From Bacteroides sp. (lineage in GTDB: Bacteria; Bacteroidota; Bacteroidia; Bacteroidales; P3), in the NCBI GenBank assembly GCA_023662825.1, contig JAMPIH010000001.1, forward strand, positions 62,001 to 126,000: DNA of 64,000 bases, written 5' to 3'. The notes under the pieces are model-generated. The model was not told the origin of the DNA. It did not search any database and worked only from the letters and a program-made list of their open reading frames with translations. Below are positions 1 through 64,000 of this stretch, one piece after another. The first letter of the stretch is position 1; each line of letters starts with the position of its first letter. The translations under genes and the position numbers were made by a program.

Positions 1-1158
1 CGCCTGCATGGCCGCGCTGGTGCCTGAGGCCACCTTGAGGGCGCAGCCCAACTTGGCGCCGTCGCACACCATGCCGGTAAGGTTGCCGATCATGTTCTTG
101 ATGGCGTATTTAACCTGCTCGCAACTACCACCCACCAGATAGCAGACCCCGCAGGCCGCGCCGGTGGAGGCCACCACGCAGCCACAGGCCGCCGAAAGAC
201 GGCCGAAGCCGTGCTTGATATGGATGGCGGTAAGGTTGCTCAGGATAAGCGCCCGCGCCAGTTTCTCGCGGCTCGCCTTGGTCTTCTCGGCCACCGCGAA
301 CACCGGAACCATGGCCGTGATGCCCTGGTTGCCGCTGCCCGAATTGCTCATGGCCGGCAGCAGGGCGCCCGACATACGGGCGTCGGAAGCGGCGGCGGTC
401 AACGCCATGGCGTATTCGGTAAGGCAGTTCGTGCCCGAGAGCTTGCGTTCCTTCATCCAGTCGAGCAGCGTGGCGCCGATGCCCATGCCGCTCTTGTGCC
501 TGAGGCCGTAGTCGGAAAGCTTCTTGTTGTATTCGCCCTCGGCGATGATGAACTCTATCTTGGAGAACGGCTGCTTGTCGGCGAACTCGTAGATCTCGTC
601 CATCGTGATGTCGTACAGCTCGTCTTCGCACTGTTCGCCCGCCTTGGCCTTCTTCCTGGCGAAAACCTTCTTGCCGTCGACTTCCACGAGCACGATGTTC
701 TGATGCGTCTCCTCGATCACGGCGCGCGCCTGATGCCCCTTTACCGAGCATACGGCCTCGGCATACACCTTGTTTACCTTGCCCGTGGCCTCGATCTCCA
801 CCCCGCCCTTTTCCACAAAGGCCTTGGCCGTTTCCACATGGGCGGGCTTCACGCCCGAGAGCACTTCCAATTCCTTTTGGGAATCGCCGACGATGGCACC
901 CAAGGCCGAGGCGATGTACAATCCCGTCATATCGGTGCCGGGGATGCCCACACCCATGCCGTTCTTGTAGATATTCAGGCTGGTCACGATCTTGATCTTT
1001 TCGGGGAGCAAGTCTTTCTTGCCCGTTACCTGCCGCAGGGTCTCGGCGGCCTTGGCAACGGCCAGCGCCACCGCGATGGGTTCGGTGCAGCCCAGGGCGG
1101 GAACCACCTCTTTCTTTAGGAGGCAGTACATATTGTTCAGCTTTTTCGCGCTCAACAT
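1..1158 (-). CDS. L-cysteine desulfidase / serine dehydratase-alpha-like protein (UPF0597, CyuA/YhaM family), partial
   Basis: My translation of the minus strand gives an open frame from an ATG at 1158 to the window edge, 386 residues so far, so the C-terminus is missing. The N-terminal GCTEP motif (Cys24), the glycine-rich SNSGSGNQG stretch and the Cys-rich segment near the edge (CGCVVASTGAACGVCYL) fit the UPF0597/L-cysteine desulfidase family. Members of that family carry an Fe-S cluster held by cysteines and release sulfide, ammonia and pyruvate from cysteine, or act on serine. An A/G-rich ribosome-binding stretch precedes the ATG. It lies last in a long minus-strand gene run, 87 bp after the alpha/beta hydrolase. 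Whether the substrate is cysteine or serine cannot be told from sequence. Confidence 0.8.
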   Translation of the reverse strand, partial: MLSAKKLNNMYCLLKKEVVPALGCTEPIAVALAVAKAAETLRQVTGKKDLLPEKIKIVTSLNIYKNGMGVGIPGTDMTGLYIASALGAIVGDSQKELEVLSGVKPAHVETAKAFVEKGGVEIEATGKVNKVYAEAVCSVKGHQARAVIEETHQNIVLVEVDGKKVFARKKAKAGEQCEDELYDITMDEIYEFADKQPFSKIEFIIAEGEYNKKLSDYGLRHKSGMGIGATLLDWMKERKLSGTNCLTEYAMALTAAASDARMSGALLPAMSNSGSGNQGITAMVPVFAVAEKTKASREKLARALILSNLTAIHIKHGFGRLSAACGCVVASTGAACGVCYLVGGSCEQVKYAIKNMIGNLTGMVCDGAKLGCALKVASGTSAAMQA

Positions 1159-1245
1159 GGTAGTATCTTTTTTATCTTTTCCTTAAACTCTTGACCCTAC
1201 ATCGGCGTAGAGCCTACAAACTTACTAAAATTGCAGGAATGGCGG

Positions 1246-2064
1246 TTACCAAACCACCGTATCCAGGTATCCGGCCACGAACCGCATGGTCTGGTGCGGA
1301 CGTTCGTACATGCCCATATGCCCCACCGGAAGCAGCTGCACGCAGGCTTCCTTGGGCAGCAGGGTCTGCGCCATAAGCTTGGCCTTGTCCATGCGCTCGT
1401 CCTGCGTACCGATGATGAACAGGAACGGAACATCCAGTTCATATACCGACAGCCGGCTCTCGCGTTCCAGCATGCCGGCCTGGGCCGCGGCGATGGCCTG
1501 CGCCCCCATCTTCTTGGCGTTCTCGCGCAGGAAGCCGATCTGTTCCGCATACTGTTCTTCCGTACCCGGCGCGAAGAGCGTGTGCATGGTGTCGGTAACG
1601 AAACTGATCCTGCCGGCACGCAACAGCTCCAGCGAGCGGCGGCGGTTTTCGGCGGCCTGCGGGCTGTCGGGGCCGGGATGGGAATGAAAGAAGCCGATGC
1701 CCTTTACCATCTGCGGATAGAGGCAGCCGAAAGCCGCCGCCACGTATCCTCCCATGGAATGGCCTATCACCACAGCCTGCGCGATGTTCTCGGCTTCCAG
1801 CACCCGCTTGGCGATGCCCGCCTGCAGATCCATGCCGTGCACATCCCCGAACATATCCGTCTTGCCGTGCCCCGCCATATCGAGGCAAAGCACGTCGTAA
1901 CCGCGTTCACACAAAAAGGCGGCCAGTTCCTCCCACACGAAAACGGCTTCGGTAAAGCCGTGCAGCAGCAGAACCGGCTTCGATTTTCCCATGGTGCCCT
2001 GCCGGAAGGTGTAATGCACATTCCTGCCCTCTACCGATATATTCCTGTCTTGACAAGCCATCAT
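1246..2064 (-). CDS. alpha/beta hydrolase
   Basis: A 272-residue protein with a standard alpha/beta hydrolase layout: LLLHGF near residues 32-37 for the oxyanion region, the nucleophile elbow GHSMGG with Ser103, a likely acid Asp222 in IIGTQD, and the catalytic His249 in PVGHMG. No signal peptide is visible, so it is probably cytoplasmic. Substrate is unknown; the family spans esterases, haloperoxidase-like enzymes and MhpC-type hydrolases. It follows the rluD-type gene by about 20 bp on the same strand and probably shares its transcript. Confidence 0.85.
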   Translation of the reverse strand: MMACQDRNISVEGRNVHYTFRQGTMGKSKPVLLLHGFTEAVFVWEELAAFLCERGYDVLCLDMAGHGKTDMFGDVHGMDLQAGIAKRVLEAENIAQAVVIGHSMGGYVAAAFGCLYPQMVKGIGFFHSHPGPDSPQAAENRRRSLELLRAGRISFVTDTMHTLFAPGTEEQYAEQIGFLRENAKKMGAQAIAAAQAGMLERESRLSVYELDVPFLFIIGTQDERMDKAKLMAQTLLPKEACVQLLPVGHMGMYERPHQTMRFVAGYLDTVVW

Positions 2065-2085
2065 GATTCAAAACGATTAGCGTGG

Positions 2086-3207
2086 TTATTTCTTAAGGTT
2101 CATCAGTTTCTCGCGCTCCCGCATTTCTTTGGGCGTAAGCTCCTCTTCGGGTTCTTCCATCTGCCGGCTCTGGCTGTAGGTGCGCCATTTCTCTAACACG
2201 GCCTGCATGTCGGAAGGCATTTCCGATTCGAAGCGGATCATCTTGCGCGTGGTGGGATGCACAAAGCCGATGGTGGCCGCGTGCAGCGCCTGCCGGGGCA
2301 GGATATTAAAGCAATTCTCCACGAACTGCCTGTATTTGGTAAAGGTGGTGCCCTTCAGGATGCGGTCGCCCCCGTAGGTGGTGTCGCTGAAAAGCGGATG
2401 CTTGATATAGCGCATGTGGCAGCGTATCTGATGGGTACGCCCCGTTTCCAGCACGCATTCCACCAAGGTGACGTAGCCGAAACGTTCCACCACGCGGTAG
2501 TGCGTAACGGCGGGCTTGCCCTTGTCGCCCTCGGGAAAGACCGCCATTACCTTGCGGTCCTGCACACTGCGGCCTATATTGCCGGTAACGGTGCCTTCCT
2601 CCTCGTCGAAACCGCCCCACACCAGGGCGCGGTACTTGCGTTCTATGCTGTGGTCGAAGAACTGCCTGGCCAGGAATGTCTGCGCCTCCTCGGTCTTGGC
2701 CACCAGCAGAAGCCCCGAGGTGTCTTTGTCGATGCGGTGAACCAGAAAGGGCTTCTCCCCCTTGAGATGGTGCATGAGCGCGTTCACCAGCGTGCCCGTA
2801 AAATTGCCGAAACCGGGGTGAACCACCATGCCGGGCGCCTTGTTGACCACCAGCACGGCTTCGTCTTCGTAAACCACCTCGATGGGAATGTTTTCGGGCG
2901 CCAAGTCCACGTGTTGGGGCGGATTGGGCAGCACGAGCGTAACCACGTCGCCGGGCTTTACCTTGTAGTTCGATTTCTCGCCCTTTCCGTTTACTAAGAT
3001 ATTGCCGGCCTTGGCGGCGTTCTGTATGCGGTTGCGCGCCGTACCCGACAAACGGTCCACCAGGAACTTGTCTAAGCGCAAGGGGGTCTGGCCGGGATCG
3101 GCCACCACGCGGAAATGCTCGTACAGACCCTGTGCCTCCTCGTCTTCGTTCTCGTCGGGTTCCCTGCCGTCGAGCGGCTTTTCGTCAAATTCCCGTACCT
3201 CCATCAC
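2086..3207 (-). CDS. rluD: RluD-family 23S rRNA pseudouridine synthase
   Basis: A 373-residue RluA/RluD-family enzyme that isomerises uridine to pseudouridine in rRNA. An S4 RNA-binding domain lies at about residues 42-95 (LRLDKFLVDRL) and the catalytic domain follows, with the signature HRIDKDTSGLL carrying the catalytic Asp160. The C-terminal tail is charged and rich in Glu/Lys. Its start codon overlaps the stop of the PASTA gene by four bases (ATGA), so the two are translationally coupled. The exact target uridines (RluD or RluC type) cannot be fixed here. Confidence 0.9.
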   Translation of the reverse strand: MMEVREFDEKPLDGREPDENEDEEAQGLYEHFRVVADPGQTPLRLDKFLVDRLSGTARNRIQNAAKAGNILVNGKGEKSNYKVKPGDVVTLVLPNPPQHVDLAPENIPIEVVYEDEAVLVVNKAPGMVVHPGFGNFTGTLVNALMHHLKGEKPFLVHRIDKDTSGLLLVAKTEEAQTFLARQFFDHSIERKYRALVWGGFDEEEGTVTGNIGRSVQDRKVMAVFPEGDKGKPAVTHYRVVERFGYVTLVECVLETGRTHQIRCHMRYIKHPLFSDTTYGGDRILKGTTFTKYRQFVENCFNILPRQALHAATIGFVHPTTRKMIRFESEMPSDMQAVLEKWRTYSQSRQMEEPEEELTPKEMREREKLMNLKK

Positions 3208-3911
3208 ACTTCCCCCTGCTCGTTGATATCCACGTCTTCGTACAGAGGCAGGTCTTCATCGTAGGTGTCCTCCTCCATATATTCCTCCTGTTGCGCCACG
3301 GTATCCTGCACCACCGGCAACTTGCCCTTGCCGTCGCCTATCTGCAGGTCGATGGAGGAACCCCGCCGTATCAGGCTGCCCGGTTCGATTTCCTCTCCTT
3401 GGTAACGCTGTCCCACCACCGCACCTTTCACGATGGAGGGAACGGTGGTCTTGCCTCCCACTTTCAGGCCGTAGGTCTCCAACAGCGCCTCCGCCTGACG
3501 CAGCGAGAGGTCTTGCAGGTCGGGCATCTGCACCGAGGCCGGAAGCGAGGCGGCCACCACCACGTAGAACGTGCGGTTCTTCTTTACGTGTTCGCCGGCC
3601 TGGGGCGACTGGGCGATGATCTCGCCGGGTTCCTTGTCGGGGTCATACACCGAATCGCGAATCACGAACTTAAAGCCGAATTCCTTTGAGAAAGGTTCCA
3701 GATCGCGCAGATACATACCGCGTATGTCCGCCACGCGTATGTCTTGCCCGTGGTTGGTAAAGAACCTCAACGAAAGCAGTACGCCGGCCACCAGCAGTAC
3801 CAGAATCACAATCATCAACAGGAGCTGTTTCCAGAAATTTCCTGTCTTTACATAAGACCAAAAACTCATTTCACTATTAAATTTTTCCGGCGAACCGGAT
3901 TTCTCGTTCAT
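3204..3911 (-). CDS. PASTA domain membrane protein
   Basis: A 235-residue protein with a short cytoplasmic N-terminus, one transmembrane helix at about residues 28-50, and at least two PASTA repeats outside (about 57-121 and 126-195; typical phrases are IIAQSPQAGEHVKKN and PGSLIRRGSSIDLQIG). PASTA domains bind peptidoglycan precursors or wall fragments in other families. No kinase or transpeptidase domain is attached, which is usual for stand-alone Bacteroidetes PASTA proteins next to rluD. The acidic C-terminal tail (about 205-235) is rich in Glu, Asp and Tyr. It overlaps rluD by four bases. Confidence 0.88.
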   Translation of the reverse strand: MNEKSGSPEKFNSEMSFWSYVKTGNFWKQLLLMIVILVLLVAGVLLSLRFFTNHGQDIRVADIRGMYLRDLEPFSKEFGFKFVIRDSVYDPDKEPGEIIAQSPQAGEHVKKNRTFYVVVAASLPASVQMPDLQDLSLRQAEALLETYGLKVGGKTTVPSIVKGAVVGQRYQGEEIEPGSLIRRGSSIDLQIGDGKGKLPVVQDTVAQQEEYMEEDTYDEDLPLYEDVDINEQGEV

Positions 3912-3918
3912 TAAAATT

Positions 3919-6768
3919 CTAGTGCGCGTCCAGCCAATTGGAGGCGCTGTTCACTTCCACCTCCACGGGAACGCGCATGGGCAGGGCGTTTTTCATTTCC
4001 TCCACCACCAAGGCCGTGAGGGTGTCCACTTCAGCTTGCGGCACATCGAACACCAATTCGTCGTGCACCTGCAAGATCATGCGGGCGGCCAGGCCTTTCT
4101 CCTCCATCCTGCGCTGCACGGCAATCATGGCCAGCTTTATCATGTCGGCGCTCGAGCCCTGCACGGGCGCGTTGATGGCGTTGCGCTCGGCATACGAGCG
4201 AACCACCGAATTGGCCGAGTTTATGTCGTTTAGGTAGCGGCGGCGGTGCAGAATCGTCTCCACATAGCCCTTTTGCCGGGCTTCCTCCAGAACGCTGTCC
4301 ATGTAGGTGCGCAGTTTCGGGTAGTTGGCGTAGTATCTCTCGATAAGCTCTGCCGCTTCCTTGCGCGGTATCTGCAGGCGTTCGGCCAGTCCGAAAGCCG
4401 AAATGCCATAGACGATGCCGAAGTTCACCGTCTTGGCCTGACGGCGCATCTGCGGCGTAACCTCCTTGGGCGAAACGCCGAACACATTGGCCGCCGTGGC
4501 CGTATGCACGTCTTTGTGACGGGCAAAATCGCCCAGCATGGTCTCGTCTCCGCTCAGATGGGCGATGATGCGCAGTTCTATCTGCGAATAGTCGGCCGCC
4601 AGCAGCAGGTTGCCGGGTTCGGAAGGCACGAAACAGCGGCGTATCTCCTTGCCCAGGTCGGTGCGGATGGGAATGTTCTGCAGGTTGGGGTTCTGCGAGC
4701 TGAGCCGCCCCGTGGCGGTCACGGCCTGATTGTAGGTGGTGTGAATCTTGCCTGTCTGCGGGTCGGCCAATACCGGCAAGGCATCCACGTAGGTGGACTT
4801 GAGTTTGGTAAGGCTGCGGTAGAGCAGCACCTTGCTCACCACCGGGTGTCTGTCCACCAGTTTCTGCAACACGTCTTCGGCGGTGCTGAACTGTTTGGTC
4901 TTGGTGTGCTTGGGCTTCTCCACAATCTGCAGCTTCTCGAACAACACCTCGCCCAACTGCTTGGGGGATGCGATATTGAAACGCTGCCCCGAGAGTTCGT
5001 AAATCTCCTGCTCGGTCTTGCCTATCTGCTCCTGCAGTTCCCTGCCGTATTGGGCCAAGCGTTCGCGGTCCAGCCTGACGCCCGCGCGTTCCATGCCGCA
5101 AAGCACCCGGCAGAGGGGCACCTCCATGTTGCGGAACAGATCCTGCGCCTGAACCTCTTCCAATCCCGAACGGAATTTAGGATAGAGCTCCAGGGCCAGC
5201 TTCGCGTTCTGAATGCAGTAGCGTATGTCTTCGTCGGTGGCAGCCGCGCCGCCGCCGAACAGGTTCTCGCCGAACGAATAGTCTAAGTAATTGGCGGTGA
5301 GCCTCGGCAGGTCGTGCGGCGATTCGGGATCCATGAGATAGTGCGCCAGCATGATGTCGAAAGCCGCAAAACCGGCTTCCACCCCCATGTTCTTCAGCAG
5401 GTGCAGCTGGGTCTTGAGGTCGTGGCACACCAGGTTTTCCAAGGGACGCGGAGCGGCGAAAAAAGCCTGCAGGGCGGCGGTTTCCTCCGCACTATATACC
5501 GGCAGGTAGTAAAAGGCCGCCGGAACGGAGGTTTCGCCCGTTTCGGGCTTGCGGCAAAACGCCATGCACAGGGTCTTGGCCTTGCGGATATGCGGTGCCT
5601 TGGCGGCGCACAGGTAAAAGCCCACCGGCCTGCCTTCCGCCAACAGCCGTTCCAAGCCCGCCTTGAGCGCGGATTCATTGACCCACAAGGCCACATCCGC
5701 GTCGTCCTTGCCACGGCAGATCAAGGCCTTGCTTTCGGGCAGGTTCTGCGGGTCGAACAGATCGAGCGTGTTGTCCTGTATCTTGCCGGCACGCGGGCTT
5801 GGGCGCGGGGCGGAGGCCTGAACCGGTTCGGGCCGCTGCACCGGAGGCACGGCGGCGGGCGCGGGGCTCATCCCTCCCGCTTCCTGACAGTAGAAAGACG
5901 AAAGCCGTGTGGCCAGCGTGCGCATCTCCAACTCGTCCAACAGGCTGAAAACGGCATCGAAATCGGGCTGACAGAGCGCCAGCGCATCGGGATCGAACTC
6001 CACCGGGGCATCCAATATAATGGTGGCCAGCATCTTCGACTCCAAGGCCTGGGCCGCGTTCTTCTGCACCTTGTCGCGCAGTTTCTCGTTCTCTATCTCC
6101 GAGGCCTTCTCGATCAGGTTCTCCACCGAGCCGAATTGAGCCAACAGCTTGCGCGCCGTTACCTCGCCCACACCCGGAATGCCGGGAATGTTGTCGGCCG
6201 CATCACCCCACAGGCCCAGCATGTCGATTACCTGCAAGGGATTGGAGATGCCGAACTTTTCGCACACTTCCTTAGGGCCGAGAATCTCGATATCGTTACC
6301 CATCCTGGCGGGACGGTACATAAAGATATGGTCGCTCACCAACTGCCCGAAATCCTTATCGGGCGTTACCATATACACGGTATAGCCCTCATTCTCGGCC
6401 TTCTTGCTCAAGGTGCCGATCACATCGTCGGCCTCGTAGCCGTCGGCGTAGAGGATGGGGATGTTCATACCCTGCAGGAGCTGCTTGATGTAGGGAATGG
6501 AAAGGGCGATGTCTTCGGGAAGCGGCGGGCGGTTGGCCTTGTATTCGGTAAACTCCAGGTGACGCGCGGTGGGAGCCATGGTGTCGAACGCCACCCCCAG
6601 GTGCGTGGGCCTCTCTTTTCTGAGCAGTTCCAGCAAGGTGTTGGCAAAGCCGAGGATGGCCGAGGTGTTGAGTCCTTTCGAAGTAATGCGCGGATTCTTG
6701 TTCAGGGCGAAATACGCCCTGTAAATCAGCGCCATGGCATCCAACAAAAACAATTTCTTCTCTTGCAT
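3919..6768 (-). CDS. polA: DNA polymerase I
   Basis: A 949-residue family A polymerase used for Okazaki fragment maturation and repair. The N-terminal 5' nuclease domain (about 1-300) contains LLDAMALIYRAYFAL, the YEADDVIGTL acidic site and a helix-hairpin-helix (GVGEVTARKLL). The polymerase domain has motif A (DYSQIELRI), motif B (RRQAKTVNFGIVYG) and motif C (QVHDELVFD). In the middle 3'-5' exonuclease region the DxE motif expected near residue 375 is replaced (VGFYLCAA), and the ExoIII Asp is Asn (YCIQN), though the ExoII Asp remains (FDIMLAHYL). I infer that proofreading is lost. The gene follows porW by about 33 bp in the same operon-like run. Confidence 0.97.
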   Translation of the reverse strand: MQEKKLFLLDAMALIYRAYFALNKNPRITSKGLNTSAILGFANTLLELLRKERPTHLGVAFDTMAPTARHLEFTEYKANRPPLPEDIALSIPYIKQLLQGMNIPILYADGYEADDVIGTLSKKAENEGYTVYMVTPDKDFGQLVSDHIFMYRPARMGNDIEILGPKEVCEKFGISNPLQVIDMLGLWGDAADNIPGIPGVGEVTARKLLAQFGSVENLIEKASEIENEKLRDKVQKNAAQALESKMLATIILDAPVEFDPDALALCQPDFDAVFSLLDELEMRTLATRLSSFYCQEAGGMSPAPAAVPPVQRPEPVQASAPRPSPRAGKIQDNTLDLFDPQNLPESKALICRGKDDADVALWVNESALKAGLERLLAEGRPVGFYLCAAKAPHIRKAKTLCMAFCRKPETGETSVPAAFYYLPVYSAEETAALQAFFAAPRPLENLVCHDLKTQLHLLKNMGVEAGFAAFDIMLAHYLMDPESPHDLPRLTANYLDYSFGENLFGGGAAATDEDIRYCIQNAKLALELYPKFRSGLEEVQAQDLFRNMEVPLCRVLCGMERAGVRLDRERLAQYGRELQEQIGKTEQEIYELSGQRFNIASPKQLGEVLFEKLQIVEKPKHTKTKQFSTAEDVLQKLVDRHPVVSKVLLYRSLTKLKSTYVDALPVLADPQTGKIHTTYNQAVTATGRLSSQNPNLQNIPIRTDLGKEIRRCFVPSEPGNLLLAADYSQIELRIIAHLSGDETMLGDFARHKDVHTATAANVFGVSPKEVTPQMRRQAKTVNFGIVYGISAFGLAERLQIPRKEAAELIERYYANYPKLRTYMDSVLEEARQKGYVETILHRRRYLNDINSANSVVRSYAERNAINAPVQGSSADMIKLAMIAVQRRMEEKGLAARMILQVHDELVFDVPQAEVDTLTALVVEEMKNALPMRVPVEVEVNSASNWLDAH

Positions 6769-6801
6769 CGCTCCTTCCTCCCGATGTGGAAACCCTCAGT
6801 T

Positions 6802-9456
6802 TCAGTAGTTCTCCTTATAAAACTTCTCGTAGCCCGTTTCGTCGTTCGCCCCACGCAAGAGCTCGAGGTTGTCGCGCGTAATCACGAACGCCTTCTTGTT
6901 TTCGAGCGTTCCCAGCGCATAGTCGTTCTTCAGTGCCATCTTTACGTATGCCTGCGCCACCTTGGCCGACGAAAAATCGGACACCAGCACGAAATACCTG
7001 TCGCCCTTGGGAATCAGCTCCAGCATCATCTCGCTTTCCGAGTAGAATTTCTCGTTAAAGCCCTTAAGACGCAGGCGCATCACTTCCGGGTCGCGTTCGG
7101 CAGAAGAACATACGAACAGGGCGAAATGCCGCTCCACGCCTTGGGGTTTGGTATATTCCTTCGGCTTTTTCGGCTCTTCCTTCTCCGGGGTTTCTCCAGC
7201 GGTTTCCTCCGGCTTTTCCTCCACCTCGGGCGCCACCGCCACGGGGTCGGAATCAGGATACAGGATATGTTTCTTCATATCCTCCTTAGCGCGGGCTATG
7301 GCCGCCTGAACCTTGGGCAAGAGCGGGCTTTCGGGATACGAACCCGTAAAGTTCTCGGCCAAAGGCAGCATATGCTTGTAGCCGGACGTATGGGCGGTGG
7401 AGAAAATCTTGAGGAAGAGGAACTGCTCGCGGTAGGCGTTGATGGGATAGCCCCTTTCCACCTGATCGACCACGTTCAGCACCCCGTTGAAGTCGTTGCG
7501 GCTGAATTTGTCGAAAGCCTGGGTGTAGAGGTTCTCCACCGTCTTGGCGTTCGCCGCCAGATCCTTATAATAGTTGGCGTTGTTGACCCGTTCGTTCTGT
7601 TCGGTTCCCGGATAGCGCTCGGCCAGGATATCGGCGTATTTCCGGAACTTGCCCATCTCTCCCGACTGGCGGTAGATCTTGCACAGCGTCTCGCAGGCCG
7701 AGGGAATGTAGTGCGATCCCGGATATTCGTTGATGAGCCGCACCAGATACTTCTCGCCCTCCTCGTTCTCGCCCATCTTCTCGCTGTAGATCGTACCCAC
7801 ATGATAGAGCGAGGGTTCTATAATCGAGTCCAGACGCCGGTATTCGCTCTCGCTCTGCGGCAACTGCTGCAAATAGTAATCGGGATCGGCCTGCGTAAGC
7901 ACCTGCGATGCCGCCTGCATTTCCTCGTCTTCCTCCATCTGCTTGGACGAACGCAGCACCGCCGCCTTGGGCTTGGAAGAAAGGAACCAAAGGTCTTCCA
8001 ACGTACGCCGGCCCCACTTGCGGTTAAACTCCGCCAGACCCGCCGTCTTGGTCTGTTCGTTGTAGAAATACCAGTTGGAGCGCGGCGCGAGGCTGGGCGC
8101 GTTGCCGCTGGTCTTGGCCAGGCGGGCGGCTTCCTGCTGTTTCTGAAAATCCTTGGCCTTCTGTTCCGCGTACTTTTTCTGGTCTTTCTTGTTCATCCGG
8201 CCCACCTGCCGCAGGGTATCGGCCTCCACCAGGCTGTAGTAATGCCCCGTAAGTTCCGAAAGGCTCTTGGCGCGGCTCACGATATCGTAGTAGTCGGGAT
8301 CGTCGTCCCTTACCACCTGTGCCGCCGCCGTATAGTATTTGTGCGATTCGATGTATTTCTTGTTCTCGTAGAAGTAGGTGGCCAGTTTCTTGGCCGCCAT
8401 CAGCGTCCGTTCGGGGTCGCCCTGGCTGGCGGCGATGCTCTGGTCGAGGTAACGCACCGCGTTTTCCTCATCGTGCCGGCGAAACGACATCTCGCCCATC
8501 ACATAGTAGATACGCCCGAAATAGGCTTGGTTCTTGGGGTCTTTGAGCATACGCTGCAAGCCCTTGAAGATATCCTTGGAATTGATGTTGCTGCCGTCGT
8601 AGCAAAGGGCTATGTTCAGACGGGCGTTGAACACCAGGTCTAAGGGCGGGTTCAGGTTCAGGCATTTCTTGTAGTATTCGTAGGCCTGCAGGTTGTTACC
8701 TTCCCGTTGCTCGATCTGCCCCAAAATAAAGTTGAGGCGCGCCCGCATATCGCGGTCCCTGCACAGTTGCATGCCGCGCTGCAGATAGGGAATGGCCTCC
8801 TGATACTTTTCCTGCTGAAGGCAGAACTCGGCCTGCACCAAGGGCAGGTCGCGGTAAGTCTCTTTCATCAGGCTGCCCTCGTTCTGGGCCTCCACCTGGC
8901 TTATGAACGAAGAAGCCATGCCGAACTCTTTCTCACGCATATAGGTTCTGGCAATCCAGAGCATGGCTTCGTAGCGCTCCTTGTTCTGGGCGAACTCGGA
9001 CAATACGAAATTGAACACCGAACGGGCCTTCGAATAATCCTGCTGGTAGAAGAAGCCCTTGCCCAGCAGCAGGTAGGCGTTGTCTATCGTCTTTACGTAT
9101 TCCTTTCCCCGAATGGAAATGGAGTGTTTCTTGATGGTCTTCAGCGCCTTTTCCTTGATACGCGCCGTCTGCTGCGAGATCAGCGCGGTATCCTCCGCGT
9201 TCCCGTACTTGAAAACGGGAATCACGTTGAAATAGTTGTCCACCGACTTTTCCTTCATCAGGAAGTCGGCGTCCTCCAAGGCCTGCGTTCCATTCCAATA
9301 CACGTTGTAATACGACGTAAGGTTATGAAAGTTACGCGTAAGAAAGGTATTGCGCTTGGTCGAACAGCCTGCCGCAAGAAGCAGGCAGGCTGTCAACACC
9401 GGCGGCAATATCCGGCTATGGAAAAAAGAGCCGGTTTTACTCAACTTTGTTTTCAA
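6802..9456 (-). CDS. porW: PorW/SprE-type type IX secretion lipoprotein with TPR repeats
   Basis: An 884-residue lipoprotein. The signal peptide ends in a lipobox with Cys31 (LLLAAGC), followed by the family's conserved start ([16 protein letters not shown]). Most of the body is tetratricopeptide repeats (for example [16 protein letters not shown] and [15 protein letters not shown]). A Pro/Glu/Lys-rich linker lies near residues 735-770, and a C-terminal globular domain ends in the conserved YEKFYKENY. PorW (P. gingivalis) and SprE (F. johnsoniae) are needed for T9SS function and are thought to link outer-membrane and periplasmic parts. Its start overlaps the end of purL by 20 bases in another frame, an unusually long overlap. 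Confidence 0.88.
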
Positions 9457-11677
9457 TGGCGGTATTGTAAATATGCTTGTAATCCTTAACGTTGCCGAAA
9501 TTCACCTCATCCACGAGAATGTTTCCGTCCGTTACCTCGCCCAGGTAAACCATAGGGGTCTTGGTTTCCAGCATCAGGTCTTCGAACTCATCCACCGTGG
9601 CCGGATCGATCGACACCACCACGCGGCTCTGGCTCTCGCCGAACAGGAAGGCGTCCAGACGGATGGAATCGTCCACCATAAGCGTGAATCCCAGTTCGTT
9701 CACCATGGCGCTTTCCAAAAGCGTGGTCATCAGACCTCCGTCCGACACGTCGTGCACCGACTTGGCCAGGCCCGACTCGATCAAGTCGAGCACCACCCTC
9801 TGCAGGTTGTATTCCTCGTCTAAATCGAAGTAGGGCGCGGGCGAAAACTTTTCGTTTCGGTAGCTGTAAAGATACTGCGAACTATTGATATCTTCGCGCA
9901 CCTTGCCGAGCAAATAAATCGAATGGCCTTCTTTTTCGAAACCGATGCCCATGTGGTGGCGTTTTTCGAGCAATCCGATCATGCCGATCACCGGCGTGGG
10001 ATAAACGGCTTCCACCGTGCGGCCCTCGCTGTACTGGTTGTAGAAGCTTACATTGCCGCCCGTTACCGGCGTTCCGAATTTCTCGCAGGCCATGCTCATG
10101 CCCTTGATGGCGCCCACAAACTGCCAATAAACCTCCGGATTGTAGGGATTTCCGAAGTTAAGGCAGTTGGTGATGGCCAACGGACGGCCACCCGAACAAA
10201 CGATATTGCGCGCGGCCTCGGCCACCGCAATCTGCGTACCCACCAAGGGGTTGGCATATACGTAGCGCGAGTTGCAGTCCACCGTCATGGCGATGGCGCG
10301 GTCGGTGTGCTTGAGGTTCACCACCCCGGCGTCCGAAAGCTTGTTCGTACCCATGTTCTTGGTGCCCACCATGCTGTCGTACTGCTCGTAAACCCAGCGT
10401 TTGGAGGCGATATTGGGATGGGCAGCCAGAAATTTCGTCACCTTCTCGGCTTCTTCCAGGTCGATGTCTTTCACCGTGTGGATATCGAAACGCCTGCATT
10501 TGGCAAAGGCCTTGTGTTCCTTGTACTTGCGGTCGTAAACCGGCGCGCCGCCGCCCAGTACCAGCGTGGATGCCGGCACATCGGCCACCAGCCTGCCGCC
10601 GCGGTAGAACATCAGGCGGTCCTGGTCTATCACCTCGCCGATACATTCGCAGCTAAGGTCCCATTTGTCGAAAATGGCCTTCACTTCCTTCTCGCAGCCC
10701 TTCTTGACCACGATCAGCATACGTTCCTGCGATTCGGAAAGCAGGATTTCCCAAGCCTCCATATTGCTTTGGCGCAAGGGAACCTTGTCGAGGTCGATGC
10801 GCATGCCGCTCTTGCCCTTCTCGCTCATTTCGGACGTGGAGCAGATGATGCCCGCCGCGCCCATGTCCTGCATGCCCACCAAGGCCTTGGTCTTGGAGAG
10901 TTCCAGCGAGGCTTCCAGCAACAGTTTTTCCTGAAAGGGGTCGCCCACCTGGATGGAGGGAATGTCGTCGGCGGAATCTTGGGTGATGTCGGCCGAGGCG
11001 AACGTGGCGCCGTGGATACCGTCTTTACCGGTGGCCGAACCTACGATGAACACAGGATTTCCTTTTCCTTTGGCAATGGCTGAAACCAAATCTTCCTTGT
11101 GCATGATGCCCACCGACATGGCGTTTACCAGCGGGTTGGCGTTATAGCAGTCGTCGAAGGCCACTTCGCCGGCCACGACGGGTACGCCGAAGGCATTGCC
11201 GTAATCGCCGATGCCTTTCACAACGCCTTTCAACAAATGTTTGGTATGGTCCGAGTCGAGATTTCCGAAACGGAGCGAATTGAGTTGCGCGATAGGACGC
11301 GCCCCCATCGTGAATATATCGCGGTTGATGCCGCCCACGCCCGTGGCCGCGCCCTGATAAGGCTCGACGGCGCAGGGATGGTTGTGCGATTCGATTTTAA
11401 AGACGCAGGCGTAACCGTCGCCCACATCCACCATGCCCGCGTTTTCCTCGCCGGGAGCCACCAGCATCTGAGGACCGCTCTTGGGCAGGGTCTTGAGCCA
11501 CTTGATGGAGTTTTTGTACGAAGCGTGCTCGCTCCACATTACCGAATAGATGCTCAATTCAGTAAAATTGGGATTGCGTCCCAGAATAGCCTTGATGCGG
11601 GCATACTCTTCGGGCAGCAATCCCAACTCCTTGGCCGTTTTTTCGGTAACTACCTCATCGGTACGGCCTTTCGTCAC
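9437..11677 (-). CDS. purL: phosphoribosylformylglycinamidine synthase, large subunit (small-type PurL)
   Basis: A 746-residue FGAM synthase for the fourth step of purine synthesis (FGAR + Gln + ATP to FGAM). It has the PurM-like tandem fold: [14 protein letters not shown] near the N-terminus, the catalytic-His region [15 protein letters not shown], and the [12 protein letters not shown]-binding segment. The length and lack of a C-terminal amidotransferase domain place it in the small PurL class that works with separate PurQ and PurS; neither is in this window. It follows the histone-like gene by 17 bp and overlaps porW by 20 bp. Confidence 0.95.
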
Positions 11678-11694
11678 CTTGGCTTCGGGGGTGT

Positions 11695-12393
11695 TTATTT
11701 CCCCATTATTTTTTTTTTAGCAGCGGTCTTGGCGGCAGTGGCTTTGGCGGCCACTTTCTTGATACCGGCCTTCACCGCCTTCTCGGCTTTCTTGCCGGCT
11801 TTCACCGCTTTCTTGCTTTCGGCTTTCAGAACCTTTTCGGCCTTCTTGCCGGCCTTCACCGCCTTGGCCACGGTTTTCTTGCCTTCGGCTTTCAAGACCT
11901 TTTCGGCTTTCTTGCCGGCCTTCACCGCCTTGGCCATCGTCTTCTTGCCTTCGGCCTTCAGAACCTTTTCGGCCTTCTTGCCGGCCTTCACCGCCTTGGC
12001 CATCGTCTTCTTGCCTTCAGCCTTCAGAACCTTTTCGGCCTTCTTGCCGGCCTTCACCGCTTTCTTAACCGTCTTTTCAGCCTTGGCCTTCAAGGTTTTG
12101 GCAGCGGGCTTGGCGGCTTTCTTGGCCGTAGCCTTCACAGCGGGCTTGGCAGCCTTAACGGTTTTCTTGGCCGTGGCTTTCGTTGCCGTTGTTTTCGCGG
12201 CGGCTTTCTTAGCCGTGGCTTTTACGGCGGGCTTGGCGGCAACCTTCTTGGTTGCGGTTTTCTTGGCAGCCGGTTTAACCGCAGCCTTGGCCGCGGTTTT
12301 CTTGGCAGCAGTCTTTGCAGCCGGTTTGGCGGCTGCTTTCTTTGCGGCGGGCTTGGCAGCCGTCTTCACCGCAGCTTTCTGAGTCTTAGCCAT
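11695..12393 (-). CDS. lysine/alanine-rich histone H1-like protein
   Basis: A 232-residue, extremely basic protein made almost only of Lys, Ala, Val, Thr and Pro. Residues 1-111 are irregular AAKK/PAAKK blocks like eukaryotic H1 tails or bacterial Hc1-type proteins. Residues 112-210 are about 4.5 copies of a 22-residue unit beginning [18 protein letters not shown]. No folded domain is apparent, so it probably binds nucleic acid non-specifically and compacts the nucleoid. It overlaps the end of udk by 8 bases. Copy number of such repeats often varies between strains. Confidence 0.85.
11764..12060 (-). repeat. tandem 66-bp repeats within the H1-like gene
   Basis: About 4.5 near-identical 66-bp units encode the 22-residue repeat of the histone-like protein. 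Copies differ mainly at TMAK/TVAK and at the last, shortened unit. The high identity suggests recent expansion or active homogenisation. Confidence 0.85.
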
Positions 12394-13018
12394 TTTTTTT
12401 GTTTTTTTCTTCCATCATGTAATGATGCAAGTGCGAAGTTATTATTTGTATTGCTTTTTCGTTGGCGCCACCTTCGGGCACGATAATGTCGGCATACCTT
12501 TTGGTGGGTTCTATAAACTGCATGTGCATCGGCTTTACCCATTGTTCGTAATGGGTAAGCACCTGGTCGTAATTGCGTCCGCGTTCGTGAATGTCGCGGC
12601 GGATAATGCGCATGAGGCGTTCATCGCTGTCGGTGTCCACAAAAATCTTGATATCCATGCGCCGGCGCATTTCGGGATCGGAAAGAATCAGGATGCCTTC
12701 CACAATCACGACATCGGTAGGCTTTATCTCGATGGTTTCCTTGGCACGCGCGCAAGTGAGGTACGAATAGACGGGCATCTGTATCGTCTGCCCGCCGCGC
12801 AGCATATCCAAATGTTTTACCAACAACGAAAATTCGATGGAAGAGGGATGGTCGAAATTTATCTTCTGCTTTTCTTCGGCGGAGAGCCCGCCCTGGTCTT
12901 TATAGTACGCGTCCTGCGGAATAACCGTAACCGATTGCGAACTGCAGCCGGCAGCTATTTTTTTCACCACTGTTGTCTTGCCGGAACCTGAACCTCCGGC
13001 AATCCCGATAACGAGCAT
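12386..13018 (-). CDS. udk: uridine kinase
   Basis: A uridine/cytidine kinase of the pyrimidine salvage pathway, 210 residues when started at the ATG at 13018. That start is preferred over the longer frame because the family begins MLVIGIAGGSGSGKTT with the P-loop at residues 8-15, and a Bacteroidetes -7 element lies just upstream inside the longer frame. Other motifs are QDAYYKDQ, the FDHPSS substrate region, and the RDIHERGRNYDQV lid segment. It is the first gene of the minus-strand run leading to the H1-like protein and purL. Confidence 0.95.
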   Translation of the reverse strand: MLVIGIAGGSGSGKTTVVKKIAAGCSSQSVTVIPQDAYYKDQGGLSAEEKQKINFDHPSSIEFSLLVKHLDMLRGGQTIQMPVYSYLTCARAKETIEIKPTDVVIVEGILILSDPEMRRRMDIKIFVDTDSDERLMRIIRRDIHERGRNYDQVLTHYEQWVKPMHMQFIEPTKRYADIIVPEGGANEKAIQIITSHLHHYMMEEKNKKNG

Positions 13019-13043
13019 ACTATAAACTTGTTTCGCTAAGCCG

Positions 13044-13051
13044 CAAATGTA
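13044..13051 (-). promoter_or_regulatory. Bacteroidetes -7 element upstream of udk
   Basis: The minus strand reads TACATTTG, a perfect match to TAnnTTTG, 26 bases upstream of the chosen udk start. It supports the internal ATG rather than the longer frame starting at 13099. Confidence 0.6.
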
Positions 13052-13134
13052 CGAATTTTTCATAGATTTGTATTCAATAAAAGACGATTGGAAATTCACA
13101 ATCGCGTGTTAATTTCAATCCGTACAAAAACAAG

Positions 13135-15822
13135 ATGGAATCAAACGATATTTCTTCCCGCAAGACCCTCTCCGGATTAACGCAAGATCAAGTAAGGGAG
13201 AGCCGTCTCAAGCATGGCCCGAACATCCTTACGCCTCCTGAGAAAGTGCCGCTCTGGAAACGCTTCCTCGAAAAATTCGGCGACCCGCTTATCCTGATCC
13301 TGCTTATCGCCGGCGCGCTTTCGGTGGGAATTGCGTGCTACGAGTTCTTCGGCGCCGGTAAAGGCGCGGGCGTTTTCTTCGAGCCCGCCGGTATCTTCAT
13401 CGCCATACTGCTGGCCACCGGACTGGCCTTTGCCTTCGAGCTGAAGGCCGACCGGGAATTCGCCTTGCTCAACCAGGTAAACGACAACGAGGCGGTAAAG
13501 GTGATACGCGGGGGCAACACCACGCAGACAGCGCGAAAAGACGTGGTGGTGGGCGACATCGTGCTGCTCGACACCGGCGAGGAAGTGCCTGCCGACGGCG
13601 AGCTGCTGGAAGCCGTCTCGCTCCACATCGACGAATCCTCGCTTACGGGTGAACCTCTCTGCGCCAAGACCGCCGACCCGGCACAGTTCGACCAGGAGGC
13701 CACCTTTCCGTCCAACCACGTGCTGCGCGGAACCAAGGTATTGGAAGGCCATGGCATCATGCGTGTTCTGGCCGTAGGCGACAAAACCGAGAACGGCAAG
13801 GTGTTCGAGGCCGCGCGCATCGACAACAGCGTGAAGACCCCGCTCAACCAACAGCTGGAAGGCCTGGGTTCGCTCATCTCCAAGATAAGCTATGTGCTGG
13901 CCGGCCTCATCATCGCAGGGCGCATCGTGCTGTACCTCACCTCCGCCTCCATCGACTGGAACAGCATGGATTTCTGGATGCCCTTTACCGCCTACCTGCT
14001 GCAAACGCTCATGGTGGCCGTTACGCTTATGGTGGTGGCCGTGCCGGAAGGCCTGCCGATGGCCGTTACGCTGAGCCTCGCCTACTCGATGCGGCGCATG
14101 CTCAAGACCAACAACCTGGTGCGCAAGATGCACGCCTGCGAGACCATGGGCGCCGCCACCGTCATCTGCACCGATAAGACCGGCACCCTCACGGAGAACC
14201 GCATGCAGGTTTACGAAAGCAATTTTTACGGGAATACACCCCGGGAAATCCTGTACGAAAGCATAGCCCTCAACACCACCGCCCGTCTGGATCTGCAGGG
14301 AAGTTCTCCAAAGGTGTTGGGCAATCCCACTGAAGGCGCGCTTTTGCTTTGGCTACACAAACAAGGGGCGGATTACGCGGCCTTGCGCCGGCAAGCGAAA
14401 CTAATCGAGGAACTGCCGTTCAGCACCGAACGCAAGTACATGGCGACCCTTGTGGAAACGGACAGCGGCAAGCGGCGGCTTTACGTAAAGGGGGCTCCCG
14501 AAATCGTTTTCAGCCTTTGCCAAGACATTCCGCCGCAAATCGATAAAGCGGGATTGGACGAACAGTTGCTGGCATATCAGAACCAGGCCATGCGCACGCT
14601 CGGCTTCGCCTACCGAGAGGTGCAGGAGAACGGGATCCTTTTTGAAAACGGAAAACTAACGGCCTCCCGACTCACCTTCCTGGGCATCGTGGCCATTTCC
14701 GACCCGGTGAGGAAAGAGGTTCCGGATGCCGTAAGGGAAGTGTTGGACGCAGGCATACAGGTAAAAATCGTTACCGGCGACACGCCCGGCACCGCCAGGG
14801 AGATAGGCCGACAGATCGGGCTTTGGGACGATGCCTCCGACGGGGCGGAAAACCTGATTACAGGCGTGGAATTCGAGGCGATTCCCGATGCGGAACTGCC
14901 CGCGCGCGTGGGCAACCTGAAGATCATCGCCCGCGCCCGCCCCATGGACAAGAAACGTCTGGTGCAGGCCTTGCAGCAGAACGGCGAGGTAGTGGCCGTT
15001 ACCGGCGACGGCACCAACGACGCCCCCGCGCTCAAGGCCGCGCAGGTGGGGCTTTCGATGGGCGACGGCACCTCGGTGGCCAAAGAAGCGTCCGACATCA
15101 CGATTGTGGATAATTCCTTCTCCTCCATCGGCCGGGCGGTCATGTGGGGGCGTTCCCTTTACCAGAACATCCAGCGGTTCATCCTCTTTCAGATGACGGT
15201 GAACGTGGCCGCCTGCCTTATCGTGCTCTTCGGGGCATTCATGGGCACGGAATCGCCGCTTACGGTAACGCAGATGCTTTGGGTGAACCTGATCATGGAT
15301 ACCTTCGCGGCCATGGCGCTGGCCTCGCTGCCGCCCTCGGCCTCGGTGATGAAAGACCGGCCGCGTTCGCGCCAGGCCTTCATCATAAGCCGCTCCATGT
15401 GGACGAGGATCATCGGCACGGGCGGCGCGTTCTTCCTGCTCTTGCTGGCCCTGCTCTACTATTTCGAACACACGGACATCCGCTCGCTCACCCAGATCGG
15501 TCGGGCGCCCTGGGGCGGCGGCAGCGGGCTTTCGGCCTACGAACTCTCGCTGTTCTTCACCCTTTTCGTGTTCCTGCAGTTCTGGAACATGTTCAACGCG
15601 CGAACCTTCGCCACATCCCGTTCGGTGTTCCGTTCCCCAAGCGGCAAAGGCTTCGGCTTTATCGCGCTGCTGATCCTGGCGGGGCAGATCCTTATCGTGA
15701 GCACAGGCGGCGGGTTCTTCAGCGTTACACCGCTGAAGTTCACCGACTGGCTGATTCTAATCGCGGCCACTTCCCTCGTGCTGTGGATCGGCGAAATCGG
15801 CCGCATCTTCAAACGTAAATAA
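13135..15822 (+). CDS. P-type calcium-transporting ATPase (PMCA/SERCA-like)
   Basis: An 895-residue P2-type ATPase that exports Ca2+ (or a similar divalent cation) across the inner membrane. It has an N-terminal cation ATPase domain, a first membrane pair (LILILLIAGALSVGI), the actuator TGE motif (LTGEPL), the ion-site helix VAVPEGLPMAVTLSLA, the phosphorylated Asp347 in DKTGTLTENRM, the nucleotide-binding KGAPE motif, and the hinge GDGTNDAPALKAAQVG. The C-terminal helices follow (MLWVNLIMDTFAAMALA). It reads away from udk with a 116-bp divergent gap and is followed after 2 bp by a HAD phosphatase. Confidence 0.92.
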   Translation: MESNDISSRKTLSGLTQDQVRESRLKHGPNILTPPEKVPLWKRFLEKFGDPLILILLIAGALSVGIACYEFFGAGKGAGVFFEPAGIFIAILLATGLAFAFELKADREFALLNQVNDNEAVKVIRGGNTTQTARKDVVVGDIVLLDTGEEVPADGELLEAVSLHIDESSLTGEPLCAKTADPAQFDQEATFPSNHVLRGTKVLEGHGIMRVLAVGDKTENGKVFEAARIDNSVKTPLNQQLEGLGSLISKISYVLAGLIIAGRIVLYLTSASIDWNSMDFWMPFTAYLLQTLMVAVTLMVVAVPEGLPMAVTLSLAYSMRRMLKTNNLVRKMHACETMGAATVICTDKTGTLTENRMQVYESNFYGNTPREILYESIALNTTARLDLQGSSPKVLGNPTEGALLLWLHKQGADYAALRRQAKLIEELPFSTERKYMATLVETDSGKRRLYVKGAPEIVFSLCQDIPPQIDKAGLDEQLLAYQNQAMRTLGFAYREVQENGILFENGKLTASRLTFLGIVAISDPVRKEVPDAVREVLDAGIQVKIVTGDTPGTAREIGRQIGLWDDASDGAENLITGVEFEAIPDAELPARVGNLKIIARARPMDKKRLVQALQQNGEVVAVTGDGTNDAPALKAAQVGLSMGDGTSVAKEASDITIVDNSFSSIGRAVMWGRSLYQNIQRFILFQMTVNVAACLIVLFGAFMGTESPLTVTQMLWVNLIMDTFAAMALASLPPSASVMKDRPRSRQAFIISRSMWTRIIGTGGAFFLLLLALLYYFEHTDIRSLTQIGRAPWGGGSGLSAYELSLFFTLFVFLQFWNMFNARTFATSRSVFRSPSGKGFGFIALLILAGQILIVSTGGGFFSVTPLKFTDWLILIAATSLVLWIGEIGRIFKRK

Positions 15823-15824
15823 TC

Positions 15825-16481
15825 ATGGATATGAAAACCCGATACCTTGTCTTCGACTTCGACGGAACCTTGCTCGACACCACGCCGGTAATCCTGGCCA
15901 CCATGCGTGCCACCGCGCAGGCAATGGGACTGCCCGAAAAGACGGAAAGCGAATGCCGCGCCACCATCGGCCTGCGCCTCAGGGACGTACCCGCCAAGCT
16001 CTATCCGCAGCATCCGGGCATCGAAGACAAATACGTGAACGTTTATCACGATATTTTCAACGAACAGAAAACGCGCTACAAACCGGTAATGTTTCCCGGC
16101 GTGCCGGAAACGCTCCACACCCTGTCGGAGCAGGGCTTTCCGATGGCGGTGGCCAGCAGCCGCACCCGCAAGTCTCTCGTGGAATTCTTAGACGATTCGG
16201 AACTGGCGCCGCTCTTTGCGATGGTGGTGGGCGGCGACGACGTTGCCCACGGCAAGCCCAATCCCGACCCGGTGCTCGCGCTATGCGGGGCGCTCGGCTG
16301 GAACCCGCAGGAAATACTGGTGGTGGGCGATGCCGACGTGGACATCCTGATGGGCAAGGCGGCCGGCTGCCAGACCTGCGGCGTAACTTACGGGAACGGC
16401 ACCTTGCCCGAACTGCAGAAAGCCGCCCCCGATTTCCTGATAGACCGCTTCGGAGAGTTGTTGCCCATTATCCAAAGGTAA
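15825..16481 (+). CDS. HAD-family phosphatase (phosphoglycolate phosphatase-like)
   Basis: A 218-residue HAD hydrolase. Motif I is DFDGTLLDT with nucleophile Asp11 and acid Asp13, motif II is the VASSRTR segment, motif III the GKPNPDP lysine, and motif IV VVGDADVDILMGKAAG. The helical cap after motif I places it in subfamily IA with phosphoglycolate and beta-phosphoglucomutase-type enzymes. Substrate unknown. It starts 2 bp after the Ca2+-ATPase stop, so the pair is one operon. A second ATG at 15831 is possible. Confidence 0.85.
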   Translation: MDMKTRYLVFDFDGTLLDTTPVILATMRATAQAMGLPEKTESECRATIGLRLRDVPAKLYPQHPGIEDKYVNVYHDIFNEQKTRYKPVMFPGVPETLHTLSEQGFPMAVASSRTRKSLVEFLDDSELAPLFAMVVGGDDVAHGKPNPDPVLALCGALGWNPQEILVVGDADVDILMGKAAGCQTCGVTYGNGTLPELQKAAPDFLIDRFGELLPIIQR

Positions 16482-16485
16482 AAAA

Positions 16486-16501
16486 ACGTACTGAAGTACG
16501 T
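16486..16501. other. short perfect palindrome after the HAD gene
   Basis: ACGTACTGAAGTACGT has 7-bp arms around GA and starts five bases after the HAD stop. No T-run follows, so it is a weak terminator candidate. A G/C-rich imperfect inverted repeat follows at about 16513-16554. The next gene-like sequence is the small ORF at 16673. Confidence 0.4.
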
Positions 16502-16574
16502 GACTGAACATGCCGAGGGGGACACGCAGATTGAAATGCCTCCCCCCTTTGGCCCGAGTAAATGAGGTTCGTCT

Positions 16575-16582
16575 TATCTTTG
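16575..16582 (+). promoter_or_regulatory. Bacteroidetes -7 element before the left MARPI ORF
   Basis: TATCTTTG matches TAnnTTTG, about 90 bases upstream of the small ORF at 16673. A TTTG lies further upstream at a longer than usual spacing. Confidence 0.45.
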
Positions 16583-16672
16583 CCATATTGTTATCCAAAA
16601 GTGGATGTTCTTCAAGTTTAAAAGCAACCGCTAATGTACTAAAAGATATAGGGCTATGAAGGATATAAGATT

Positions 16673-16774
16673 ATGGCAAGGCCTATAGCAGAAACCCCGA
16701 TCTTGACAGGTGAGGACGCCATTCGCTTCGAAGAAAGTTCCAATTTATTGATTACTGCGAAGTTGTACGAGTAA
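16673..16774 (+). pseudogene. truncated small 'MARPI' protein (left edge of the island)
   Basis: A 33-residue frame starting MARPIAETPILTGEDAIRF. Its first 19 residues match the small protein at 28489 (MARPIKDTPVLRGEDAWRF), including an identical 14-base start, then the similarity stops and the frame ends early. I read it as the 5' remnant of the same gene family, broken near the left boundary of the AT-rich island. I recognise this as a recurrent Bacteroidales small-protein type but know no function for it. Positions 16775-16965 downstream show no gene. Confidence 0.55.
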
Positions 16775-16965
16775 TCCACGTTCTGATCACCAAGAATCCA
16801 TAGGTAAGGAATTACGCTAAAAATCATAACCTAATCCGTTATAAACCAGAAGAATTTCGAAAATATCTGAGGTTGGCGTGAAATAACCAACGCTTCCTTT
16901 CTTTAATTTCAGAAAACTTCCTGAACCAACACCAATCTAATGTAAAATGGAATTAATGAATGCCA

Positions 16966-17256
16966 TTACGGCTGTATTGCACTTTCTTCAGGCGCCTCAT
17001 TCTCTGGACTTTCAACATCCTCAACATTAATTTCGAAGTTAAGCCTAATAGAAACTGGTTTGGTAAAACAGTAACATTGTTGGGTTCGACTATAAGAAAC
17101 TGGGACATTGAAACTTTTCAATATCTCAAGATAACGGAAAAACGTACTTTCAGAAATCCCCAACTTTTGTGCGTACATAGCCGGTGTTCCTCTCCATTGC
17201 ATCTGAATCAGATGAATGAGATATTCAAGGGTTTCTTTTTGCTGTAACATCTTCAT
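16966..17256 (-). CDS. helix-turn-helix regulator next to the RiPP operon
   Basis: A 96-residue protein. The N-terminal half is a DeoR/HTH_11-like DNA-binding domain (LEYLIHLIQMQWRG then the helix-turn-helix LGISESTFFRYLEIL). The C-terminal part is short, with an acidic tail (VEDVESPENEAPEES). It is transcribed away from the precursor gene, the usual position of a local regulator, and a palindrome abuts its own -7 element. A second start at Met3 is equally plausible. I infer that it controls the peptide locus, but ligand and sign of regulation are unknown. Confidence 0.7.
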   Translation of the reverse strand: MKMLQQKETLEYLIHLIQMQWRGTPAMYAQKLGISESTFFRYLEILKSFNVPVSYSRTQQCYCFTKPVSIRLNFEINVEDVESPENEAPEESAIQP

Positions 17257-17328
17257 GTCTCAAAAATCAAGTTACTATTAAGTGAACTGCATCAATGGCA
17301 AACATCTTACTAACAATCTTTCGTAAAA

Positions 17329-17336
17329 CAAAACTA
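17329..17336 (-). promoter_or_regulatory. -7 element for the HTH regulator
   Basis: The minus strand reads TAGTTTTG, matching TAnnTTTG, about 73 bases upstream of the regulator start. Its first base is shared with the palindrome 17336-17356. Confidence 0.5.
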
Positions 17337-17356
17337 CAACTTTTACAAAAAGTTGT
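17336..17356. promoter_or_regulatory. perfect 9-bp inverted repeat, candidate operator
   Basis: ACAACTTTT and AAAAGTTGT are perfect inverted copies separated by 3 bp. The palindrome touches the -7 box of the HTH gene and would occupy its promoter spacer, the position expected for an autoregulatory operator. Binding by the HTH protein is inferred. Confidence 0.5.
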
Positions 17357-17418
17357 TCCGTGCAGTCTTGTTTCATATTATCAGCAAAATTGCTTTCACT
17401 ATCTCAAGAAGTGGAGCA

Positions 17419-17435
17419 ACAGAGTAAAACTCTGT
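17419..17435. promoter_or_regulatory. 7-bp inverted repeat in the divergent intergenic region
   Basis: ACAGAGT and ACTCTGT flank a 3-base spacer, about 70 bp upstream of the precursor's -7 element. It could be a second operator; its sequence is unrelated to the palindrome at 17336. Confidence 0.35.
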
Positions 17436-17502
17436 AAACGATACAATTCTTGTTAAACAAAGATATTTCGCTTCACTCTCAAAAAACGAGAATAAACAAA
17501 AA

Positions 17503-17510
17503 TACCTTTG
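17503..17510 (+). promoter_or_regulatory. -7 element of the precursor operon
   Basis: TACCTTTG matches TAnnTTTG. A start just downstream would give a 5' leader of a little over 200 nt before the precursor ATG at 17734, long for a gene of 80 codons. Confidence 0.6.
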
Positions 17511-17655
17511 TGTGTACAAACTGCATTAGTTGAATACTATCCTTTTTAGGATTAATACCCATCAAGGCAACTCATGCAGACAAAGAAGGAAACCAATGGA
17601 ATGCAAAGTTAACAGACGGTTGGCCCTCTATGGTAAAAACAATTTTGAGGCATCT

Positions 17656-17680
17656 GCCCTACTGTGCAGAACAGTAGGGC
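17656..17680 (+). promoter_or_regulatory. stem-loop in the 5' leader of the precursor
   Basis: GCCCTACTGT and ACAGTAGGGC form a perfect 10-bp stem with a 5-base loop, ending 53 bases before the precursor ATG. Only a short T-run (CCTTTT) follows, so it may be a stabiliser or attenuator rather than a full terminator. Confidence 0.55.
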
Positions 17681-17733
17681 GTAATCCTTTTGAACCAAAA
17701 CAAAGAGTTTATAAACACATAAAACACAAAGCA

Positions 17734-17976
17734 ATGAAAAACCTGAAACAAAACAATCTGGAAAGAAACGAGATAACCTCTCGTGAACAAGCTCAACTTC
17801 GTGGCGGTGCAGGCGACCAGTCATGTGGCTGTAAATGTAGCAATGTCAATAATGGCCAAGACCGGATCGACAATGGTCAATCCGCCTATGACAGAGGTGT
17901 CACACCTAGTTTAGACGGAGTTGTTTTTATGCCCCCTGTCATCATACCCGCGCCTATTAAAGGCGGCCTAAAGTAA
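17734..17976 (+). CDS. RiPP precursor peptide, GG-Bacteroidales family
   Basis: An 80-residue peptide. Residues 1-25 are a leader ending in a double glycine (EQAQLRGG), the cleavage signal of C39 peptidases. The 55-residue core begins AGDQSCGCKC, with Cys at core positions 6, 8 and 10, then a polar Asn/Asp/Gly segment with repeated NG (NNG, DNG). It ends in a hydrophobic, Pro-rich tail (VVFMPPVIIPAPIK). This matches the 'natural product precursor, GG-Bacteroidales family' pattern of a KL/KN-rich leader, GG, CGCxC and DNG. The Met at 17734 is chosen over an open upstream extension, which crosses the leader hairpin and has no leader-like sequence. The radical SAM enzyme and exporter follow. Structure and activity of the product are unknown to me. 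Confidence 0.88.
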   Translation: MKNLKQNNLERNEITSREQAQLRGGAGDQSCGCKCSNVNNGQDRIDNGQSAYDRGVTPSLDGVVFMPPVIIPAPIKGGLK

Positions 17977-17984
17977 ACAATCAA

Positions 17985-18036
17985 TTCCATAGTTGTATGA
18001 TGCCGCTTATCCACTTGACATCATACAACTATGGAA
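17985..18036 (+). promoter_or_regulatory. 18-bp perfect stem hairpin between precursor and maturase
   Basis: Bases 17985-18002 and 18019-18036 are perfect inverted copies around a 16-base loop, starting nine bases after the precursor stop. No U-tract follows. It probably blocks exonucleases and/or partly stops transcription so that precursor mRNA exceeds maturase mRNA. Confidence 0.7.
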
Positions 18037-18058
18037 AAGTTTATCTATTAGATTCATC

Positions 18059-19300
18059 ATGAACAGCCGCAGAATATCCGAAGATGAAATCTTGCAAAAT
18101 TTAGCAAATCTGCCACAAATCACTTTTGAGGTAACAGATGCCTGTAACCTCGCCTGTAAGTATTGTGGTTACGGAGAACTCTACGATTGGTATGACAAAC
18201 GAACAAATTCGTATTTAACATTCTTGCAAGTAAAAAAAATCATAGACTATATTGTAGATCTATGGTCAGAATATCCGAATGAGTCCATTAATCCTGTAAC
18301 TTTTTTTAGTTTTTATGGAGGAGAACCTCTCCTGAATATGCAGTTCATTAAAGAGACGGTAGCGTATGTAGAATCTCTGCAGCTACCGAAGAACATCTTT
18401 TTTTCCATGACAACCAATGGCTTACTCCTCGACCAGGCAATGGATTATTTGAAGGCCAAAAATTTTCGATTGCTTATAAGTTTGGATGGAAACAAATATG
18501 CCAATGGATACCGGGTAGATAGACAAGGTAAGGAATCTTTTGATCGTGTCATTCACAATATTGAATTACTACGGAACACCTATCCGTCTTATTACACCCA
18601 GAATGTCAGGTTCAACGCTGTTTTACACAGCCGCAATAATGTGAATGATATCCGTAAATTTTATAAAGAGATACTGGACAAAGAAAACATAATGATATCC
18701 GAACTCAACACGGCTGGAATCAGGCATTCCCGCAAGAAATTGTTCGAGCAAATTTATCGTAACAAAATGAAAGATTTGTTGTCTTCAGAAAATCGCATTG
18801 ATTTGTCCGATGATTTGGCGGATAACCCTGCAAACCATCAATTATTGGCCTTCCTGCAAAAATACAGCGGCAATATATTTGACAACTACATTGACCTCTT
18901 CATGGATCCTAAAGAAAAGCAATACACCCCTACTGGAACATGTATTCCCTTTTCCAGAAAAATGTTTATAACTGTTAATGGGAAAATTTTGCCTTGTGAA
19001 AGGATAAATCATCAGTTTTCTTACGGAATGGTTGATGAACATGGATTGGATTTTGATATTTCACAAATAGTGAAACAGTTTAATCATTACCTAGATCAAA
19101 TGCAACCTCAGTGTACCGCATGTTACAACAAAGAAAGTTGTGCCGTATGTCTTTATAATATGTTGCAAGACGGAAAATTGCATTGCGATAAGTTTTTATG
19201 CAAAAACGATTACCAACAACTTGTATCATCTTCTTTTTTCTACTTAACCCAGCACCCGCATTTGTACAAAAAGTTGATGACCGAAGTTATCGAGGCGTAA
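18059..19300 (+). CDS. radical SAM/SPASM peptide maturase, GG-Bacteroidales family
   Basis: A 413-residue enzyme from the ATG at 18059. This start is preferred because the longer frame begins inside the hairpin. The radical SAM cluster motif is CNLACKYC with Cys29, Cys33 and Cys36, followed by YGELYDWY, typical of this maturase group. A GGEPLL motif for SAM binding lies near residue 88. The C-terminal SPASM region has many cysteines (CIPFSRKMF, ILPCERI, CTACYNKESCAVC, LHCDKFLC) for auxiliary Fe-S clusters. It should install a radical-based crosslink or other change in the Cys-rich core of the precursor. The next gene is its pseudo-rSAM partner after 14 bp. Confidence 0.9.
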   Translation: MNSRRISEDEILQNLANLPQITFEVTDACNLACKYCGYGELYDWYDKRTNSYLTFLQVKKIIDYIVDLWSEYPNESINPVTFFSFYGGEPLLNMQFIKETVAYVESLQLPKNIFFSMTTNGLLLDQAMDYLKAKNFRLLISLDGNKYANGYRVDRQGKESFDRVIHNIELLRNTYPSYYTQNVRFNAVLHSRNNVNDIRKFYKEILDKENIMISELNTAGIRHSRKKLFEQIYRNKMKDLLSSENRIDLSDDLADNPANHQLLAFLQKYSGNIFDNYIDLFMDPKEKQYTPTGTCIPFSRKMFITVNGKILPCERINHQFSYGMVDEHGLDFDISQIVKQFNHYLDQMQPQCTACYNKESCAVCLYNMLQDGKLHCDKFLCKNDYQQLVSSSFFYLTQHPHLYKKLMTEVIEA

Positions 19301-19314
19301 CTAATAAAGAAATC

Positions 19315-20496
19315 ATGAAGGTGTTAACCTTGAATCCCGACTCATTCCTGTGGCTTAAAAAAGGCGAAGGGCTTTTATACAATGCCGCAAACTACTCCGT
19401 TTACGAATTTCCGCTAACGCCATCCGTTCAGGAAATATGCGAAACAATGCTGGATATGGAGCATTTATACAGTGTTCCTTATATGGAAGAATCCGCAGAT
19501 GATACACTTAAAGATTTTGTGTTGTACATCACATCGAATGATTTTGGATTCATTCAAGATACAGAATCTCAAAGTCGTATTATATCCTTTCCTCCTTTAT
19601 TAAAGATACGCCATAGTTGGACCGACTCCAACAATGAAATTTTGTTAGATTCTTTATTACGAAATCTTTCTTCCTTTACCATCTATACTGGCGGTATTGG
19701 ATTGCCTGGAAACTATTATTTACAGGCGAATTATCCTTCCTCTTTCGACTCTGTTCTTTCCCCGCAAGACTTGATGAATTTCATGAAACGATTTGACATC
19801 TGGAACTTGCGAAATGTTGACATAATATTCTCGAATATGGAGAATATGGACAACTTAGAGGGAACATTACATTTTCTAGATGAATTTTCCGTAAACATCA
19901 AGGTTGTTCTTCGTGCCGCAGAACTTTGTTGTGATAGAGTTGTAAATTTATTAGCCAATCGTAAATTTTTAATCGAAATCATACACACTCCATCTGACAA
20001 TGATGTAATTTCTGAAGTCTGCAGGACACTTTCTCAGACCTCCCATGTTTTTTATGTATTCTCAGAACAAGATTATCTGAATGCAATACAAAAAGCGCAG
20101 AACTACCCCAACAGCCAGATTCGACCTTTATTCAATGGAAAAAATCATGCTTTCTTCCATAAGAAGGTTCTTCTGACACGTGAGGATTTCAAGAAAACCC
20201 AATTATCACGAAGAGCGGTTTTTGCACATCAGGTATTAAATACAAACTACTTTGGTAAACTTATCGTATTACCGAACGGTAAAGTGTATTCCAATCCCTC
20301 AATGCCTCCATTGGGAAATATGTCTGATCCCATATCGCACATAGTGGCTCGTGAATTTAAAACCAATAATGCCTGGCGTGTGATTCGTAATACGAAAAGG
20401 TGTCAAAAGTGTTTATTTCAGTATCTTTGCCCATCCCCAAGCTTTTATGAAAAGCAAATGGGCATAACCTGTATATGCACCGATATGAATATGTGA
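19315..20496 (+). CDS. pseudo-radical-SAM protein, GG-Bacteroidales system
   Basis: A 393-residue protein, started at the ATG at 19315 because the longer frame overlaps the maturase and adds an unrelated hydrophobic segment. It opens with a family-like SFLWLKKGEGLLYNAANYSV and ends with a SPASM remnant (CQKCLFQYLCPSPSFYE). No CxxxCxxC motif is present in the N-terminal half, so it cannot carry the SAM-cleaving cluster. The 'pseudo-rSAM, GG-Bacteroidales system' family always accompanies the active maturase. I infer a role in leader binding or as a maturase partner. Confidence 0.82.
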   Translation: MKVLTLNPDSFLWLKKGEGLLYNAANYSVYEFPLTPSVQEICETMLDMEHLYSVPYMEESADDTLKDFVLYITSNDFGFIQDTESQSRIISFPPLLKIRHSWTDSNNEILLDSLLRNLSSFTIYTGGIGLPGNYYLQANYPSSFDSVLSPQDLMNFMKRFDIWNLRNVDIIFSNMENMDNLEGTLHFLDEFSVNIKVVLRAAELCCDRVVNLLANRKFLIEIIHTPSDNDVISEVCRTLSQTSHVFYVFSEQDYLNAIQKAQNYPNSQIRPLFNGKNHAFFHKKVLLTREDFKKTQLSRRAVFAHQVLNTNYFGKLIVLPNGKVYSNPSMPPLGNMSDPISHIVAREFKTNNAWRVIRNTKRCQKCLFQYLCPSPSFYEKQMGITCICTDMNM

Positions 20497-20521
20497 AATT
20501 CAAACAGCAGAAAGGAAGCAA

Positions 20522-22279
20522 ATGAAAGCAAAAAAAGTTTTAAATCAATGTATCGTTTGGGTACTTTCCGTGCTTCTTCCCTTTATTGTTCCGGCACAAA
20601 ATCTAAGCCATACACGAACGTATGTTTTTCACTCAAAAGTGTACGGCAAGGAACGTTCTTTCCGCATTTCAGTGCCTTCCAATGCCCCGACAGGAGTGAA
20701 ATTCAATCTTCTGTATGTATTGGATGCAGATTACCTGTTCGATGTGGCATCCTCGACAGCCATCTATATGCAAGCCTGCGACCTTATTCCGCCCACGGCG
20801 GTAGTTGCCGTCGATTACGATCCTCCTGGAGACAAGATAAACAATATAGGCTGGAATGAGAATGATTTCTCACTGTATGAATCCGGACAAAATTTATATC
20901 GTTATATCAATGATGAAATTGTTCCTTTTGTAGACTTGATTTTGCCATCTTCAGGTTTCCGAACCATAATGGGGCATTCTCATACCGCGAACTATCTTAC
21001 CTACTATCTTCAGGCCAACAACACGAACTTCCAATCCTATTTATTGATCTCTCCGGATCCTTGTTGGTGGCAAAGGATAGAAGACTCCATGCCAGTCGTT
21101 TCTATTGGGAGCTTTCCATTTCCCAAGGATTTCACAGCCAAAGAAAAACAGCAAGAGGCCATAATCAGAATCATACAGCCCACCCAACAAGGTTCAATGC
21201 ATGGTCAGATAGACCATCGTGGGAATTATCCGACACTGTTTCCATTTCAGGAGGCTCCTCTGGAAGGTATGCACGCCTATGATTCCTTATTGTGTGACGG
21301 ATTGCAAAACACGGGATTCAAAGACGTCAAACTACTCAACGTTCCTTCTACCTATTGGGGCGTGATTCCCGACGGTATTCCTGTTGGATTGCGAAGTCTG
21401 TACGAGCGCTATTGGAATATAGACAGCCTTGACCGGTTTGTCCATGCCTCCCGAATCAATAACCCGATAAATCCGCCTTCAGGCACAAACGTTTGGGATT
21501 TTTTTGAGAAACTCAACCGGGAACATATCCAGAAGTACCACCAACCCCTTCGACTGTCTTCTTCAATATGGGCATTCCCTCGCCGCGCCATAGAAAATAA
21601 AGATACCGTTTCTTTGAGGAAGTTATGGGAATACTATACGCAGGCATTGTCTGTATCTTTCCCTGAATCCGACGCTTTATCGGCAATGGGGTATCTGGGA
21701 TGGTGGCAAAGCAAAGACCAAGAAGCGATAGAATTTTATGAAAGGGAACTTGCGTTGGATGCATCTTCGGGAAAAGATTTTAACAATAATGTCTGGAGCA
21801 CAGACAACCTGTTAATCGAAATGCTCTGCCAGACGGGTGATTTAAATCGGGCATGGGAGTTGCTGGAACAAGTGAAGTCCGTTACACCTCCGGGAGCCCG
21901 TGTGGCCGCTTGTTATCAGCAGGGATTGATATCGGCCAGATTCAGATACCGGATGTGCGAGGGAATTCAACGACTTCAGGAAGCATTAGCCTATCCGGCA
22001 GAAATAAGAAGATGGGTCGGCTGCAATGCAGGTGCCTCGCCCGAAGTGGCGGAAATGGCTCTTGAATTTTTGAAACGGAATGCAGATTGCCGGGATTCAG
22101 CCAATACGTTGGTTCGGCTGACCAACCTTAGATACTCCCCTTATGCTCCTGCTTTCTATGAATCAAAGGCGTGTTTCTATACGGATGATACCAAAACCTA
22201 CGGGAAATCGACTTGCAAACAGAAACGAAATAAACAGAAACAGCGCAGGAATAGAAAAAACAAAAGCCTTGAGCGATGA
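20522..22279 (+). CDS. exported esterase (alpha/beta hydrolase) with C-terminal TPR-like region
   Basis: A 585-residue protein with a signal peptide ending near VPAQ26. Residues 30-290 are a putative esterase of the PF00756 group (esterase D/enterochelin esterase-like): LLYVLDADYLF, VVAVDY and the nucleophile elbow GHSHTA with Ser153. The C-terminal part (about 370-540) is helical with repeated WxYY/W-type TPR-like units, and the end is very basic. It lies 25 bp after the pseudo-rSAM gene and overlaps the GLPGLI gene by four bases, so it belongs to the peptide operon. It should act in the periplasm or at the surface. A role in self-protection, tailoring or siderophore-like chemistry is only conjecture. 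Confidence 0.75.
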   Translation: MKAKKVLNQCIVWVLSVLLPFIVPAQNLSHTRTYVFHSKVYGKERSFRISVPSNAPTGVKFNLLYVLDADYLFDVASSTAIYMQACDLIPPTAVVAVDYDPPGDKINNIGWNENDFSLYESGQNLYRYINDEIVPFVDLILPSSGFRTIMGHSHTANYLTYYLQANNTNFQSYLLISPDPCWWQRIEDSMPVVSIGSFPFPKDFTAKEKQQEAIIRIIQPTQQGSMHGQIDHRGNYPTLFPFQEAPLEGMHAYDSLLCDGLQNTGFKDVKLLNVPSTYWGVIPDGIPVGLRSLYERYWNIDSLDRFVHASRINNPINPPSGTNVWDFFEKLNREHIQKYHQPLRLSSSIWAFPRRAIENKDTVSLRKLWEYYTQALSVSFPESDALSAMGYLGWWQSKDQEAIEFYERELALDASSGKDFNNNVWSTDNLLIEMLCQTGDLNRAWELLEQVKSVTPPGARVAACYQQGLISARFRYRMCEGIQRLQEALAYPAEIRRWVGCNAGASPEVAEMALEFLKRNADCRDSANTLVRLTNLRYSPYAPAFYESKACFYTDDTKTYGKSTCKQKRNKQKQRRNRKNKSLER

Positions 22280-23133
22280 AAAGCAGACTATACTCGGCGT
22301 GCATATGGGTGCTTGGTGCATTGTTCGGCATGGGTGGTGCATATGGACAAAATCCATATTACCCCACGGCATCGTATCTTTGGCAAGAGACCACGTATGA
22401 CACAGCCTTTATGCAGGTGTTGTACAAGATGGAATTTTGGGATCAGTGGCATTCTGAACGGTATGAAGATGTGAGAATGTTGGAAATCGGTATGAATTAC
22501 CGTAAGGATTACAGTTTACGTCTTGACATTCTTGACAGAAAGACAAAAGAATGTACAGAACGTTTTGAAACGCCTATGTTCAGGCTGGATTCTGCTGTCT
22601 ATCCGTTTGAATGGTTTGTCGAAAAAAATAATTCGTGGAGTACATTTAGAACCATCTATGGGGGGCCTGTTCTCCGTTGGCCAGAGAAAACACCCGACTT
22701 TACTTGGCAATTGCTGGACGAGGCCGATACGGTGGCTGGCTTCCTGTGCCAAAAGGCAAAAACCTTTCACGGTGGAAGAATCTATGAGGCTTATTATTGT
22801 CCGGACATTCCTGTAAGTGCCGGCCCTTATCGGTTCGGCGGTTTACCGGGACTGATACTGAAAATACAGGATACAGCAAGCCTTTATAAATGGGAGATTA
22901 CCGGGATGCAGCACGGGAAGTACCCGATTGCGGAGAAACAGTTTTTATTTCAGAAATCCAACAAAAAGAAAGCAACCGAAGTGATTTCTTTTATGTTTGC
23001 TCATCCATTCAAATTTTTGGTAGAGGTATTGCATATGGACTTGATGATTCAGGATGGAAAAGGCGGCGCATATAGTCCGGGAGAAAGAGAATTCGGCATC
23101 TCGTGGTTTTATGAACCGATTGAAATAGAATAG
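22276..23133 (+). CDS. GLPGLI family protein
   Basis: A 285-residue exported protein with signal peptide (cleavage near GAYGQ) and the family signature GLPGLI at residues 189-194, preceded by CPDIPVSAGPYRFG. The family is widespread in Bacteroidetes, of unknown function, and often sits near outer-membrane or RiPP export genes. Its start is coupled to the esterase stop (ATGA). An immunity or periplasmic chaperone role is possible but not shown. Confidence 0.85.
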   Translation: MKSRLYSACIWVLGALFGMGGAYGQNPYYPTASYLWQETTYDTAFMQVLYKMEFWDQWHSERYEDVRMLEIGMNYRKDYSLRLDILDRKTKECTERFETPMFRLDSAVYPFEWFVEKNNSWSTFRTIYGGPVLRWPEKTPDFTWQLLDEADTVAGFLCQKAKTFHGGRIYEAYYCPDIPVSAGPYRFGGLPGLILKIQDTASLYKWEITGMQHGKYPIAEKQFLFQKSNKKKATEVISFMFAHPFKFLVEVLHMDLMIQDGKGGAYSPGEREFGISWFYEPIEIE

Positions 23134-23344
23134 ATGGCTCATTTATTCAATCGCAACAAACACACCTTCCTTTAGCATATACAACCAATATGGTCAACCA
23201 ATTTCAAGGCATCTTAAACAAGTCCTATGTATTAGTTTAAAACGATTGCTTTAAGGAACAACAGTATCGAATTCAAGCGCCTTCAGCTTACTCCTATTTT
23301 TTGAGAACGAATAAACATATACTCGCAAACTGTAAATTAATGGA
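23134..23344. other. intergenic gap inside the RiPP locus
   Basis: AT-rich, 211 bp. I see only minimal ATG-stop frames (13 and 16 codons), no clear TAnnTTTG element and no strong hairpin. The gap may hold a separate promoter for the exporter genes, but I cannot point to one. Confidence 0.4.
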
Positions 23345-25564
23345 ATGAACTCCAAATTTCCCTTTGTTTCTCAACCCGATGCGATGGATTGTGGGGCGGC
23401 GTGTATCTCGATGATAAGCCGTTATTATGGGAAATACCGCGCTATCGACACCTTGCGCGAGATGTGCCATGCAACGCGGGAAGGCGTTTCGTTATTGGAT
23501 CTCAGTAATGCTGCGGAACAGTTGGGATTTAGGACAATCGGCGTAAAGATAACCATAGGGCAACTGTTGCAGGAAGTAAATTATCCTTGCATCGTGCACT
23601 GGAAACAGAATCACTTTATCGTAGTTTACAAAACATCCGTCAAACGCACACCAGACGGTGTTTTTCATGGCCATGTACATATCGCAGACCCTGCACATGG
23701 CCTTACCAAATTGAAAGTGCAGGATTTTCTTTGCGGCTGGATAAGCATAGGCAAAGGAGAACTGGGGCAAGGCATTGCCCTCTTGTTGGAGCCAACCCCG
23801 GAATTCTATTCCCAGGATGAAGACCGACACAGCCGCAAAAAACTCACATTTATTTTACGTTACCTGAAACCATACAGGAAACATGTAATTCAACTCTTTT
23901 GTGGAGTGCTGTTAGGTTCCATATTGCAATTGGTATTCCCCTTCTTAACCCAAAGCATCGTGGACTATGGAATCGGAAACCGGAACCTAGGCTTCGTAAC
24001 CCTGATTCTGATAGCCCAACTGGTATTGTTTTTCAGCCAAACGATAGTCGAGTTTATCCAATCGTGGATATTGTTGCACATCACGGTGAGAATCAATATC
24101 TCCATGATTTCAGACTTTCTGATTAAACTGATGAAACTGCCCATCCGTTTTTTCGACACGAAACTGATCGGAGACCTGCTGCAGCGAATTCAGGATAACT
24201 CACGGATACAGAGTTTTCTAACCCAAGAAACCTTACAGACTTTCTTTTCGTTCTTCACGCTGATCGTATTCCTGATAGTGTTAGCCATCTATAACGGAAC
24301 AATCTTCTTCATCTTTTTAATTTCCAGCTGCCTGTACATATTTTGGATAACATTGTTTTTAAAACGTAGACGCGCCTTAGATTATAAACGTTTTGCACAG
24401 GCTTCGGTTGAACAAAGCAATCTGTACGAAATGGTAACTGCCATGCAGGAAATCAAGCTACAGAATTGCGAGAAACAGAAACGGTGGGGCTGGGAAAACA
24501 TACAGGCAAAATTATTCAAGATAAGCGTGGAGGGCCTGTCCTTGCAGCAATATCAACAGGCAGGAGGTGCATTTATCAATCAATTGAAGAATATATTGGT
24601 GTCGTTTCTTTCGGCTCGTGCCGTAATCAATGGAGAAATGACCTTAGGTATGATGGTTGCCGTGCAATATATTATCGGACAACTGAACTCCCCCATTTCT
24701 ATGCTGATTTCATTTGTTCAATCCGCGCAAGATGCTAAAATCAGCATGGAACGTCTGGGCGAGATACAGGAACGAGAAGATGAAGAAGAAAAGAATCTGC
24801 ATAGGACAACCCGTATTCCTGCAGGTTCGCAATTGCGCGTGGAAAAACTGTCTTTCCGCTATGGCGGTACTGAAAGTCCAGAGGTATTGAAAGACATCGA
24901 TTTGAACATACCTGCCGGCAAGACAACAGCCATTGTTGGTATGAGCGGAAGCGGCAAAACAACATTGGTTAAATTGCTGCTTGGCTTTTATGAACCGGCA
25001 CACGGAGCCATCTTGGTTGGTGGGCATAACCTGAACAATGTGAATACGCACGTATGGAGAACCAAATGCGGCGCCGTAATGCAAGACGGGTATATATTTT
25101 CGGACACGATAGCGAACAATATCGCGGTTGGCGAGGAACGGATTGATTGGGAGAGGTTGACCTATGCGGTTAAGATGGCAAACATCGAGGAAATGATACA
25201 AGAACTTCCTTTGGGCTTTAACACAAAAATCGGTCAAGAAGGCAACGGGTTAAGTCAGGGGCAGAAGCAACGTATACTGATAGCCCGTACCATTTACAAG
25301 AACCCCGAATTCATATTTTTCGATGAAGCGACCAATTCGTTAGATGCGAACAACGAACGGGCAATCATGAAAAATCTAACGGAGTTTTTTAGAGGAAAGA
25401 CCGTTGTGGTTGTGGCGCACAGACTTAGCACGGTACGCCATGCGGATCAGATTGTGGTGTTAAAGGATGGGCAAATAAAAGAACTTGGTTCCCATGAAGA
25501 ATTGGTTTCTCTTCATGGTGATTATTATCGGCTGGTTAAAAATCAATTGGAATTGGGCAATTAG
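23345..25564 (+). CDS. C39-peptidase-containing ABC exporter for double-glycine peptides
   Basis: A 739-residue bacteriocin-type ABC transporter. The N-terminal C39 peptidase (about 1-130) has catalytic Cys16 in DCGAAC, His90 in NHFIVVY and Asp115 in ADPA. The membrane domain spans about 160-450, and the ATPase domain has Walker A GMSGSGKTT, the signature LSQGQKQRI, Walker B FIFFDEAT and the switch His in VAHRLS. It should cut the precursor after Gly-Gly and move the core across the inner membrane. HlyD and TolC genes follow directly, giving a complete tripartite exporter. Confidence 0.93.
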   Translation: MNSKFPFVSQPDAMDCGAACISMISRYYGKYRAIDTLREMCHATREGVSLLDLSNAAEQLGFRTIGVKITIGQLLQEVNYPCIVHWKQNHFIVVYKTSVKRTPDGVFHGHVHIADPAHGLTKLKVQDFLCGWISIGKGELGQGIALLLEPTPEFYSQDEDRHSRKKLTFILRYLKPYRKHVIQLFCGVLLGSILQLVFPFLTQSIVDYGIGNRNLGFVTLILIAQLVLFFSQTIVEFIQSWILLHITVRINISMISDFLIKLMKLPIRFFDTKLIGDLLQRIQDNSRIQSFLTQETLQTFFSFFTLIVFLIVLAIYNGTIFFIFLISSCLYIFWITLFLKRRRALDYKRFAQASVEQSNLYEMVTAMQEIKLQNCEKQKRWGWENIQAKLFKISVEGLSLQQYQQAGGAFINQLKNILVSFLSARAVINGEMTLGMMVAVQYIIGQLNSPISMLISFVQSAQDAKISMERLGEIQEREDEEEKNLHRTTRIPAGSQLRVEKLSFRYGGTESPEVLKDIDLNIPAGKTTAIVGMSGSGKTTLVKLLLGFYEPAHGAILVGGHNLNNVNTHVWRTKCGAVMQDGYIFSDTIANNIAVGEERIDWERLTYAVKMANIEEMIQELPLGFNTKIGQEGNGLSQGQKQRILIARTIYKNPEFIFFDEATNSLDANNERAIMKNLTEFFRGKTVVVVAHRLSTVRHADQIVVLKDGQIKELGSHEELVSLHGDYYRLVKNQLELGN

Positions 25565-25572
25565 GAAGCAGC

Positions 25573-26943
25573 ATGGAAAACTTGAAGTTTGATATAACGG
25601 CAGCGTTGGACGAATCCATTGTTCCGGCTCAAGATTACACGAAGGTGTCGGACAACGGAGAACACAGCCTCCCCGTTCAAGATATTTTAGGAAGAACGCC
25701 TCATTGGGTGGTCCGTTGGGGCATTGTTTCCATTTTAGCGGTGGTGATGCTTTTATTGATAGGCAGTGCTTTTGTAAAGTACCCTGATATTATAAGTTGC
25801 CGAATTACGGTAACTACCGAAAACATGCCCGTACATCTTGCCGCCCGTACCTCAGGTAAAATCGACACGCTTTTGGTGGAGGATCGGGAGTGTGTTTTAA
25901 ACGGCTCCGTTCTGGCGGTATTGGAAAACACCGCCCGCTATACCGACATACAGCAAATGTCGGAATATGTAAACTTTTACGCACCCTATTTGGAGTTTCA
26001 TGCAGACACTCTGGTGTTCGCGCCTTTCCCCAAAAATCTATCGTTAGGCGAACTTCAAAGTGGATTCTATCGGTTTGTAAAAGCATTGAGCGATTATCGG
26101 TACTTTAAAGAACACGACTACTACGGGAAAAAAGCGGAAACCTTAAGCAGCCGTCAGGCGGTTCAAGGGAGAATAAGTCAGAACATACGGGAACGGCTAA
26201 AACTTACGGAAGGACAGCTTGCCATTCAAGAACATCTATTCAAGGTAGATTCAGCGTTGTTTTTAGGAAATGCAATATCAGGCGTAGAATACGAACAATC
26301 GTATTCCTCTTTGTTACAAATGCGACAGTCGTATGCAAATGCAATCGAGGCTATCCATACGGCATCACTAACCACCATGCAGACGGAACAGGAAATTTGG
26401 GAATTGTATCAAGAGCAACAGGATAAGGAGAATGAACTTTACTTGTCTTTATCCGGAGCCTACGGAGACCTGTCCGCCCAATTGGAGGAATGGGAACAGA
26501 AATATGTATTCCGTAGCCCGATAGACGGTATTGTCGCATTGACAAACTATTGGCAAAAAAATCAGCATATCAGCACGGGAGAAATGTTGTTGAGTATTAT
26601 CCCGACAGACACATGCAGGATAACAGGCAAGATTATGTTGCCTGCTCATGGTATCGGAAAAGTACGTAACAATCAACGTATCAATATCAAGTTTGATGGA
26701 TTCCCCTATATGGAATTCGGTATGGTGGAGGCGCGGGTTGGAAAAATAGCCATGCTGCCTGTAAAACAAGAAAATGAAATGTACACAGTAGTAGAAGTGA
26801 TTATGCCGGATAGTCTGGTTACAAGTTATGGACAAACCTTGATGTTTTCACAACAAATGCAGGGAGATGCCGAAATTATTACCGCAGACCTAAGCATATT
26901 GGACAGAATATTGAATCCTATAAAATCTGCCTTGAAACGATGA
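25573..26943 (+). CDS. HlyD-family periplasmic adaptor
   Basis: A 456-residue membrane fusion protein. A short cytoplasmic N-terminus precedes one transmembrane helix (about 47-69), then a lipoyl half-motif (AARTSGKIDTLLVEDRECV), a coiled-coil hairpin (about 150-300), the second lipoyl half (FRSPIDGIVAL) and a beta-barrel domain (INIKFDGFPYMEFG). It bridges the ABC exporter and the outer-membrane channel. It begins 8 bp after the ABC gene and overlaps the TolC-type gene by four bases. Confidence 0.9.
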   Translation: MENLKFDITAALDESIVPAQDYTKVSDNGEHSLPVQDILGRTPHWVVRWGIVSILAVVMLLLIGSAFVKYPDIISCRITVTTENMPVHLAARTSGKIDTLLVEDRECVLNGSVLAVLENTARYTDIQQMSEYVNFYAPYLEFHADTLVFAPFPKNLSLGELQSGFYRFVKALSDYRYFKEHDYYGKKAETLSSRQAVQGRISQNIRERLKLTEGQLAIQEHLFKVDSALFLGNAISGVEYEQSYSSLLQMRQSYANAIEAIHTASLTTMQTEQEIWELYQEQQDKENELYLSLSGAYGDLSAQLEEWEQKYVFRSPIDGIVALTNYWQKNQHISTGEMLLSIIPTDTCRITGKIMLPAHGIGKVRNNQRINIKFDGFPYMEFGMVEARVGKIAMLPVKQENEMYTVVEVIMPDSLVTSYGQTLMFSQQMQGDAEIITADLSILDRILNPIKSALKR

Positions 26944-28445
26944 AGGCACTTATTGTTTTTGCCATAGCAACGCTTTATTCTGCAGGATTCCTTTACGCCC
27001 AAGACGTACATACAGCATCGACCAGGCAAATGTCATTGGCCGAAGTTCTATCGCTGTCAAATGCCAGTGCAGAAGCAAAAATCGCCCGATACACCTTTCT
27101 TTCCAGTCATTGGGAATATGAATCGGTTCGCAAGAATATCTTGCCGACACTTTCTTTTTCGGGCACATTGCCGCAGATTAACAGGTCTTTCACCAAAGCG
27201 ACCTTACCCGATGGGCGTGAAGCATTTGTATCTCAATTTTATGGAGATTATTCCGGAGGATTGGAACTGCAACAAGTCATACCGCAGACCAATACGAAAA
27301 TATCTGTTTCTTCCGGATTGGAAAGATTGGATCTGTACGGGCAAGAGCATACAAAATCCTATTTGGCCACTCCTTTTAAGGTTGGTGTTTCCCAATCTCT
27401 GTTTACCTACAATGCAGATAAATGGGAACGTAAAATCAATCCGGTTAAATACAATGCCGCAAAACAACGATATTTACAGGAAAGAGAGGCTGTCTATGCG
27501 AAAGCGGCGGCGCTCTACTTCGATTTATTGTCTGCGCAAGAGCAGTACAAAAATGCAAAAAACATTCGGGCATATTCAGATACACTTTATGCAATGGCAA
27601 GCGAGAAGTATCGGAAGCAATCCATAGTGGAATCGGAATATCTACAAGTTGAATTAAATGCGTTACAGGCAGAATACGAAGAGCGCAATTGCTATCGATT
27701 GTGGAAAGAAGCACTGTTCACACTAAAAGATTTCCTATCGGTAGAGGATTCCGAGGAATGGATTTTGACGATGCCGGATCAAGAAAGGCTTCCCCTCGTT
27801 TCGCAAGAACTTGCACTGAATGAAGCTTCGGAAAACAATTCCGTCTATCATGAATTCAAACAGAAAGAAATCGAGGCTCATAGCAATTTGATTCGCTCCA
27901 AGACTGCGAACAGGTTCAGCATGGATATTTACGCTTCGTTCAGTTTAAACCAGAATGCCGGTGCCTTGGCAAAATCCTATACCGATTTATTGGATCAAGA
28001 AATGGTTTCCGTAGGGTTGCGTATTCCAATACTGGATTGGGGTAGATCTAAAAGTCAAATTAAAATGGCACAGGCTCAGAAAGATGTTACCCTATTGCAG
28101 ATAGACCAAGAACGCCGGACATTTGTACGTGAGTTGATTTCTTTGGTGGAAGAACTGGGGGTTCAAGAGCAAAAAGTACTACTGTCCCGACGAGCCATAG
28201 ATATAGCCAATCGCAAATTATCGATAGAAACATTAATGTACCGTCTGGCAAAAGTTGATTTCTCGCATTATCAAGATGCCTTAATCGACCAAAAGTCCTG
28301 CTTGATTACTTATTTGGAAGACCAAAAACAGTATTGGCTTTTATACTATTCGGTGCGCAAAACAACTTTATACGATTTTATGGAAAGCCAAAAGATAGAA
28401 ACATCATTCAAAGACCTTCTGCTTGGAGATGTTGTGTCAAGATAG
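26940..28445 (+). CDS. TolC-family outer membrane efflux protein
   Basis: A 501-residue protein with a signal peptide (MKALIVFAIATLYSAGFLYA) and two TolC/OEP repeats rich in long helices (for example YNAAKQRYLQEREAVYAKAA and QKDVTLLQIDQERRTFVREL). It should form the outer-membrane exit duct for the peptide exporter. Its start overlaps the HlyD stop (ATGA). It is the last gene of the RiPP locus; an AT-rich spacer with the right-hand MARPI ORF follows. Confidence 0.9.
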   Translation: MKALIVFAIATLYSAGFLYAQDVHTASTRQMSLAEVLSLSNASAEAKIARYTFLSSHWEYESVRKNILPTLSFSGTLPQINRSFTKATLPDGREAFVSQFYGDYSGGLELQQVIPQTNTKISVSSGLERLDLYGQEHTKSYLATPFKVGVSQSLFTYNADKWERKINPVKYNAAKQRYLQEREAVYAKAAALYFDLLSAQEQYKNAKNIRAYSDTLYAMASEKYRKQSIVESEYLQVELNALQAEYEERNCYRLWKEALFTLKDFLSVEDSEEWILTMPDQERLPLVSQELALNEASENNSVYHEFKQKEIEAHSNLIRSKTANRFSMDIYASFSLNQNAGALAKSYTDLLDQEMVSVGLRIPILDWGRSKSQIKMAQAQKDVTLLQIDQERRTFVRELISLVEELGVQEQKVLLSRRAIDIANRKLSIETLMYRLAKVDFSHYQDALIDQKSCLITYLEDQKQYWLLYYSVRKTTLYDFMESQKIETSFKDLLLGDVVSR

Positions 28446-28452
28446 AATAACC

Positions 28453-28460
28453 TATCTTTG
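28453..28460 (+). promoter_or_regulatory. -7 element before the right MARPI ORF
   Basis: TATCTTTG matches TAnnTTTG, about 28 bases upstream of the ATG at 28489. Its flanks (CTATCTTTGCATCAAAA) nearly repeat those of the next promoter at 28697. Confidence 0.55.
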
Positions 28461-28488
28461 CATCAAAATCTAAAAAGTAGAGTGAACG

Positions 28489-28644
28489 ATGGCAAGGCCT
28501 ATTAAAGACACTCCCGTTTTGAGGGGAGAAGATGCCTGGCGTTTTATGGAGAGAATGAACGAAGACCGTAAGGAATCTGCAAAAAAGAAGCAACGGCGAC
28601 TGGAAAATTACAAATTGGCGATGAGTATATTTACCAACAAATAA
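28489..28644 (+). CDS. small basic 'MARPI' protein
   Basis: A 51-residue frame beginning MARPIKDTPVLRGEDAWRF and continuing with a basic helical C-terminus (ERMNEDRKESAKKKQRR). It has its own -7 element. The N-terminal half matches the truncated frame at 16673 on the other side of the island. I know the pattern as a recurrent Bacteroidales small protein but no proven function. It is too short to call by length alone; conservation with the left copy is the main support. Confidence 0.6.
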   Translation: MARPIKDTPVLRGEDAWRFMERMNEDRKESAKKKQRRLENYKLAMSIFTNK

Positions 28645-28696
28645 TTACTCCGCACACACCTTTCCCGAAGGTAAAAAACGATGGGTTTATATAGCC

Positions 28697-28704
28697 TACC
28701 TTTG
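28697..28704 (+). promoter_or_regulatory. -7 element upstream of the long sod frame
   Basis: TACCTTTG, about 57 bases before the ATG at 28761. This would drive the lipoprotein-headed form of superoxide dismutase. Confidence 0.5.
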
Positions 28705-28760
28705 CATCAAAAAAAGGAAGACGAACTGATCTTTTAGACTAACCAAAAAAAATAACGCTC

Positions 28761-29498
28761 ATGAAACGGAAAACACTTTTATTGGGATACATCGGCATCG
28801 TACTTGCCCTATGTATCGGCGGATGCAACAGGCAACCGAAAAACGAAGAATCGGAAATGTCCGATAAAATTCGTATCTTTGAGAGACAGACCGATGTTGA
28901 TAAACCTAAAAACTCAAGCGATATGAAAACATTCGAACTCCCCCCCCTCCCCTATGCCGAAAACGCGCTGGAACCCTATATCTCCGCGCAGACGCTCTCG
29001 TTCCATTACGGAAAACACCACAAGGCTTATGTCGATAACCTGAACAAGCTTAAGGAAGGCACGCCCTTTGCCGAAGCCGGTCTGGAACAGATTATCATGG
29101 AAGCCGAAGGCGGAATCTACAACAACGCCGCACAGGTATGGAACCATACGTTCTACTGGAACTGCCTCTCGCCCAAGGGCGGCGGAGAACCCAGCGGTAA
29201 ACTGGCCGAGGCCATCAATGCAAAATGGGGAAATTTCGAGGCCTTCAAGACCGCTTTCTCCACTGCGGCCGCCGGTTTGTTCGGCTCCGGCTGGGTATGG
29301 CTGGTCAGCGGCAAGGACGGCCTTGAAATCGTGCCTACTCCCAATGCCGGCAACCCCTTGCGCGACAAGAAGAACCCCATCATGGTAATCGACGTTTGGG
29401 AACACGCCTACTACCTGGACAAGCAGAACCGCCGTCCCGACTATATCGCCGATTTCTGGAAAATCGTGGATTGGGAAACGATCTGCAGCCGCTATTAA
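28761..29498 (+). CDS. sodB: Fe/Mn superoxide dismutase, with an in-frame lipoprotein-like N-terminus
   Basis: The catalytic part (from Met55, ATG at 28923) is a normal 191-residue Fe/Mn SOD: FHYGKHHKAYV, NHTFYWN, DVWEHAYYLD and the metal ligands they carry. It detoxifies superoxide. The frame extends 54 residues upstream with a signal peptide and a possible lipobox (ALCIGGC, Cys22), which would place SOD in the periplasm as a lipoprotein. Inside this extension lies a perfect -7 element (28874) placed correctly for a cytoplasmic form starting at 28923. Base composition also changes there from AT-rich to GC-rich. Both forms may be made, or the extension may be a chance fusion at the island edge. 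Confidence 0.85.
   Translation: MKRKTLLLGYIGIVLALCIGGCNRQPKNEESEMSDKIRIFERQTDVDKPKNSSDMKTFELPPLPYAENALEPYISAQTLSFHYGKHHKAYVDNLNKLKEGTPFAEAGLEQIIMEAEGGIYNNAAQVWNHTFYWNCLSPKGGGEPSGKLAEAINAKWGNFEAFKTAFSTAAAGLFGSGWVWLVSGKDGLEIVPTPNAGNPLRDKKNPIMVIDVWEHAYYLDKQNRRPDYIADFWKIVDWETICSRY
28874..28881 (+). promoter_or_regulatory. internal -7 element for cytoplasmic SOD
   Basis: TATCTTTG, 42 bases upstream of the internal ATG at 28923. It sits at the point where sequence composition shifts, and could be the original sod promoter. Confidence 0.55.
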
Positions 29499-29508
29499 AA
29501 TAAAGCAG

Positions 29509-30018
29509 GTGAACATCTACCTGATCGGCTTCATGGGGTGCGGAAAGAACACCTTGGGCACGGAACTGGCTTCCGCCCTAAACCTGGAGATTTCCGACAC
29601 CGACGCCCTGGTGCAGAAGGTTTCGGGGATGAGCATTCCCGAAATCTTCGACCGGCAGGGCGAGGCGGCGTTCCGCCAGCTCGAAAGCGATGTTCTCCGT
29701 TCCCTGCCCGACCGCAGGCTCGTGATTACCGGCGGTGGCCTCCCCTGCAGCCAGGCCAATATGGACCACATGAAAGCGAACGGATATGCGGTCTGGCTCG
29801 ACGTTCCGGTTCCGGTACTTCTCGAACGCCTTAAAAACGGAAAAGACAAAGAACAACGGCCCCTGATTCGCCGTTTTAACGATAAAGAATTAGAAAACTA
29901 CATTACCGAGACTATCGAGAAAAGAAAAATGTTTTACGGACAGGCGCACTTTACCTTTCGCCCTTGCGAGCAAAGCATCGACCTTCTTATAGAAAAACTT
30001 AAAACCATAAAACTATGA
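29509..30018 (+). CDS. aroK: shikimate kinase with atypical P-loop
   Basis: A 169-residue shikimate kinase (shikimate to shikimate-3-phosphate), started at a GTG at 29509 because MNIYLIGFMG is the family's usual beginning. It has the DTD substrate motif near residue 31, FR in the GEAAFRQLE segment, the ITGGGLP glycine motif and the lid arginines (RPLIRRF). The Walker A motif reads GFMGCGKNT: the residue after the invariant Lys, normally Ser/Thr and a Mg2+ ligand, is Asn, although Thr follows. Activity may be altered or the neighbouring Thr may substitute. The stop overlaps the EF-G2 start (ATGA). Confidence 0.85.
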   Translation: MNIYLIGFMGCGKNTLGTELASALNLEISDTDALVQKVSGMSIPEIFDRQGEAAFRQLESDVLRSLPDRRLVITGGGLPCSQANMDHMKANGYAVWLDVPVPVLLERLKNGKDKEQRPLIRRFNDKELENYITETIEKRKMFYGQAHFTFRPCEQSIDLLIEKLKTIKL

Positions 30019-32168
30019 ACGACTATCAGACCGACAAGATCAAGAACATCGCCATTCTGGGAAGTTCGGGGGCGGGCAAGACCACGCTGGCCGAAGCCAT
30101 ACTTTTCGAAGCCGGCGTGATCAAGCGCCGCGGCAGCGTGGAGGCCAAGAACACGGTATGCGACTATTTCCCGGTGGAAAAAGAATACGGCTACTCCGTT
30201 TTCTCCACCGTTTTCAGCGTTTCGTGGCAGGACCGCAAGCTTAACTTCATCGACTGCCCCGGTTCCGACGACTTTGCCGGTGCCGCCGTATCGGCGCTCA
30301 ACGTTACCGACACCGCGCTCATGGTGCTCAACGCCCAGTATGGCGTGGAAGTGGGCACCATCAACCAGTTCCGTCAGACCGAACAGTTCCACAAGCCCGT
30401 TATCTTCGTGGTGAACCAGCTCGACCACGACAAGGCCGACTACGAAGGAACGCTGGCCCAGCTTCGCGAGCAATGGGGCAACCGCGTGGTGCCCGTGCAG
30501 TATCCGGTTACGGTGGGCAACAGTTTCCACGCGGTGATCGACGTGCTCAAGATGAAGATGTACCAATGGAAGCCCGAAGGCGGCGTGCCCGAGGTGCTGC
30601 CCATTCCCGAAGCCGAGCAGGGAAAGGCGATGGAACTGCACAAGGCCCTGGTGGAAGCCGCCGCCGAACACGACGACGCGCTCATGAACAAGTTCTTTGA
30701 AGAAGGCACGCTGAGCGAGGACGACATGCGCGCCGGCATCCGCGCCGGATTGGTTACAAGAGGCATGTTCCCCGTATTCTGCGTATGCGCCGCACGGGAC
30801 ATGTGCGTGCGCCGCACCCTCGAGTTCCTGGGCAACGTGGTGCCCTGCACCGACAAGATGCCCCGCCCCGTAACCACCGACGGCCGCGAGATAACCCCCG
30901 AACCCGACGGACCCGCCTGCCTTTTCGTGTTCAAGACCAGCATCGAGCCCCATATCGGCCAGGTGGCCTACTTCAAGGTTATTTCGGGCACGGTGCGCGT
31001 GGGCGACGATTTGGTGAACGCCGACCGGGGTTCCAAGGAACGCATGTCGCAGTTATTCACCATGGCCGGACAGAACCGTGAGGAAGTGAACGAGATGCGC
31101 GCCGGCGACATCGGCGCCACCGTAAAGATGAAAGACGTGCGCCGGGGCAACACCCTCAACAGCAAGGACAGCGACTGCCGCTTCGACTTTATCCGCTATC
31201 CCGAGCCCAAGTACCGCCGCGCCATCAGGTCTGAAAACGAGGCGGACGCCGAAAAGATGATGGAAGTGCTCTTCCGCATGCACGAGGAAGACCCCACCTG
31301 GATCATCGAGCAGTCGAAGGAGCTGAAGCAGACCATCGTTTCAGGACAGGGCGAGTTCCACCTGCGCACCCTCAAATGGCGCATCGAGAACAACGACAAG
31401 ATTCCCGTGGTGTTCTCCGAACCCAAGATTCCCTACCGCGAGACCATCACCAAGGCCGCGCGCGCCGACTACCGCCACAAGAAACAGTCGGGCGGCGCCG
31501 GGCAGTTCGCCGAAGTGCACCTTATCGTGGAACCCTATTACGAAGGGATGCCCGCTCCCTCGACATACCGTTTCAAGGGCCAGGAATTCAAGGTTTCGGC
31601 CCGCGACACCCAGGTGATCAACCTCGACTGGGGCGGCAAGCTGGTGTTCGTGAACAGCATCGTGGGCGGCGCCATCGACGCCCGCTTCCTGCCGGCCATC
31701 CAGAAAGGCATCCTCGCCCGCATGGAACAGGGCCCGCTTACCGGCTCCTACGCCCGCGACGTGCGCGTTATCGTTTACGACGGCAAGATGCATCCGGTGG
31801 ACAGCAACGAAATCTCGTTCATGATTGCCGGACGCACCGCCTTCAGCGCGGCCTTCCGGGAAGCCGACCCCAAGATTCTGGAACCCGTGTACGAGGTGGA
31901 GGTTTCCGTGCCCTCGAACTATATGGGCGACGTGATGAGCGATTTGCAGGGAAGACGTGCCATCATTTCCGGCATGAGCAGCGAAAAGGGCTACGAAAAG
32001 ATCATGGCCAAGGCGCCACTCAAAGAAATGTCTGACTTCTCCACCGCCCTGAGTTCCATTTCGGGCGGAAGGGCCTCGTTCACGATGCGTTTCGACAGCT
32101 ACGAACTGGTGCCTTTCGACATTCAGGAAAAACTGCTCAAGGAATACGAAAGCAAGGACGAGGAATAA
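30015..32168 (+). CDS. EF-G2-type elongation factor G paralog
   Basis: A 717-residue EF-G-like protein with domains I-V. The P-loop is GSSGAGKTT (16-24) instead of the usual AHIDAGKTT, and switch II is DCPGSDDF where translocating EF-G has DxPGH; the catalytic His is Ser84. The NKxD motif is NQLD. This pattern matches EF-G2 of Bacteroides, a paralog reported to support translation without GTP hydrolysis during starvation and gut colonisation. The canonical fusA is presumably elsewhere. It overlaps aroK by four bases and precedes recX by 6 bp. Confidence 0.9.
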   Translation: MNDYQTDKIKNIAILGSSGAGKTTLAEAILFEAGVIKRRGSVEAKNTVCDYFPVEKEYGYSVFSTVFSVSWQDRKLNFIDCPGSDDFAGAAVSALNVTDTALMVLNAQYGVEVGTINQFRQTEQFHKPVIFVVNQLDHDKADYEGTLAQLREQWGNRVVPVQYPVTVGNSFHAVIDVLKMKMYQWKPEGGVPEVLPIPEAEQGKAMELHKALVEAAAEHDDALMNKFFEEGTLSEDDMRAGIRAGLVTRGMFPVFCVCAARDMCVRRTLEFLGNVVPCTDKMPRPVTTDGREITPEPDGPACLFVFKTSIEPHIGQVAYFKVISGTVRVGDDLVNADRGSKERMSQLFTMAGQNREEVNEMRAGDIGATVKMKDVRRGNTLNSKDSDCRFDFIRYPEPKYRRAIRSENEADAEKMMEVLFRMHEEDPTWIIEQSKELKQTIVSGQGEFHLRTLKWRIENNDKIPVVFSEPKIPYRETITKAARADYRHKKQSGGAGQFAEVHLIVEPYYEGMPAPSTYRFKGQEFKVSARDTQVINLDWGGKLVFVNSIVGGAIDARFLPAIQKGILARMEQGPLTGSYARDVRVIVYDGKMHPVDSNEISFMIAGRTAFSAAFREADPKILEPVYEVEVSVPSNYMGDVMSDLQGRRAIISGMSSEKGYEKIMAKAPLKEMSDFSTALSSISGGRASFTMRFDSYELVPFDIQEKLLKEYESKDEE

Positions 32169-32174
32169 TCCGAC

Positions 32175-32582
32175 GTGGAAAATTCATCTTTCGAAAACCT
32201 CTATGCCAAAATTTCGCGCTACTGCGCCTACCAAGAGCGCAGTAGCGGCGAAGTGCGGCAGAAACTGCGGCTGCTGGGCGCCGACAGCCAAACCTCACAA
32301 AAGCTGTTGCAACGTCTGGCAGACGATAATTTTATAAACGAGGAACGCTTTGCCCGTGCCTACGTGCGCGGCAAGTTCCGCATAAACGGCTGGGGAAAGC
32401 TCAAGATAAGGAACGGCCTGCGCGCCAAGGGCGTGGACGAAAAACTGATACAGGCCGCCCTGCGCGAAGAAATAAACGAGAACGAGTATGCCGCCCTGCT
32501 GCAACGCACAGTAACCGAAAAAGGCCCGAAAACCGCCCTCTCGCGCGGCTTCGAGCCCTCGTTGATCCAAAAATATCTATAG
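32175..32582 (+). CDS. recX: RecX regulatory protein
   Basis: A 135-residue RecX-type regulator of RecA, started at GTG. It shows the three-helix repeats of the family (SGEVRQKLRLLG, FINEERFARAYVRGKF, GVDEKLIQAAL) and a C-terminal ALSRGFEPSLIQKYL typical of RecX. It is a little short in the last repeat. Its final 57 bp before the terminal QKYL codons are duplicated exactly at 33985-34041, with an ATPase gene in between. Confidence 0.85.
   Translation: MENSSFENLYAKISRYCAYQERSSGEVRQKLRLLGADSQTSQKLLQRLADDNFINEERFARAYVRGKFRINGWGKLKIRNGLRAKGVDEKLIQAALREEINENEYAALLQRTVTEKGPKTALSRGFEPSLIQKYL
32512..32568 (+). repeat. 57-bp perfect direct repeat, copy 1 (inside recX 3' end)
   Basis: Begins TAACCGAAAAAGG and ends TCGTTGATCC. 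It is identical over 57 bp to 33985-34041, 1473 bp away in the same orientation. The repeat brackets the DUF4143 ATPase. Confidence 0.95.
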
Positions 32583-32614
32583 CCACACGCCTTAGTCTCG
32601 GGCAAAGCCCATCC

Positions 32615-33868
32615 TCATTCCACACCTCCTCCATCCAATAGGAAATCGTAAATATCCATAAACAAGATACCTTCCTCGTTTTGATAGCGAGGGCTATGGT
32701 CTCCCACTATCACGATTTTCTGAAACGAGTCGTCAATCCGCCTTAGCGATTGCAGTTCCTGTTCGCGTTTCCCGTCATCGGGAATACCGAAAGCCGACTG
32801 GATATAGAACCGCTTATATCCCTGATTGCACACAAAGTCCACCTCCAGATTCTTTCTAACTTTCTTTCCTGTCTTGTCTTGCGTATTCCAAATCACTTCC
32901 CCCACATCCACCGCCATTTCACGAATACGCAACTCGTTGTAAATGGCATTTTCCATCAGATGGGCCTTTTCCACCTGACGGAAATTCAGCAGGGCATTCC
33001 TAAGCCCCAAGTCTTCGAAATAAAACTTCGAAGGAGTGTCGATATAGCGCTTCCCCTTGATGTCGTATCGCAAGGCCCGCTCAACAATAAACGCATCCTG
33101 CAAATAGTCAATATACATCTTGATTGTATCTTGGCTTATCGGACTTTTCTTTACGGAACGAAACGTGTCGGCCAGTTTTCTATAATTGGTCAACCCGCCA
33201 ACTGCCGAAGCAAGGGTGGCAATCAATTCCGCAAGGTCATCATCGAGCCTGATGGCATAACGTTCTTTGATATCCTTGAGATACGTGTGCAAAAAAAGCC
33301 CTTTTAGATAATCCATCCGTTCCTTGTTCGACAACATGGTCTGCACCTGCGGCAAGCCGCCATAAGTCATATAATCCACCCAAAGTTGTTCTACCGGGAT
33401 ATCCGGCCTTGCTTCACGAACCTCACGAAACGACAGCGGATGAATCCTCAGTTCATAGCCCCTCCCCCGAAACTCCGTTATTACGTCTTTTGAGAGGAAA
33501 CGGGCATTTGAACCGGTTACATACACATCTGCATTTTTTACATGGAGATAAGAGTTGAGCACATCTTCGAACTCGCTCACCATTTGCACTTCGTCTAAAA
33601 GCACGTAATGCATCTTGTCGTCCAACAGCTTTCCATCAATGTACGCCAACAACATATCGGGATTCCTCAGGCGCTTGTTTCTGCGATCCTCCAAATTTAT
33701 CTTGACAATATGGTCCTCATCCACCCCTTCCGCTTTCAACGCATTGGCAAACAAATTAAAGAGAAGGTACGATTTTCCGCATCTTCTCATACCCGTAATC
33801 ACCTTAATCATTCCATTGTGCCTCAAGTCCATCAGCCGACCGAGGAGCATGTCCCGCCTAATCTCCAT
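32615..33868 (-). CDS. AAA ATPase with DUF4143 domain
   Basis: A 417-residue protein: an AAA_14-type ATPase (Walker A GMRRCGKS at 26-33, Walker B YVLLDEVQ) followed by DUF4143 (YFEDLGLRNALL, LEVDFVCNQGYKRFYIQSA), which resembles a PD-(D/E)xK nuclease fold. The family is abundant and mobile in Bacteroidetes, of unknown role. It is AT-richer than its neighbours, has its own promoter, lies opposite to recX, and is bracketed by the 57-bp direct repeat, so I infer insertion as a cassette. Confidence 0.88.
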   Translation of the reverse strand: MEIRRDMLLGRLMDLRHNGMIKVITGMRRCGKSYLLFNLFANALKAEGVDEDHIVKINLEDRRNKRLRNPDMLLAYIDGKLLDDKMHYVLLDEVQMVSEFEDVLNSYLHVKNADVYVTGSNARFLSKDVITEFRGRGYELRIHPLSFREVREARPDIPVEQLWVDYMTYGGLPQVQTMLSNKERMDYLKGLFLHTYLKDIKERYAIRLDDDLAELIATLASAVGGLTNYRKLADTFRSVKKSPISQDTIKMYIDYLQDAFIVERALRYDIKGKRYIDTPSKFYFEDLGLRNALLNFRQVEKAHLMENAIYNELRIREMAVDVGEVIWNTQDKTGKKVRKNLEVDFVCNQGYKRFYIQSAFGIPDDGKREQELQSLRRIDDSFQKIVIVGDHSPRYQNEEGILFMDIYDFLLDGGGVE

Positions 33869-33910
33869 CCTATTCTATATTTTTGCAGATATCCGCATTT
33901 TTATCGACTA

Positions 33911-33940
33911 CAAATGTATGTATTTTTCCGTTGATACAAA
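33911..33940 (-). promoter_or_regulatory. complete Bacteroidetes promoter for the DUF4143 ATPase
   Basis: The minus strand has TTTG (33937-33940), 18 bases, then TACATTTG (33911-33918), the best -33/-7 pair in the window. It lies 43 bases upstream of the ATG. Confidence 0.7.
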
Positions 33941-33984
33941 ATGTTCAAGACAAAAAACAACACAGAAAAGGATGAATGGAAGCA

Positions 33985-34041
33985 TAACCGAAAAAGGCCC
34001 GAAAACCGCCCTCTCGCGCGGCTTCGAGCCCTCGTTGATCC
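33985..34041 (+). repeat. 57-bp perfect direct repeat, copy 2 (recX remnant)
   Basis: Identical to 32512-32568. It still reads in frame as the RecX C-terminus (TALSRGFEPSLI) but then diverges to RFSE and a stop. It is the downstream border of the ATPase insert. Confidence 0.95.
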
Positions 34042-34116
34042 GGTTTTCGGAGTAAGGTGTAGTGTTTCTTAATAAGTCTTTTTTTCTTGCTTGAAGTTAC
34101 TATTTCCTGCGGTTCT

Positions 34117-34851
34117 TTACCTTATCCCATTCCTCGCTGAGGGAGGTCTTAAGCAGGGATGCGGTTTTTCTATCGAAAGGAAGCGGTTTTTCTGTATCAA
34201 GACCAAGGATTTCTGCACAAGATCCTTGTAGGCATTTGAATAACGGGCGGAGGGATGATAGATGCTCACAAACAGCAGATCCTTATGTCTGCCAAGCATC
34301 AGGCGACGGCCAAAAACCTCAACATATTGAAAATTCTCGCGAAGTGCACCTTTCATTCTATTGAAGTTATTGGGAGAAAGGCTTATCACCATTTCGGGCG
34401 ACAATATCCCAATAAGATCTATGGTGCACGGAAGTGTCTGATTGTATAGTCCCTCAAACACGTCTTTTGCTTTGGGGGTGTTGAAGAAGGTGGCATTGGT
34501 GAACACACATTCTTTCTCTTCATTCTTCTTTATGTCGGGATAGACCGCCGAGAGAAGGTTCATCACATTGTTCCAATATCTCCATCTGGTGTGTTCCTTC
34601 TGCCAGGTAAAGTTGCCGCGTATCAAGTGCCGATATTCTTCTCCCAGTTTGTCGAATCCCCAGTTGGGATTGTCTTTCATAGCCGAGAAACTTCCGCCCG
34701 AACCGGGATTGATGCCCATCACCACCACCTTTACCGGTTCCTGGATATCGGAAAGGGGCGTTTGGTTATAGAAGGCGAGGTCATACTTCTTCACCAGCTC
34801 GGAATAGACAGCATAGGTTTCCTTTGCCCAATTTAAAAGTTTGGTCTGCAT
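34117..34851 (-). CDS. uracil-DNA glycosylase-like superfamily protein
   Basis: A 244-residue protein from Met at 34851 (the longer frame adds an unlikely N-terminus). Two hallmarks of the UDG superfamily are visible: VVMGINPGSGG near residue 43-53 and the SIYHPSARYS motif near the C-terminus. The middle contains NNVMNLLSAVYPD. The family includes single-strand-selective and family 4-like glycosylases as well as divergent members of unknown substrate. The C-terminal residues look unlike the rest and may have been altered by the adjacent rearranged region. Confidence 0.6.
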   Translation of the reverse strand: MQTKLLNWAKETYAVYSELVKKYDLAFYNQTPLSDIQEPVKVVVMGINPGSGGSFSAMKDNPNWGFDKLGEEYRHLIRGNFTWQKEHTRWRYWNNVMNLLSAVYPDIKKNEEKECVFTNATFFNTPKAKDVFEGLYNQTLPCTIDLIGILSPEMVISLSPNNFNRMKGALRENFQYVEVFGRRLMLGRHKDLLFVSIYHPSARYSNAYKDLVQKSLVLIQKNRFLSIEKPHPCLRPPSARNGIR

Positions 34852-34894
34852 GTTCTTTGTTTTTTTATGAGTTAAACATTGATAGTTAAAAAAT

Positions 34895-35224
34895 TTATTT
34901 GGATACACCGTAGAACAGTACCGTATAGGTGCCGGTGGCGCCGTAGGTATGAGAACACCATCTCGAATATCCTCCCGTTACCGTTTCCGATTGTCCGTCA
35001 CCCCATTCCACCTTATAGGTTGCCCCTTCTTCGCCACGAAAGGAGAATTCTTTGGAAGAAGACGTATTTTCTACTTTCCAAGTCATGCGGATTGTATCCG
35101 CCTGTGCGGCCTTGGGAGTGAGCACCGGTTGTTCGTTATCCAATACAAGGCTTTCGGTGGCCGAAAGCCACACGCCCGTCCCTACCAAAGACACGAGCAA
35201 GAGCACTATTCTTAACTTTTTCAT
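34895..35224 (-). CDS. exported single-PKD-like protein, probably truncated
   Basis: A 109-residue protein with signal peptide (MKKLRIVLLLVSLVGTGVWL) and one PKD-like unit (YKVEWGDGQSETV then HTYGATGTYTVLF). In related Bacteroidales surface proteins such a unit is followed by LDVSGC leucine-rich repeats and a sorting domain. Here it stops right after the PKD end (YGVSK), so it looks truncated. It lies 21 bp after the LRR gene on the same strand. Confidence 0.55.
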   Translation of the reverse strand: MKKLRIVLLLVSLVGTGVWLSATESLVLDNEQPVLTPKAAQADTIRMTWKVENTSSSKEFSFRGEEGATYKVEWGDGQSETVTGGYSRWCSHTYGATGTYTVLFYGVSK

Positions 35225-35245
35225 ATGCTGTTTCTTTTTAGATTT

Positions 35246-36553
35246 TTATCTTACCATTACCTTATAACTGTTCCTGCCTATCCTTACAATATACAGGCCG
35301 CCGTTCCGCACCGGGATGGCGGTGGCGTGGCCGTTGTAAATGCATTGGCCCGCCATATTGTACACCTGCACAGCGCCTTTGTCAGCGGACAGATGGATGA
35401 CGCGGTCCTGTGCCCATACGCGGAAATTGTCTTTGGTCTGTTCTTCGTTGCCCACATGGTTCGGGTCTTCCTCGAAGTTGGCCGTCAGCTCTATATCTTC
35501 CGTCACCGCAAAGGTGTGAACCGCCCCGGCGGCGAACTCCTTGCCGTCTTTCGTCCAGTTCACGAAACGGTAGCCCGATTTCGGAGTGGCGGTAACGGTG
35601 GCTTCCGAGCCTTCCTCGTACGTACCGTTTCCGGTAATCGAGGCCGTACCCCATTCCATGTTGTTGGACGCCACGCGAACCATGCGGTAGTTCTCGGTTT
35701 TCTCAAACACCGAAACACCCCAGGTAAAACTTACGGTTTTGCCCAAAAAAGAGTTCTCCAAAACCAACCGATAAGAAAGCGGCTCCTCGAATTGAAACAC
35801 GAACTCGTTTTCTGCCCAATAGCCGAAAGGCAACTCGTTGCCGTTCACATCCAACACCTTGTAAGTTGAAGTATTCTGGCCTAAAATCCACTCCGAAGAC
35901 AAATCAAAAGGCTGATTAACGGATAGGGGGACAGCATCAAACTGATTGGCATCAAACGAAGACCAAGATGGATGTTGACTATATACCTCATACAAGCGGG
36001 CAAGAGGTATCCTGTTTCCGTCGCAATTCAAATGCCTCAAGACCGTGCAACCACTCACATCCAAACTAGTCAGTTGATTGCTGTTGCAATATAAATACGT
36101 CAAGGCTGTGCAGCCACTCACGTCCAAACTCGTCAACTGATTGAAGTAACAAGTCAAATTCGTCAAGGCCGTGCAACCGCTTACGTCCAAAGCCGTCAAT
36201 CGATTGCTGTTGCAATCCAAATTCGTCAAAGCGGTACAGCCACTCACCTCCAGACTCGTCAACTGATTGTCGCCACAAGTCAAAGTCGTCAAGGCCGTGC
36301 AACCGCTTACGTCCAATCTCGTCAAGTAGTTGCTGAAGCAAGACAAACTCGTCAAGGCCGTGCAACCGCTCACGTCCAAAGCCGTCAATCGATTGTCGGA
36401 GCAAGACAAAGTCGTCAAGGCCGTACAGCCGCTAACGTCCAAGGACGTTACGCTTTCACTACTGCAATGGAACTCCAAAATCTGGGGGGCGTTGCTTTCG
36501 CTTTCCTGGGCCTGCAGGGGGAACAGGCTCAGGACGAGGGCCGCCAGGCCCAT
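35246..36553 (-). CDS. leucine-rich-repeat surface protein with T9SS sorting domain
   Basis: A 435-residue protein from the ATG at 36553. A hydrophobic segment (ALVLSLFPLQAQ) acts as a signal, then come seven BspA-like 21-residue repeats (consensus LDVSGCTALTxLxCxxNxLT) up to about residue 175. An InlB-B/List-Bact-type domain follows (GSEATVTATPKSGYRFVNWT), and a C-terminal type A sorting domain (VQVYNMAGQ, GLYIVRIG) predicts export by the type IX system. The positively charged start of the signal (MKK) is out of frame by one base because of an A7 run; with six As the frame would read MKKLWMGLAALVLSLF. Confidence 0.8.
   Translation of the reverse strand: MGLAALVLSLFPLQAQESESNAPQILEFHCSSESVTSLDVSGCTALTTLSCSDNRLTALDVSGCTALTSLSCFSNYLTRLDVSGCTALTTLTCGDNQLTSLEVSGCTALTNLDCNSNRLTALDVSGCTALTNLTCYFNQLTSLDVSGCTALTYLYCNSNQLTSLDVSGCTVLRHLNCDGNRIPLARLYEVYSQHPSWSSFDANQFDAVPLSVNQPFDLSSEWILGQNTSTYKVLDVNGNELPFGYWAENEFVFQFEEPLSYRLVLENSFLGKTVSFTWGVSVFEKTENYRMVRVASNNMEWGTASITGNGTYEEGSEATVTATPKSGYRFVNWTKDGKEFAAGAVHTFAVTEDIELTANFEEDPNHVGNEEQTKDNFRVWAQDRVIHLSADKGAVQVYNMAGQCIYNGHATAIPVRNGGLYIVRIGRNSYKVMVR
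36042..36446 (-). repeat. 63-bp tandem repeats coding LRR units
   Basis: About seven 63-bp units, each coding one 21-residue LDVSGC repeat, differ at only a few positions. Such arrays recombine easily and may vary in copy number. Confidence 0.85.
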
Positions 36554-36559
36554 CCATAG

Positions 36560-36566
36560 TTTTTTT
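36560..36566 (-). other. A7 homopolymer at the LRR gene start
   Basis: On the minus strand ATG is followed by seven As. Loss of one A would join this ATG in frame to the LRR signal peptide. This is a candidate phase-variable tract or assembly error. Confidence 0.5.
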
Positions 36567-36685
36567 CATTATCTTGTTGTTTTTCATTTTATTCACTTTA
36601 CATTACAGGGCCACGCGCCCGCATCAGACCGCTATAAATATAGTATAATTTAAATTTTGTCGATATATGAATATTTTTAGAACAA

Positions 36686-36810
36686 AAAGTAAAATTTATA
36701 TTATTATAATTTTCCAGCGAGCGGGATGCTGCCAACGCGCGTGGGAAACCCAAGGCCCATGCGCGAAGGCAAGGCTTCCGTGGAAATTATAATAATATAA
36801 ATTTTACTTT
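36686..36810. repeat. 125-bp nested inverted repeat (MITE-like or structured RNA)
   Basis: Outer arms of 31 and 30 bp (36686-36716 and 36781-36810) are inverted copies with a single one-base indel, very AT-rich. Between them a 64-base GC-rich core holds a second inverted repeat (arms GCCAACGCGCGTGGG and CCCATGCGCGAAGGC). It lies in the gene-free stretch 36570-37035. Confidence 0.75.
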
Positions 36811-37035
36811 GGGAATGTGCGGGTTGTCGAGGGGGTTTTCGGAGTTATCCGGGGAAAGCCATCCAAAACAAAAAAACGAAAGTTCGTAAATTTTCGGGAG
36901 TGTCGCCAGATAAATTTGCCTGAATTTAAATTTTATCGTAACTTGCAGGATAAACGAAAGAGATGGTGGCTGGCGATGTTATTCCTCAACACCATTCCAT
37001 TTAAAGTTTGACGCCCATAGGAAATAACGAGATAG

Positions 37036-37785
37036 AACATAAGTTTTCATATTTCAAATATTTACAAAGACAAGGAATTATCGAGGGCATCAACTGTCAA
37101 GGAATATTTGACAGTTCAAAAAGAGGGAGGCCGTAGGGTTCAACGAAAAACCAATTTCTATAATTTGGACGTTATCATTTCCGTAGGCTATCGTGTAAAG
37201 TCCGTCAGGGGTGTACAGTTTCGCCAATGGGCCAACAAGATTCTGAAGGAATACCTGCTTCGTGGATATAGTGTCAACCAACGGCTGTTGGCTATGGATG
37301 AAAAGATGGATCGCCGTTTCTTCGAGCATGACCGTAGATTGGATGAACTGTCGAATAAAGTCGATTTCTTTGTCCGCACATCGCTTCCTCCAGTAGAGGG
37401 CGTTTTCTTCAACGGTCAGATTTTCGATGCATACCTGTTTGTGAGTGATTTGGTGAAACGCGCCAAATCACGAATCATTCTCATTGACAATTATGTAGAT
37501 GAAACGGTACTTTCCTTGTTAGACAAAAGGAAATCCAATGTAGAGGCGCTTATTTATACTCGAACAATCTCAGGGCAATTTCAACTCGACATTGAAAAAC
37601 ATAACAGTCAATATCGACCAATCCTCGTGGAAAAAGCGACACAAATTCACGACAGGTTCCTTATTATAGACGATACGCTATATCACCTTGGAGCTTCGAT
37701 AAAAGACCTTGGCAAAAAACTTTTCGCTTTTTCAAAAATGGAGGCGAACCCTGAATTTATTCTTAAGAATATCACGATGGAATAA
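37036..37785 (+). pseudogene. 5'-truncated RhuM-family gene with PLD-like C-terminus
   Basis: In-frame similarity to RhuM starts at 37036 (NISFHISNIYKDKELS, then VKEYLTVQKEGG and TNFYNLDVIISVGYRVKS) but a TAG immediately precedes it, and the N-terminal sequence expected of RhuM (QAQMAELF type) is absent upstream. The C-terminal half has a phospholipase-D-like pattern (IILIDNYVDETVLSLL, IHDRFLIIDDTLYHLGASIKDLGKK). A TTG at 37108 could still start a shorter protein. RhuM genes are common in pathogenicity islands and restriction loci. Confidence 0.7.
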
Positions 37786-37846
37786 AATCGGTTCACCGGC
37801 AAAACAAAACGAGCCCGACCTAAGTTTCCTGTTTGGGAAACTTTTG

Positions 37847-37854
37847 TAACTTTG
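37847..37854 (+). promoter_or_regulatory. -7 element almost at the HTH-DUF3791 start
   Basis: TAACTTTG ends five bases before the ATG at 37860. Transcription would begin at or next to the ATG, implying a leaderless or nearly leaderless mRNA. Confidence 0.5.
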
Positions 37855-37859
37855 TACCT

Positions 37860-38330
37860 ATGAGGACAACTTTAAGCAATGTCGGACAATTGCTTGCCAC
37901 GGAGCGTAAGAGCAAGGGGCTGACGCAAACCGAGGTGGGTGCACGGATCGGGGTGCGCAAGGCCATGGTTTCGAAAATCGAAAACGGCGTGGTGGTCAAT
38001 GTGGATTCTATCGAAAAGATGGCGAACGCCCTGGGTATGGAACCGGTGGTTACGCTTCAACCCGCCAACAAGCCAGACAAGAACCTCGTGGAGTATGTAA
38101 TGACTGCCATTATCGAATTTGCCCGCCACCACAGCCTGTCGATACGGGAGGCCAGCAACTACCTTAACCGTTTCAAGGGCATCGACTTCCTCTCGGAGTT
38201 CTACGACGTGGAACACACTCTGTCGTTTAACGACTGCGTAAACGACCTGACCCGCATCTGCCTAAACAACGGAGGAGGAATCGAATTCTTCCATACGGAG
38301 GCAGCCGTTAAATTACTGAGAAAACGATGA
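37860..38330 (+). CDS. XRE helix-turn-helix protein with DUF3791-like C-terminus
   Basis: A 156-residue protein: an N-terminal XRE DNA-binding domain (LLATERKSKGLTQTEVGARIGVRKAMVSKIENG split over residues 9-41) and a C-terminal DUF3791-like domain (LVEYVMTAIIEFARHHSLS, ASNYLNRFKGIDFL, FYDVEHTLSFNDCVNDL). Such modules occur in putative toxin-antitoxin triads with DUF3990. The start at 37860 is chosen because it begins at the HTH family end and follows a -7 box. It overlaps the next small gene by four bases. Confidence 0.75.
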   Translation: MRTTLSNVGQLLATERKSKGLTQTEVGARIGVRKAMVSKIENGVVVNVDSIEKMANALGMEPVVTLQPANKPDKNLVEYVMTAIIEFARHHSLSIREASNYLNRFKGIDFLSEFYDVEHTLSFNDCVNDLTRICLNNGGGIEFFHTEAAVKLLRKR

Positions 38331-38551
38331 ACAAGAAAACCGCACAGTTCTTATTCGAGGGCATCTCGGCCGATGTGGTTCACTATCTGGTGGAACGAAA
38401 CGGTATGCCGTTGCAGGAAGCCATCGCCACATTCCATAATTCCGAGACCTTCGAAAAATTGGAAGACTTCGAAACCGGCCTGTATATCGAAAGCCCGGCC
38501 CACGTTTACGATATGCTCCTCTCCGAACTGAAACACGGACGCTTGCAGTAG
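38327..38551 (+). CDS. small DUF3791-like partner protein
   Basis: A 74-residue protein with no HTH (ISADVVHYLVERNGMPLQEA, ESPAHVYDMLLSELK). Its start overlaps the upstream stop (ATGA), the coupling seen in toxin-antitoxin pairs. I do not recognise a catalytic motif. The third gene of the usual triad (DUF3990, an ADP-ribosyltransferase-like toxin) is not here. Confidence 0.6.
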   Translation: MNKKTAQFLFEGISADVVHYLVERNGMPLQEAIATFHNSETFEKLEDFETGLYIESPAHVYDMLLSELKHGRLQ

Positions 38552-38554
38552 TCC

Positions 38555-39652
38555 CTACGCGATGGCGTCTTTCCTGGCTTTTTTCCGGCTCTTGTTGTAC
38601 AGTGGAAGGATGCAGAGGGAGGCCAGGCCGGCCAGGATGATGAGGGCCGTTTGGGTACCCCAGGCGATCCAGCCCGCCGTGTAGCCGATGGTCTTGGCCA
38701 CGCCGAACACCGACAGCGTTTCGGAAATGATAACCGGATACACGCCGATGCCGCCGGGGGTCACCATGATTCCGATCGTGCCCATCGCCAGCGCGATCAA
38801 GGCCAGCTCCAACGAACTGCCCGACAAAGCCTGCAGGCTGTGGAAGGCATAGTGCATCATCAGCAGGTAACACAGCCACAAGCCTATGGAATAGGCCACG
38901 AACAGCCAGGGTTTCTTAAGATGCCCCAAGGAGGTGAAGCCTTCGGAAAAACCGTTCACCAGATTGGCGATTTTCGCCATGAACCCGCCGGGTTTGAAAC
39001 GGGCGGCGTTTTTCTTGCAATACACCAACAACGCCCATACCCCTGCCGCCAACAGCACGATAAAGGCGATGCCTATCCAAAGCCCGCCGTGCCCGCCGCT
39101 TTCGGCCTGCCGGTTGAACAATCCGCGCACATAAGCGTTCAGGGCTTTATATTCCAAGAAAAAGGAGGCGGCAAAAATCAGCAGGAAGGTTATCATGTCG
39201 ATAACGCGCTCGCTCAGCACCGTGCCTAATGACTTCTGAACCGGCACCTTTTCGTAACGGTACAGGAAGGTGCAGCGCAATACCTCACCCAGGCGCGGTA
39301 CCGCCAGATTGGCGAAATAGGCCACCGAAACACTACAGAACGTGTTGATGAAACGTGGCTTGTAGCCCAAGGGTTCTATCAGGAGATTCCAGCGCAAGGA
39401 GCGTAAAACGGTGCTCAGAAGCCCGAAAACGGCAATCCAGAACACCATGATCCAACGGGCGCTCCGCAAAGAACCGCCTATCTCCGTCTTTTCTTCCGCA
39501 CTCAGGTTGTTCTGGAAAAGCCAGATGATGAAGACGCCGAAAGCGAAAAAGACACAGAATTTCAAGATCTGCTTTAAGATATTGGCACCCGAACGTTGTT
39601 TTTGAGTCGTTTCGGAGGCCGTCGTTTCCGGCTGGAGGGTATCGTGGTTCAT
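38555..39652 (-). CDS. lysylphosphatidylglycerol synthase TM-region/flippase-like protein (UPF0104)
   Basis: A 365-residue inner-membrane protein with about eight helices (for example WIMVFWIAVFGLLSTVLRSLRW and GGLWIGIAFIVLLAAGVWALLV) and the family's conserved PRLGEVLRC motif and a GGIGVYP stretch near the C-terminus. The family groups with the membrane part of MprF and is thought to flip or transfer lipid-linked substrates. It follows panD by 9 bp and probably shares its promoter. Confidence 0.85.
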   Translation of the reverse strand: MNHDTLQPETTASETTQKQRSGANILKQILKFCVFFAFGVFIIWLFQNNLSAEEKTEIGGSLRSARWIMVFWIAVFGLLSTVLRSLRWNLLIEPLGYKPRFINTFCSVSVAYFANLAVPRLGEVLRCTFLYRYEKVPVQKSLGTVLSERVIDMITFLLIFAASFFLEYKALNAYVRGLFNRQAESGGHGGLWIGIAFIVLLAAGVWALLVYCKKNAARFKPGGFMAKIANLVNGFSEGFTSLGHLKKPWLFVAYSIGLWLCYLLMMHYAFHSLQALSGSSLELALIALAMGTIGIMVTPGGIGVYPVIISETLSVFGVAKTIGYTAGWIAWGTQTALIILAGLASLCILPLYNKSRKKARKDAIA

Positions 39653-39661
39653 CGGCAGGGG

Positions 39662-40009
39662 CTATTTCACGACCTTGTTGTCTTCGGGAAAGATCACGGT
39701 GGGCTTATGCGTCCTGGCCTCTTCGGGGCTCATGGAGGCAAACGAGACGATAATCACCAGATCGCCCACCTGAACCTTGCGCGCCGCGGCTCCGTTGAGG
39801 CCGATCACGCCGCTGCCCCGCTTGCCCTTGATGACGTAGGTGTCGAGCCGTTCGCCGTTCATGATATCGTAGATATGGACCCGCTCGTATTCGCAGAGGT
39901 TGGCGGCATCCATCAAATCTTCGTCTATGGTGATGCTGCCCACATAATTAAGGTCGGCATACGTTACCTTGACGCGGTGTATCTTGGATTTCAGCACTTC
40001 AATTTCCAT
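39662..40009 (-). CDS. panD: aspartate 1-decarboxylase
   Basis: A 115-residue pro-enzyme making beta-alanine for pantothenate and CoA. The self-cleavage site is Gly24-Ser25 (YVGSITID), which gives the pyruvoyl cofactor. Tyr57-type (IYDIMNGER) and GAAARK motifs are also present. It has its own -7 element upstream and is followed by the flippase-like gene. Confidence 0.96.
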
Positions 40010-40035
40010 GGTCTGACGGCATTAAAATTGGGCGA

Positions 40036-40043
40036 CAAAAGTA
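40036..40043 (-). promoter_or_regulatory. -7 element for panD
   Basis: The minus strand reads TACTTTTG, matching TAnnTTTG, 26 bases upstream of the panD ATG. Confidence 0.5.
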
Positions 40044-40054
40044 AAAAAAATACG

Positions 40055-40810
40055 TTACAGAACCTTATAAAACACGCCTGAATTGGCTTGCGCCGTGGGC
40101 ATGACGACGATGTCGTTAAGGCATACGTGGGCGGGCAGGTTCACGCAATAGGCCACCAGGTCGGCAATATCCTCGCCCTTAAGCGGGGTAAAGCCCTTAT
40201 AGACCTGTTCGGCCCGCCGGGTATCGCCGTGAAAGCGCACGGTGGAGAACTCGGTTTCGACCGCGCCGGGGCAGATCTGCGTAACCTTGATGTTGTAGGG
40301 AAGGCACTCCATGCGCATGGAGCGGCTCAGCGAATCGACCGCGTGCTTGGAGGCGCAATACACGTTGCCGTTCATATAGGTTTCCTTGCCGGCGATTGAA
40401 CCGAGATTGAACACGTGACCTTTCTTGCGGGCGACCATGCCGGGAAGCACGGTGCGGCTCACATACAGCAACCCCTTCACGTTGGTGTCTATCATGCGTT
40501 CCCAGTCGTCCACCAGGCCTTCCTGCAGGGGTTCAAGACCGGCGGCCAGCCCCGCGTTGTTTACCAGCACGTCGATATCTTTCCATGCTTCGGGCAGGTT
40601 GCCCAGATTCTGCTGCACGTCGGCAAGGTGGCGCACGTCGAACACCAGGGGAAGCACTTCGGTCTGCTTGGAGAGTTCGGCGCAGACGGCCTCCAGTTTC
40701 TCGCGGCGGCGTCCGGTAAGTATGAGCGCGTAGCCTTCGTTGGCCAGGCGGGCGGCAATGGCCTTGCCGATGCCCGAGGTGGCGCCCGTTATCAAAGCTA
40801 TCTTTTTCAT
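40055..40810 (-). CDS. short-chain dehydrogenase/reductase (YdfG-like)
   Basis: A 251-residue classical SDR. The cofactor motif is TGATSGIGKA (8-17), with NNAG near residue 90, a catalytic Ser in LGSIAG and the YCASK active-site Tyr/Lys. It matches the YdfG/serine 3-dehydrogenase-like group that reduces or oxidises 3-hydroxy acids. NADP preference is suggested by the TGRRREK basic cluster. It lies 22 bp after queE. Confidence 0.9.
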   Translation of the reverse strand: MKKIALITGATSGIGKAIAARLANEGYALILTGRRREKLEAVCAELSKQTEVLPLVFDVRHLADVQQNLGNLPEAWKDIDVLVNNAGLAAGLEPLQEGLVDDWERMIDTNVKGLLYVSRTVLPGMVARKKGHVFNLGSIAGKETYMNGNVYCASKHAVDSLSRSMRMECLPYNIKVTQICPGAVETEFSTVRFHGDTRRAEQVYKGFTPLKGEDIADLVAYCVNLPAHVCLNDIVVMPTAQANSGVFYKVL

Positions 40811-40832
40811 TTTCTTATTTTTTCGATTGAAT

Positions 40833-41432
40833 CTATTCCACGCCGATAAGCTTGTGCACCTGCAGGGAAAGCTTCCAGCGCGGATGCGCCTTGGCGTACT
40901 CGATGATTTGCGGAAGGATGTTTCTGTATTCGCCCCATTCGGGTTGCAGGAAACAGAGGCAGGAATCGGAAACCTGCGCCGCCTGCCGTTCGGCGAAACC
41001 GAAGTCGGAGGCCTGCCCTATCACCACCTTGAGTTCGGAGGCCGAGCGGTAATATTCGGGATGCACCGGAATATTCCTTTTTGGGGAAAGGCAAATCCAA
41101 TCCCATTGCCCCGACAGTTTCTCGCTGCCGGAGGTTTCCAGCCAGCGTTGCAGTCCCGCTTCCTTTACGGCATCACAAAGCGCCGACAGGTTATGCAAGG
41201 TCGGTTCGCCGCCCGTCACCACGCAGTTCCTGGCACCGCTTTGAGAAACTTTCCGCACCAGTTCCGTTATGGGAACCAACGGATAGCCCTCTATATCCCA
41301 GGATTGGGGCGTGTCGCAAAAGGCACACGCATTACGACAACCGGCCAGCCGCACGAAATAGGCGGGCCAGCCGGCATGTGCCCCCTCCCCTTGCAGGGAG
41401 TGGAATGTTTCTACAACGGGAAGCGAATCCAT
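40833..41432 (-). CDS. queE: 7-carboxy-7-deazaguanine synthase
   Basis: A 199-residue radical SAM enzyme of queuosine/7-deazaguanine synthesis, converting CPH4 to CDG. The cluster motif is CRNACAFC with Cys32, Cys36 and Cys39, preceded by HSLQGEGAHAGWPAYFVRL, the family's opening. VTGGEPTLH is the SAM-binding GGE motif. It begins 3 bp after the CoA-transferase subunit, so the two are co-transcribed even though their pathways differ. Confidence 0.93.
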   Translation of the reverse strand: MDSLPVVETFHSLQGEGAHAGWPAYFVRLAGCRNACAFCDTPQSWDIEGYPLVPITELVRKVSQSGARNCVVTGGEPTLHNLSALCDAVKEAGLQRWLETSGSEKLSGQWDWICLSPKRNIPVHPEYYRSASELKVVIGQASDFGFAERQAAQVSDSCLCFLQPEWGEYRNILPQIIEYAKAHPRWKLSLQVHKLIGVE

Positions 41433-41435
41433 GGC

Positions 41436-42092
41436 TCAGCACATGGGCTTCAAGTCGGGAGAGATGATCAGGGTGGCTTCGGTGGCCGCCTGAACGTCTT
41501 CGGGCTTGAACTCGGGATTGATTTCAATCAGCTCGATGCCCTTGGGGGTAACCTTCATCACGCCCATTTCGGTAACGATAAGGTTCACGCGACCTTTGGC
41601 CGTCAAGGGAAGGCTGCATTTCTTCAAAATCTTAGGATTTCCCTTGGCGGTGTGTTCCATGGCGAGGATCACGAGCTTGGCGCCGGTAAGGAGGTCCATC
41701 GCGCCGCCCATGCCGGGGGTCATCTTGCCGGGAATCATCCAGTTGGCCAGGTCGCCCTGTTCGTCCACCTGCATGGCGCCCAGCACGGTGGCGTCCACGT
41801 GGCCGCCGCGGATAATGCCGAAAGAGGTGGCACTGCTGAAGGTGCAGGAACCCACGGTGGGCGAGGTGAAGCCGCCGCCGGCATTGATGTATTCGGGGTC
41901 TTCCTGACCTTCGGCGGGGGTGGGCCCCATGCCGAGCAAGCCGTTTTCAGACTGCAAAATTACTTTTACGCCGGGAGCCAGATAGTTGGGAACCATCGTG
42001 GGCAACCCGATACCGAGGTTCACCACGTCGCCGTTCTTCAATTCCTTGGCCACACGCCGGGCGATCACTTCGCGAATTTGATTCTTATCCAT
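41436..42092 (-). CDS. atoA: acetoacetate/butyrate CoA-transferase, beta subunit
   Basis: A 218-residue class I CoA-transferase beta subunit, very like AtoA. The catalytic Glu49 lies in QSENGLLG, with VNLGIGLPTMV at the nucleotide end and PGMGGAMDL later. In lysine fermenters it moves CoA between acetoacetate and butyrate/acetate. The alpha subunit, normally adjacent, is absent from this window. A strong terminator lies between kamE and this gene, only 18 bases before its ATG. Confidence 0.93.
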   Translation of the reverse strand: MDKNQIREVIARRVAKELKNGDVVNLGIGLPTMVPNYLAPGVKVILQSENGLLGMGPTPAEGQEDPEYINAGGGFTSPTVGSCTFSSATSFGIIRGGHVDATVLGAMQVDEQGDLANWMIPGKMTPGMGGAMDLLTGAKLVILAMEHTAKGNPKILKKCSLPLTAKGRVNLIVTEMGVMKVTPKGIELIEINPEFKPEDVQAATEATLIISPDLKPMC

Positions 42093-42110
42093 TATTGCAA
42101 GATTTTAAGC

Positions 42111-42144
42111 AAAAAAAAGCCGACCTGCCTTCGGCAAATCGGCT
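42111..42144 (-). terminator. Rho-independent terminator between kamE and atoA
   Basis: On the minus strand a 12-bp stem (AGCCGATTTGCC with GGCAGGTCGGCT, two G-T pairs) and a GAA loop are followed by eight Ts. Confidence 0.85.
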
Positions 42145-42157
42145 GTGAATTTACAAA

Positions 42158-42949
42158 TTATTTCTTTCCCTTCCGGGCGGCGATTTCCTGGGCTAGGTAG
42201 GAGGCCACGTCGTCGGCGTAGGAGTTCATGCCGAAACCGGCGTCGAAACCCAGTTCCTTACCCAGTTCGTAGGTGATGCGCGGGCCGCCGCAGCATACAA
42301 TCAGTTTGCCGCGCAGGCCTTCGGCCTCCAGCATCTCGATCATCTCGGTCATGTTCTGGATATGCACGTCTTTCTGCGTTACCGTCTGCGATACCAGAAT
42401 GGCGTCCGCCTTGAGCTCGATGGCCTTGGCGATCAACTCTTCGTTGGGCACCTGGCTGCCGAGGTTGTAGGCATCGATCATCTCGTAGCGTTCCAAGCCG
42501 TAGTGGCCGGCGAAACCCTTCATGTTCATGATGGCGTCGATGCCCACCGTGTGCGCGTCGGTACCCGTGCTGGCACCCACCACCACAATCTTGCGGCCGA
42601 TATGTTCCTTGATGTAGGCGTCGGTTTCCTCCATGCTCATTACGGTCGATTCCACCTTGGGCACGTGAATGGAGGTGTAGTCCACCGTGTGCGTGCAGGC
42701 ACCGTAGACATTAAAGAACGTGAAACCCTCGGTAAGCTCGTGGTAATACACAATCTGCGGGTTCTCGAAACCCATCTTGCGCAAGAGCTGCTTTGCCGCC
42801 TCCACCGCCTCGTCGCCGCAGGGCACGGGCAGGGTAAAGCTAAGCTGTGTCTTGCCGTCGTTCATCGTGTCGCCATACGGCTTGATCTTCTTGGGGTCGT
42901 AAGTCTTGTCGATTTCTTCGTGTGAAGTCGAATATAATCCGCCGCTCAT
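42158..42949 (-). CDS. kamE: lysine 5,6-aminomutase, beta subunit
   Basis: A 263-residue B12- and PLP-binding subunit of D-lysine/beta-lysine 5,6-aminomutase. The cobalamin motif DAHTVG gives Asp131 and His133, and Lys144 (MNMKGF) lies at the PLP-lysine position known from the clostridial enzyme. The N-terminal 100 residues form the dimer/PLP region. It sits 1 bp after kamD, as a strict operon. The step moves an amino group in the lysine fermentation pathway to acetate and butyrate. Confidence 0.95.
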   Translation of the reverse strand: MSGGLYSTSHEEIDKTYDPKKIKPYGDTMNDGKTQLSFTLPVPCGDEAVEAAKQLLRKMGFENPQIVYYHELTEGFTFFNVYGACTHTVDYTSIHVPKVESTVMSMEETDAYIKEHIGRKIVVVGASTGTDAHTVGIDAIMNMKGFAGHYGLERYEMIDAYNLGSQVPNEELIAKAIELKADAILVSQTVTQKDVHIQNMTEMIEMLEAEGLRGKLIVCCGGPRITYELGKELGFDAGFGMNSYADDVASYLAQEIAARKGKK

Positions 42950-42950
42950 G

Positions 42951-44510
42951 TTATTCTCCTTTCTTCATTAAGTCAATAAACGGGTTCTCGTAATGCTCGC
43001 GTTTTTCGGCCACGCCTTGCAGACCTTTCCCGCCGTTCTTGGGGCGTTTGATGTCGGCAAAGATACCCTTTTCGAGAGCCGTGAAAAGCCCTTCCTTTTC
43101 CATCTGCTGCAAGAGCGCGGTGGCCTTGTCGAGCACTTCCGCGGCACGCTTGCGCACCAGGCCGCCTTCCTTGAACTCCATTTCCTCGCCGATGTTCTTC
43201 ATGTTGTTGAAGATATAGCGGGCGTTCTCGATAGACAGGTAGCGGTCGCTCATAAAGGGCGTGTGGATGGCCTCGGTGGGCATGCCCAGCAGTTGCAGCC
43301 CCTGGTGTGTCCAGATGCCTATCATGTTGAACAGGGCATCCTGCAAGTGGCCCCGGAAAATGTTTCCGGTCATGAACTTGGTGGGCGGCATGTATTTAAG
43401 CGGCGCATTGGGGAATATCTCGCGCAGCATCTGCGCCTGCGCCAGTTCCATCAGGAAGCCGTTCTCCAGCTTGGGATCCATTTCGAAAGCGTGCCCCAAG
43501 CCCATCTGTTCTTCGGGAAGCCCCGCCAGAAGCGCCAACTGCTCGTTGATGAAGTCGGAGGCCAGCACGGTGTGCGCCTCGGCCACGGCGTCGGCGGTGG
43601 TGAGGTAATTGTCTTCGCCCGTGTTGATGATGACACCCGCAAAACCGTTGATGACCCGCGAGAAATACTGGTCGATAAGCGTGCGCTGCATGTTGATGTC
43701 GCGGAACAAAATGCCGTAGAGGGCGTCGTTGAGCATCACGTCCAGGCCTTCCAAGGCTCCCATCACGGCGATTTCGGGCATACACAGGCCCGAGCAGTAG
43801 TTGCACAGGCGGATGTAACGGCCCACTTCCTCGCCCACTTCATCCAAGGCCTTGCGCATGATGCGGAAGTTCTCCTGCGTGGCCATGGTGCCGCCGAAAC
43901 CTTCGGTGGTGGCGCCATAGGGCACGTAGTCCAGAAGGCTCTGGCCGGTGGTGCGGATCACGGCGATGATGTCGGCGCCCTGACGGGCGGCGGCCTGCGC
44001 CTGGGTAACGTCTTCGTAGATGTTGCCGGTGGCCACGATTACGTAAAGATAGGGCTTGGGGCCTTCACCGATGGTGTCCAGGTAGTGCTGACGGCGGGCC
44101 CGGCGGTCGCGGATGCGCTTCATCGAGGCCTCGATATAGGATTGCAGCGCGGCATGGCGCTTCTCGGCCAGCGCCACAGGCACCTTGCCCAAATCATACT
44201 GTCCCGCGCCCACCATTTCGGCAATCTGCTGCGGGGTCTTGCCGGTTTCCACCACGGCATTGCCCATCACGAACATCACCCCCTCGCCCAACAGACCGGC
44301 GTCCTTGAGGGCGTCCACCACCACGTTGGGATAGGGCACCCCGTCTTCGGTTACGCCGTCTATGCCCAACAGACGGGCAATCGTCCTTTCAGTGGCCACG
44401 GTCGTGTAACCGTCCACAAAACGCTGCACCTGTCCGGCGATATTGCCGGCGGCCGTCCGCGCTTGTTTCACCTTGTCGAAATCAAGGCCTAATTTGCTTT
44501 TTTGGTTCAT
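42951..44510 (-). CDS. kamD: lysine 5,6-aminomutase, alpha subunit
   Basis: A 519-residue alpha subunit with the TIM barrel that holds PLP and substrate (LDFDKVKQARTAAGNIA at the start; TGQSLLDYVPYGATTEGFGG, LCNYCSGLCMPEIAVMGA and LKYMPPTKFMTGNIF in the barrel). Size and motifs match KamD. kamC lies 19 bp upstream and kamE 1 bp downstream. Confidence 0.95.
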   Translation of the reverse strand: MNQKSKLGLDFDKVKQARTAAGNIAGQVQRFVDGYTTVATERTIARLLGIDGVTEDGVPYPNVVVDALKDAGLLGEGVMFVMGNAVVETGKTPQQIAEMVGAGQYDLGKVPVALAEKRHAALQSYIEASMKRIRDRRARRQHYLDTIGEGPKPYLYVIVATGNIYEDVTQAQAAARQGADIIAVIRTTGQSLLDYVPYGATTEGFGGTMATQENFRIMRKALDEVGEEVGRYIRLCNYCSGLCMPEIAVMGALEGLDVMLNDALYGILFRDINMQRTLIDQYFSRVINGFAGVIINTGEDNYLTTADAVAEAHTVLASDFINEQLALLAGLPEEQMGLGHAFEMDPKLENGFLMELAQAQMLREIFPNAPLKYMPPTKFMTGNIFRGHLQDALFNMIGIWTHQGLQLLGMPTEAIHTPFMSDRYLSIENARYIFNNMKNIGEEMEFKEGGLVRKRAAEVLDKATALLQQMEKEGLFTALEKGIFADIKRPKNGGKGLQGVAEKREHYENPFIDLMKKGE

Positions 44511-44529
44511 TGTATGTCTATGTATTTCT

Positions 44530-46020
44530 TCAGGATATATTGTTCTCGTAATATTTCCGGGCCACAGCCAGTACCTCGGCGTCGAAGCCTAAGAGCCCGG
44601 CAATGCGCAAGGCTTCGGCCGGCGGCACGCTTTGCGCGTGTTCCTCCTCCACCGAATAGTCCATGCACGACTGTATGCGCGAAAGCTCGAAATGCGCCCC
44701 GGCACCGGGCGTTGAAGCCGTTGCCTCCACGCCGTTTTTCGCGCCACGGTTCATCCAGTCTTCGCGGAAACCCCTTACCCGCAGGCGGCGCAACGCATTG
44801 GGAATGGGGCCATAATGGGTGCTTACCAAGGCCACGCAAGGCAGGTTCTTCAAGGCGTCCAGCACGGCGCACACAATGGCCTTGCCCTCGGTGGGATTGG
44901 TGGTGCGCGCCAGTTCGTCTATAAGCAGCAGCATGTCCGTGCCTCCCCGCAGCTCCCGCAGGATACGGTTGAGCCGCTGCATCTCGGCGCCGAAAGACGA
45001 AAGGCCGCGTTCCTCGTCCTGATTGTCCTGCACCAGCAGTTCCACGCGGTCGAACAGCACCATATGCGCCTCCTGCGCCGGCACCGGAAAGCCGAACTGC
45101 AACAGGCACTGGGCCAAGGCAAGGCTCTTGAGCAGCACGGTCTTTCCACTCATGTTGGCGCCCGTAAACAGGCTCGCGCCCGATTGCAGGCTTATATCGA
45201 TGCTTTGGTAGCGATGTCCCTTTTCTTCCAGTATCCGCTTCACCACAGGATGGAACAGCCCCTTGTAGCGCAGTTTCCCCGCGTCCGCCGTGGCTTGCAG
45301 GTCGGGCAGCACCATGCCGTACTCGAACGCCATATACGCCTTGGCTATCTGCAGATCCCAATAGGCCACCAGACGCATGGCCGTTTGCAGGGCCTCCACG
45401 TGCGCGCTCAATCTGCGCGAGAGTTCACACCTCACCTCGTATTCGATGCCGGCGCATTCCTCCTGCAGCCGCGCCGCTTCCTGCAAGGCCGCCTCGTCTT
45501 CCGACTTGGCCAGTTCCTGTATCTTTTTCCGCTTTTGCGCCAAAAGCGGGTGATATTCATCGTAAATATAGAAAGCGGGCAGTTTCTCGTTCCTCGGATC
45601 CAGAATGGAAACCACCCCGCTCAAGTCGGGAAAATTCTCCGGCGCCGGCTTAAAGGCGCACGCCCGTATCAATCCTGACACCAGGACGGCGCAATCGGCC
45701 GCCAATAAGGAGAACCGCTTTACCTCGAACAGCTGCACATCGTCCACGTCGCCTTTCCCGATAAGGCCGAACGTGCCGCGTATGTCCAGCACCTGCGAGA
45801 ACTTTCGCTTCAGTCTTTCAACCTCAGCCCTCTGCCCTCCGCAAAGCAGGTCCTTGATCTTTTCGACACGCGAAAGTTCCTGCAAAAGAGCCGCCTCCTC
45901 GCCTTTTCCGTACCAATGCGAACGGGCAAGCAGCTCGCGTCCCACGCCCGACTGCAGGTCCAATCCCTGCAGCAGGCAGGCCAAGCCGCTTATGTTCTCC
46001 TTTGCCGAATTTACTTCCAT
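44530..46020 (-). CDS. kamC: MutS-like lysine 5,6-aminomutase reactivase ATPase
   Basis: A 496-residue MutS-like protein from the ATG at 46020 (the longer frame runs into the rplS terminator). The ATPase domain has Walker A TGANMSGKTVLL and the DE motif LLIDELARTTNPTEGKA. The mismatch-recognition domain of true MutS is missing. In lysine fermenters this is KamC, which with KamB is thought to reactivate the B12-inactivated aminomutase. Its position directly before kamD supports that. KamB is not seen upstream. Confidence 0.85.
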   Translation of the reverse strand: MEVNSAKENISGLACLLQGLDLQSGVGRELLARSHWYGKGEEAALLQELSRVEKIKDLLCGGQRAEVERLKRKFSQVLDIRGTFGLIGKGDVDDVQLFEVKRFSLLAADCAVLVSGLIRACAFKPAPENFPDLSGVVSILDPRNEKLPAFYIYDEYHPLLAQKRKKIQELAKSEDEAALQEAARLQEECAGIEYEVRCELSRRLSAHVEALQTAMRLVAYWDLQIAKAYMAFEYGMVLPDLQATADAGKLRYKGLFHPVVKRILEEKGHRYQSIDISLQSGASLFTGANMSGKTVLLKSLALAQCLLQFGFPVPAQEAHMVLFDRVELLVQDNQDEERGLSSFGAEMQRLNRILRELRGGTDMLLLIDELARTTNPTEGKAIVCAVLDALKNLPCVALVSTHYGPIPNALRRLRVRGFREDWMNRGAKNGVEATASTPGAGAHFELSRIQSCMDYSVEEEHAQSVPPAEALRIAGLLGFDAEVLAVARKYYENNIS

Positions 46021-46035
46021 ATGACTGAATACACC

Positions 46036-46076
46036 AAAAAGGCTGCCTGACACGTAGTCGCGCCATGCAGCCTTTT
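46036..46076 (-). terminator. terminator after rplS
   Basis: Minus-strand stem AAAAGGCTGC/GCAGCCTTTT followed by a T-run, between the rplS stop and kamC start. The arms are symmetrical, so it can act in both directions. Confidence 0.75.
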
Positions 46077-46098
46077 AGCAATTGTTTCCAAGAAAGAC

Positions 46099-46452
46099 TT
46101 AGAAACGACGTTCTTTGATACGCGCTTTCTTGCCGGTAAGGTTACGCAGGTAGAAGATACGGGCGCGACGAACGACCCCGCGTTTGTTCACTTCCACTTT
46201 TTCGATAAAGGGGGAGTTAACGGGGAAGATCCTTTCCACGCCGATGTTGCTCGACATTTTCCGTACCGTGAACGTAGCCGTGGTGCCGCTGCCCGAACGT
46301 TGCAATACAACGCCCTGAAACTGCTGGATACGTTCCTTGTTACCTTCCTTGATCTTGTAACTTACGGTTATGGTGTCGCCCGCCTTGAAAGCAGGCAGCT
46401 CGTTGCTTTTTGTGAGCGTGTCAACAAATTGCATTAAAGCCGGTTTGCTCAT
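46099..46452 (-). CDS. rplS: 50S ribosomal protein L19
   Basis: A 117-residue L19 with the conserved [31 protein letters not shown] and the C-terminal [20 protein letters not shown]. It lies near the 30S-50S interface. It is a single gene between the kam operon and rplT with its own downstream terminator. Confidence 0.97.
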
Positions 46453-46480
46453 GGTTTTCTGTTTTTATATGTTAACAACT

Positions 46481-46825
46481 CTATTTTACGCTATCTACGA
46501 CAGCCTTGAAAGCTTCGGGATGGTTCATCGCCAAATCGGCCAGAACCTTGCGGTTCAAGTCGATGTTCTTCTGATGAAGCTTGCCCATGAATGCCGAATA
46601 CGACATTCCGTAGGGACGGATACCGGCATTGATACGTACAATCCAAAGGTTGCGGAAACTTCTCTTTTTGGCCTTGCGGTCACGGTAAGCATATACCAGA
46701 CCCTTTTCCAAAGAGTTCTTGGCAACTGTCCACACATTTTTTCTACGTCCGAATTGACCGCGGGTCAATTTCAGCATCTTTTTCCGGCGTGCCCTTGCGG
46801 CAACCACATTGACTGATCTTGGCAT
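46481..46825 (-). CDS. rplT: 50S ribosomal protein L20
   Basis: A 114-residue L20 ([18 protein letters not shown], then [19 protein letters not shown]). It is needed for early 50S assembly and in other bacteria represses the infC-rpmI-rplT operon. The gene follows rpmI after an unusual 121-bp gap with overlapping hairpins. Confidence 0.97.
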
Positions 46826-46915
46826 CTTTTTTGTTTTTTGTATGAGCGTTCCGTTCTTTCAGGAAACTTTGTGCTCATAATCAATTAATAAATTTTTTCT
46901 TCGGGAGGGTTTAGC

Positions 46916-46937
46916 GGCGTTCCCGAACGCCTTCGGG
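46916..46937 (-). promoter_or_regulatory. mutually exclusive hairpins between rpmI and rplT
   Basis: On the minus strand CCCGAA-GGCG-TTCGGG and GGCGTTC-GG-GAACGCC share the GGCGTTC segment, so only one stem can form at a time. They begin about nine bases after the rpmI stop, suggesting a switch or processing site. Confidence 0.45.
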
Positions 46938-46946
46938 CGGCAAAGC

Positions 46947-47141
46947 CTACCTGTTCAGCATATCGCGCACCGCCGCTTCGTTGGCGTGGTGAACAATGGC
47001 CGAATAAGTAAGATTACGTTTACGCTTGGTGCTTTTCTTGGTCAGGATGTGACTCTTGTAAGCATGCTGGCGTTTAATCTTGCCCGTTCCGGTGAAAGAA
47101 AATCTTTTCTTCGCAGCCGATTTGGTCTTTTGCTTTGGCAT
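46947..47141 (-). CDS. rpmI: 50S ribosomal protein L35
   Basis: A 64-residue L35 ([36 protein letters not shown]). Its place between infC and rplT is the universal order. Confidence 0.96.
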
Positions 47142-47170
47142 GATTTGTTGATTATTGTTGGTTTTCTACT

Positions 47171-47776
47171 CTATTCTTCCGTTTCCTCGGCCTTGGGGGC
47201 GGCCTTCTTGACCGAGGCCTTGACGGGGCTGATCATCATCATCATCCGCTTGCCTTCCAGTTTGGGCATGCTTTCGGGCTTGCCGTATTCCAAAAGGGCC
47301 TCGGCGAACTTAAGCAGGATAACCTCGCCCTGTTCCTTGTAGATGATGGTACGTCCCCTGAAGAACACGTCCACCTTTACCTTGGAGCCTTCCGAGAGGA
47401 AACGCTTGGCGTGGTTCAACTTGAAGTTGAAATCGTGGTCGTCGGTCTGCGGTCCCAGACGGATTTCCTTTACCACGATCTTGGCGCTCTTGGCCTTGAT
47501 TTCCTTCTGCTTGCGCTTCTGTTCGTAAAGGAACTTCTGGTAATCGATTACCTTGCACACGGGAGGGTTGGCCGAAGGTGAGATCTCCACCAAATCCAAT
47601 TCCCGTTCTTCGGCTATCTTCAAGGCATCCTTAAGGTGCATGATGGCCGTTTCCACATTCTCGCCCACAACGCGCACAACCGGCGCGGTGATACGGCGAT
47701 TGATCCGGTGTTCGGGTTCCTTCTTTACCGGAACGCGAAAACCACGGTTCTGACTTCTGTTACTCGTGATAGCGAT
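47171..47776 (-). CDS. infC: translation initiation factor IF-3 with an ATC start codon
   Basis: A 201-residue IF-3. The first ATG in frame (47677) would remove the conserved N-terminus, because the frame upstream still reads [20 protein letters not shown] and [21 protein letters not shown] perfect AGGAGG lies 8 bases before an ATC at 47776, which I take as the start. IF-3 of E. coli uses AUU and controls itself through that rare codon; AUC would serve the same way. The C-terminal domain ([18 protein letters not shown]) binds the 30S subunit. Confidence 0.85.
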
Positions 47777-47784
47777 GGCGCTGT

Positions 47785-47790
47785 CCTCCT
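47785..47790 (-). promoter_or_regulatory. strong Shine-Dalgarno of infC
   Basis: AGGAGG on the minus strand, 8 bases before the ATC start. Such a perfect site is uncommon in this genome and compensates for the non-AUG codon. Confidence 0.75.
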
Positions 47791-47799
47791 AAAATTTTA

Positions 47800-49734
47800 T
47801 TACAGGTATTCTTTAACTTCTTGCTGAACCTTGGCGATGAATTCGTCTAATTTCATCGTGCCGAGGTCGCCTTCTCCGTGCTTGCGTACCGAAACGCTGC
47901 GTTCGGCGGCTTCTTTCTCGCCCACAATCAGCATATAGGGAATGTGACGGAGTTCAGCGTCGCGGATCTTGCGGCCCGTCTTCTCGCTGCGGTCGTCCAC
48001 TTCGCCGCGCAGGTCGGCGTCGGCAAGCAACGACTTCACTTCCTTGGCGTAGTCCAGGTACTTGTCGCTGATGGGCAGCACGCTGAACTGAACCGGCGTG
48101 ATCCACAGGGGGAACTTGCCGGCGGTGTTTTCGGTAAGTACCGCCACGAAACGCTCCATGGAGCCGAAAGGCGCCCGGTGAATCATGATGGGACGGTGCT
48201 TCTGGTTGTCGGCGCCCACGTATTCGAGACCGAAACGTTCGGGCAGGTTGTAGTCCACCTGAACCGTGCCCAGCTGCCACTTGCGGCCCAGGGCGTCCTT
48301 TACCATAAAGTCGAGCTTGGGACCGTAGAAAGCGGCTTCCCCGTATTCCACATAGGTGTTCAATCCCTTTTCCTGAGCGGCTTCGATAATGGCTTTCTCG
48401 GCCTTTTCCCAGTTTTCGTCCGTACCGATGTACTTGCTGTGATCCACCTTGTCGCGCAAGGAAATCTGAGCCGAATATTCCTTGAAATGCAGGGTTTTGA
48501 AAATCAGCAGAATGATGTCGATTACCGACTCGAACTCGGCCTTGAGCTGGTCGGCGGTACAGAAGATATGGGCATCGTCTTGGGTAAAGCCGCGCACACG
48601 GGTCAAACCATGCAACTCGCCGCTCTGCTCGTAGCGGTAAACGGTTCCGAACTCGGCGATACGCAAGGGAAGGTCCTTGTAGGAATGCGGTTTGGAGCGG
48701 TAAACCTCGCAGTGGTGGGGACAGTTCATCGGTTTAAGGAAGAACTGCTCGCCCTCGATGGGCGTATTGATGGGTTGGAAAGAATCCTTTCCGTATTTGT
48801 CGTAGTGACCCGATGTCTTGTAGAGTTCCACGTTGCCGATGTGCGGGCACATCACCTGCACGTAGCCGGCCTTGCGCTGCACGCGCTTGAGGAAGTTCTC
48901 CAACTGTTCGCGCATGGCCGTGCCGTTGGGCAGCCAGATGGGCAGCCCCGCCCCCACCTTGGTAGAGAAGGTAAAGAGTTCCATCTCCTTGCCGATCTTA
49001 CGGTGATCGCGTTTCTTGGCTTCTTCCAGGAATTCGAGATAGTCCTTAAGGTCTTTCTGCTTGGGGAAGGCCACCCCGTAGATACGGGTAAGCATCTTGC
49101 GCTTTTCGTCGCCGCGCCAATAGGCACCGGCCACGGAGGTAAGCTTGAAGGCCTTGATGAAGGAGGTATCGGGAAGGTGCGGCCCGCGGCAGAGGTCGGT
49201 AAACGTACCGTTGGTGTAGAAGGTAATTTTGCCGTCTTCCAGATCCTTGATCAGGTCGAGCTTGTACTCGTCGCCTTTCTTGGTAAAGTAGTCGATGGCC
49301 TCGGCCTTGCTTACGTCCTTGCGCACGAAAGCCTGCTTTTCGGCGGCCAGTTCCATTACGCGCTTTTCGATTTTTTCGAAATCGTCGGACGAGATTTCCC
49401 TGTCGCCGAAATCGATATCGTAGTAGAAACCGGTGTCGATATTGGGCCCGATACCGAACTTGGCGCCGGGATAAAGCTGTTCGATGGCTTCGGCGGCCAA
49501 GTGCGCCGTGGAGTGCCAGAAAGCGGCACGGCCGCCCTCATCCTGCCAGGTAAGCAGGGTCAGGTTGCAATCCTCCTCAATAGGACGGGTGGCGTCCCAT
49601 ATCTTATCGCCCACCTTGGCGGCCAACACATTGCGCGCCAAGCCTTCGCTAATACTCTTGGCAACCTCCAAAGGCGTAACGCCCTTGGGGTATTGCTTCA
49701 CCGAACCGTCAGGTAATGTAATGTTTATCATCAT
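47800..49734 (-). CDS. thrS: threonyl-tRNA synthetase
   Basis: A 644-residue class II synthetase from the ATG at 49734 (49731 also possible). TGS domain at 1-62 ([20 protein letters not shown]), editing domain ([17 protein letters not shown]), catalytic core with motif 2 ([20 protein letters not shown]), motif 3 ([14 protein letters not shown]) and the zinc-binding Cys/His (CPHHCEVYR), then an anticodon-binding domain. It heads the thrS-infC-rpmI-rplT operon. Confidence 0.96.
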
Positions 49735-49770
49735 CTTATAAAAAGCATTCCCCTCGTACAAAAGGGAGGG

Positions 49771-49778
49771 CAAAGATA
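49771..49778 (-). promoter_or_regulatory. -7 element of the thrS operon
   Basis: The minus strand reads TATCTTTG, 36 bases upstream of the thrS ATG, after a T-rich stretch. Confidence 0.55.
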
Positions 49779-49934
49779 ACAAAAAAAACGAGAGAAAAAA
49801 ACTCTTTACAATCTTTCTATCCTCCGCAAAAAGAGCAACTTACAAGTACGCAACTTTTAGTTATCAACAAGCGGCGGTCGGCAAGTATGGGGAATTATCC
49901 GCAGCCATCTCCGAAAAAACCAAACTTCCATAAA

Positions 49935-49967
49935 GGAAGGAGCCCGGTACAACACCGGGCTCCTTCC
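49935..49967. terminator. bidirectional hairpin after the T9SS adhesin
   Basis: A perfect 14-bp stem (GGAAGGAGCCCGGT/ACCGGGCTCCTTCC) with a 5-base loop lies about 50 bases after the adhesin stop. It separates it from the thrS promoter. Confidence 0.75.
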
Positions 49968-50013
49968 TCCTTGAAATCGTTTCCTGCTATTTCAATGCAA
50001 CGATTTGGAATTT

Positions 50014-53000
50014 CTACTTCACGACAAGTTTCCGGGCAACCACAGCCCCATCCTCAAGAACCACACGAAGCAGATACACTCCGCTTTGTTTTATTGAAAC
50101 CGTATTTATTCCGGCAGTCATCGTTTCCCGCATAACCGTTTGTCCTCCGGCCGTAAGGATGTCAACCGTCGCCTTTTGCGGAACATCCACGTAAAACAAG
50201 CCAGTAGTGGGATTGGGGTAAATGTCTATGTTTACCAAGGCCGGGCTTTCCACCGCACTCGGTTCCGGATTAGAAATGGACAGATTATCGATTTCCACCG
50301 AATTATGACTTACCAAAAAGGCATCGAAGCTAAGCCTGATATCGCTTCCAGCCCAATGGTTCAATTTAATGAAAACCTGTTTCCAGCCTGCGGTCTCGCA
50401 GTCTTCTCCCACCACAAATTCAAAACTGCTGTCCTTTGCCTCGGGAAGCTTGGTAATGTTGGCGACTATACGGTTCTTGCTCTCCGGCGATCCATAATAC
50501 CAGAAAGACAGCACCGCATCTTTGGATTCCTTGAGCGAAATCTTCCCAAGCACCAAACGGGCCGTAAGACCGGGTCCTGTCCCCATACACATAGCCATAC
50601 CGTTGTCTCCGTCCTGAGATTCAAGTGTGGCGTAATCTTCTACCGGTTGCCAAGCAGCAGCGGCACCATCATCCTGCGGCCATGCCTCATTTCCGCACAC
50701 ATTCTCCGGGGTAGCATCAGGGAAAGATTCTTTCCAAGGCAATGTGAGTGCGGGACCTGCAGGTATGAGGTTCGATACTGCATGTTCCGAACCACCCGCA
50801 GATGTATAGGCATACACACGATAATATACCAGATCCTGTTCTCCATTTTGAGCTATGGCCTGATGGGTGACCGTCTTTTCCTTGATGTTTTCCTCCACTA
50901 AAACCGGATTCCCCTCCATATCCTGTGTATATACGTAATAGGTGATCGAATCGGGATTGATATACCCCCCATCGATATCGGTTTCGGGACTTTCCCATGT
51001 TACAATAATCTCTCCGTCTTTTTCCGTTTCACGGATTCTGACATTACGGGCGGGTGCAGGCTTCTTTATACCCACATAAACATATTTCGTCGCAAGCCTT
51101 CCAACACCCTCGCTATTGTAGGCATATACCGAGTAATAATGCATTCCATTGGAAACCCCTACCGAATCGGTATAAACGCACGTTGCGCCAGGAACCACAT
51201 CGGTCAAGGTCTTCAACACAGTTTCATCGCGCAAGATCTCTACTTTCGTAATGCTTTCGAGCGCATCTCCATTGCCACATTTCATTGGAGCCACAAACGA
51301 AATATCAGCTTTGAGAGCACCTTCCCGATCTGGAGTAATGGTAAAATCGGTAACCGTATCGGGTGTGGAATTAGGAACGGGGACAGCCAAGCGCAGGGTA
51401 TCGATCACTAACCTATATTGATCTGCAGGCGAAATAGCATGGATGGCAAAGTAATATTTGCCTTCCTTATTTACCGTAACCCCCGTGTTTACATGAACAA
51501 AATCGTTCGTTGTAAGCACCGTACTATCAACGAGACGCATGGTCATGCCCTCGATAGTGGGTTCATTCCCAAACCAAACCTCAAAACTTTCAGAATAAGA
51601 GTTTTCAATCGATGCCGCCAAAAAAGAAAAAGCATAATAATAACCGTATTCCATAAACACGGGGGGCGTTATCAGCCAGGCATCCTTGGCATCGTCGTAT
51701 TCAAATACGGAAGCACACGTGTCTCCGTACCAATCATAAAGTTCCCAGTTGTTACTGCCGGGATTCACTGTCAAGCAAGTAAAGATATCCAGCGCACCGG
51801 GCTTAGAGAAATTCTCGGCAAAAGGAAGTCTAACCGAACCCAGATTGATTGTGTTGGTCAAGGTGGGTTTGGAAACGGCATCCTTGAACGAGGCGGTTAC
51901 CACGAAACGGCAACGGCGAACATCATCAGGTTCCGGAAAATCGAATACGGCAAGGGTATCTTTCCCCTCATAAACAACATCGGCCGAACCTTCAGGAATC
52001 ACCTTATAGGTTACGTCTTCGGCCACGAAATAGCCGCCATTAAGGCTGGTTTTGGAAGAACGCCACTTAACGGTGGCCTTTTGGGTGGCCTCGTCGTAAC
52101 TAAAAGTGGCTTCGGCAGGTGCTTCCGGCATATCGTTGCCTATGTAAACCGAAACCGCCGCCTTTTTGGATTCTCCGGCTTCGTTCGACAACACAACTTC
52201 GAAACGATAAGAACCGGAAGTTTCTACCGTAACGGGAATTTCTACCAAAACCCCGACCGCAGCAGTTCCCGTAACCGGAGTTTCTTCGCCGTAAGAAAGC
52301 GTATAAGAAATTTCTCCACTGAGTTCCTCTCCCGAAAAAGTGAGCAAAGGCATCTTGAACGATACTTTTCCTGTCTTCGACCCTGTACTGAATTCCGCCT
52401 TAAGCGCTTCGGCAACAGCAGGCGCACCAGCGGCAGGATCCTTCATAGGAAGACAAAGCCCTACAAGCTGAACTTTCGGTAAGTCGTAAATTTTCTTGGA
52501 TTCGTTTTTAACTGGATCCACTTCAATCAAAGGATGATCGATTGCGTTGGCAGTTACATAAATTTTTCCGCTCTGCGGATCGAATACGGCACTGGAGGCA
52601 TAAGGAGCCCTTACCCCAAGGTTACCTTTCTTGGTTATAGAAAGCGTAGCGGGATCCAGCGTATAGAAATCTCCTTCAATGTCAAAGACATAAACCACAC
52701 CCGTATTGTCGCAAGCTATCGCCTTTAAATTTTTATCAATATTTCCGACAATCGCTACAGTACCCGTATTTACATCAAGCGTTCCAAGATTACAATTAGA
52801 TAAATAGGGATCACCAAAAAGTCCGTAAACCGATCCGGATACTTCGTCATACGCAAGATCCCGCACCTCAAAGGCTCCCTTTACTTCAAACTGCTTAAGC
52901 AATTCCCACGATTCGATATCGTAATGGCTTATTATACGGTTATCTAAAGAATTCGAAGAAGTGGCGCAACTGATATATCGGCCGCCTACCGCAACACCGC

Positions 53001-53220
53001 CGTTATCGGCCTTAAGGTTGTTATCAATCTTAACGGGAGTTATCGTTCCATTGCCGTTAAGGGAAAACGAATACATTCCGTATTCGTAATCAACACCATA
53101 AGAAGTATTGTTAATCAAGCTTCCATAAAGCGTCAAAACATCCTGTGCCCGCAATGGCAGGGTTACGATACATAAGGTTGTGAAAAAGCACAATCCAACT
53201 TTGAATAGAACATTTTTCAT
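50014..53220 (-). CDS. large secreted adhesin-like protein with FN3 domains and T9SS sorting domain
   Basis: A 1068-residue exported protein. Signal peptide to about residue 25; a beta-propeller-like N-terminal region (about 30-270); FN3-like repeats; a cleaved-adhesin-type domain around residues 470-620 (LPFAENFSK, NWELYDWYGDT, WLITPPVF); more FN3 (about 630-840); a second adhesin-like domain (LPWKESFPDATPENV); and a C-terminal type A sorting domain (NIDIYPNPTTGLFYVDV, SGVYLLRVVLEDG). T9SS should place it on the cell surface. It is AT-richer than the flanking genes. Target unknown. Confidence 0.85.
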   Translation of the reverse strand: MKNVLFKVGLCFFTTLCIVTLPLRAQDVLTLYGSLINNTSYGVDYEYGMYSFSLNGNGTITPVKIDNNLKADNGGVAVGGRYISCATSSNSLDNRIISHYDIESWELLKQFEVKGAFEVRDLAYDEVSGSVYGLFGDPYLSNCNLGTLDVNTGTVAIVGNIDKNLKAIACDNTGVVYVFDIEGDFYTLDPATLSITKKGNLGVRAPYASSAVFDPQSGKIYVTANAIDHPLIEVDPVKNESKKIYDLPKVQLVGLCLPMKDPAAGAPAVAEALKAEFSTGSKTGKVSFKMPLLTFSGEELSGEISYTLSYGEETPVTGTAAVGVLVEIPVTVETSGSYRFEVVLSNEAGESKKAAVSVYIGNDMPEAPAEATFSYDEATQKATVKWRSSKTSLNGGYFVAEDVTYKVIPEGSADVVYEGKDTLAVFDFPEPDDVRRCRFVVTASFKDAVSKPTLTNTINLGSVRLPFAENFSKPGALDIFTCLTVNPGSNNWELYDWYGDTCASVFEYDDAKDAWLITPPVFMEYGYYYAFSFLAASIENSYSESFEVWFGNEPTIEGMTMRLVDSTVLTTNDFVHVNTGVTVNKEGKYYFAIHAISPADQYRLVIDTLRLAVPVPNSTPDTVTDFTITPDREGALKADISFVAPMKCGNGDALESITKVEILRDETVLKTLTDVVPGATCVYTDSVGVSNGMHYYSVYAYNSEGVGRLATKYVYVGIKKPAPARNVRIRETEKDGEIIVTWESPETDIDGGYINPDSITYYVYTQDMEGNPVLVEENIKEKTVTHQAIAQNGEQDLVYYRVYAYTSAGGSEHAVSNLIPAGPALTLPWKESFPDATPENVCGNEAWPQDDGAAAAWQPVEDYATLESQDGDNGMAMCMGTGPGLTARLVLGKISLKESKDAVLSFWYYGSPESKNRIVANITKLPEAKDSSFEFVVGEDCETAGWKQVFIKLNHWAGSDIRLSFDAFLVSHNSVEIDNLSISNPEPSAVESPALVNIDIYPNPTTGLFYVDVPQKATVDILTAGGQTVMRETMTAGINTVSIKQSGVYLLRVVLEDGAVVARKLVVK

Positions 53221-53382
53221 AGGGATAGTTTTTTAAGTTAAAAGTTCTGCGAATATAATCAAAGAGAAACATATAACAAATAGTAATCGATGAAGAGTTT
53301 TTACTCGGCTCTTTTTGGGCAAGACCAAAAAAGTAACGACATATCGCGCACGCCTGTGCGCAAAAAAAACTACCTTTACACT

Positions 53383-54045
53383 ATGATTCGCGTAGAAAAC
53401 ATTAAAAAGGCCTACGGGCAGCTGGAAGTCCTCAAATCGATAAACCTTAGCGTTGAACCGCGGCAGGTGGTGTGCATTACCGGGGCGTCCGGCGCGGGAA
53501 AGACCACCCTGCTGCAGATTATGGGCAGCCTGGACAAACCCGATTCAGGCTCGGTCTTTATCGGCGACACCGACCTCTACCGGCTCTCCGCCAAGAAACT
53601 GGCCGCCTTCCGCAACAGACAGATAGGCTTCGTGTTCCAGTTCCACTACCTTTTGCCGGAGTTCAGCGCAATCGAAAACGTGATGATGCCCGCCCTTATA
53701 GACGGCGAAAAAACAAGCGCAGCCAAAGATAGGGCCTTGGAGTTGTTGCAGTTCCTGGGCCTGGAAGACCGCAAGGACCACAAGCCTTCAGAACTCTCCG
53801 GAGGCGAACAGCAGCGGGTGGCCGTGGCGCGCGCCCTGGTGAACCGACCGCAAGTGATTTTTGCCGACGAGCCTTCCGGCAACTTAGACACCGCCAACGC
53901 GCTCTCGCTTCACAAACTCTTTTTTGAACTGAAGGAAAAATACGGACAGACCTTCGTGATCGTGACCCACAACCAGGATCTGGCCGCCATGTCGGACCGC
54001 TGCATCGAAATGAAAGACGGCGCCATCATCGCCGACCGGAACTAA
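53383..54045 (+). CDS. LolD-like ABC transporter ATP-binding protein
   Basis: A 220-residue ATPase from the ATG at 53383 (the longer frame has a non-conserved head). Walker [10 protein letters not shown] (34-42), Q-loop [12 protein letters not shown], signature [12 protein letters not shown], Walker [13 protein letters not shown] and the switch His in VTHN. The LolD/MacB/FtsE group is indicated; Bacteroidetes use LolD with a LolCE-type permease to release lipoproteins. No permease is adjacent. Confidence 0.88.
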
Positions 54046-55296
54046 TTACCCGGCCAGGCGACGGGTATCCATCTTTATAAAGATGAACAGCAGCAGGGTG
54101 AACGCCCACAGGGAGGAACCCCCGTAGCTGAAAAACGGCAGCGGAATGCCGATAACGGGCAGCAATCCTATGGTCATGCCCACATTCACGAACAGGTGCA
54201 TAAAGAAAATGCAGGCCACCCCGTAGCCATACACCCGGCCATAGACGGTGCGTTGCCGTTCGGCCATCTTGACGATACGCAGCAACAGCGCCAGATACAG
54301 CGCCAGGAAAACCGTGCAGCCCACCCAACCCCATTCCTCGCCGAGGGTGCAGAAGATAAAGTCGGTGCTTTGCTCGGGCACGAAATCGAACTTGGTCTGG
54401 GTTCCCTGCAGGTATCCCCTGCCCGTAAAGCCGCCACTGCCGATGGCTATCTTCGACTGGTTCACATTATATCCCGCCCCCTTTACGTCGATTTCCTTAC
54501 CCAGGAGCACGTTGATACGTGTCTGCTGGTGCGGGCTGAGCTTGTTGAACGCATATTCGACGCCCAAGGTGTAGGCCGAGCATACCCCAAACAGCAATAC
54601 CGCCAGGCTGATGTTCTTGAACGTGCGCTTGTTGCAGAAAAGAAGCGCCGTAACCGCCACGAAAATCACCCCGATCAGCACGTAGCGGTTCACCAGCAGC
54701 GCCGCCACGAACAGAGCCACCGCCACCACACCCGCCAACAACACCTTACCCGACATGCCCTCGCGGTAAAGCACCAGCACGAAAGCCACGAACACGAGCG
54801 CGGACCCCGCGTCGGGCTGCAGCAGAATCAATCCCATCGGCACGAGGAACCACAGCGAGGCGGCTATCTGGTTGCGCACCTTCTTCATATTCATGGCCGG
54901 CTGCGACACATATCGCGCAAAGGCAAGGCAGGTGGCCACCTTGGCGAACTCCGAGGGCTGAATGGAGAGCGGGCCTATCTTGATCCACGACTTGGCGCCC
55001 GAAATCTCGGACCCGAACACCAGCACCGCCAGTAGCAGCACGATGGCTATGCCGTAATAGAGATAGGCGAACTGCACGAAAATACGCAGGTCGGCAATGA
55101 GCACCGCCGTTCCGAGAATCAGCGCCAGCCCGATAAACATAAGTTGCTTGCCGTAGCGGGTGGCGAACGAAAAGCCGGTGTTCTCGGGATCATACACCAC
55201 CGAGTAGATATTGAACCAACCCGCTATCACCAATAATAAATAGATGAGCAGCAACGGCTTGTCTATGTTCTTGAATGTGTTTCCTCCCGCGTTCAT
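54046..55296 (-). CDS. rodA: peptidoglycan glycosyltransferase RodA
   Basis: A 416-residue SEDS-family membrane protein with about ten helices; the ATG at 55296 overlaps the mrdA stop by four bases and begins just before the first helix. SEDS motifs include SWIKIGPLSIQPSEFAKV, DAGSALVF and the C-terminal GIPLPFFSYGGSS. RodA polymerises glycan strands for side-wall growth together with PBP2. Confidence 0.95.
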   Translation of the reverse strand: MNAGGNTFKNIDKPLLLIYLLLVIAGWFNIYSVVYDPENTGFSFATRYGKQLMFIGLALILGTAVLIADLRIFVQFAYLYYGIAIVLLLAVLVFGSEISGAKSWIKIGPLSIQPSEFAKVATCLAFARYVSQPAMNMKKVRNQIAASLWFLVPMGLILLQPDAGSALVFVAFVLVLYREGMSGKVLLAGVVAVALFVAALLVNRYVLIGVIFVAVTALLFCNKRTFKNISLAVLLFGVCSAYTLGVEYAFNKLSPHQQTRINVLLGKEIDVKGAGYNVNQSKIAIGSGGFTGRGYLQGTQTKFDFVPEQSTDFIFCTLGEEWGWVGCTVFLALYLALLLRIVKMAERQRTVYGRVYGYGVACIFFMHLFVNVGMTIGLLPVIGIPLPFFSYGGSSLWAFTLLLFIFIKMDTRRLAG

Positions 55297-57116
55297 AGGT
55301 TTTCGGGTGTATAAACGGTAAATTCCTTTACCTGGCTTTCCAGCCACTTGCGCGAAATCTTGCCAGTAAGGTATCTCTCGATGAGCAGGCTGGCCGTAGG
55401 CGCCGCCCACGTGCCGCCGAACCCGCTGTTCTCGAGAAACACCGAAATGGCGATCCTGGGGTTGTCCTTAGGCGCGAAACCGATAAAGACGGCGTGATCC
55501 TTGCCGTGCGGGTTCTCGGAAGTGCCCGTCTTGCCGCAGACCACGATGCTGTCTATCTTGGCCCGCCGCGCCGTGCCGCCCAGCAGATGCACGGCTCCGT
55601 ACATGCCTTCCACCACCGGGTCGAAATACTTGCGGTCGATGGCCGTGTAGTGCCGCGCGGTATCGATTCGCGGATTGGTGAGCTCTTCGCCGATGGCCCG
55701 TACCAGGTGGGGCGTGATATAGTACCCCCGGTTCGCCATGATCGATGCCAAGTTGGCCATCTGCAGGGGAATCAGGCCGATTTCGCCCTGCCCGATGCTC
55801 AACGAATAGATGGTGCTGAACGCCCACTGATTGCGGCCATAATAGCGGTCGTAATAGGCCGCGTTGGGTATCAGCCCCGCCTTGACTTCCATCTGGTCGA
55901 TGCCCAGGCGCGTTCCCAAACCGAAGGAACGCATCAGGGTGTCCCATTTCTCAAGCCCGAGACGGCTGTCCACAAAACGGTTGGGATCCTTGCCCTGCAT
56001 GATGATACGGCGGAACACCTGATAGAAATAGGGGTTGCACGACATCCTGACCCCTTCGGCCACACAGAGCGCGTCGGGATGATTGTGGCATCCCACCAGG
56101 TACTTCTCGCAGGCGAAGCCCGAATAGGGGGTGATTACCTTTTCCTGCATGCCGATAAGCGCCTGCGGCAGCTTGAAGATGGATCCGGGCGGATAATAGG
56201 CCATCAGCGCGCGGTTAAAGAGGGGCTTGTGCTCGTCGTTGAGCAGCTTGGCGTAGTTGTTGCTGCGGATACGGCCCACCAGCAGGTTGGGGTCGTAGGT
56301 GGGCGCCGAAACCAGGGCCAGTACCTCGCCTGTGGCGGGCTCTATGGCCACGATACTGCCGCGCTTGCCCACCATGAGTTCCTCGGCGTAGGCCTGCAGC
56401 CCGGCATCCAGCGTGGTGTAGAGTTCCTGACCCGACACCGCCGCCGTATCGAATATGCCGTCTTTATAGCTGCCTTTCTCGCGGTTGAGCACGTCCACCA
56501 TCACCACCTTTACCCCATTGTGCCCCCGCAGCTGTTCCTCGTAATATTTCTCCAGGCCGTTCTTGCCGATGTAATCGCCCATCTTGTAGTAGGGATTGCG
56601 GGCAATCTCGCTTTCGCTCACCTCGCCCACATCGCCCAGCACGTGCGCCGCAATCGGTTTGGGATAACGCCTCAACGTGCGGCTCTGCACATAGAATCCG
56701 GGAAACTTGTAGAGGTATTCCTGCAGCTTGCCATACACTTCCTTGGAAATCTGTTTCTCGAACACCGAATGGGCGTAGCGCGAATAGGCCCGCGCCTTCT
56801 TGTAGCGTTCCAGAGCGCCTTCTTCGGTAATCTCCAGCAGTTCAGCCAAGAGCGCCCAGTCTATGTCTTTGGCCTGTCCGGGAATGATCATCAGGTCGTA
56901 CACCGCCTCGTTATACACCAGAATCTTGCCGTTGCGGTCGTAAATGAGCCCCCGGCCGGGATACTGCACCTTGTTGCGGATGGCGTTGCTCTCGGCATCC
57001 AGCTTGTAGCGGCTATCGACAATCTGCAACTGGAACAGGCGGATCCAATAGATAAACGCCACCGCCAAAAAGATGGCGACAATCACAGCCCCCCGGTTGA
57101 TATTCGTCCGTTTCAT
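55293..57116 (-). CDS. mrdA: penicillin-binding protein 2
   Basis: A 607-residue class B PBP: one N-terminal transmembrane helix (8-30), a dimerisation domain (GRGLIYDRNGKIL), and the transpeptidase with SxxK at Ser312-Lys315 (GSIFK), an SLSIGQGE motif and KTGTSEN. It works with RodA in elongation. It is joined without a gap to the lipoprotein gene upstream and overlaps rodA. Confidence 0.95.
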   Translation of the reverse strand: MKRTNINRGAVIVAIFLAVAFIYWIRLFQLQIVDSRYKLDAESNAIRNKVQYPGRGLIYDRNGKILVYNEAVYDLMIIPGQAKDIDWALLAELLEITEEGALERYKKARAYSRYAHSVFEKQISKEVYGKLQEYLYKFPGFYVQSRTLRRYPKPIAAHVLGDVGEVSESEIARNPYYKMGDYIGKNGLEKYYEEQLRGHNGVKVVMVDVLNREKGSYKDGIFDTAAVSGQELYTTLDAGLQAYAEELMVGKRGSIVAIEPATGEVLALVSAPTYDPNLLVGRIRSNNYAKLLNDEHKPLFNRALMAYYPPGSIFKLPQALIGMQEKVITPYSGFACEKYLVGCHNHPDALCVAEGVRMSCNPYFYQVFRRIIMQGKDPNRFVDSRLGLEKWDTLMRSFGLGTRLGIDQMEVKAGLIPNAAYYDRYYGRNQWAFSTIYSLSIGQGEIGLIPLQMANLASIMANRGYYITPHLVRAIGEELTNPRIDTARHYTAIDRKYFDPVVEGMYGAVHLLGGTARRAKIDSIVVCGKTGTSENPHGKDHAVFIGFAPKDNPRIAISVFLENSGFGGTWAAPTASLLIERYLTGKISRKWLESQVKEFTVYTPENL

Positions 57117-57713
57117 CTACAATTGGATTGCTTCGGTATAAACCACATTGCTCTTGTGCAACGCCCGGTCGTACAGGTAAAAACTGTAGCAGACCTTTTT
57201 GCCATGCATAAAGAAAGCCGTGCTTGCAAAATCGTCCACCTGCCAGGTAATGGTGCCGCTCAGCGAGTGGTTCCCGTTTACCGGCTCTATATAGTGCAGA
57301 TGGTATTTGTACGTAATCGGGTAGCGCGCGCCGGTGCTGTCGGTCTGAAAAACCGGCCCGTAACTGCTGTCGGGCATCATCTCCAGCAGGTTGAAGTGCA
57401 GGTTGTGGAGATACTCGCCCACATAGGGTTCTCTCTCCTCCTCGTCCTCGCGGCCGATGTCGCCGTCGCCATCCTGAAAATAGAACTCCACCGCCAAGGT
57501 CAAGGTGGTGTCGCCGCCCGCATCCGCCTGCACGCCCAGTATATTCTGCCGGAACTCCACATAGGGTTCGTCCGGAAACTCCTTCGGCTTTACGCAGGCG
57601 CACAGCAAAAACGACAGCGCCGATATCATCCAAATTTGTACTTTTGGTATGGTATGCAATTTAAAAACGTGATTTAAAAAATTGTAAACCAAATTTTTGC
57701 AAGACAAAGACAA
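57117..57713 (-). CDS. hypothetical lipoprotein upstream of mrdA
   Basis: A frame of 198 residues; the real start is probably Met29 (57629), giving a short signal with lipobox Cys41 (FLLCAC). The mature protein (about 158 residues) contains an Asp-rich FYFQDGDGDIG segment and a beta-rich domain ending in AIQL, typical of small Bacteroidetes lipoproteins of unknown role. Its stop directly abuts the mrdA start, so it probably belongs to the cell-shape operon. Confidence 0.7.
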   Translation of the reverse strand: MSLSCKNLVYNFLNHVFKLHTIPKVQIWMISALSFLLCACVKPKEFPDEPYVEFRQNILGVQADAGGDTTLTLAVEFYFQDGDGDIGREDEEEREPYVGEYLHNLHFNLLEMMPDSSYGPVFQTDSTGARYPITYKYHLHYIEPVNGNHSLSGTITWQVDDFASTAFFMHGKKVCYSFYLYDRALHKSNVVYTEAIQL

Positions 57714-57745
57714 GGCTTCGCCCCAAAGTTGTAAAATTATAAAAA

Positions 57746-58768
57746 ATGTTGTTACAGAAAACGGTACAGACGCTTGTTCCCCGTATTTTCGATATCCGGA
57801 GCGAAAAGGAATTCAACGACTTGACGTTGCAGGTATTCCGTCTGCACTGGGAACACAACCCCGTTTACCACCGTTTCGTACACTACCTCAAACCTTCGCT
57901 GAAGCCCGAAGACATCACGCATTTCAGCCAGATCCCCTTCCTGCCCATCGACTTTTTCAAGACCCAGAAGATACTGTTGGACGGCCTTACCGAACAAGAC
58001 TACTTCATGAGTTCGGGAACCACCTCGCAAGGCGCCGTGCAGAGCCGCCACTACATCGCCGACAAAAACATCTACGGGCAGTGTTTCCTGAACGCCTTCC
58101 GCCTGTTCTGGGGCGAACCGCAGGATTATGTTTTTCTGGCCTTGCTGCCCAATTACCTCGAACAGCCGCATTCCTCGCTTATCTGCATGATGAAGAAACT
58201 TATCGAGCTGAGCCAGACCCGGCATCCCGAAAGCGGCTTTTACCTCTACAACACGCGGGAATTGGCTCAGACATTACGGAAACTGGAAGCCCAAGGCACT
58301 AAAACCATGCTGTTCGGCGTAAGTTTCGCGCTGCTGGATCTGGCGGAGAACTTTCCGATGCCGCTCAGGCACACGCTGGTTCTGGAAACCGGCGGCATGA
58401 AGGGGAGGCGCAGGGAAATGGTGAAGGAGGAACTGCATCAAATCCTGAAAAACGCCTTCCAGGTACCGGCCATCCATTCCGAATACGGCATGTGCGAACT
58501 CTTCTCGCAGGCCTACTCCACCGGCAAAGACGGGCGTTTCCTGTGTCCGCCCTGGATGAAGATACTTATCCGCAACAGCCAGGATCCCCTAAGTCCAGAA
58601 AAAGATGAAAAGACGGGCGGCATCAACGTGATCGATCTGGGAAACATCTGTTCCTGCCCCTTTATCGCGACCCAGGATCTGGGGAAAAATCATGCCGACG
58701 GCAGTTTTGAAGTCTTGGGAAGGTTCGACAACAGCGATATACGGGGTTGCAACCTGATGGTGGAATAA
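57746..58768 (+). CDS. LuxE-family acyl-protein synthetase
   Basis: A 340-residue member of the LuxE/acyl-protein synthetase (ANL-like) family. Motifs: MSSGTTSQGAVQS for ATP binding, LETGGMKGRRREMVKEEL and IHSEYGMCELFSQAYS near the active site, RGCNLMV at the end. Related enzymes activate carboxylic acids for wall or surface glycan modification in Bacteroidetes. It stands alone, reading away from the lipoprotein gene. Confidence 0.82.
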   Translation: MLLQKTVQTLVPRIFDIRSEKEFNDLTLQVFRLHWEHNPVYHRFVHYLKPSLKPEDITHFSQIPFLPIDFFKTQKILLDGLTEQDYFMSSGTTSQGAVQSRHYIADKNIYGQCFLNAFRLFWGEPQDYVFLALLPNYLEQPHSSLICMMKKLIELSQTRHPESGFYLYNTRELAQTLRKLEAQGTKTMLFGVSFALLDLAENFPMPLRHTLVLETGGMKGRRREMVKEELHQILKNAFQVPAIHSEYGMCELFSQAYSTGKDGRFLCPPWMKILIRNSQDPLSPEKDEKTGGINVIDLGNICSCPFIATQDLGKNHADGSFEVLGRFDNSDIRGCNLMVE

Positions 58769-60652
58769 TCAATCCTCCAGCGTCCAGGTTTCTTCCACAC
58801 GCCAGTCGGCTTCCACCCGCACGGTCTTGGGAAAGAACCAACGTCTTTCGGGCTGTATGCCCTGCCTGTAATCGCCCGCATCCCATATATGGTTCCTGTT
58901 CTCGTCCCGCACCAGCACGAAACTCACATAGGCGGGCTGCACATATTCGAACTCCACGTTGCCGCTTTCGGGTACGGGCAGTGAAAGAATCACATTTTTC
59001 TTGGCATCCACCATCTGCAGCTCGTAGTCGCCGGGCTGGAGGTTGCGTATGGAAACGGCCACCTGCCCGTAGGTTTCCAGATCCGGACAAGTGAGGTTCA
59101 ACACCGTGGTATCGGCATCGCGGAAAAAATAATCGGAAAAGCAGGAGGCTGGCAGCACCAACCGATACGTGTTTCCGGGCTGCCAGGCGTAGTTCAGTTG
59201 CAGCCTGTCGGGACGAATCTGCCGTACCGACACTTCCCCTATGGGTATCTGAAACGTGTCGCGCCGCCCCTCGATATCCACATGATAACGGGTCAGGGAA
59301 GCGTGCTGCAAATCGAAACAGCTGAGCGGAAACGAGAAGTCGAGCAGCAGGCTGTCTTTAAAGAACAGGCTTTTCTGCCGGCTCGAGACCCGGAAGGCCG
59401 CCGTATCTTTCTGCGCCGCCGCACCCGCGTTCAGCATAAGTTCCGCCGTGTCCGAAAACTCCAGGTGATCCACGAGCAGGCGCAAGTCGGAAACATTGTA
59501 GTTGTTGAAACAGATCTTGCCCGACAAGGGATTGTCCTGCGGTATATAATAGAACAACAGCGAATCCTGCCACAAAAGGTTGGGCATCTCTTCCTTCTCG
59601 GCCTGCCTGCGCCGGCCGCGGCCCTTGTGTTCCTCAACCGCCGTATCGGCGTTCATCAGCATCTTGGCCAGTTCGTAATCCTGAAATGAAGGCAGGAATG
59701 AAAAACGGAGGCTGCTGTCGGGCTCATAGTACCAACTGAGCTCTATCTCGCCTTTCCTGTTCCATTTGGCTTCTTTCAACAGGGATTTCTCGTCTTTGTC
59801 CTGATAGAGGTACAAAATCCTGTCGGCCGCCTTGATCTCGGCCAATTCTTCTTCCTTGCGGGCCTGCAGGAGCGCCGTATAGGCTTCGAAACTTGCCGTG
59901 TCGCTCTCCTTTACGCCGCGCTGTTTATCGAAGTATATGGCGGGTTTAAGGGGAACCGTCTGCCAGCATCCGGAAGCGAAAGCCGTTTTTTCTTCGGTGG
60001 GTTCAATCAGGTAATTACGGTTCTCGTCGCTGCCCGCCAGCACATAATAGCAGCCATCCCTGACGTACTGCAGGTTGAACATGCCCGCCGTGTCGGTAAC
60101 GGCCATGTAGTCGGGCGGTGTAATCACGGGATATTCCTGCGGTTTCTCGGCATAGAACATCACCGAGGCCTCCTTGACCGGCGTAAGCCCGAAAGCGTCC
60201 AGCACCCGTCCGGCCAAACGCCCGCTGTCGATGCGCTTTCCCGTAGAGAAATAGTAGGTGTAGTTGCGCAGGGGCGTGGATTCGTGCAGGTCGCCGATGG
60301 CATCCTTGAAATCGATCGAATAGGTCCGGTTTTCGAGCAGCGTATCCTCTATCTTGATATACAGACGCTTGAGGTTTGCCCGATAGGAGATCTTAGAGAT
60401 GGCGGGCGAGGTTACGATCTTGTCGGTGTTCTGCAGCACGATGTATTCGTCGAAATCGAGCGTGATGTCCTGTTGGCTGAACTCCGTGCAACCCTCCTGC
60501 GGCAAGGCCTTGAGCAGTACGGGCGGGGCCAGGTCGGGAGGGCCGCCCGTGGGAGCCGAACCGATGCGGGCGCAGGCGGCCAGAAACACCGTCCCCACAG
60601 CCAACAACGCCTGGGTGAAGCCCTTTCCTATCGTATATCGTTTTCTCAACAT
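58769..60652 (-). CDS. Ig-like domain lipoprotein
   Basis: A 627-residue lipoprotein with lipobox Cys27 (FLAAC) and the opening TGGPPDLAPPVLLKALP, followed by a SbsA/Big_5-type Ig-like domain (about 45-135; ITLDFDEYIVLQN). A carboxypeptidase-like beta-sandwich comes next (GRVLDAFGLTPVKEASVMFY), then a long beta-rich C-terminus ending VRDENRNHIWDAGDYRQG. The family is very common in Bacteroidetes outer membranes; function unknown. Confidence 0.82.
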   Translation of the reverse strand: MLRKRYTIGKGFTQALLAVGTVFLAACARIGSAPTGGPPDLAPPVLLKALPQEGCTEFSQQDITLDFDEYIVLQNTDKIVTSPAISKISYRANLKRLYIKIEDTLLENRTYSIDFKDAIGDLHESTPLRNYTYYFSTGKRIDSGRLAGRVLDAFGLTPVKEASVMFYAEKPQEYPVITPPDYMAVTDTAGMFNLQYVRDGCYYVLAGSDENRNYLIEPTEEKTAFASGCWQTVPLKPAIYFDKQRGVKESDTASFEAYTALLQARKEEELAEIKAADRILYLYQDKDEKSLLKEAKWNRKGEIELSWYYEPDSSLRFSFLPSFQDYELAKMLMNADTAVEEHKGRGRRRQAEKEEMPNLLWQDSLLFYYIPQDNPLSGKICFNNYNVSDLRLLVDHLEFSDTAELMLNAGAAAQKDTAAFRVSSRQKSLFFKDSLLLDFSFPLSCFDLQHASLTRYHVDIEGRRDTFQIPIGEVSVRQIRPDRLQLNYAWQPGNTYRLVLPASCFSDYFFRDADTTVLNLTCPDLETYGQVAVSIRNLQPGDYELQMVDAKKNVILSLPVPESGNVEFEYVQPAYVSFVLVRDENRNHIWDAGDYRQGIQPERRWFFPKTVRVEADWRVEETWTLED

Positions 60653-60661
60653 CTTTCTGAA

Positions 60662-62569
60662 CTAACAGGTGCGCACTTCCATACGGCAATGCGCGCAGTC
60701 GAAATGCAACGCGAATTTATGCCGCCCGTAACACAAATACAAATCACCGGCATAGGCCGCTTCGGGCTTTTCCTTAAGGCATTGACCCAACTGGTGGCGT
60801 ATGCAGTGCCTGCACACCATCAGCAGCTGCCCGGGGCGCGCCTTTTCCTGATCGGGAAGCAACTCGAACGCCTTTCCAATCGTTTTCGCCCCATGCCTGC
60901 GGTAGAACCTCTCCGCCCAGGAATTGGCCACGTTGGCCCGATAGTCGAGCTCAGCGTTTTCCATATCGGGATAAGGCACGTCTCCTTGAGGCGTTACAAG
61001 GCTCGGTGCGGGGGCATAGGCTTCTTCCCGAAGCTTATCCATGGCCAATACCAGCTGGCGGCGGCACTCGTTGAGCACCGCCACCGGCACGAAAATCCTG
61101 TTCTCGCCCGTAACCTCCACATTCTGCGCCTCGTAGGCAGTGTCTCCCAACTTTGCGAAAGCCCCCGCCAGCATCCGGTCAGCGGTGTCGGGACGTTTGG
61201 CTTCCTGCACCTTGCCGGCATCGATAAGCGCCTGCACGCTATGCCCGTAGCCGTCATCCATCGTGGCCGCCAAGCGGTCGGTATCCACCTTTATGCTTAC
61301 GGCTATCTTGCGGCTCACCTTAGCCTGCCGCCATGCGTTCTCGAAAGCCGTGTCGCGGTTGCGGTACAGCACCGAACCCTTGCGGGGCAGCTCCGACAGA
61401 TCGTCCACGCCCGGCATCGTAAGCAAGCATTCCTTCCCTATCGGCTCGGCATTCTCGAGGTTCTTTCCGCAGAGTTGGCCATTTTCGCCATAAAAACACA
61501 AGCCGTCGCCCTTGGAGAAAGCGATGGACGAGGAATCGGGCTGCACACGCAGCACCAGCCCCGAATAACGCCCCGGAACATGCTTTTCTACGGCAAGAAT
61601 TTTCCCTATCCGCTCGCCGGTGGCCTTGGGGGTGTCGAACACCGCCCAGTCGCCGCGCTTGCCCGACAGGTTGAACGAAGTATAGGTACGGTGATAGCTT
61701 TTCTGTAAATCGGGAACACAAGTGCAGAAGGTCTTGCCCTGCGAGGGTCTTTGCGTGCCGGGGTTCCCGGCCAGAACCTGGTCGAGCCGCCGGCGGTACC
61801 AGGCGGTGATGTTCCGCACATACACGGCGTCTTTCAGGCGTCCCTCTATCTTGAGGCAGTTCACGCCGGCATCCACCAGGTCTTCGAGATACCGGTCGGC
61901 ATTCAGGTCTTTCATCGAGAGCAGGTAGCGCCCTTTCTGCAATATCTGTCCCTGTGCGTTCTGCAGGTCGTAGGGCAGGCGGCAAGACTGGGCGCACTCG
62001 CCCCGGTTGCCGCTGCGCCCGTTCATATGGCAGCTCATATAGCACTGGCCGCTGTAACTTACGCAGAGCGCGCCATGCACGAAGGTCTCGATTTGCACCT
62101 GCACGGCATCGGCAATGCGCCTTATTTCCTCTATGCTCAGCTCCCTGCCCAACACCAGCCGTTTGAAACCCACACTTTCCAGAAAGCGGGCTTTTTCGGG
62201 GGTCGTTACATGGCACTGGGTGCTGGCGTGCAGTTCGATAGGCGGCAGTCCCGCCTTGATAAGCCCCATATCCTGAATCAGAAGGGCATCCACGCCCATT
62301 TCGTAGGCCTGACGGGCCAATTGCAGGGCCTGCGGCATCTGGTCTTCGTAAACCAGGGTATTGAGGGTGAGGAAACAGCGCGCCGCATAACGGTGAGCAT
62401 ACCTCACCACCCGTTCCAAGTCCTGCAGGCTGTTGCCCGCCCGGACCCGCGCCCCGAACGCGGGACCACCCATATACACGGCGTCCGCCCCGGCGTCGAT
62501 AGCCGCTAAAGCCACCTCGGCATTGGTCGCCGGTGCCAGCAATTCCACGATTTGAGGCTTCTTGTTCAC
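60662..62569 (-). CDS. U32 family peptidase-like RNA hydroxylation protein (RlhA/TrhP type)
   Basis: A 635-residue U32 protein started at GTG 62569, since the longer frame begins inside the gldJ-like terminator. The U32 core is ELLAPATNAEVALAAIDAGADAVYMGG and the signature region ETFVHGALCVSYSGQCYMS. C-terminal extension with four cysteines (CRHCIRHQLGQC, HFDCAHCRMEVRTC). Members hydroxylate tRNA (TrhP) or 23S rRNA C2501 (RlhA); length and extension suggest the RlhA-like form. It is not a proven protease. Confidence 0.85.
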   Translation of the reverse strand: MNKKPQIVELLAPATNAEVALAAIDAGADAVYMGGPAFGARVRAGNSLQDLERVVRYAHRYAARCFLTLNTLVYEDQMPQALQLARQAYEMGVDALLIQDMGLIKAGLPPIELHASTQCHVTTPEKARFLESVGFKRLVLGRELSIEEIRRIADAVQVQIETFVHGALCVSYSGQCYMSCHMNGRSGNRGECAQSCRLPYDLQNAQGQILQKGRYLLSMKDLNADRYLEDLVDAGVNCLKIEGRLKDAVYVRNITAWYRRRLDQVLAGNPGTQRPSQGKTFCTCVPDLQKSYHRTYTSFNLSGKRGDWAVFDTPKATGERIGKILAVEKHVPGRYSGLVLRVQPDSSSIAFSKGDGLCFYGENGQLCGKNLENAEPIGKECLLTMPGVDDLSELPRKGSVLYRNRDTAFENAWRQAKVSRKIAVSIKVDTDRLAATMDDGYGHSVQALIDAGKVQEAKRPDTADRMLAGAFAKLGDTAYEAQNVEVTGENRIFVPVAVLNECRRQLVLAMDKLREEAYAPAPSLVTPQGDVPYPDMENAELDYRANVANSWAERFYRRHGAKTIGKAFELLPDQEKARPGQLLMVCRHCIRHQLGQCLKEKPEAAYAGDLYLCYGRHKFALHFDCAHCRMEVRTC

Positions 62570-62581
62570 GGTAAATTTTAA

Positions 62582-62621
62582 AACAAAAGGGCTGCACACC
62601 TTCGATGTACAACCCTTTTAC
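62582..62621 (-). terminator. terminator after the GldJ-like gene
   Basis: Minus-strand arms AAAAGGGTTGTACA and TGTGCAGCCCTTTT with a short loop, then TGTTTT. It overlaps the alternative U32 start at 62599, arguing for the GTG at 62569. Confidence 0.7.
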
Positions 62622-62639
62622 GTATTACGGGAAAATCGG

Positions 62640-64000
62640 TTAGCGTTTGGCGCTGATGGTACCGCCGTTGGCAGCCCCTACGCGCGACATGGCGCAACGG
62701 AAGCCGACCCAGGCCGCGCTTCTGTCTTGATCCATATAGCGGCGGGTGGCGGGCGAAAGGTAGTAGGCACGGTCTTTCCACGAACCGCCCTTGACAACAC
62801 GCGACTTGTCGGAAATCAGCGAACTGGTTCCGTATTCGTACAAGAGCGAGGTGGTGGACTTGTTGGCTTCGGTACCGTCTTCCTCGGGTTTGGCCAACCA
62901 GTCGTCCACAATGGCCGATTCGTAATCGCCGTCGAGGTAGTTGCGGTTGTCGGAACGCTGGAAGTTGGCACGGTCGGCCAGCTCCTCATCGGTAAACTGA
63001 CGGTAGGCGATACGTCCCAGACTGTCTTTTTCGGCAATAAGACCGTCCTCGTCGCGAACCACGGTGGTATAGACGTTGCCACGGAAGGGGTTCAGGTCAT
63101 CGGCATCTTCGAACGTAAGCGGACGATATACATCCAGACACCATTCGGCCACGTTGCCGGCCATATTGTACAGACCGAAGTCGTTGGGGAAATACGAATA
63201 GACGGGAGCTGTATAGTCGGCGCCATCGTTCAAGGCACCGGCGGTTCCCATATAGTCGCCCTTGCCACGGGCAAAGTTGGCCATCATCTGGCCACGGTAA
63301 CCGCTTTCGGGATTACGCACCTGAAGGGGCTTGCCGTTCCAGGGATAAATACGCCGTTCGGCAACACGTTCCTGATTGCTGTTGCCCATCAGCGCCAAGG
63401 CGGCGTATTCCCATTCGGTTTCGGAGGGAAGACGCAGTTTCTCAATTAAAATACCGTCTTTTTTCTGAACGCCGCGCGTCTTTTCGCTGGCGTTGGGGTT
63501 CATGTCGGTAAGACCTTTGTTCACGATACCGCTGTACTGGCCCGCCAGATAAGCGTCGGTGTTAAAGTTGTTGTCGGCCGTCTGCCCCATATCCTTCTTG
63601 AGAATCTTGGACTGATAGAGGATATATTCGTTTACGCGGTCGGTACGCCAGTCGCAGTAGTCGCGGGCCTGTTCCCAGGTTACGCCCACCACGGGATAGT
63701 TGTTGTAGGCCGGATTTTCGAAGTAGTCCTGCATGGGGTCGCGGTAACCGGAGATATTATTCCATACCAATGCATCGGGACGGGCGCGTTCCACCACTTC
63801 GGGATAGTCCTGGCCGTAGATACGTTCCAACCAGTAGATGTATTCGTTGTAGTCGGTGTTGGAGGTTTCCACCTCGTCCATGTAGAACGAACTTACCGTA
63901 GCCGGATGCGGCGCGTTATTGTGCTCGTACTTAAGGTCTTCCTGATTGCTGCCCATCGTAAAGAAGCCGCCTTGGATAAACACAAAGCGCAAGGGAACGG
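62640..64000 (-). CDS. GldJ/GldK-type gliding/T9SS lipoprotein (SUMF1 fold), partial
   Basis: At least 453 residues; the N-terminus with the lipobox lies beyond the right edge, since the frame is open to 64000. It has the formylglycine-generating-enzyme (SUMF1) fold: GGFFTMGSNQED, FYMDEVETSN, YPVVGVTWEQARDYCDWR, LPSETEWEYAA, GLYNMAGNVAEWCLD and RVVKGGSWKDR. The insertion with NPFRGNVYTTVV is closer to GldJ than to PorK/GldK, so I favour GldJ. It belongs to the type IX secretion/gliding machinery with PorW. A terminator follows, and no gldLMN genes lie downstream. Confidence 0.8.
   Translation of the reverse strand, partial: VPLRFVFIQGGFFTMGSNQEDLKYEHNNAPHPATVSSFYMDEVETSNTDYNEYIYWLERIYGQDYPEVVERARPDALVWNNISGYRDPMQDYFENPAYNNYPVVGVTWEQARDYCDWRTDRVNEYILYQSKILKKDMGQTADNNFNTDAYLAGQYSGIVNKGLTDMNPNASEKTRGVQKKDGILIEKLRLPSETEWEYAALALMGNSNQERVAERRIYPWNGKPLQVRNPESGYRGQMMANFARGKGDYMGTAGALNDGADYTAPVYSYFPNDFGLYNMAGNVAEWCLDVYRPLTFEDADDLNPFRGNVYTTVVRDEDGLIAEKDSLGRIAYRQFTDEELADRANFQRSDNRNYLDGDYESAIVDDWLAKPEEDGTEANKSTTSLLYEYGTSSLISDKSRVVKGGSWKDRAYYLSPATRRYMDQDRSAAWVGFRCAMSRVGAANGGTISAKR

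Follow-up and report, generated by a model that had tools for sequence, protein, structure and literature searches.

A 64,000-nt stretch of a Bacteroides sp. contig (hereafter, the window) contains a block that a preliminary description, made from the sequence itself, had presented as an A+T-rich island with a complete GG-Bacteroidales RiPP system gained by transfer. The question raised by this locus is whether the block is indeed a self-contained cassette of foreign origin and, if so, what its peptide and the proteins encoded with it are likely to do. The comparison set for the cassette comprised approximately 70 relatives.

Gene content, composition and boundaries of the island

The gene set of the block, determined from six-frame ORFs and HMM scans, is operon-like (Table 1). 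Every gene named in the preliminary description was found in the one block, and the island genes are co-directional on the plus strand, with the exception of the regulator candidate. G+C contents were 0.36–0.47 across 17–29 kb, versus 0.50–0.61 in the adjoining flanks, and GC3 values were 0.35–0.50 in the island genes versus 0.65–0.82 in the flanking genes. The claim that the block is richer in A+T than both flanks was thus borne out, and the break is real by either measure. Composition alone does not single out the island, since the window is also A+T-rich at 33–38 kb and 46–53 kb. These additional stretches (33000–38000 and 46000–53000) have G+C contents of 0.42–0.51, and the first is largely common to G010, the genome of a sister species.

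Table 1. Features of the island and its edges, in window coordinates
Feature	Position	Strand	Supporting data
AT-rich island	16505–28442	.	Sister genome G010 without the block; GC; GC3
MARPI remnant	16673–16771	+	Truncated, divergent second copy; 73% identical to 28489–28536 over 48 nt
Regulator candidate, small HTH-like protein, 96 aa	16966–17256	−	Weak HTH_29/HTH_11
RiPP precursor, 80 aa	17734–17976	+	Leader MKNLKQNNLERNEITSREQAQLRGG, core AGDQSCGCKCSNVNNGQDRIDNGQSAYDRGVTPS...; TIGR04149
Hairpin in precursor–maturase gap, 18-bp stem	17984–18036	+	−25.6 kcal/mol, z −7.6; inverted repeat I1
Radical SAM/SPASM peptide maturase (TIGR04148), 413 aa	18059–19300	+	462.7 bits, cut-off 300
Pseudo-rSAM (TIGR04150), 393 aa	19315–20496	+	RRE-like N-domain, barrel without CxxxCxxC, SPASM-type CxxCx5C...C kept
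Exported alpha/beta-hydrolase (esterase-like), TPR-like C-terminus	20522–22279	+	PF00756 E 5.5e–8, residues 38–187; TPR hits
GLPGLI-family exported protein, LolA/PNGF-II N-domain-like fold	22276–23133	+	TIGR01200 117.5 bits; AF2, Foldseek
C39 peptidase-containing ABC exporter (PCAT)	23345–25564	+	PF03412, PF00664, PF00005
HlyD-family periplasmic adaptor	25573–26943	+	TIGR01843, PF13437
TolC-family outer-membrane channel	26940–28445	+	PF02321 E 8.4e–28
Intact small MARPI ORF, right edge	28489–28644		Also at the G010 empty site

G010 aligns to window positions 15935–16504 and then to 28443–28646, with approximately 80 bp between and an identity of 92–97% on either side, and thus represents an empty site. 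The extent originally proposed (16673–28644) holds for the core of the block, and its ends were corrected to 16505 and approximately 28442. The right-hand end follows from the intact MARPI ORF, which was assigned to the host flank because it stands at the G010 empty site. In G010 this ORF is followed by one of approximately 170 aa, GNAT acetyltransferase-like by inspection, that is absent from the window; the layout of the two (L012/L078, near the empty site) is, again by inspection, toxin–antitoxin-like. The sole other MARPI copy in the genome is the remnant in Table 1, which may be a recombination scar at the left end of the island, and the block may have entered by recombination between MARPI loci. 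No tRNA that could mark a boundary was found in the 64,000-nt window, and the ORFs of the island include no integrase.

Probable horizontal acquisition of the cassette

The maturase gene was found in 3 of the 13 genomes of the genus (G000, which is the window genome, G002 and G012) and in 23 of the 393 genomes of the order. It is evident from this restricted occurrence in the genus and from the empty site in the sister species that the block is accessory DNA; its being core genome was rejected on the same data.

An alternative is that the island was inherited vertically, its A+T-richness reflecting local composition and no transfer. A maturase tree, obtained with a quick version of the tree search, agrees with this in part, as the window sequence groups with that of the same-genus genome G002 (SH-aLRT 95%), adjoining Prevotellaceae MAGs; the G002 and G010 exporters, moreover, are 73–75% identical. 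However, the closest maturase found anywhere is only 49% identical, the G002 cluster lies at another location with a host-like G+C content (0.554, i.e. 55%) and a different gene order, 10 of the 13 genus genomes are without the maturase, and the site in G010 is empty. Vertical inheritance was already disfavoured, and is considered highly unlikely. Taken together, the composition break, the empty site and the patchy distribution support the gain by transfer originally proposed. A horizontally acquired, self-contained TIGR04148/04149/04150 (GG-Bacteroidales) RiPP cassette is very probably the best explanation of the locus as a whole, including the scheme of maturation, export and partner proteins set out below.

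Repeated sequences were also observed. The copies in two tandem-repeat tracts of the window (11751–12150 and 36020–36442) align to G010 in shifted registers, which suggests that copy number may vary between species. Intergenic repeats of approximately 100–170 bp (TATCTTTAACTGCGTTGAAGATACTCCGCCTCGGCA...) are abundant across the genus (L077 2640–2960, and many sites in G000 and G010). A G010 contig has an IS-like end, a counterpart of which was sought within the window only.

Regulator, precursor and hairpin

A regulator had been claimed for the block. The claim may hold for the candidate at 16966–17256, which is only weakly HTH by Pfam (E 0.013–0.026), and fails for 16673–16771, the broken, divergent MARPI ORF. 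Homologues of the candidate adjoin other GG-peptide clusters (L056, L061, L094, L129, L130, L134 and L151). The L094 locus (G010 contig C33, 6181–14327) is a related export cluster that contains an HTH regulator 47% identical to that of the window, TolC, HlyD and a C39-ABC protein (74%). Its two GG precursors contain no cysteine, the first is followed by a TPR-like lipoprotein, and rSAM genes are absent nearby; the product is possibly an unmodified, exported signal peptide.

The true start of the precursor in the window is at 17734, and its double-glycine leader comprises 25 aa, ending in RGG. Against TIGR04149 the peptide scored 22.9 bits (E 5.7e–5), which falls 2.1 bits short of the trusted cut-off of 25. 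Against an enlarged family profile, built from 54 distinct precursors from other loci (window excluded) that had first been gathered with a seed profile containing the window peptide, it scored 48.6 bits (E 1.3e–13); 2000 shuffled copies reached 11.3 at best, and the remaining small ORFs of the window all scored far below the precursor. The precursor is thus homologous to, yet outside the curated cut-off of, TIGR04149. Two motifs recur in the cores of the 54 relatives: CxC, which occurs in 50 of them versus 14.6 (at most 26) after permutation, and NxxAN, which occurs in 34 versus 1.0 (at most 6). In the window core, SCGCKCSNVNNGQDRIDNGQSAYDRGVTPS, CxCxC is accompanied by NGQSA, a variant form of the second motif.

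The hairpin lies directly 3′ of the precursor stop codon, and control gene ends were without such a structure. Among relatives, hairpins with z<−3 were found after 40 of 73 precursors; the corresponding figures for the ends of maturase and pseudo-rSAM genes were 0 of 79 and 3 of 65. We infer a putative attenuator or mRNA stabiliser, which would hold the precursor mRNA in excess over that for the enzymes.

Maturase and pseudo-rSAM

The maturase (true start 18059) lacks an N-terminal RRE extension. Its TIGR04148 equivalog match spans residues 27–432 of the longer ORF and lies well above the cut-off, and both the CxxxCxxC motif (CNLACKYC) and seven C-terminal cysteines are invariant among the closest homologues. 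The next-best families were those of CcpM (Cys-rich peptide maturase; 204.7 bits) and PapB (ranthipeptide maturase; 104.4 bits), scores far under the respective cut-offs of 500 and 340. As TIGR04148 has no known product (no structure of one was found in the searchable literature), the chemistry was deduced from kinship with these lower-scoring families: the maturase would introduce rSAM cross-links, in which the CxCxC cysteines most likely form thioethers. The edge of the G002 cluster (L050, 17222–18975) encodes another, distinct rSAM/SPASM protein, which has a GG precursor to itself (with four cysteines in the core), and an S41 peptidase occupies the slot preceding GLPGLI in that cluster.

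Matches to the GG-Bacteroidales families had been claimed for maturase, precursor and pseudo-rSAM alike. That of the maturase was upheld; the other two proteins are homologues that score below their cut-offs. In the case of the pseudo-rSAM (true start approximately 19315), the score against TIGR04150 was 246.5 bits (E 4.9e–73) over nearly the full profile, the cut-off being 250, and its homology to that family is not in doubt.

An AF2 model of the pseudo-rSAM (pLDDT 90.9, pTM 0.87) was compared with the PDB. SuiB, the streptide maturase, was the best match (E 6.6e–11; global TM-scores a modest 0.42–0.49), followed by CteB and SkfB; the alignment covers RRE, barrel and SPASM. The fold shared with these three enzymes consists of an RRE-like N-domain, a TIM barrel and a SPASM domain, and the window protein differs from them in being without the SAM-binding CxxxCxxC. 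An N-terminal beta4-alpha-beta-alpha unit is situated where SuiB has its RRE; this N-domain had no Pfam match. The idea that it corresponds to the N-terminal extension of the long maturases is not borne out by sequence, as the domain HMM matches only the pseudo-rSAM half of the L151 fusion described below.

Among relatives, CxxxCxxC is present at the classical place in 37 of 67, and the four C-terminal cysteines (CxxCx5C...C) are invariant in 66–67 of the 67 TIGR04150 members. The family therefore mixes Cys-bearing and Cys-free forms, and judging from these motifs the name pseudo-rSAM is misleading for the 37 that keep the motif. The window copy, lacking the SAM-binding cysteines, is probably not catalytic. 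A natural fusion of 862 aa (L151:11321–13906), with TIGR04148 and TIGR04150 in tandem in one ORF, argues for direct cooperation of maturase and pseudo-rSAM. The SuiB-like fold, the cysteine pattern and this fusion point to a scaffold or leader-presenting role: the pseudo-rSAM would bind the leader through its SuiB-like RRE domain and present it to the maturase, and may in this way supply the RRE missing from the 413-aa enzyme. Co-occurrence does not prove the latter idea, since about half of the TIGR04148 maturases are longer (approximately 480–510 aa) and are also accompanied by a pseudo-rSAM.

The role of pseudo-rSAMs has been described as experimentally unassigned (PMC10352776). Were the protein a second catalytic enzyme, modifying the peptide via its own SPASM cluster and not serving as a scaffold, the invariance of the C-terminal cysteines and the retention of CxxxCxxC in 37 of the relatives would be in keeping with it, as would the L116 homologue, which lies above the Pfam Radical_SAM cut-off. 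However, the SAM-cluster cysteines are missing altogether from the window copy and from a whole subgroup, and this alternative is considered unlikely.

Exported partner proteins

The GLPGLI protein passes the TIGR01200 cut-off of 50 and contains the motif as GGLPGLIL. Its AF2 model, of moderate quality (pLDDT 79), resembles the N-terminal bowl domain of PNGase F-II (PNGF-II; TM 0.47) and LolA-type half-barrels, as judged by Foldseek; the protein differs from PNGase F-II in having no glycosidase domain. GLPGLI proteins are rarely mentioned in the searchable literature, where no entry on them is listed as concerned with RiPPs. In the 26 genomes with a maturase there are 24 GLPGLI genes above the cut-off, 7 of them no more than 5 kb from a maturase, versus approximately 0.08 expected in approximately 93 Mb (uncorrected for kinship among the genomes).

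The ORF that follows the precursor in relatives usually encodes an exported protein. Among 38 such partners, 16 were six-bladed beta-propellers (PF17170), 10 were GLPGLI proteins and others were aspartyl-protease-like, with or without PDZ. Precursor–GLPGLI pairs are repeated at L105, and pairs with a partner of another type at L051. From this arrangement of genes it is proposed that the gene after each precursor may encode its cognate exported partner, whether a beta-propeller, a GLPGLI protein or an aspartyl protease. In the window, the GLPGLI gene is not directly 3′ of the precursor. The GLPGLI protein may serve as a periplasmic peptide-binding or immunity partner.

The nucleophile of the esterase is aligned with the PF00756 triad (GHS); the His position is ambiguous, the two alternatives being W in STYWGVIP and H in SMHGQID. 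The gene was found in none of approximately 75 other TIGR04148 loci examined, and may therefore be a passenger; none was found in viral contigs. The esterase–GLPGLI pair stands alone at another locus in G010, where its DNA is 97.7% identical and host sequence follows directly; it thus looks like a transferable module. Judged by sequence, both proteins are Sec-exported. Within the cassette, GLPGLI with its LolA-like half-barrel and the esterase–TPR protein would have periplasmic functions, as cognate partners in binding, immunity or processing.

That solitary pair, the broken MARPI copy at the left end and a triad His that cannot be placed with confidence might instead mean that the cassette, although real, is decayed or silent, i.e. 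a remnant RiPP island in which the esterase–GLPGLI pair is an unrelated mobile unit. We regard this as unlikely, given that none of the nine genes is interrupted or truncated, maturase and C39 retain their catalytic motifs, and precursor and hairpin are conserved.

A more specific scheme can be put forward, tentatively and at somewhat less than even probability. TIGR04148/04150 pairs would be two-subunit synthases, composed of a dead-rSAM scaffold and an RRE-less maturase, each precursor would have its cognate exported partner, and GLPGLI would be a LolA-like periplasmic receptor, immunity protein or chaperone for the CxCxC RiPP.

Proposed export of the peptide

As expected for a PCAT-exported GG peptide, the C39-ABC protein (PF03412 E 1.7e–31) is encoded together with a GG precursor whose leader ends in RGG. 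The C39 domain would cleave after RGG, and the peptide would leave via HlyD–TolC. The family HMMs and the complete export machinery make a secreted, rSAM-modified GG peptide the best reading, as had been proposed.

It might be argued that the strict CxCxC of the core is a ligand, the peptide being a metal-binding peptide or metallophore and not a bacteriocin, with GLPGLI and the beta-propeller partners serving in its retrieval. In G012, GLPGLI is followed by a large ORF (without an NCBIfam hit) instead of an exporter, as such a role might allow. However, the window cassette has its C39 exporter, in related families of rSAM maturases the Cys residues go into thioethers, and the island is without metal-uptake genes; a metallophore is therefore very unlikely. 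The best reading of the sequence remains a foreign-looking cassette, in a gut-type bacterium, that would make, modify and export a small cysteine-rich peptide.

Relation to described systems and significance

The GG-Bacteroidales cluster of Bacteroides uniformis ATCC 8492 (PMC4573289) likewise has a GG-leader precursor, rSAM maturase, pseudo-rSAM, C39 ABC exporter and HlyD-type protein. To these the window cassette adds TolC, the exported esterase–TPR protein and GLPGLI; its maturase shares no more than 49% identity with any sequence found, and its pseudo-rSAM is of the Cys-less subtype. Bacteroidales BGC3–5 of Fernandez-Cantos et al. 2023 (PMC10352776) also combine rSAM and pseudo-rSAM proteins with GG precursors, and BGC4 includes PCAT, MFP and OMP. 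They differ in carrying LanC-like proteins, and their description mentions no partner of the GLPGLI, beta-propeller or esterase type.

The island represents a further member of a RiPP family that is catalogued but experimentally uncharacterised, and its likely role is in inter-bacterial competition or signalling. What it adds lies in the regularities apparent across the family and in the testable roles that these suggest for the pseudo-rSAM and GLPGLI proteins. CxCxC together with NxxAN provides a core signature for a RiPP family found across the Bacteroidales, gut and oral species among them.
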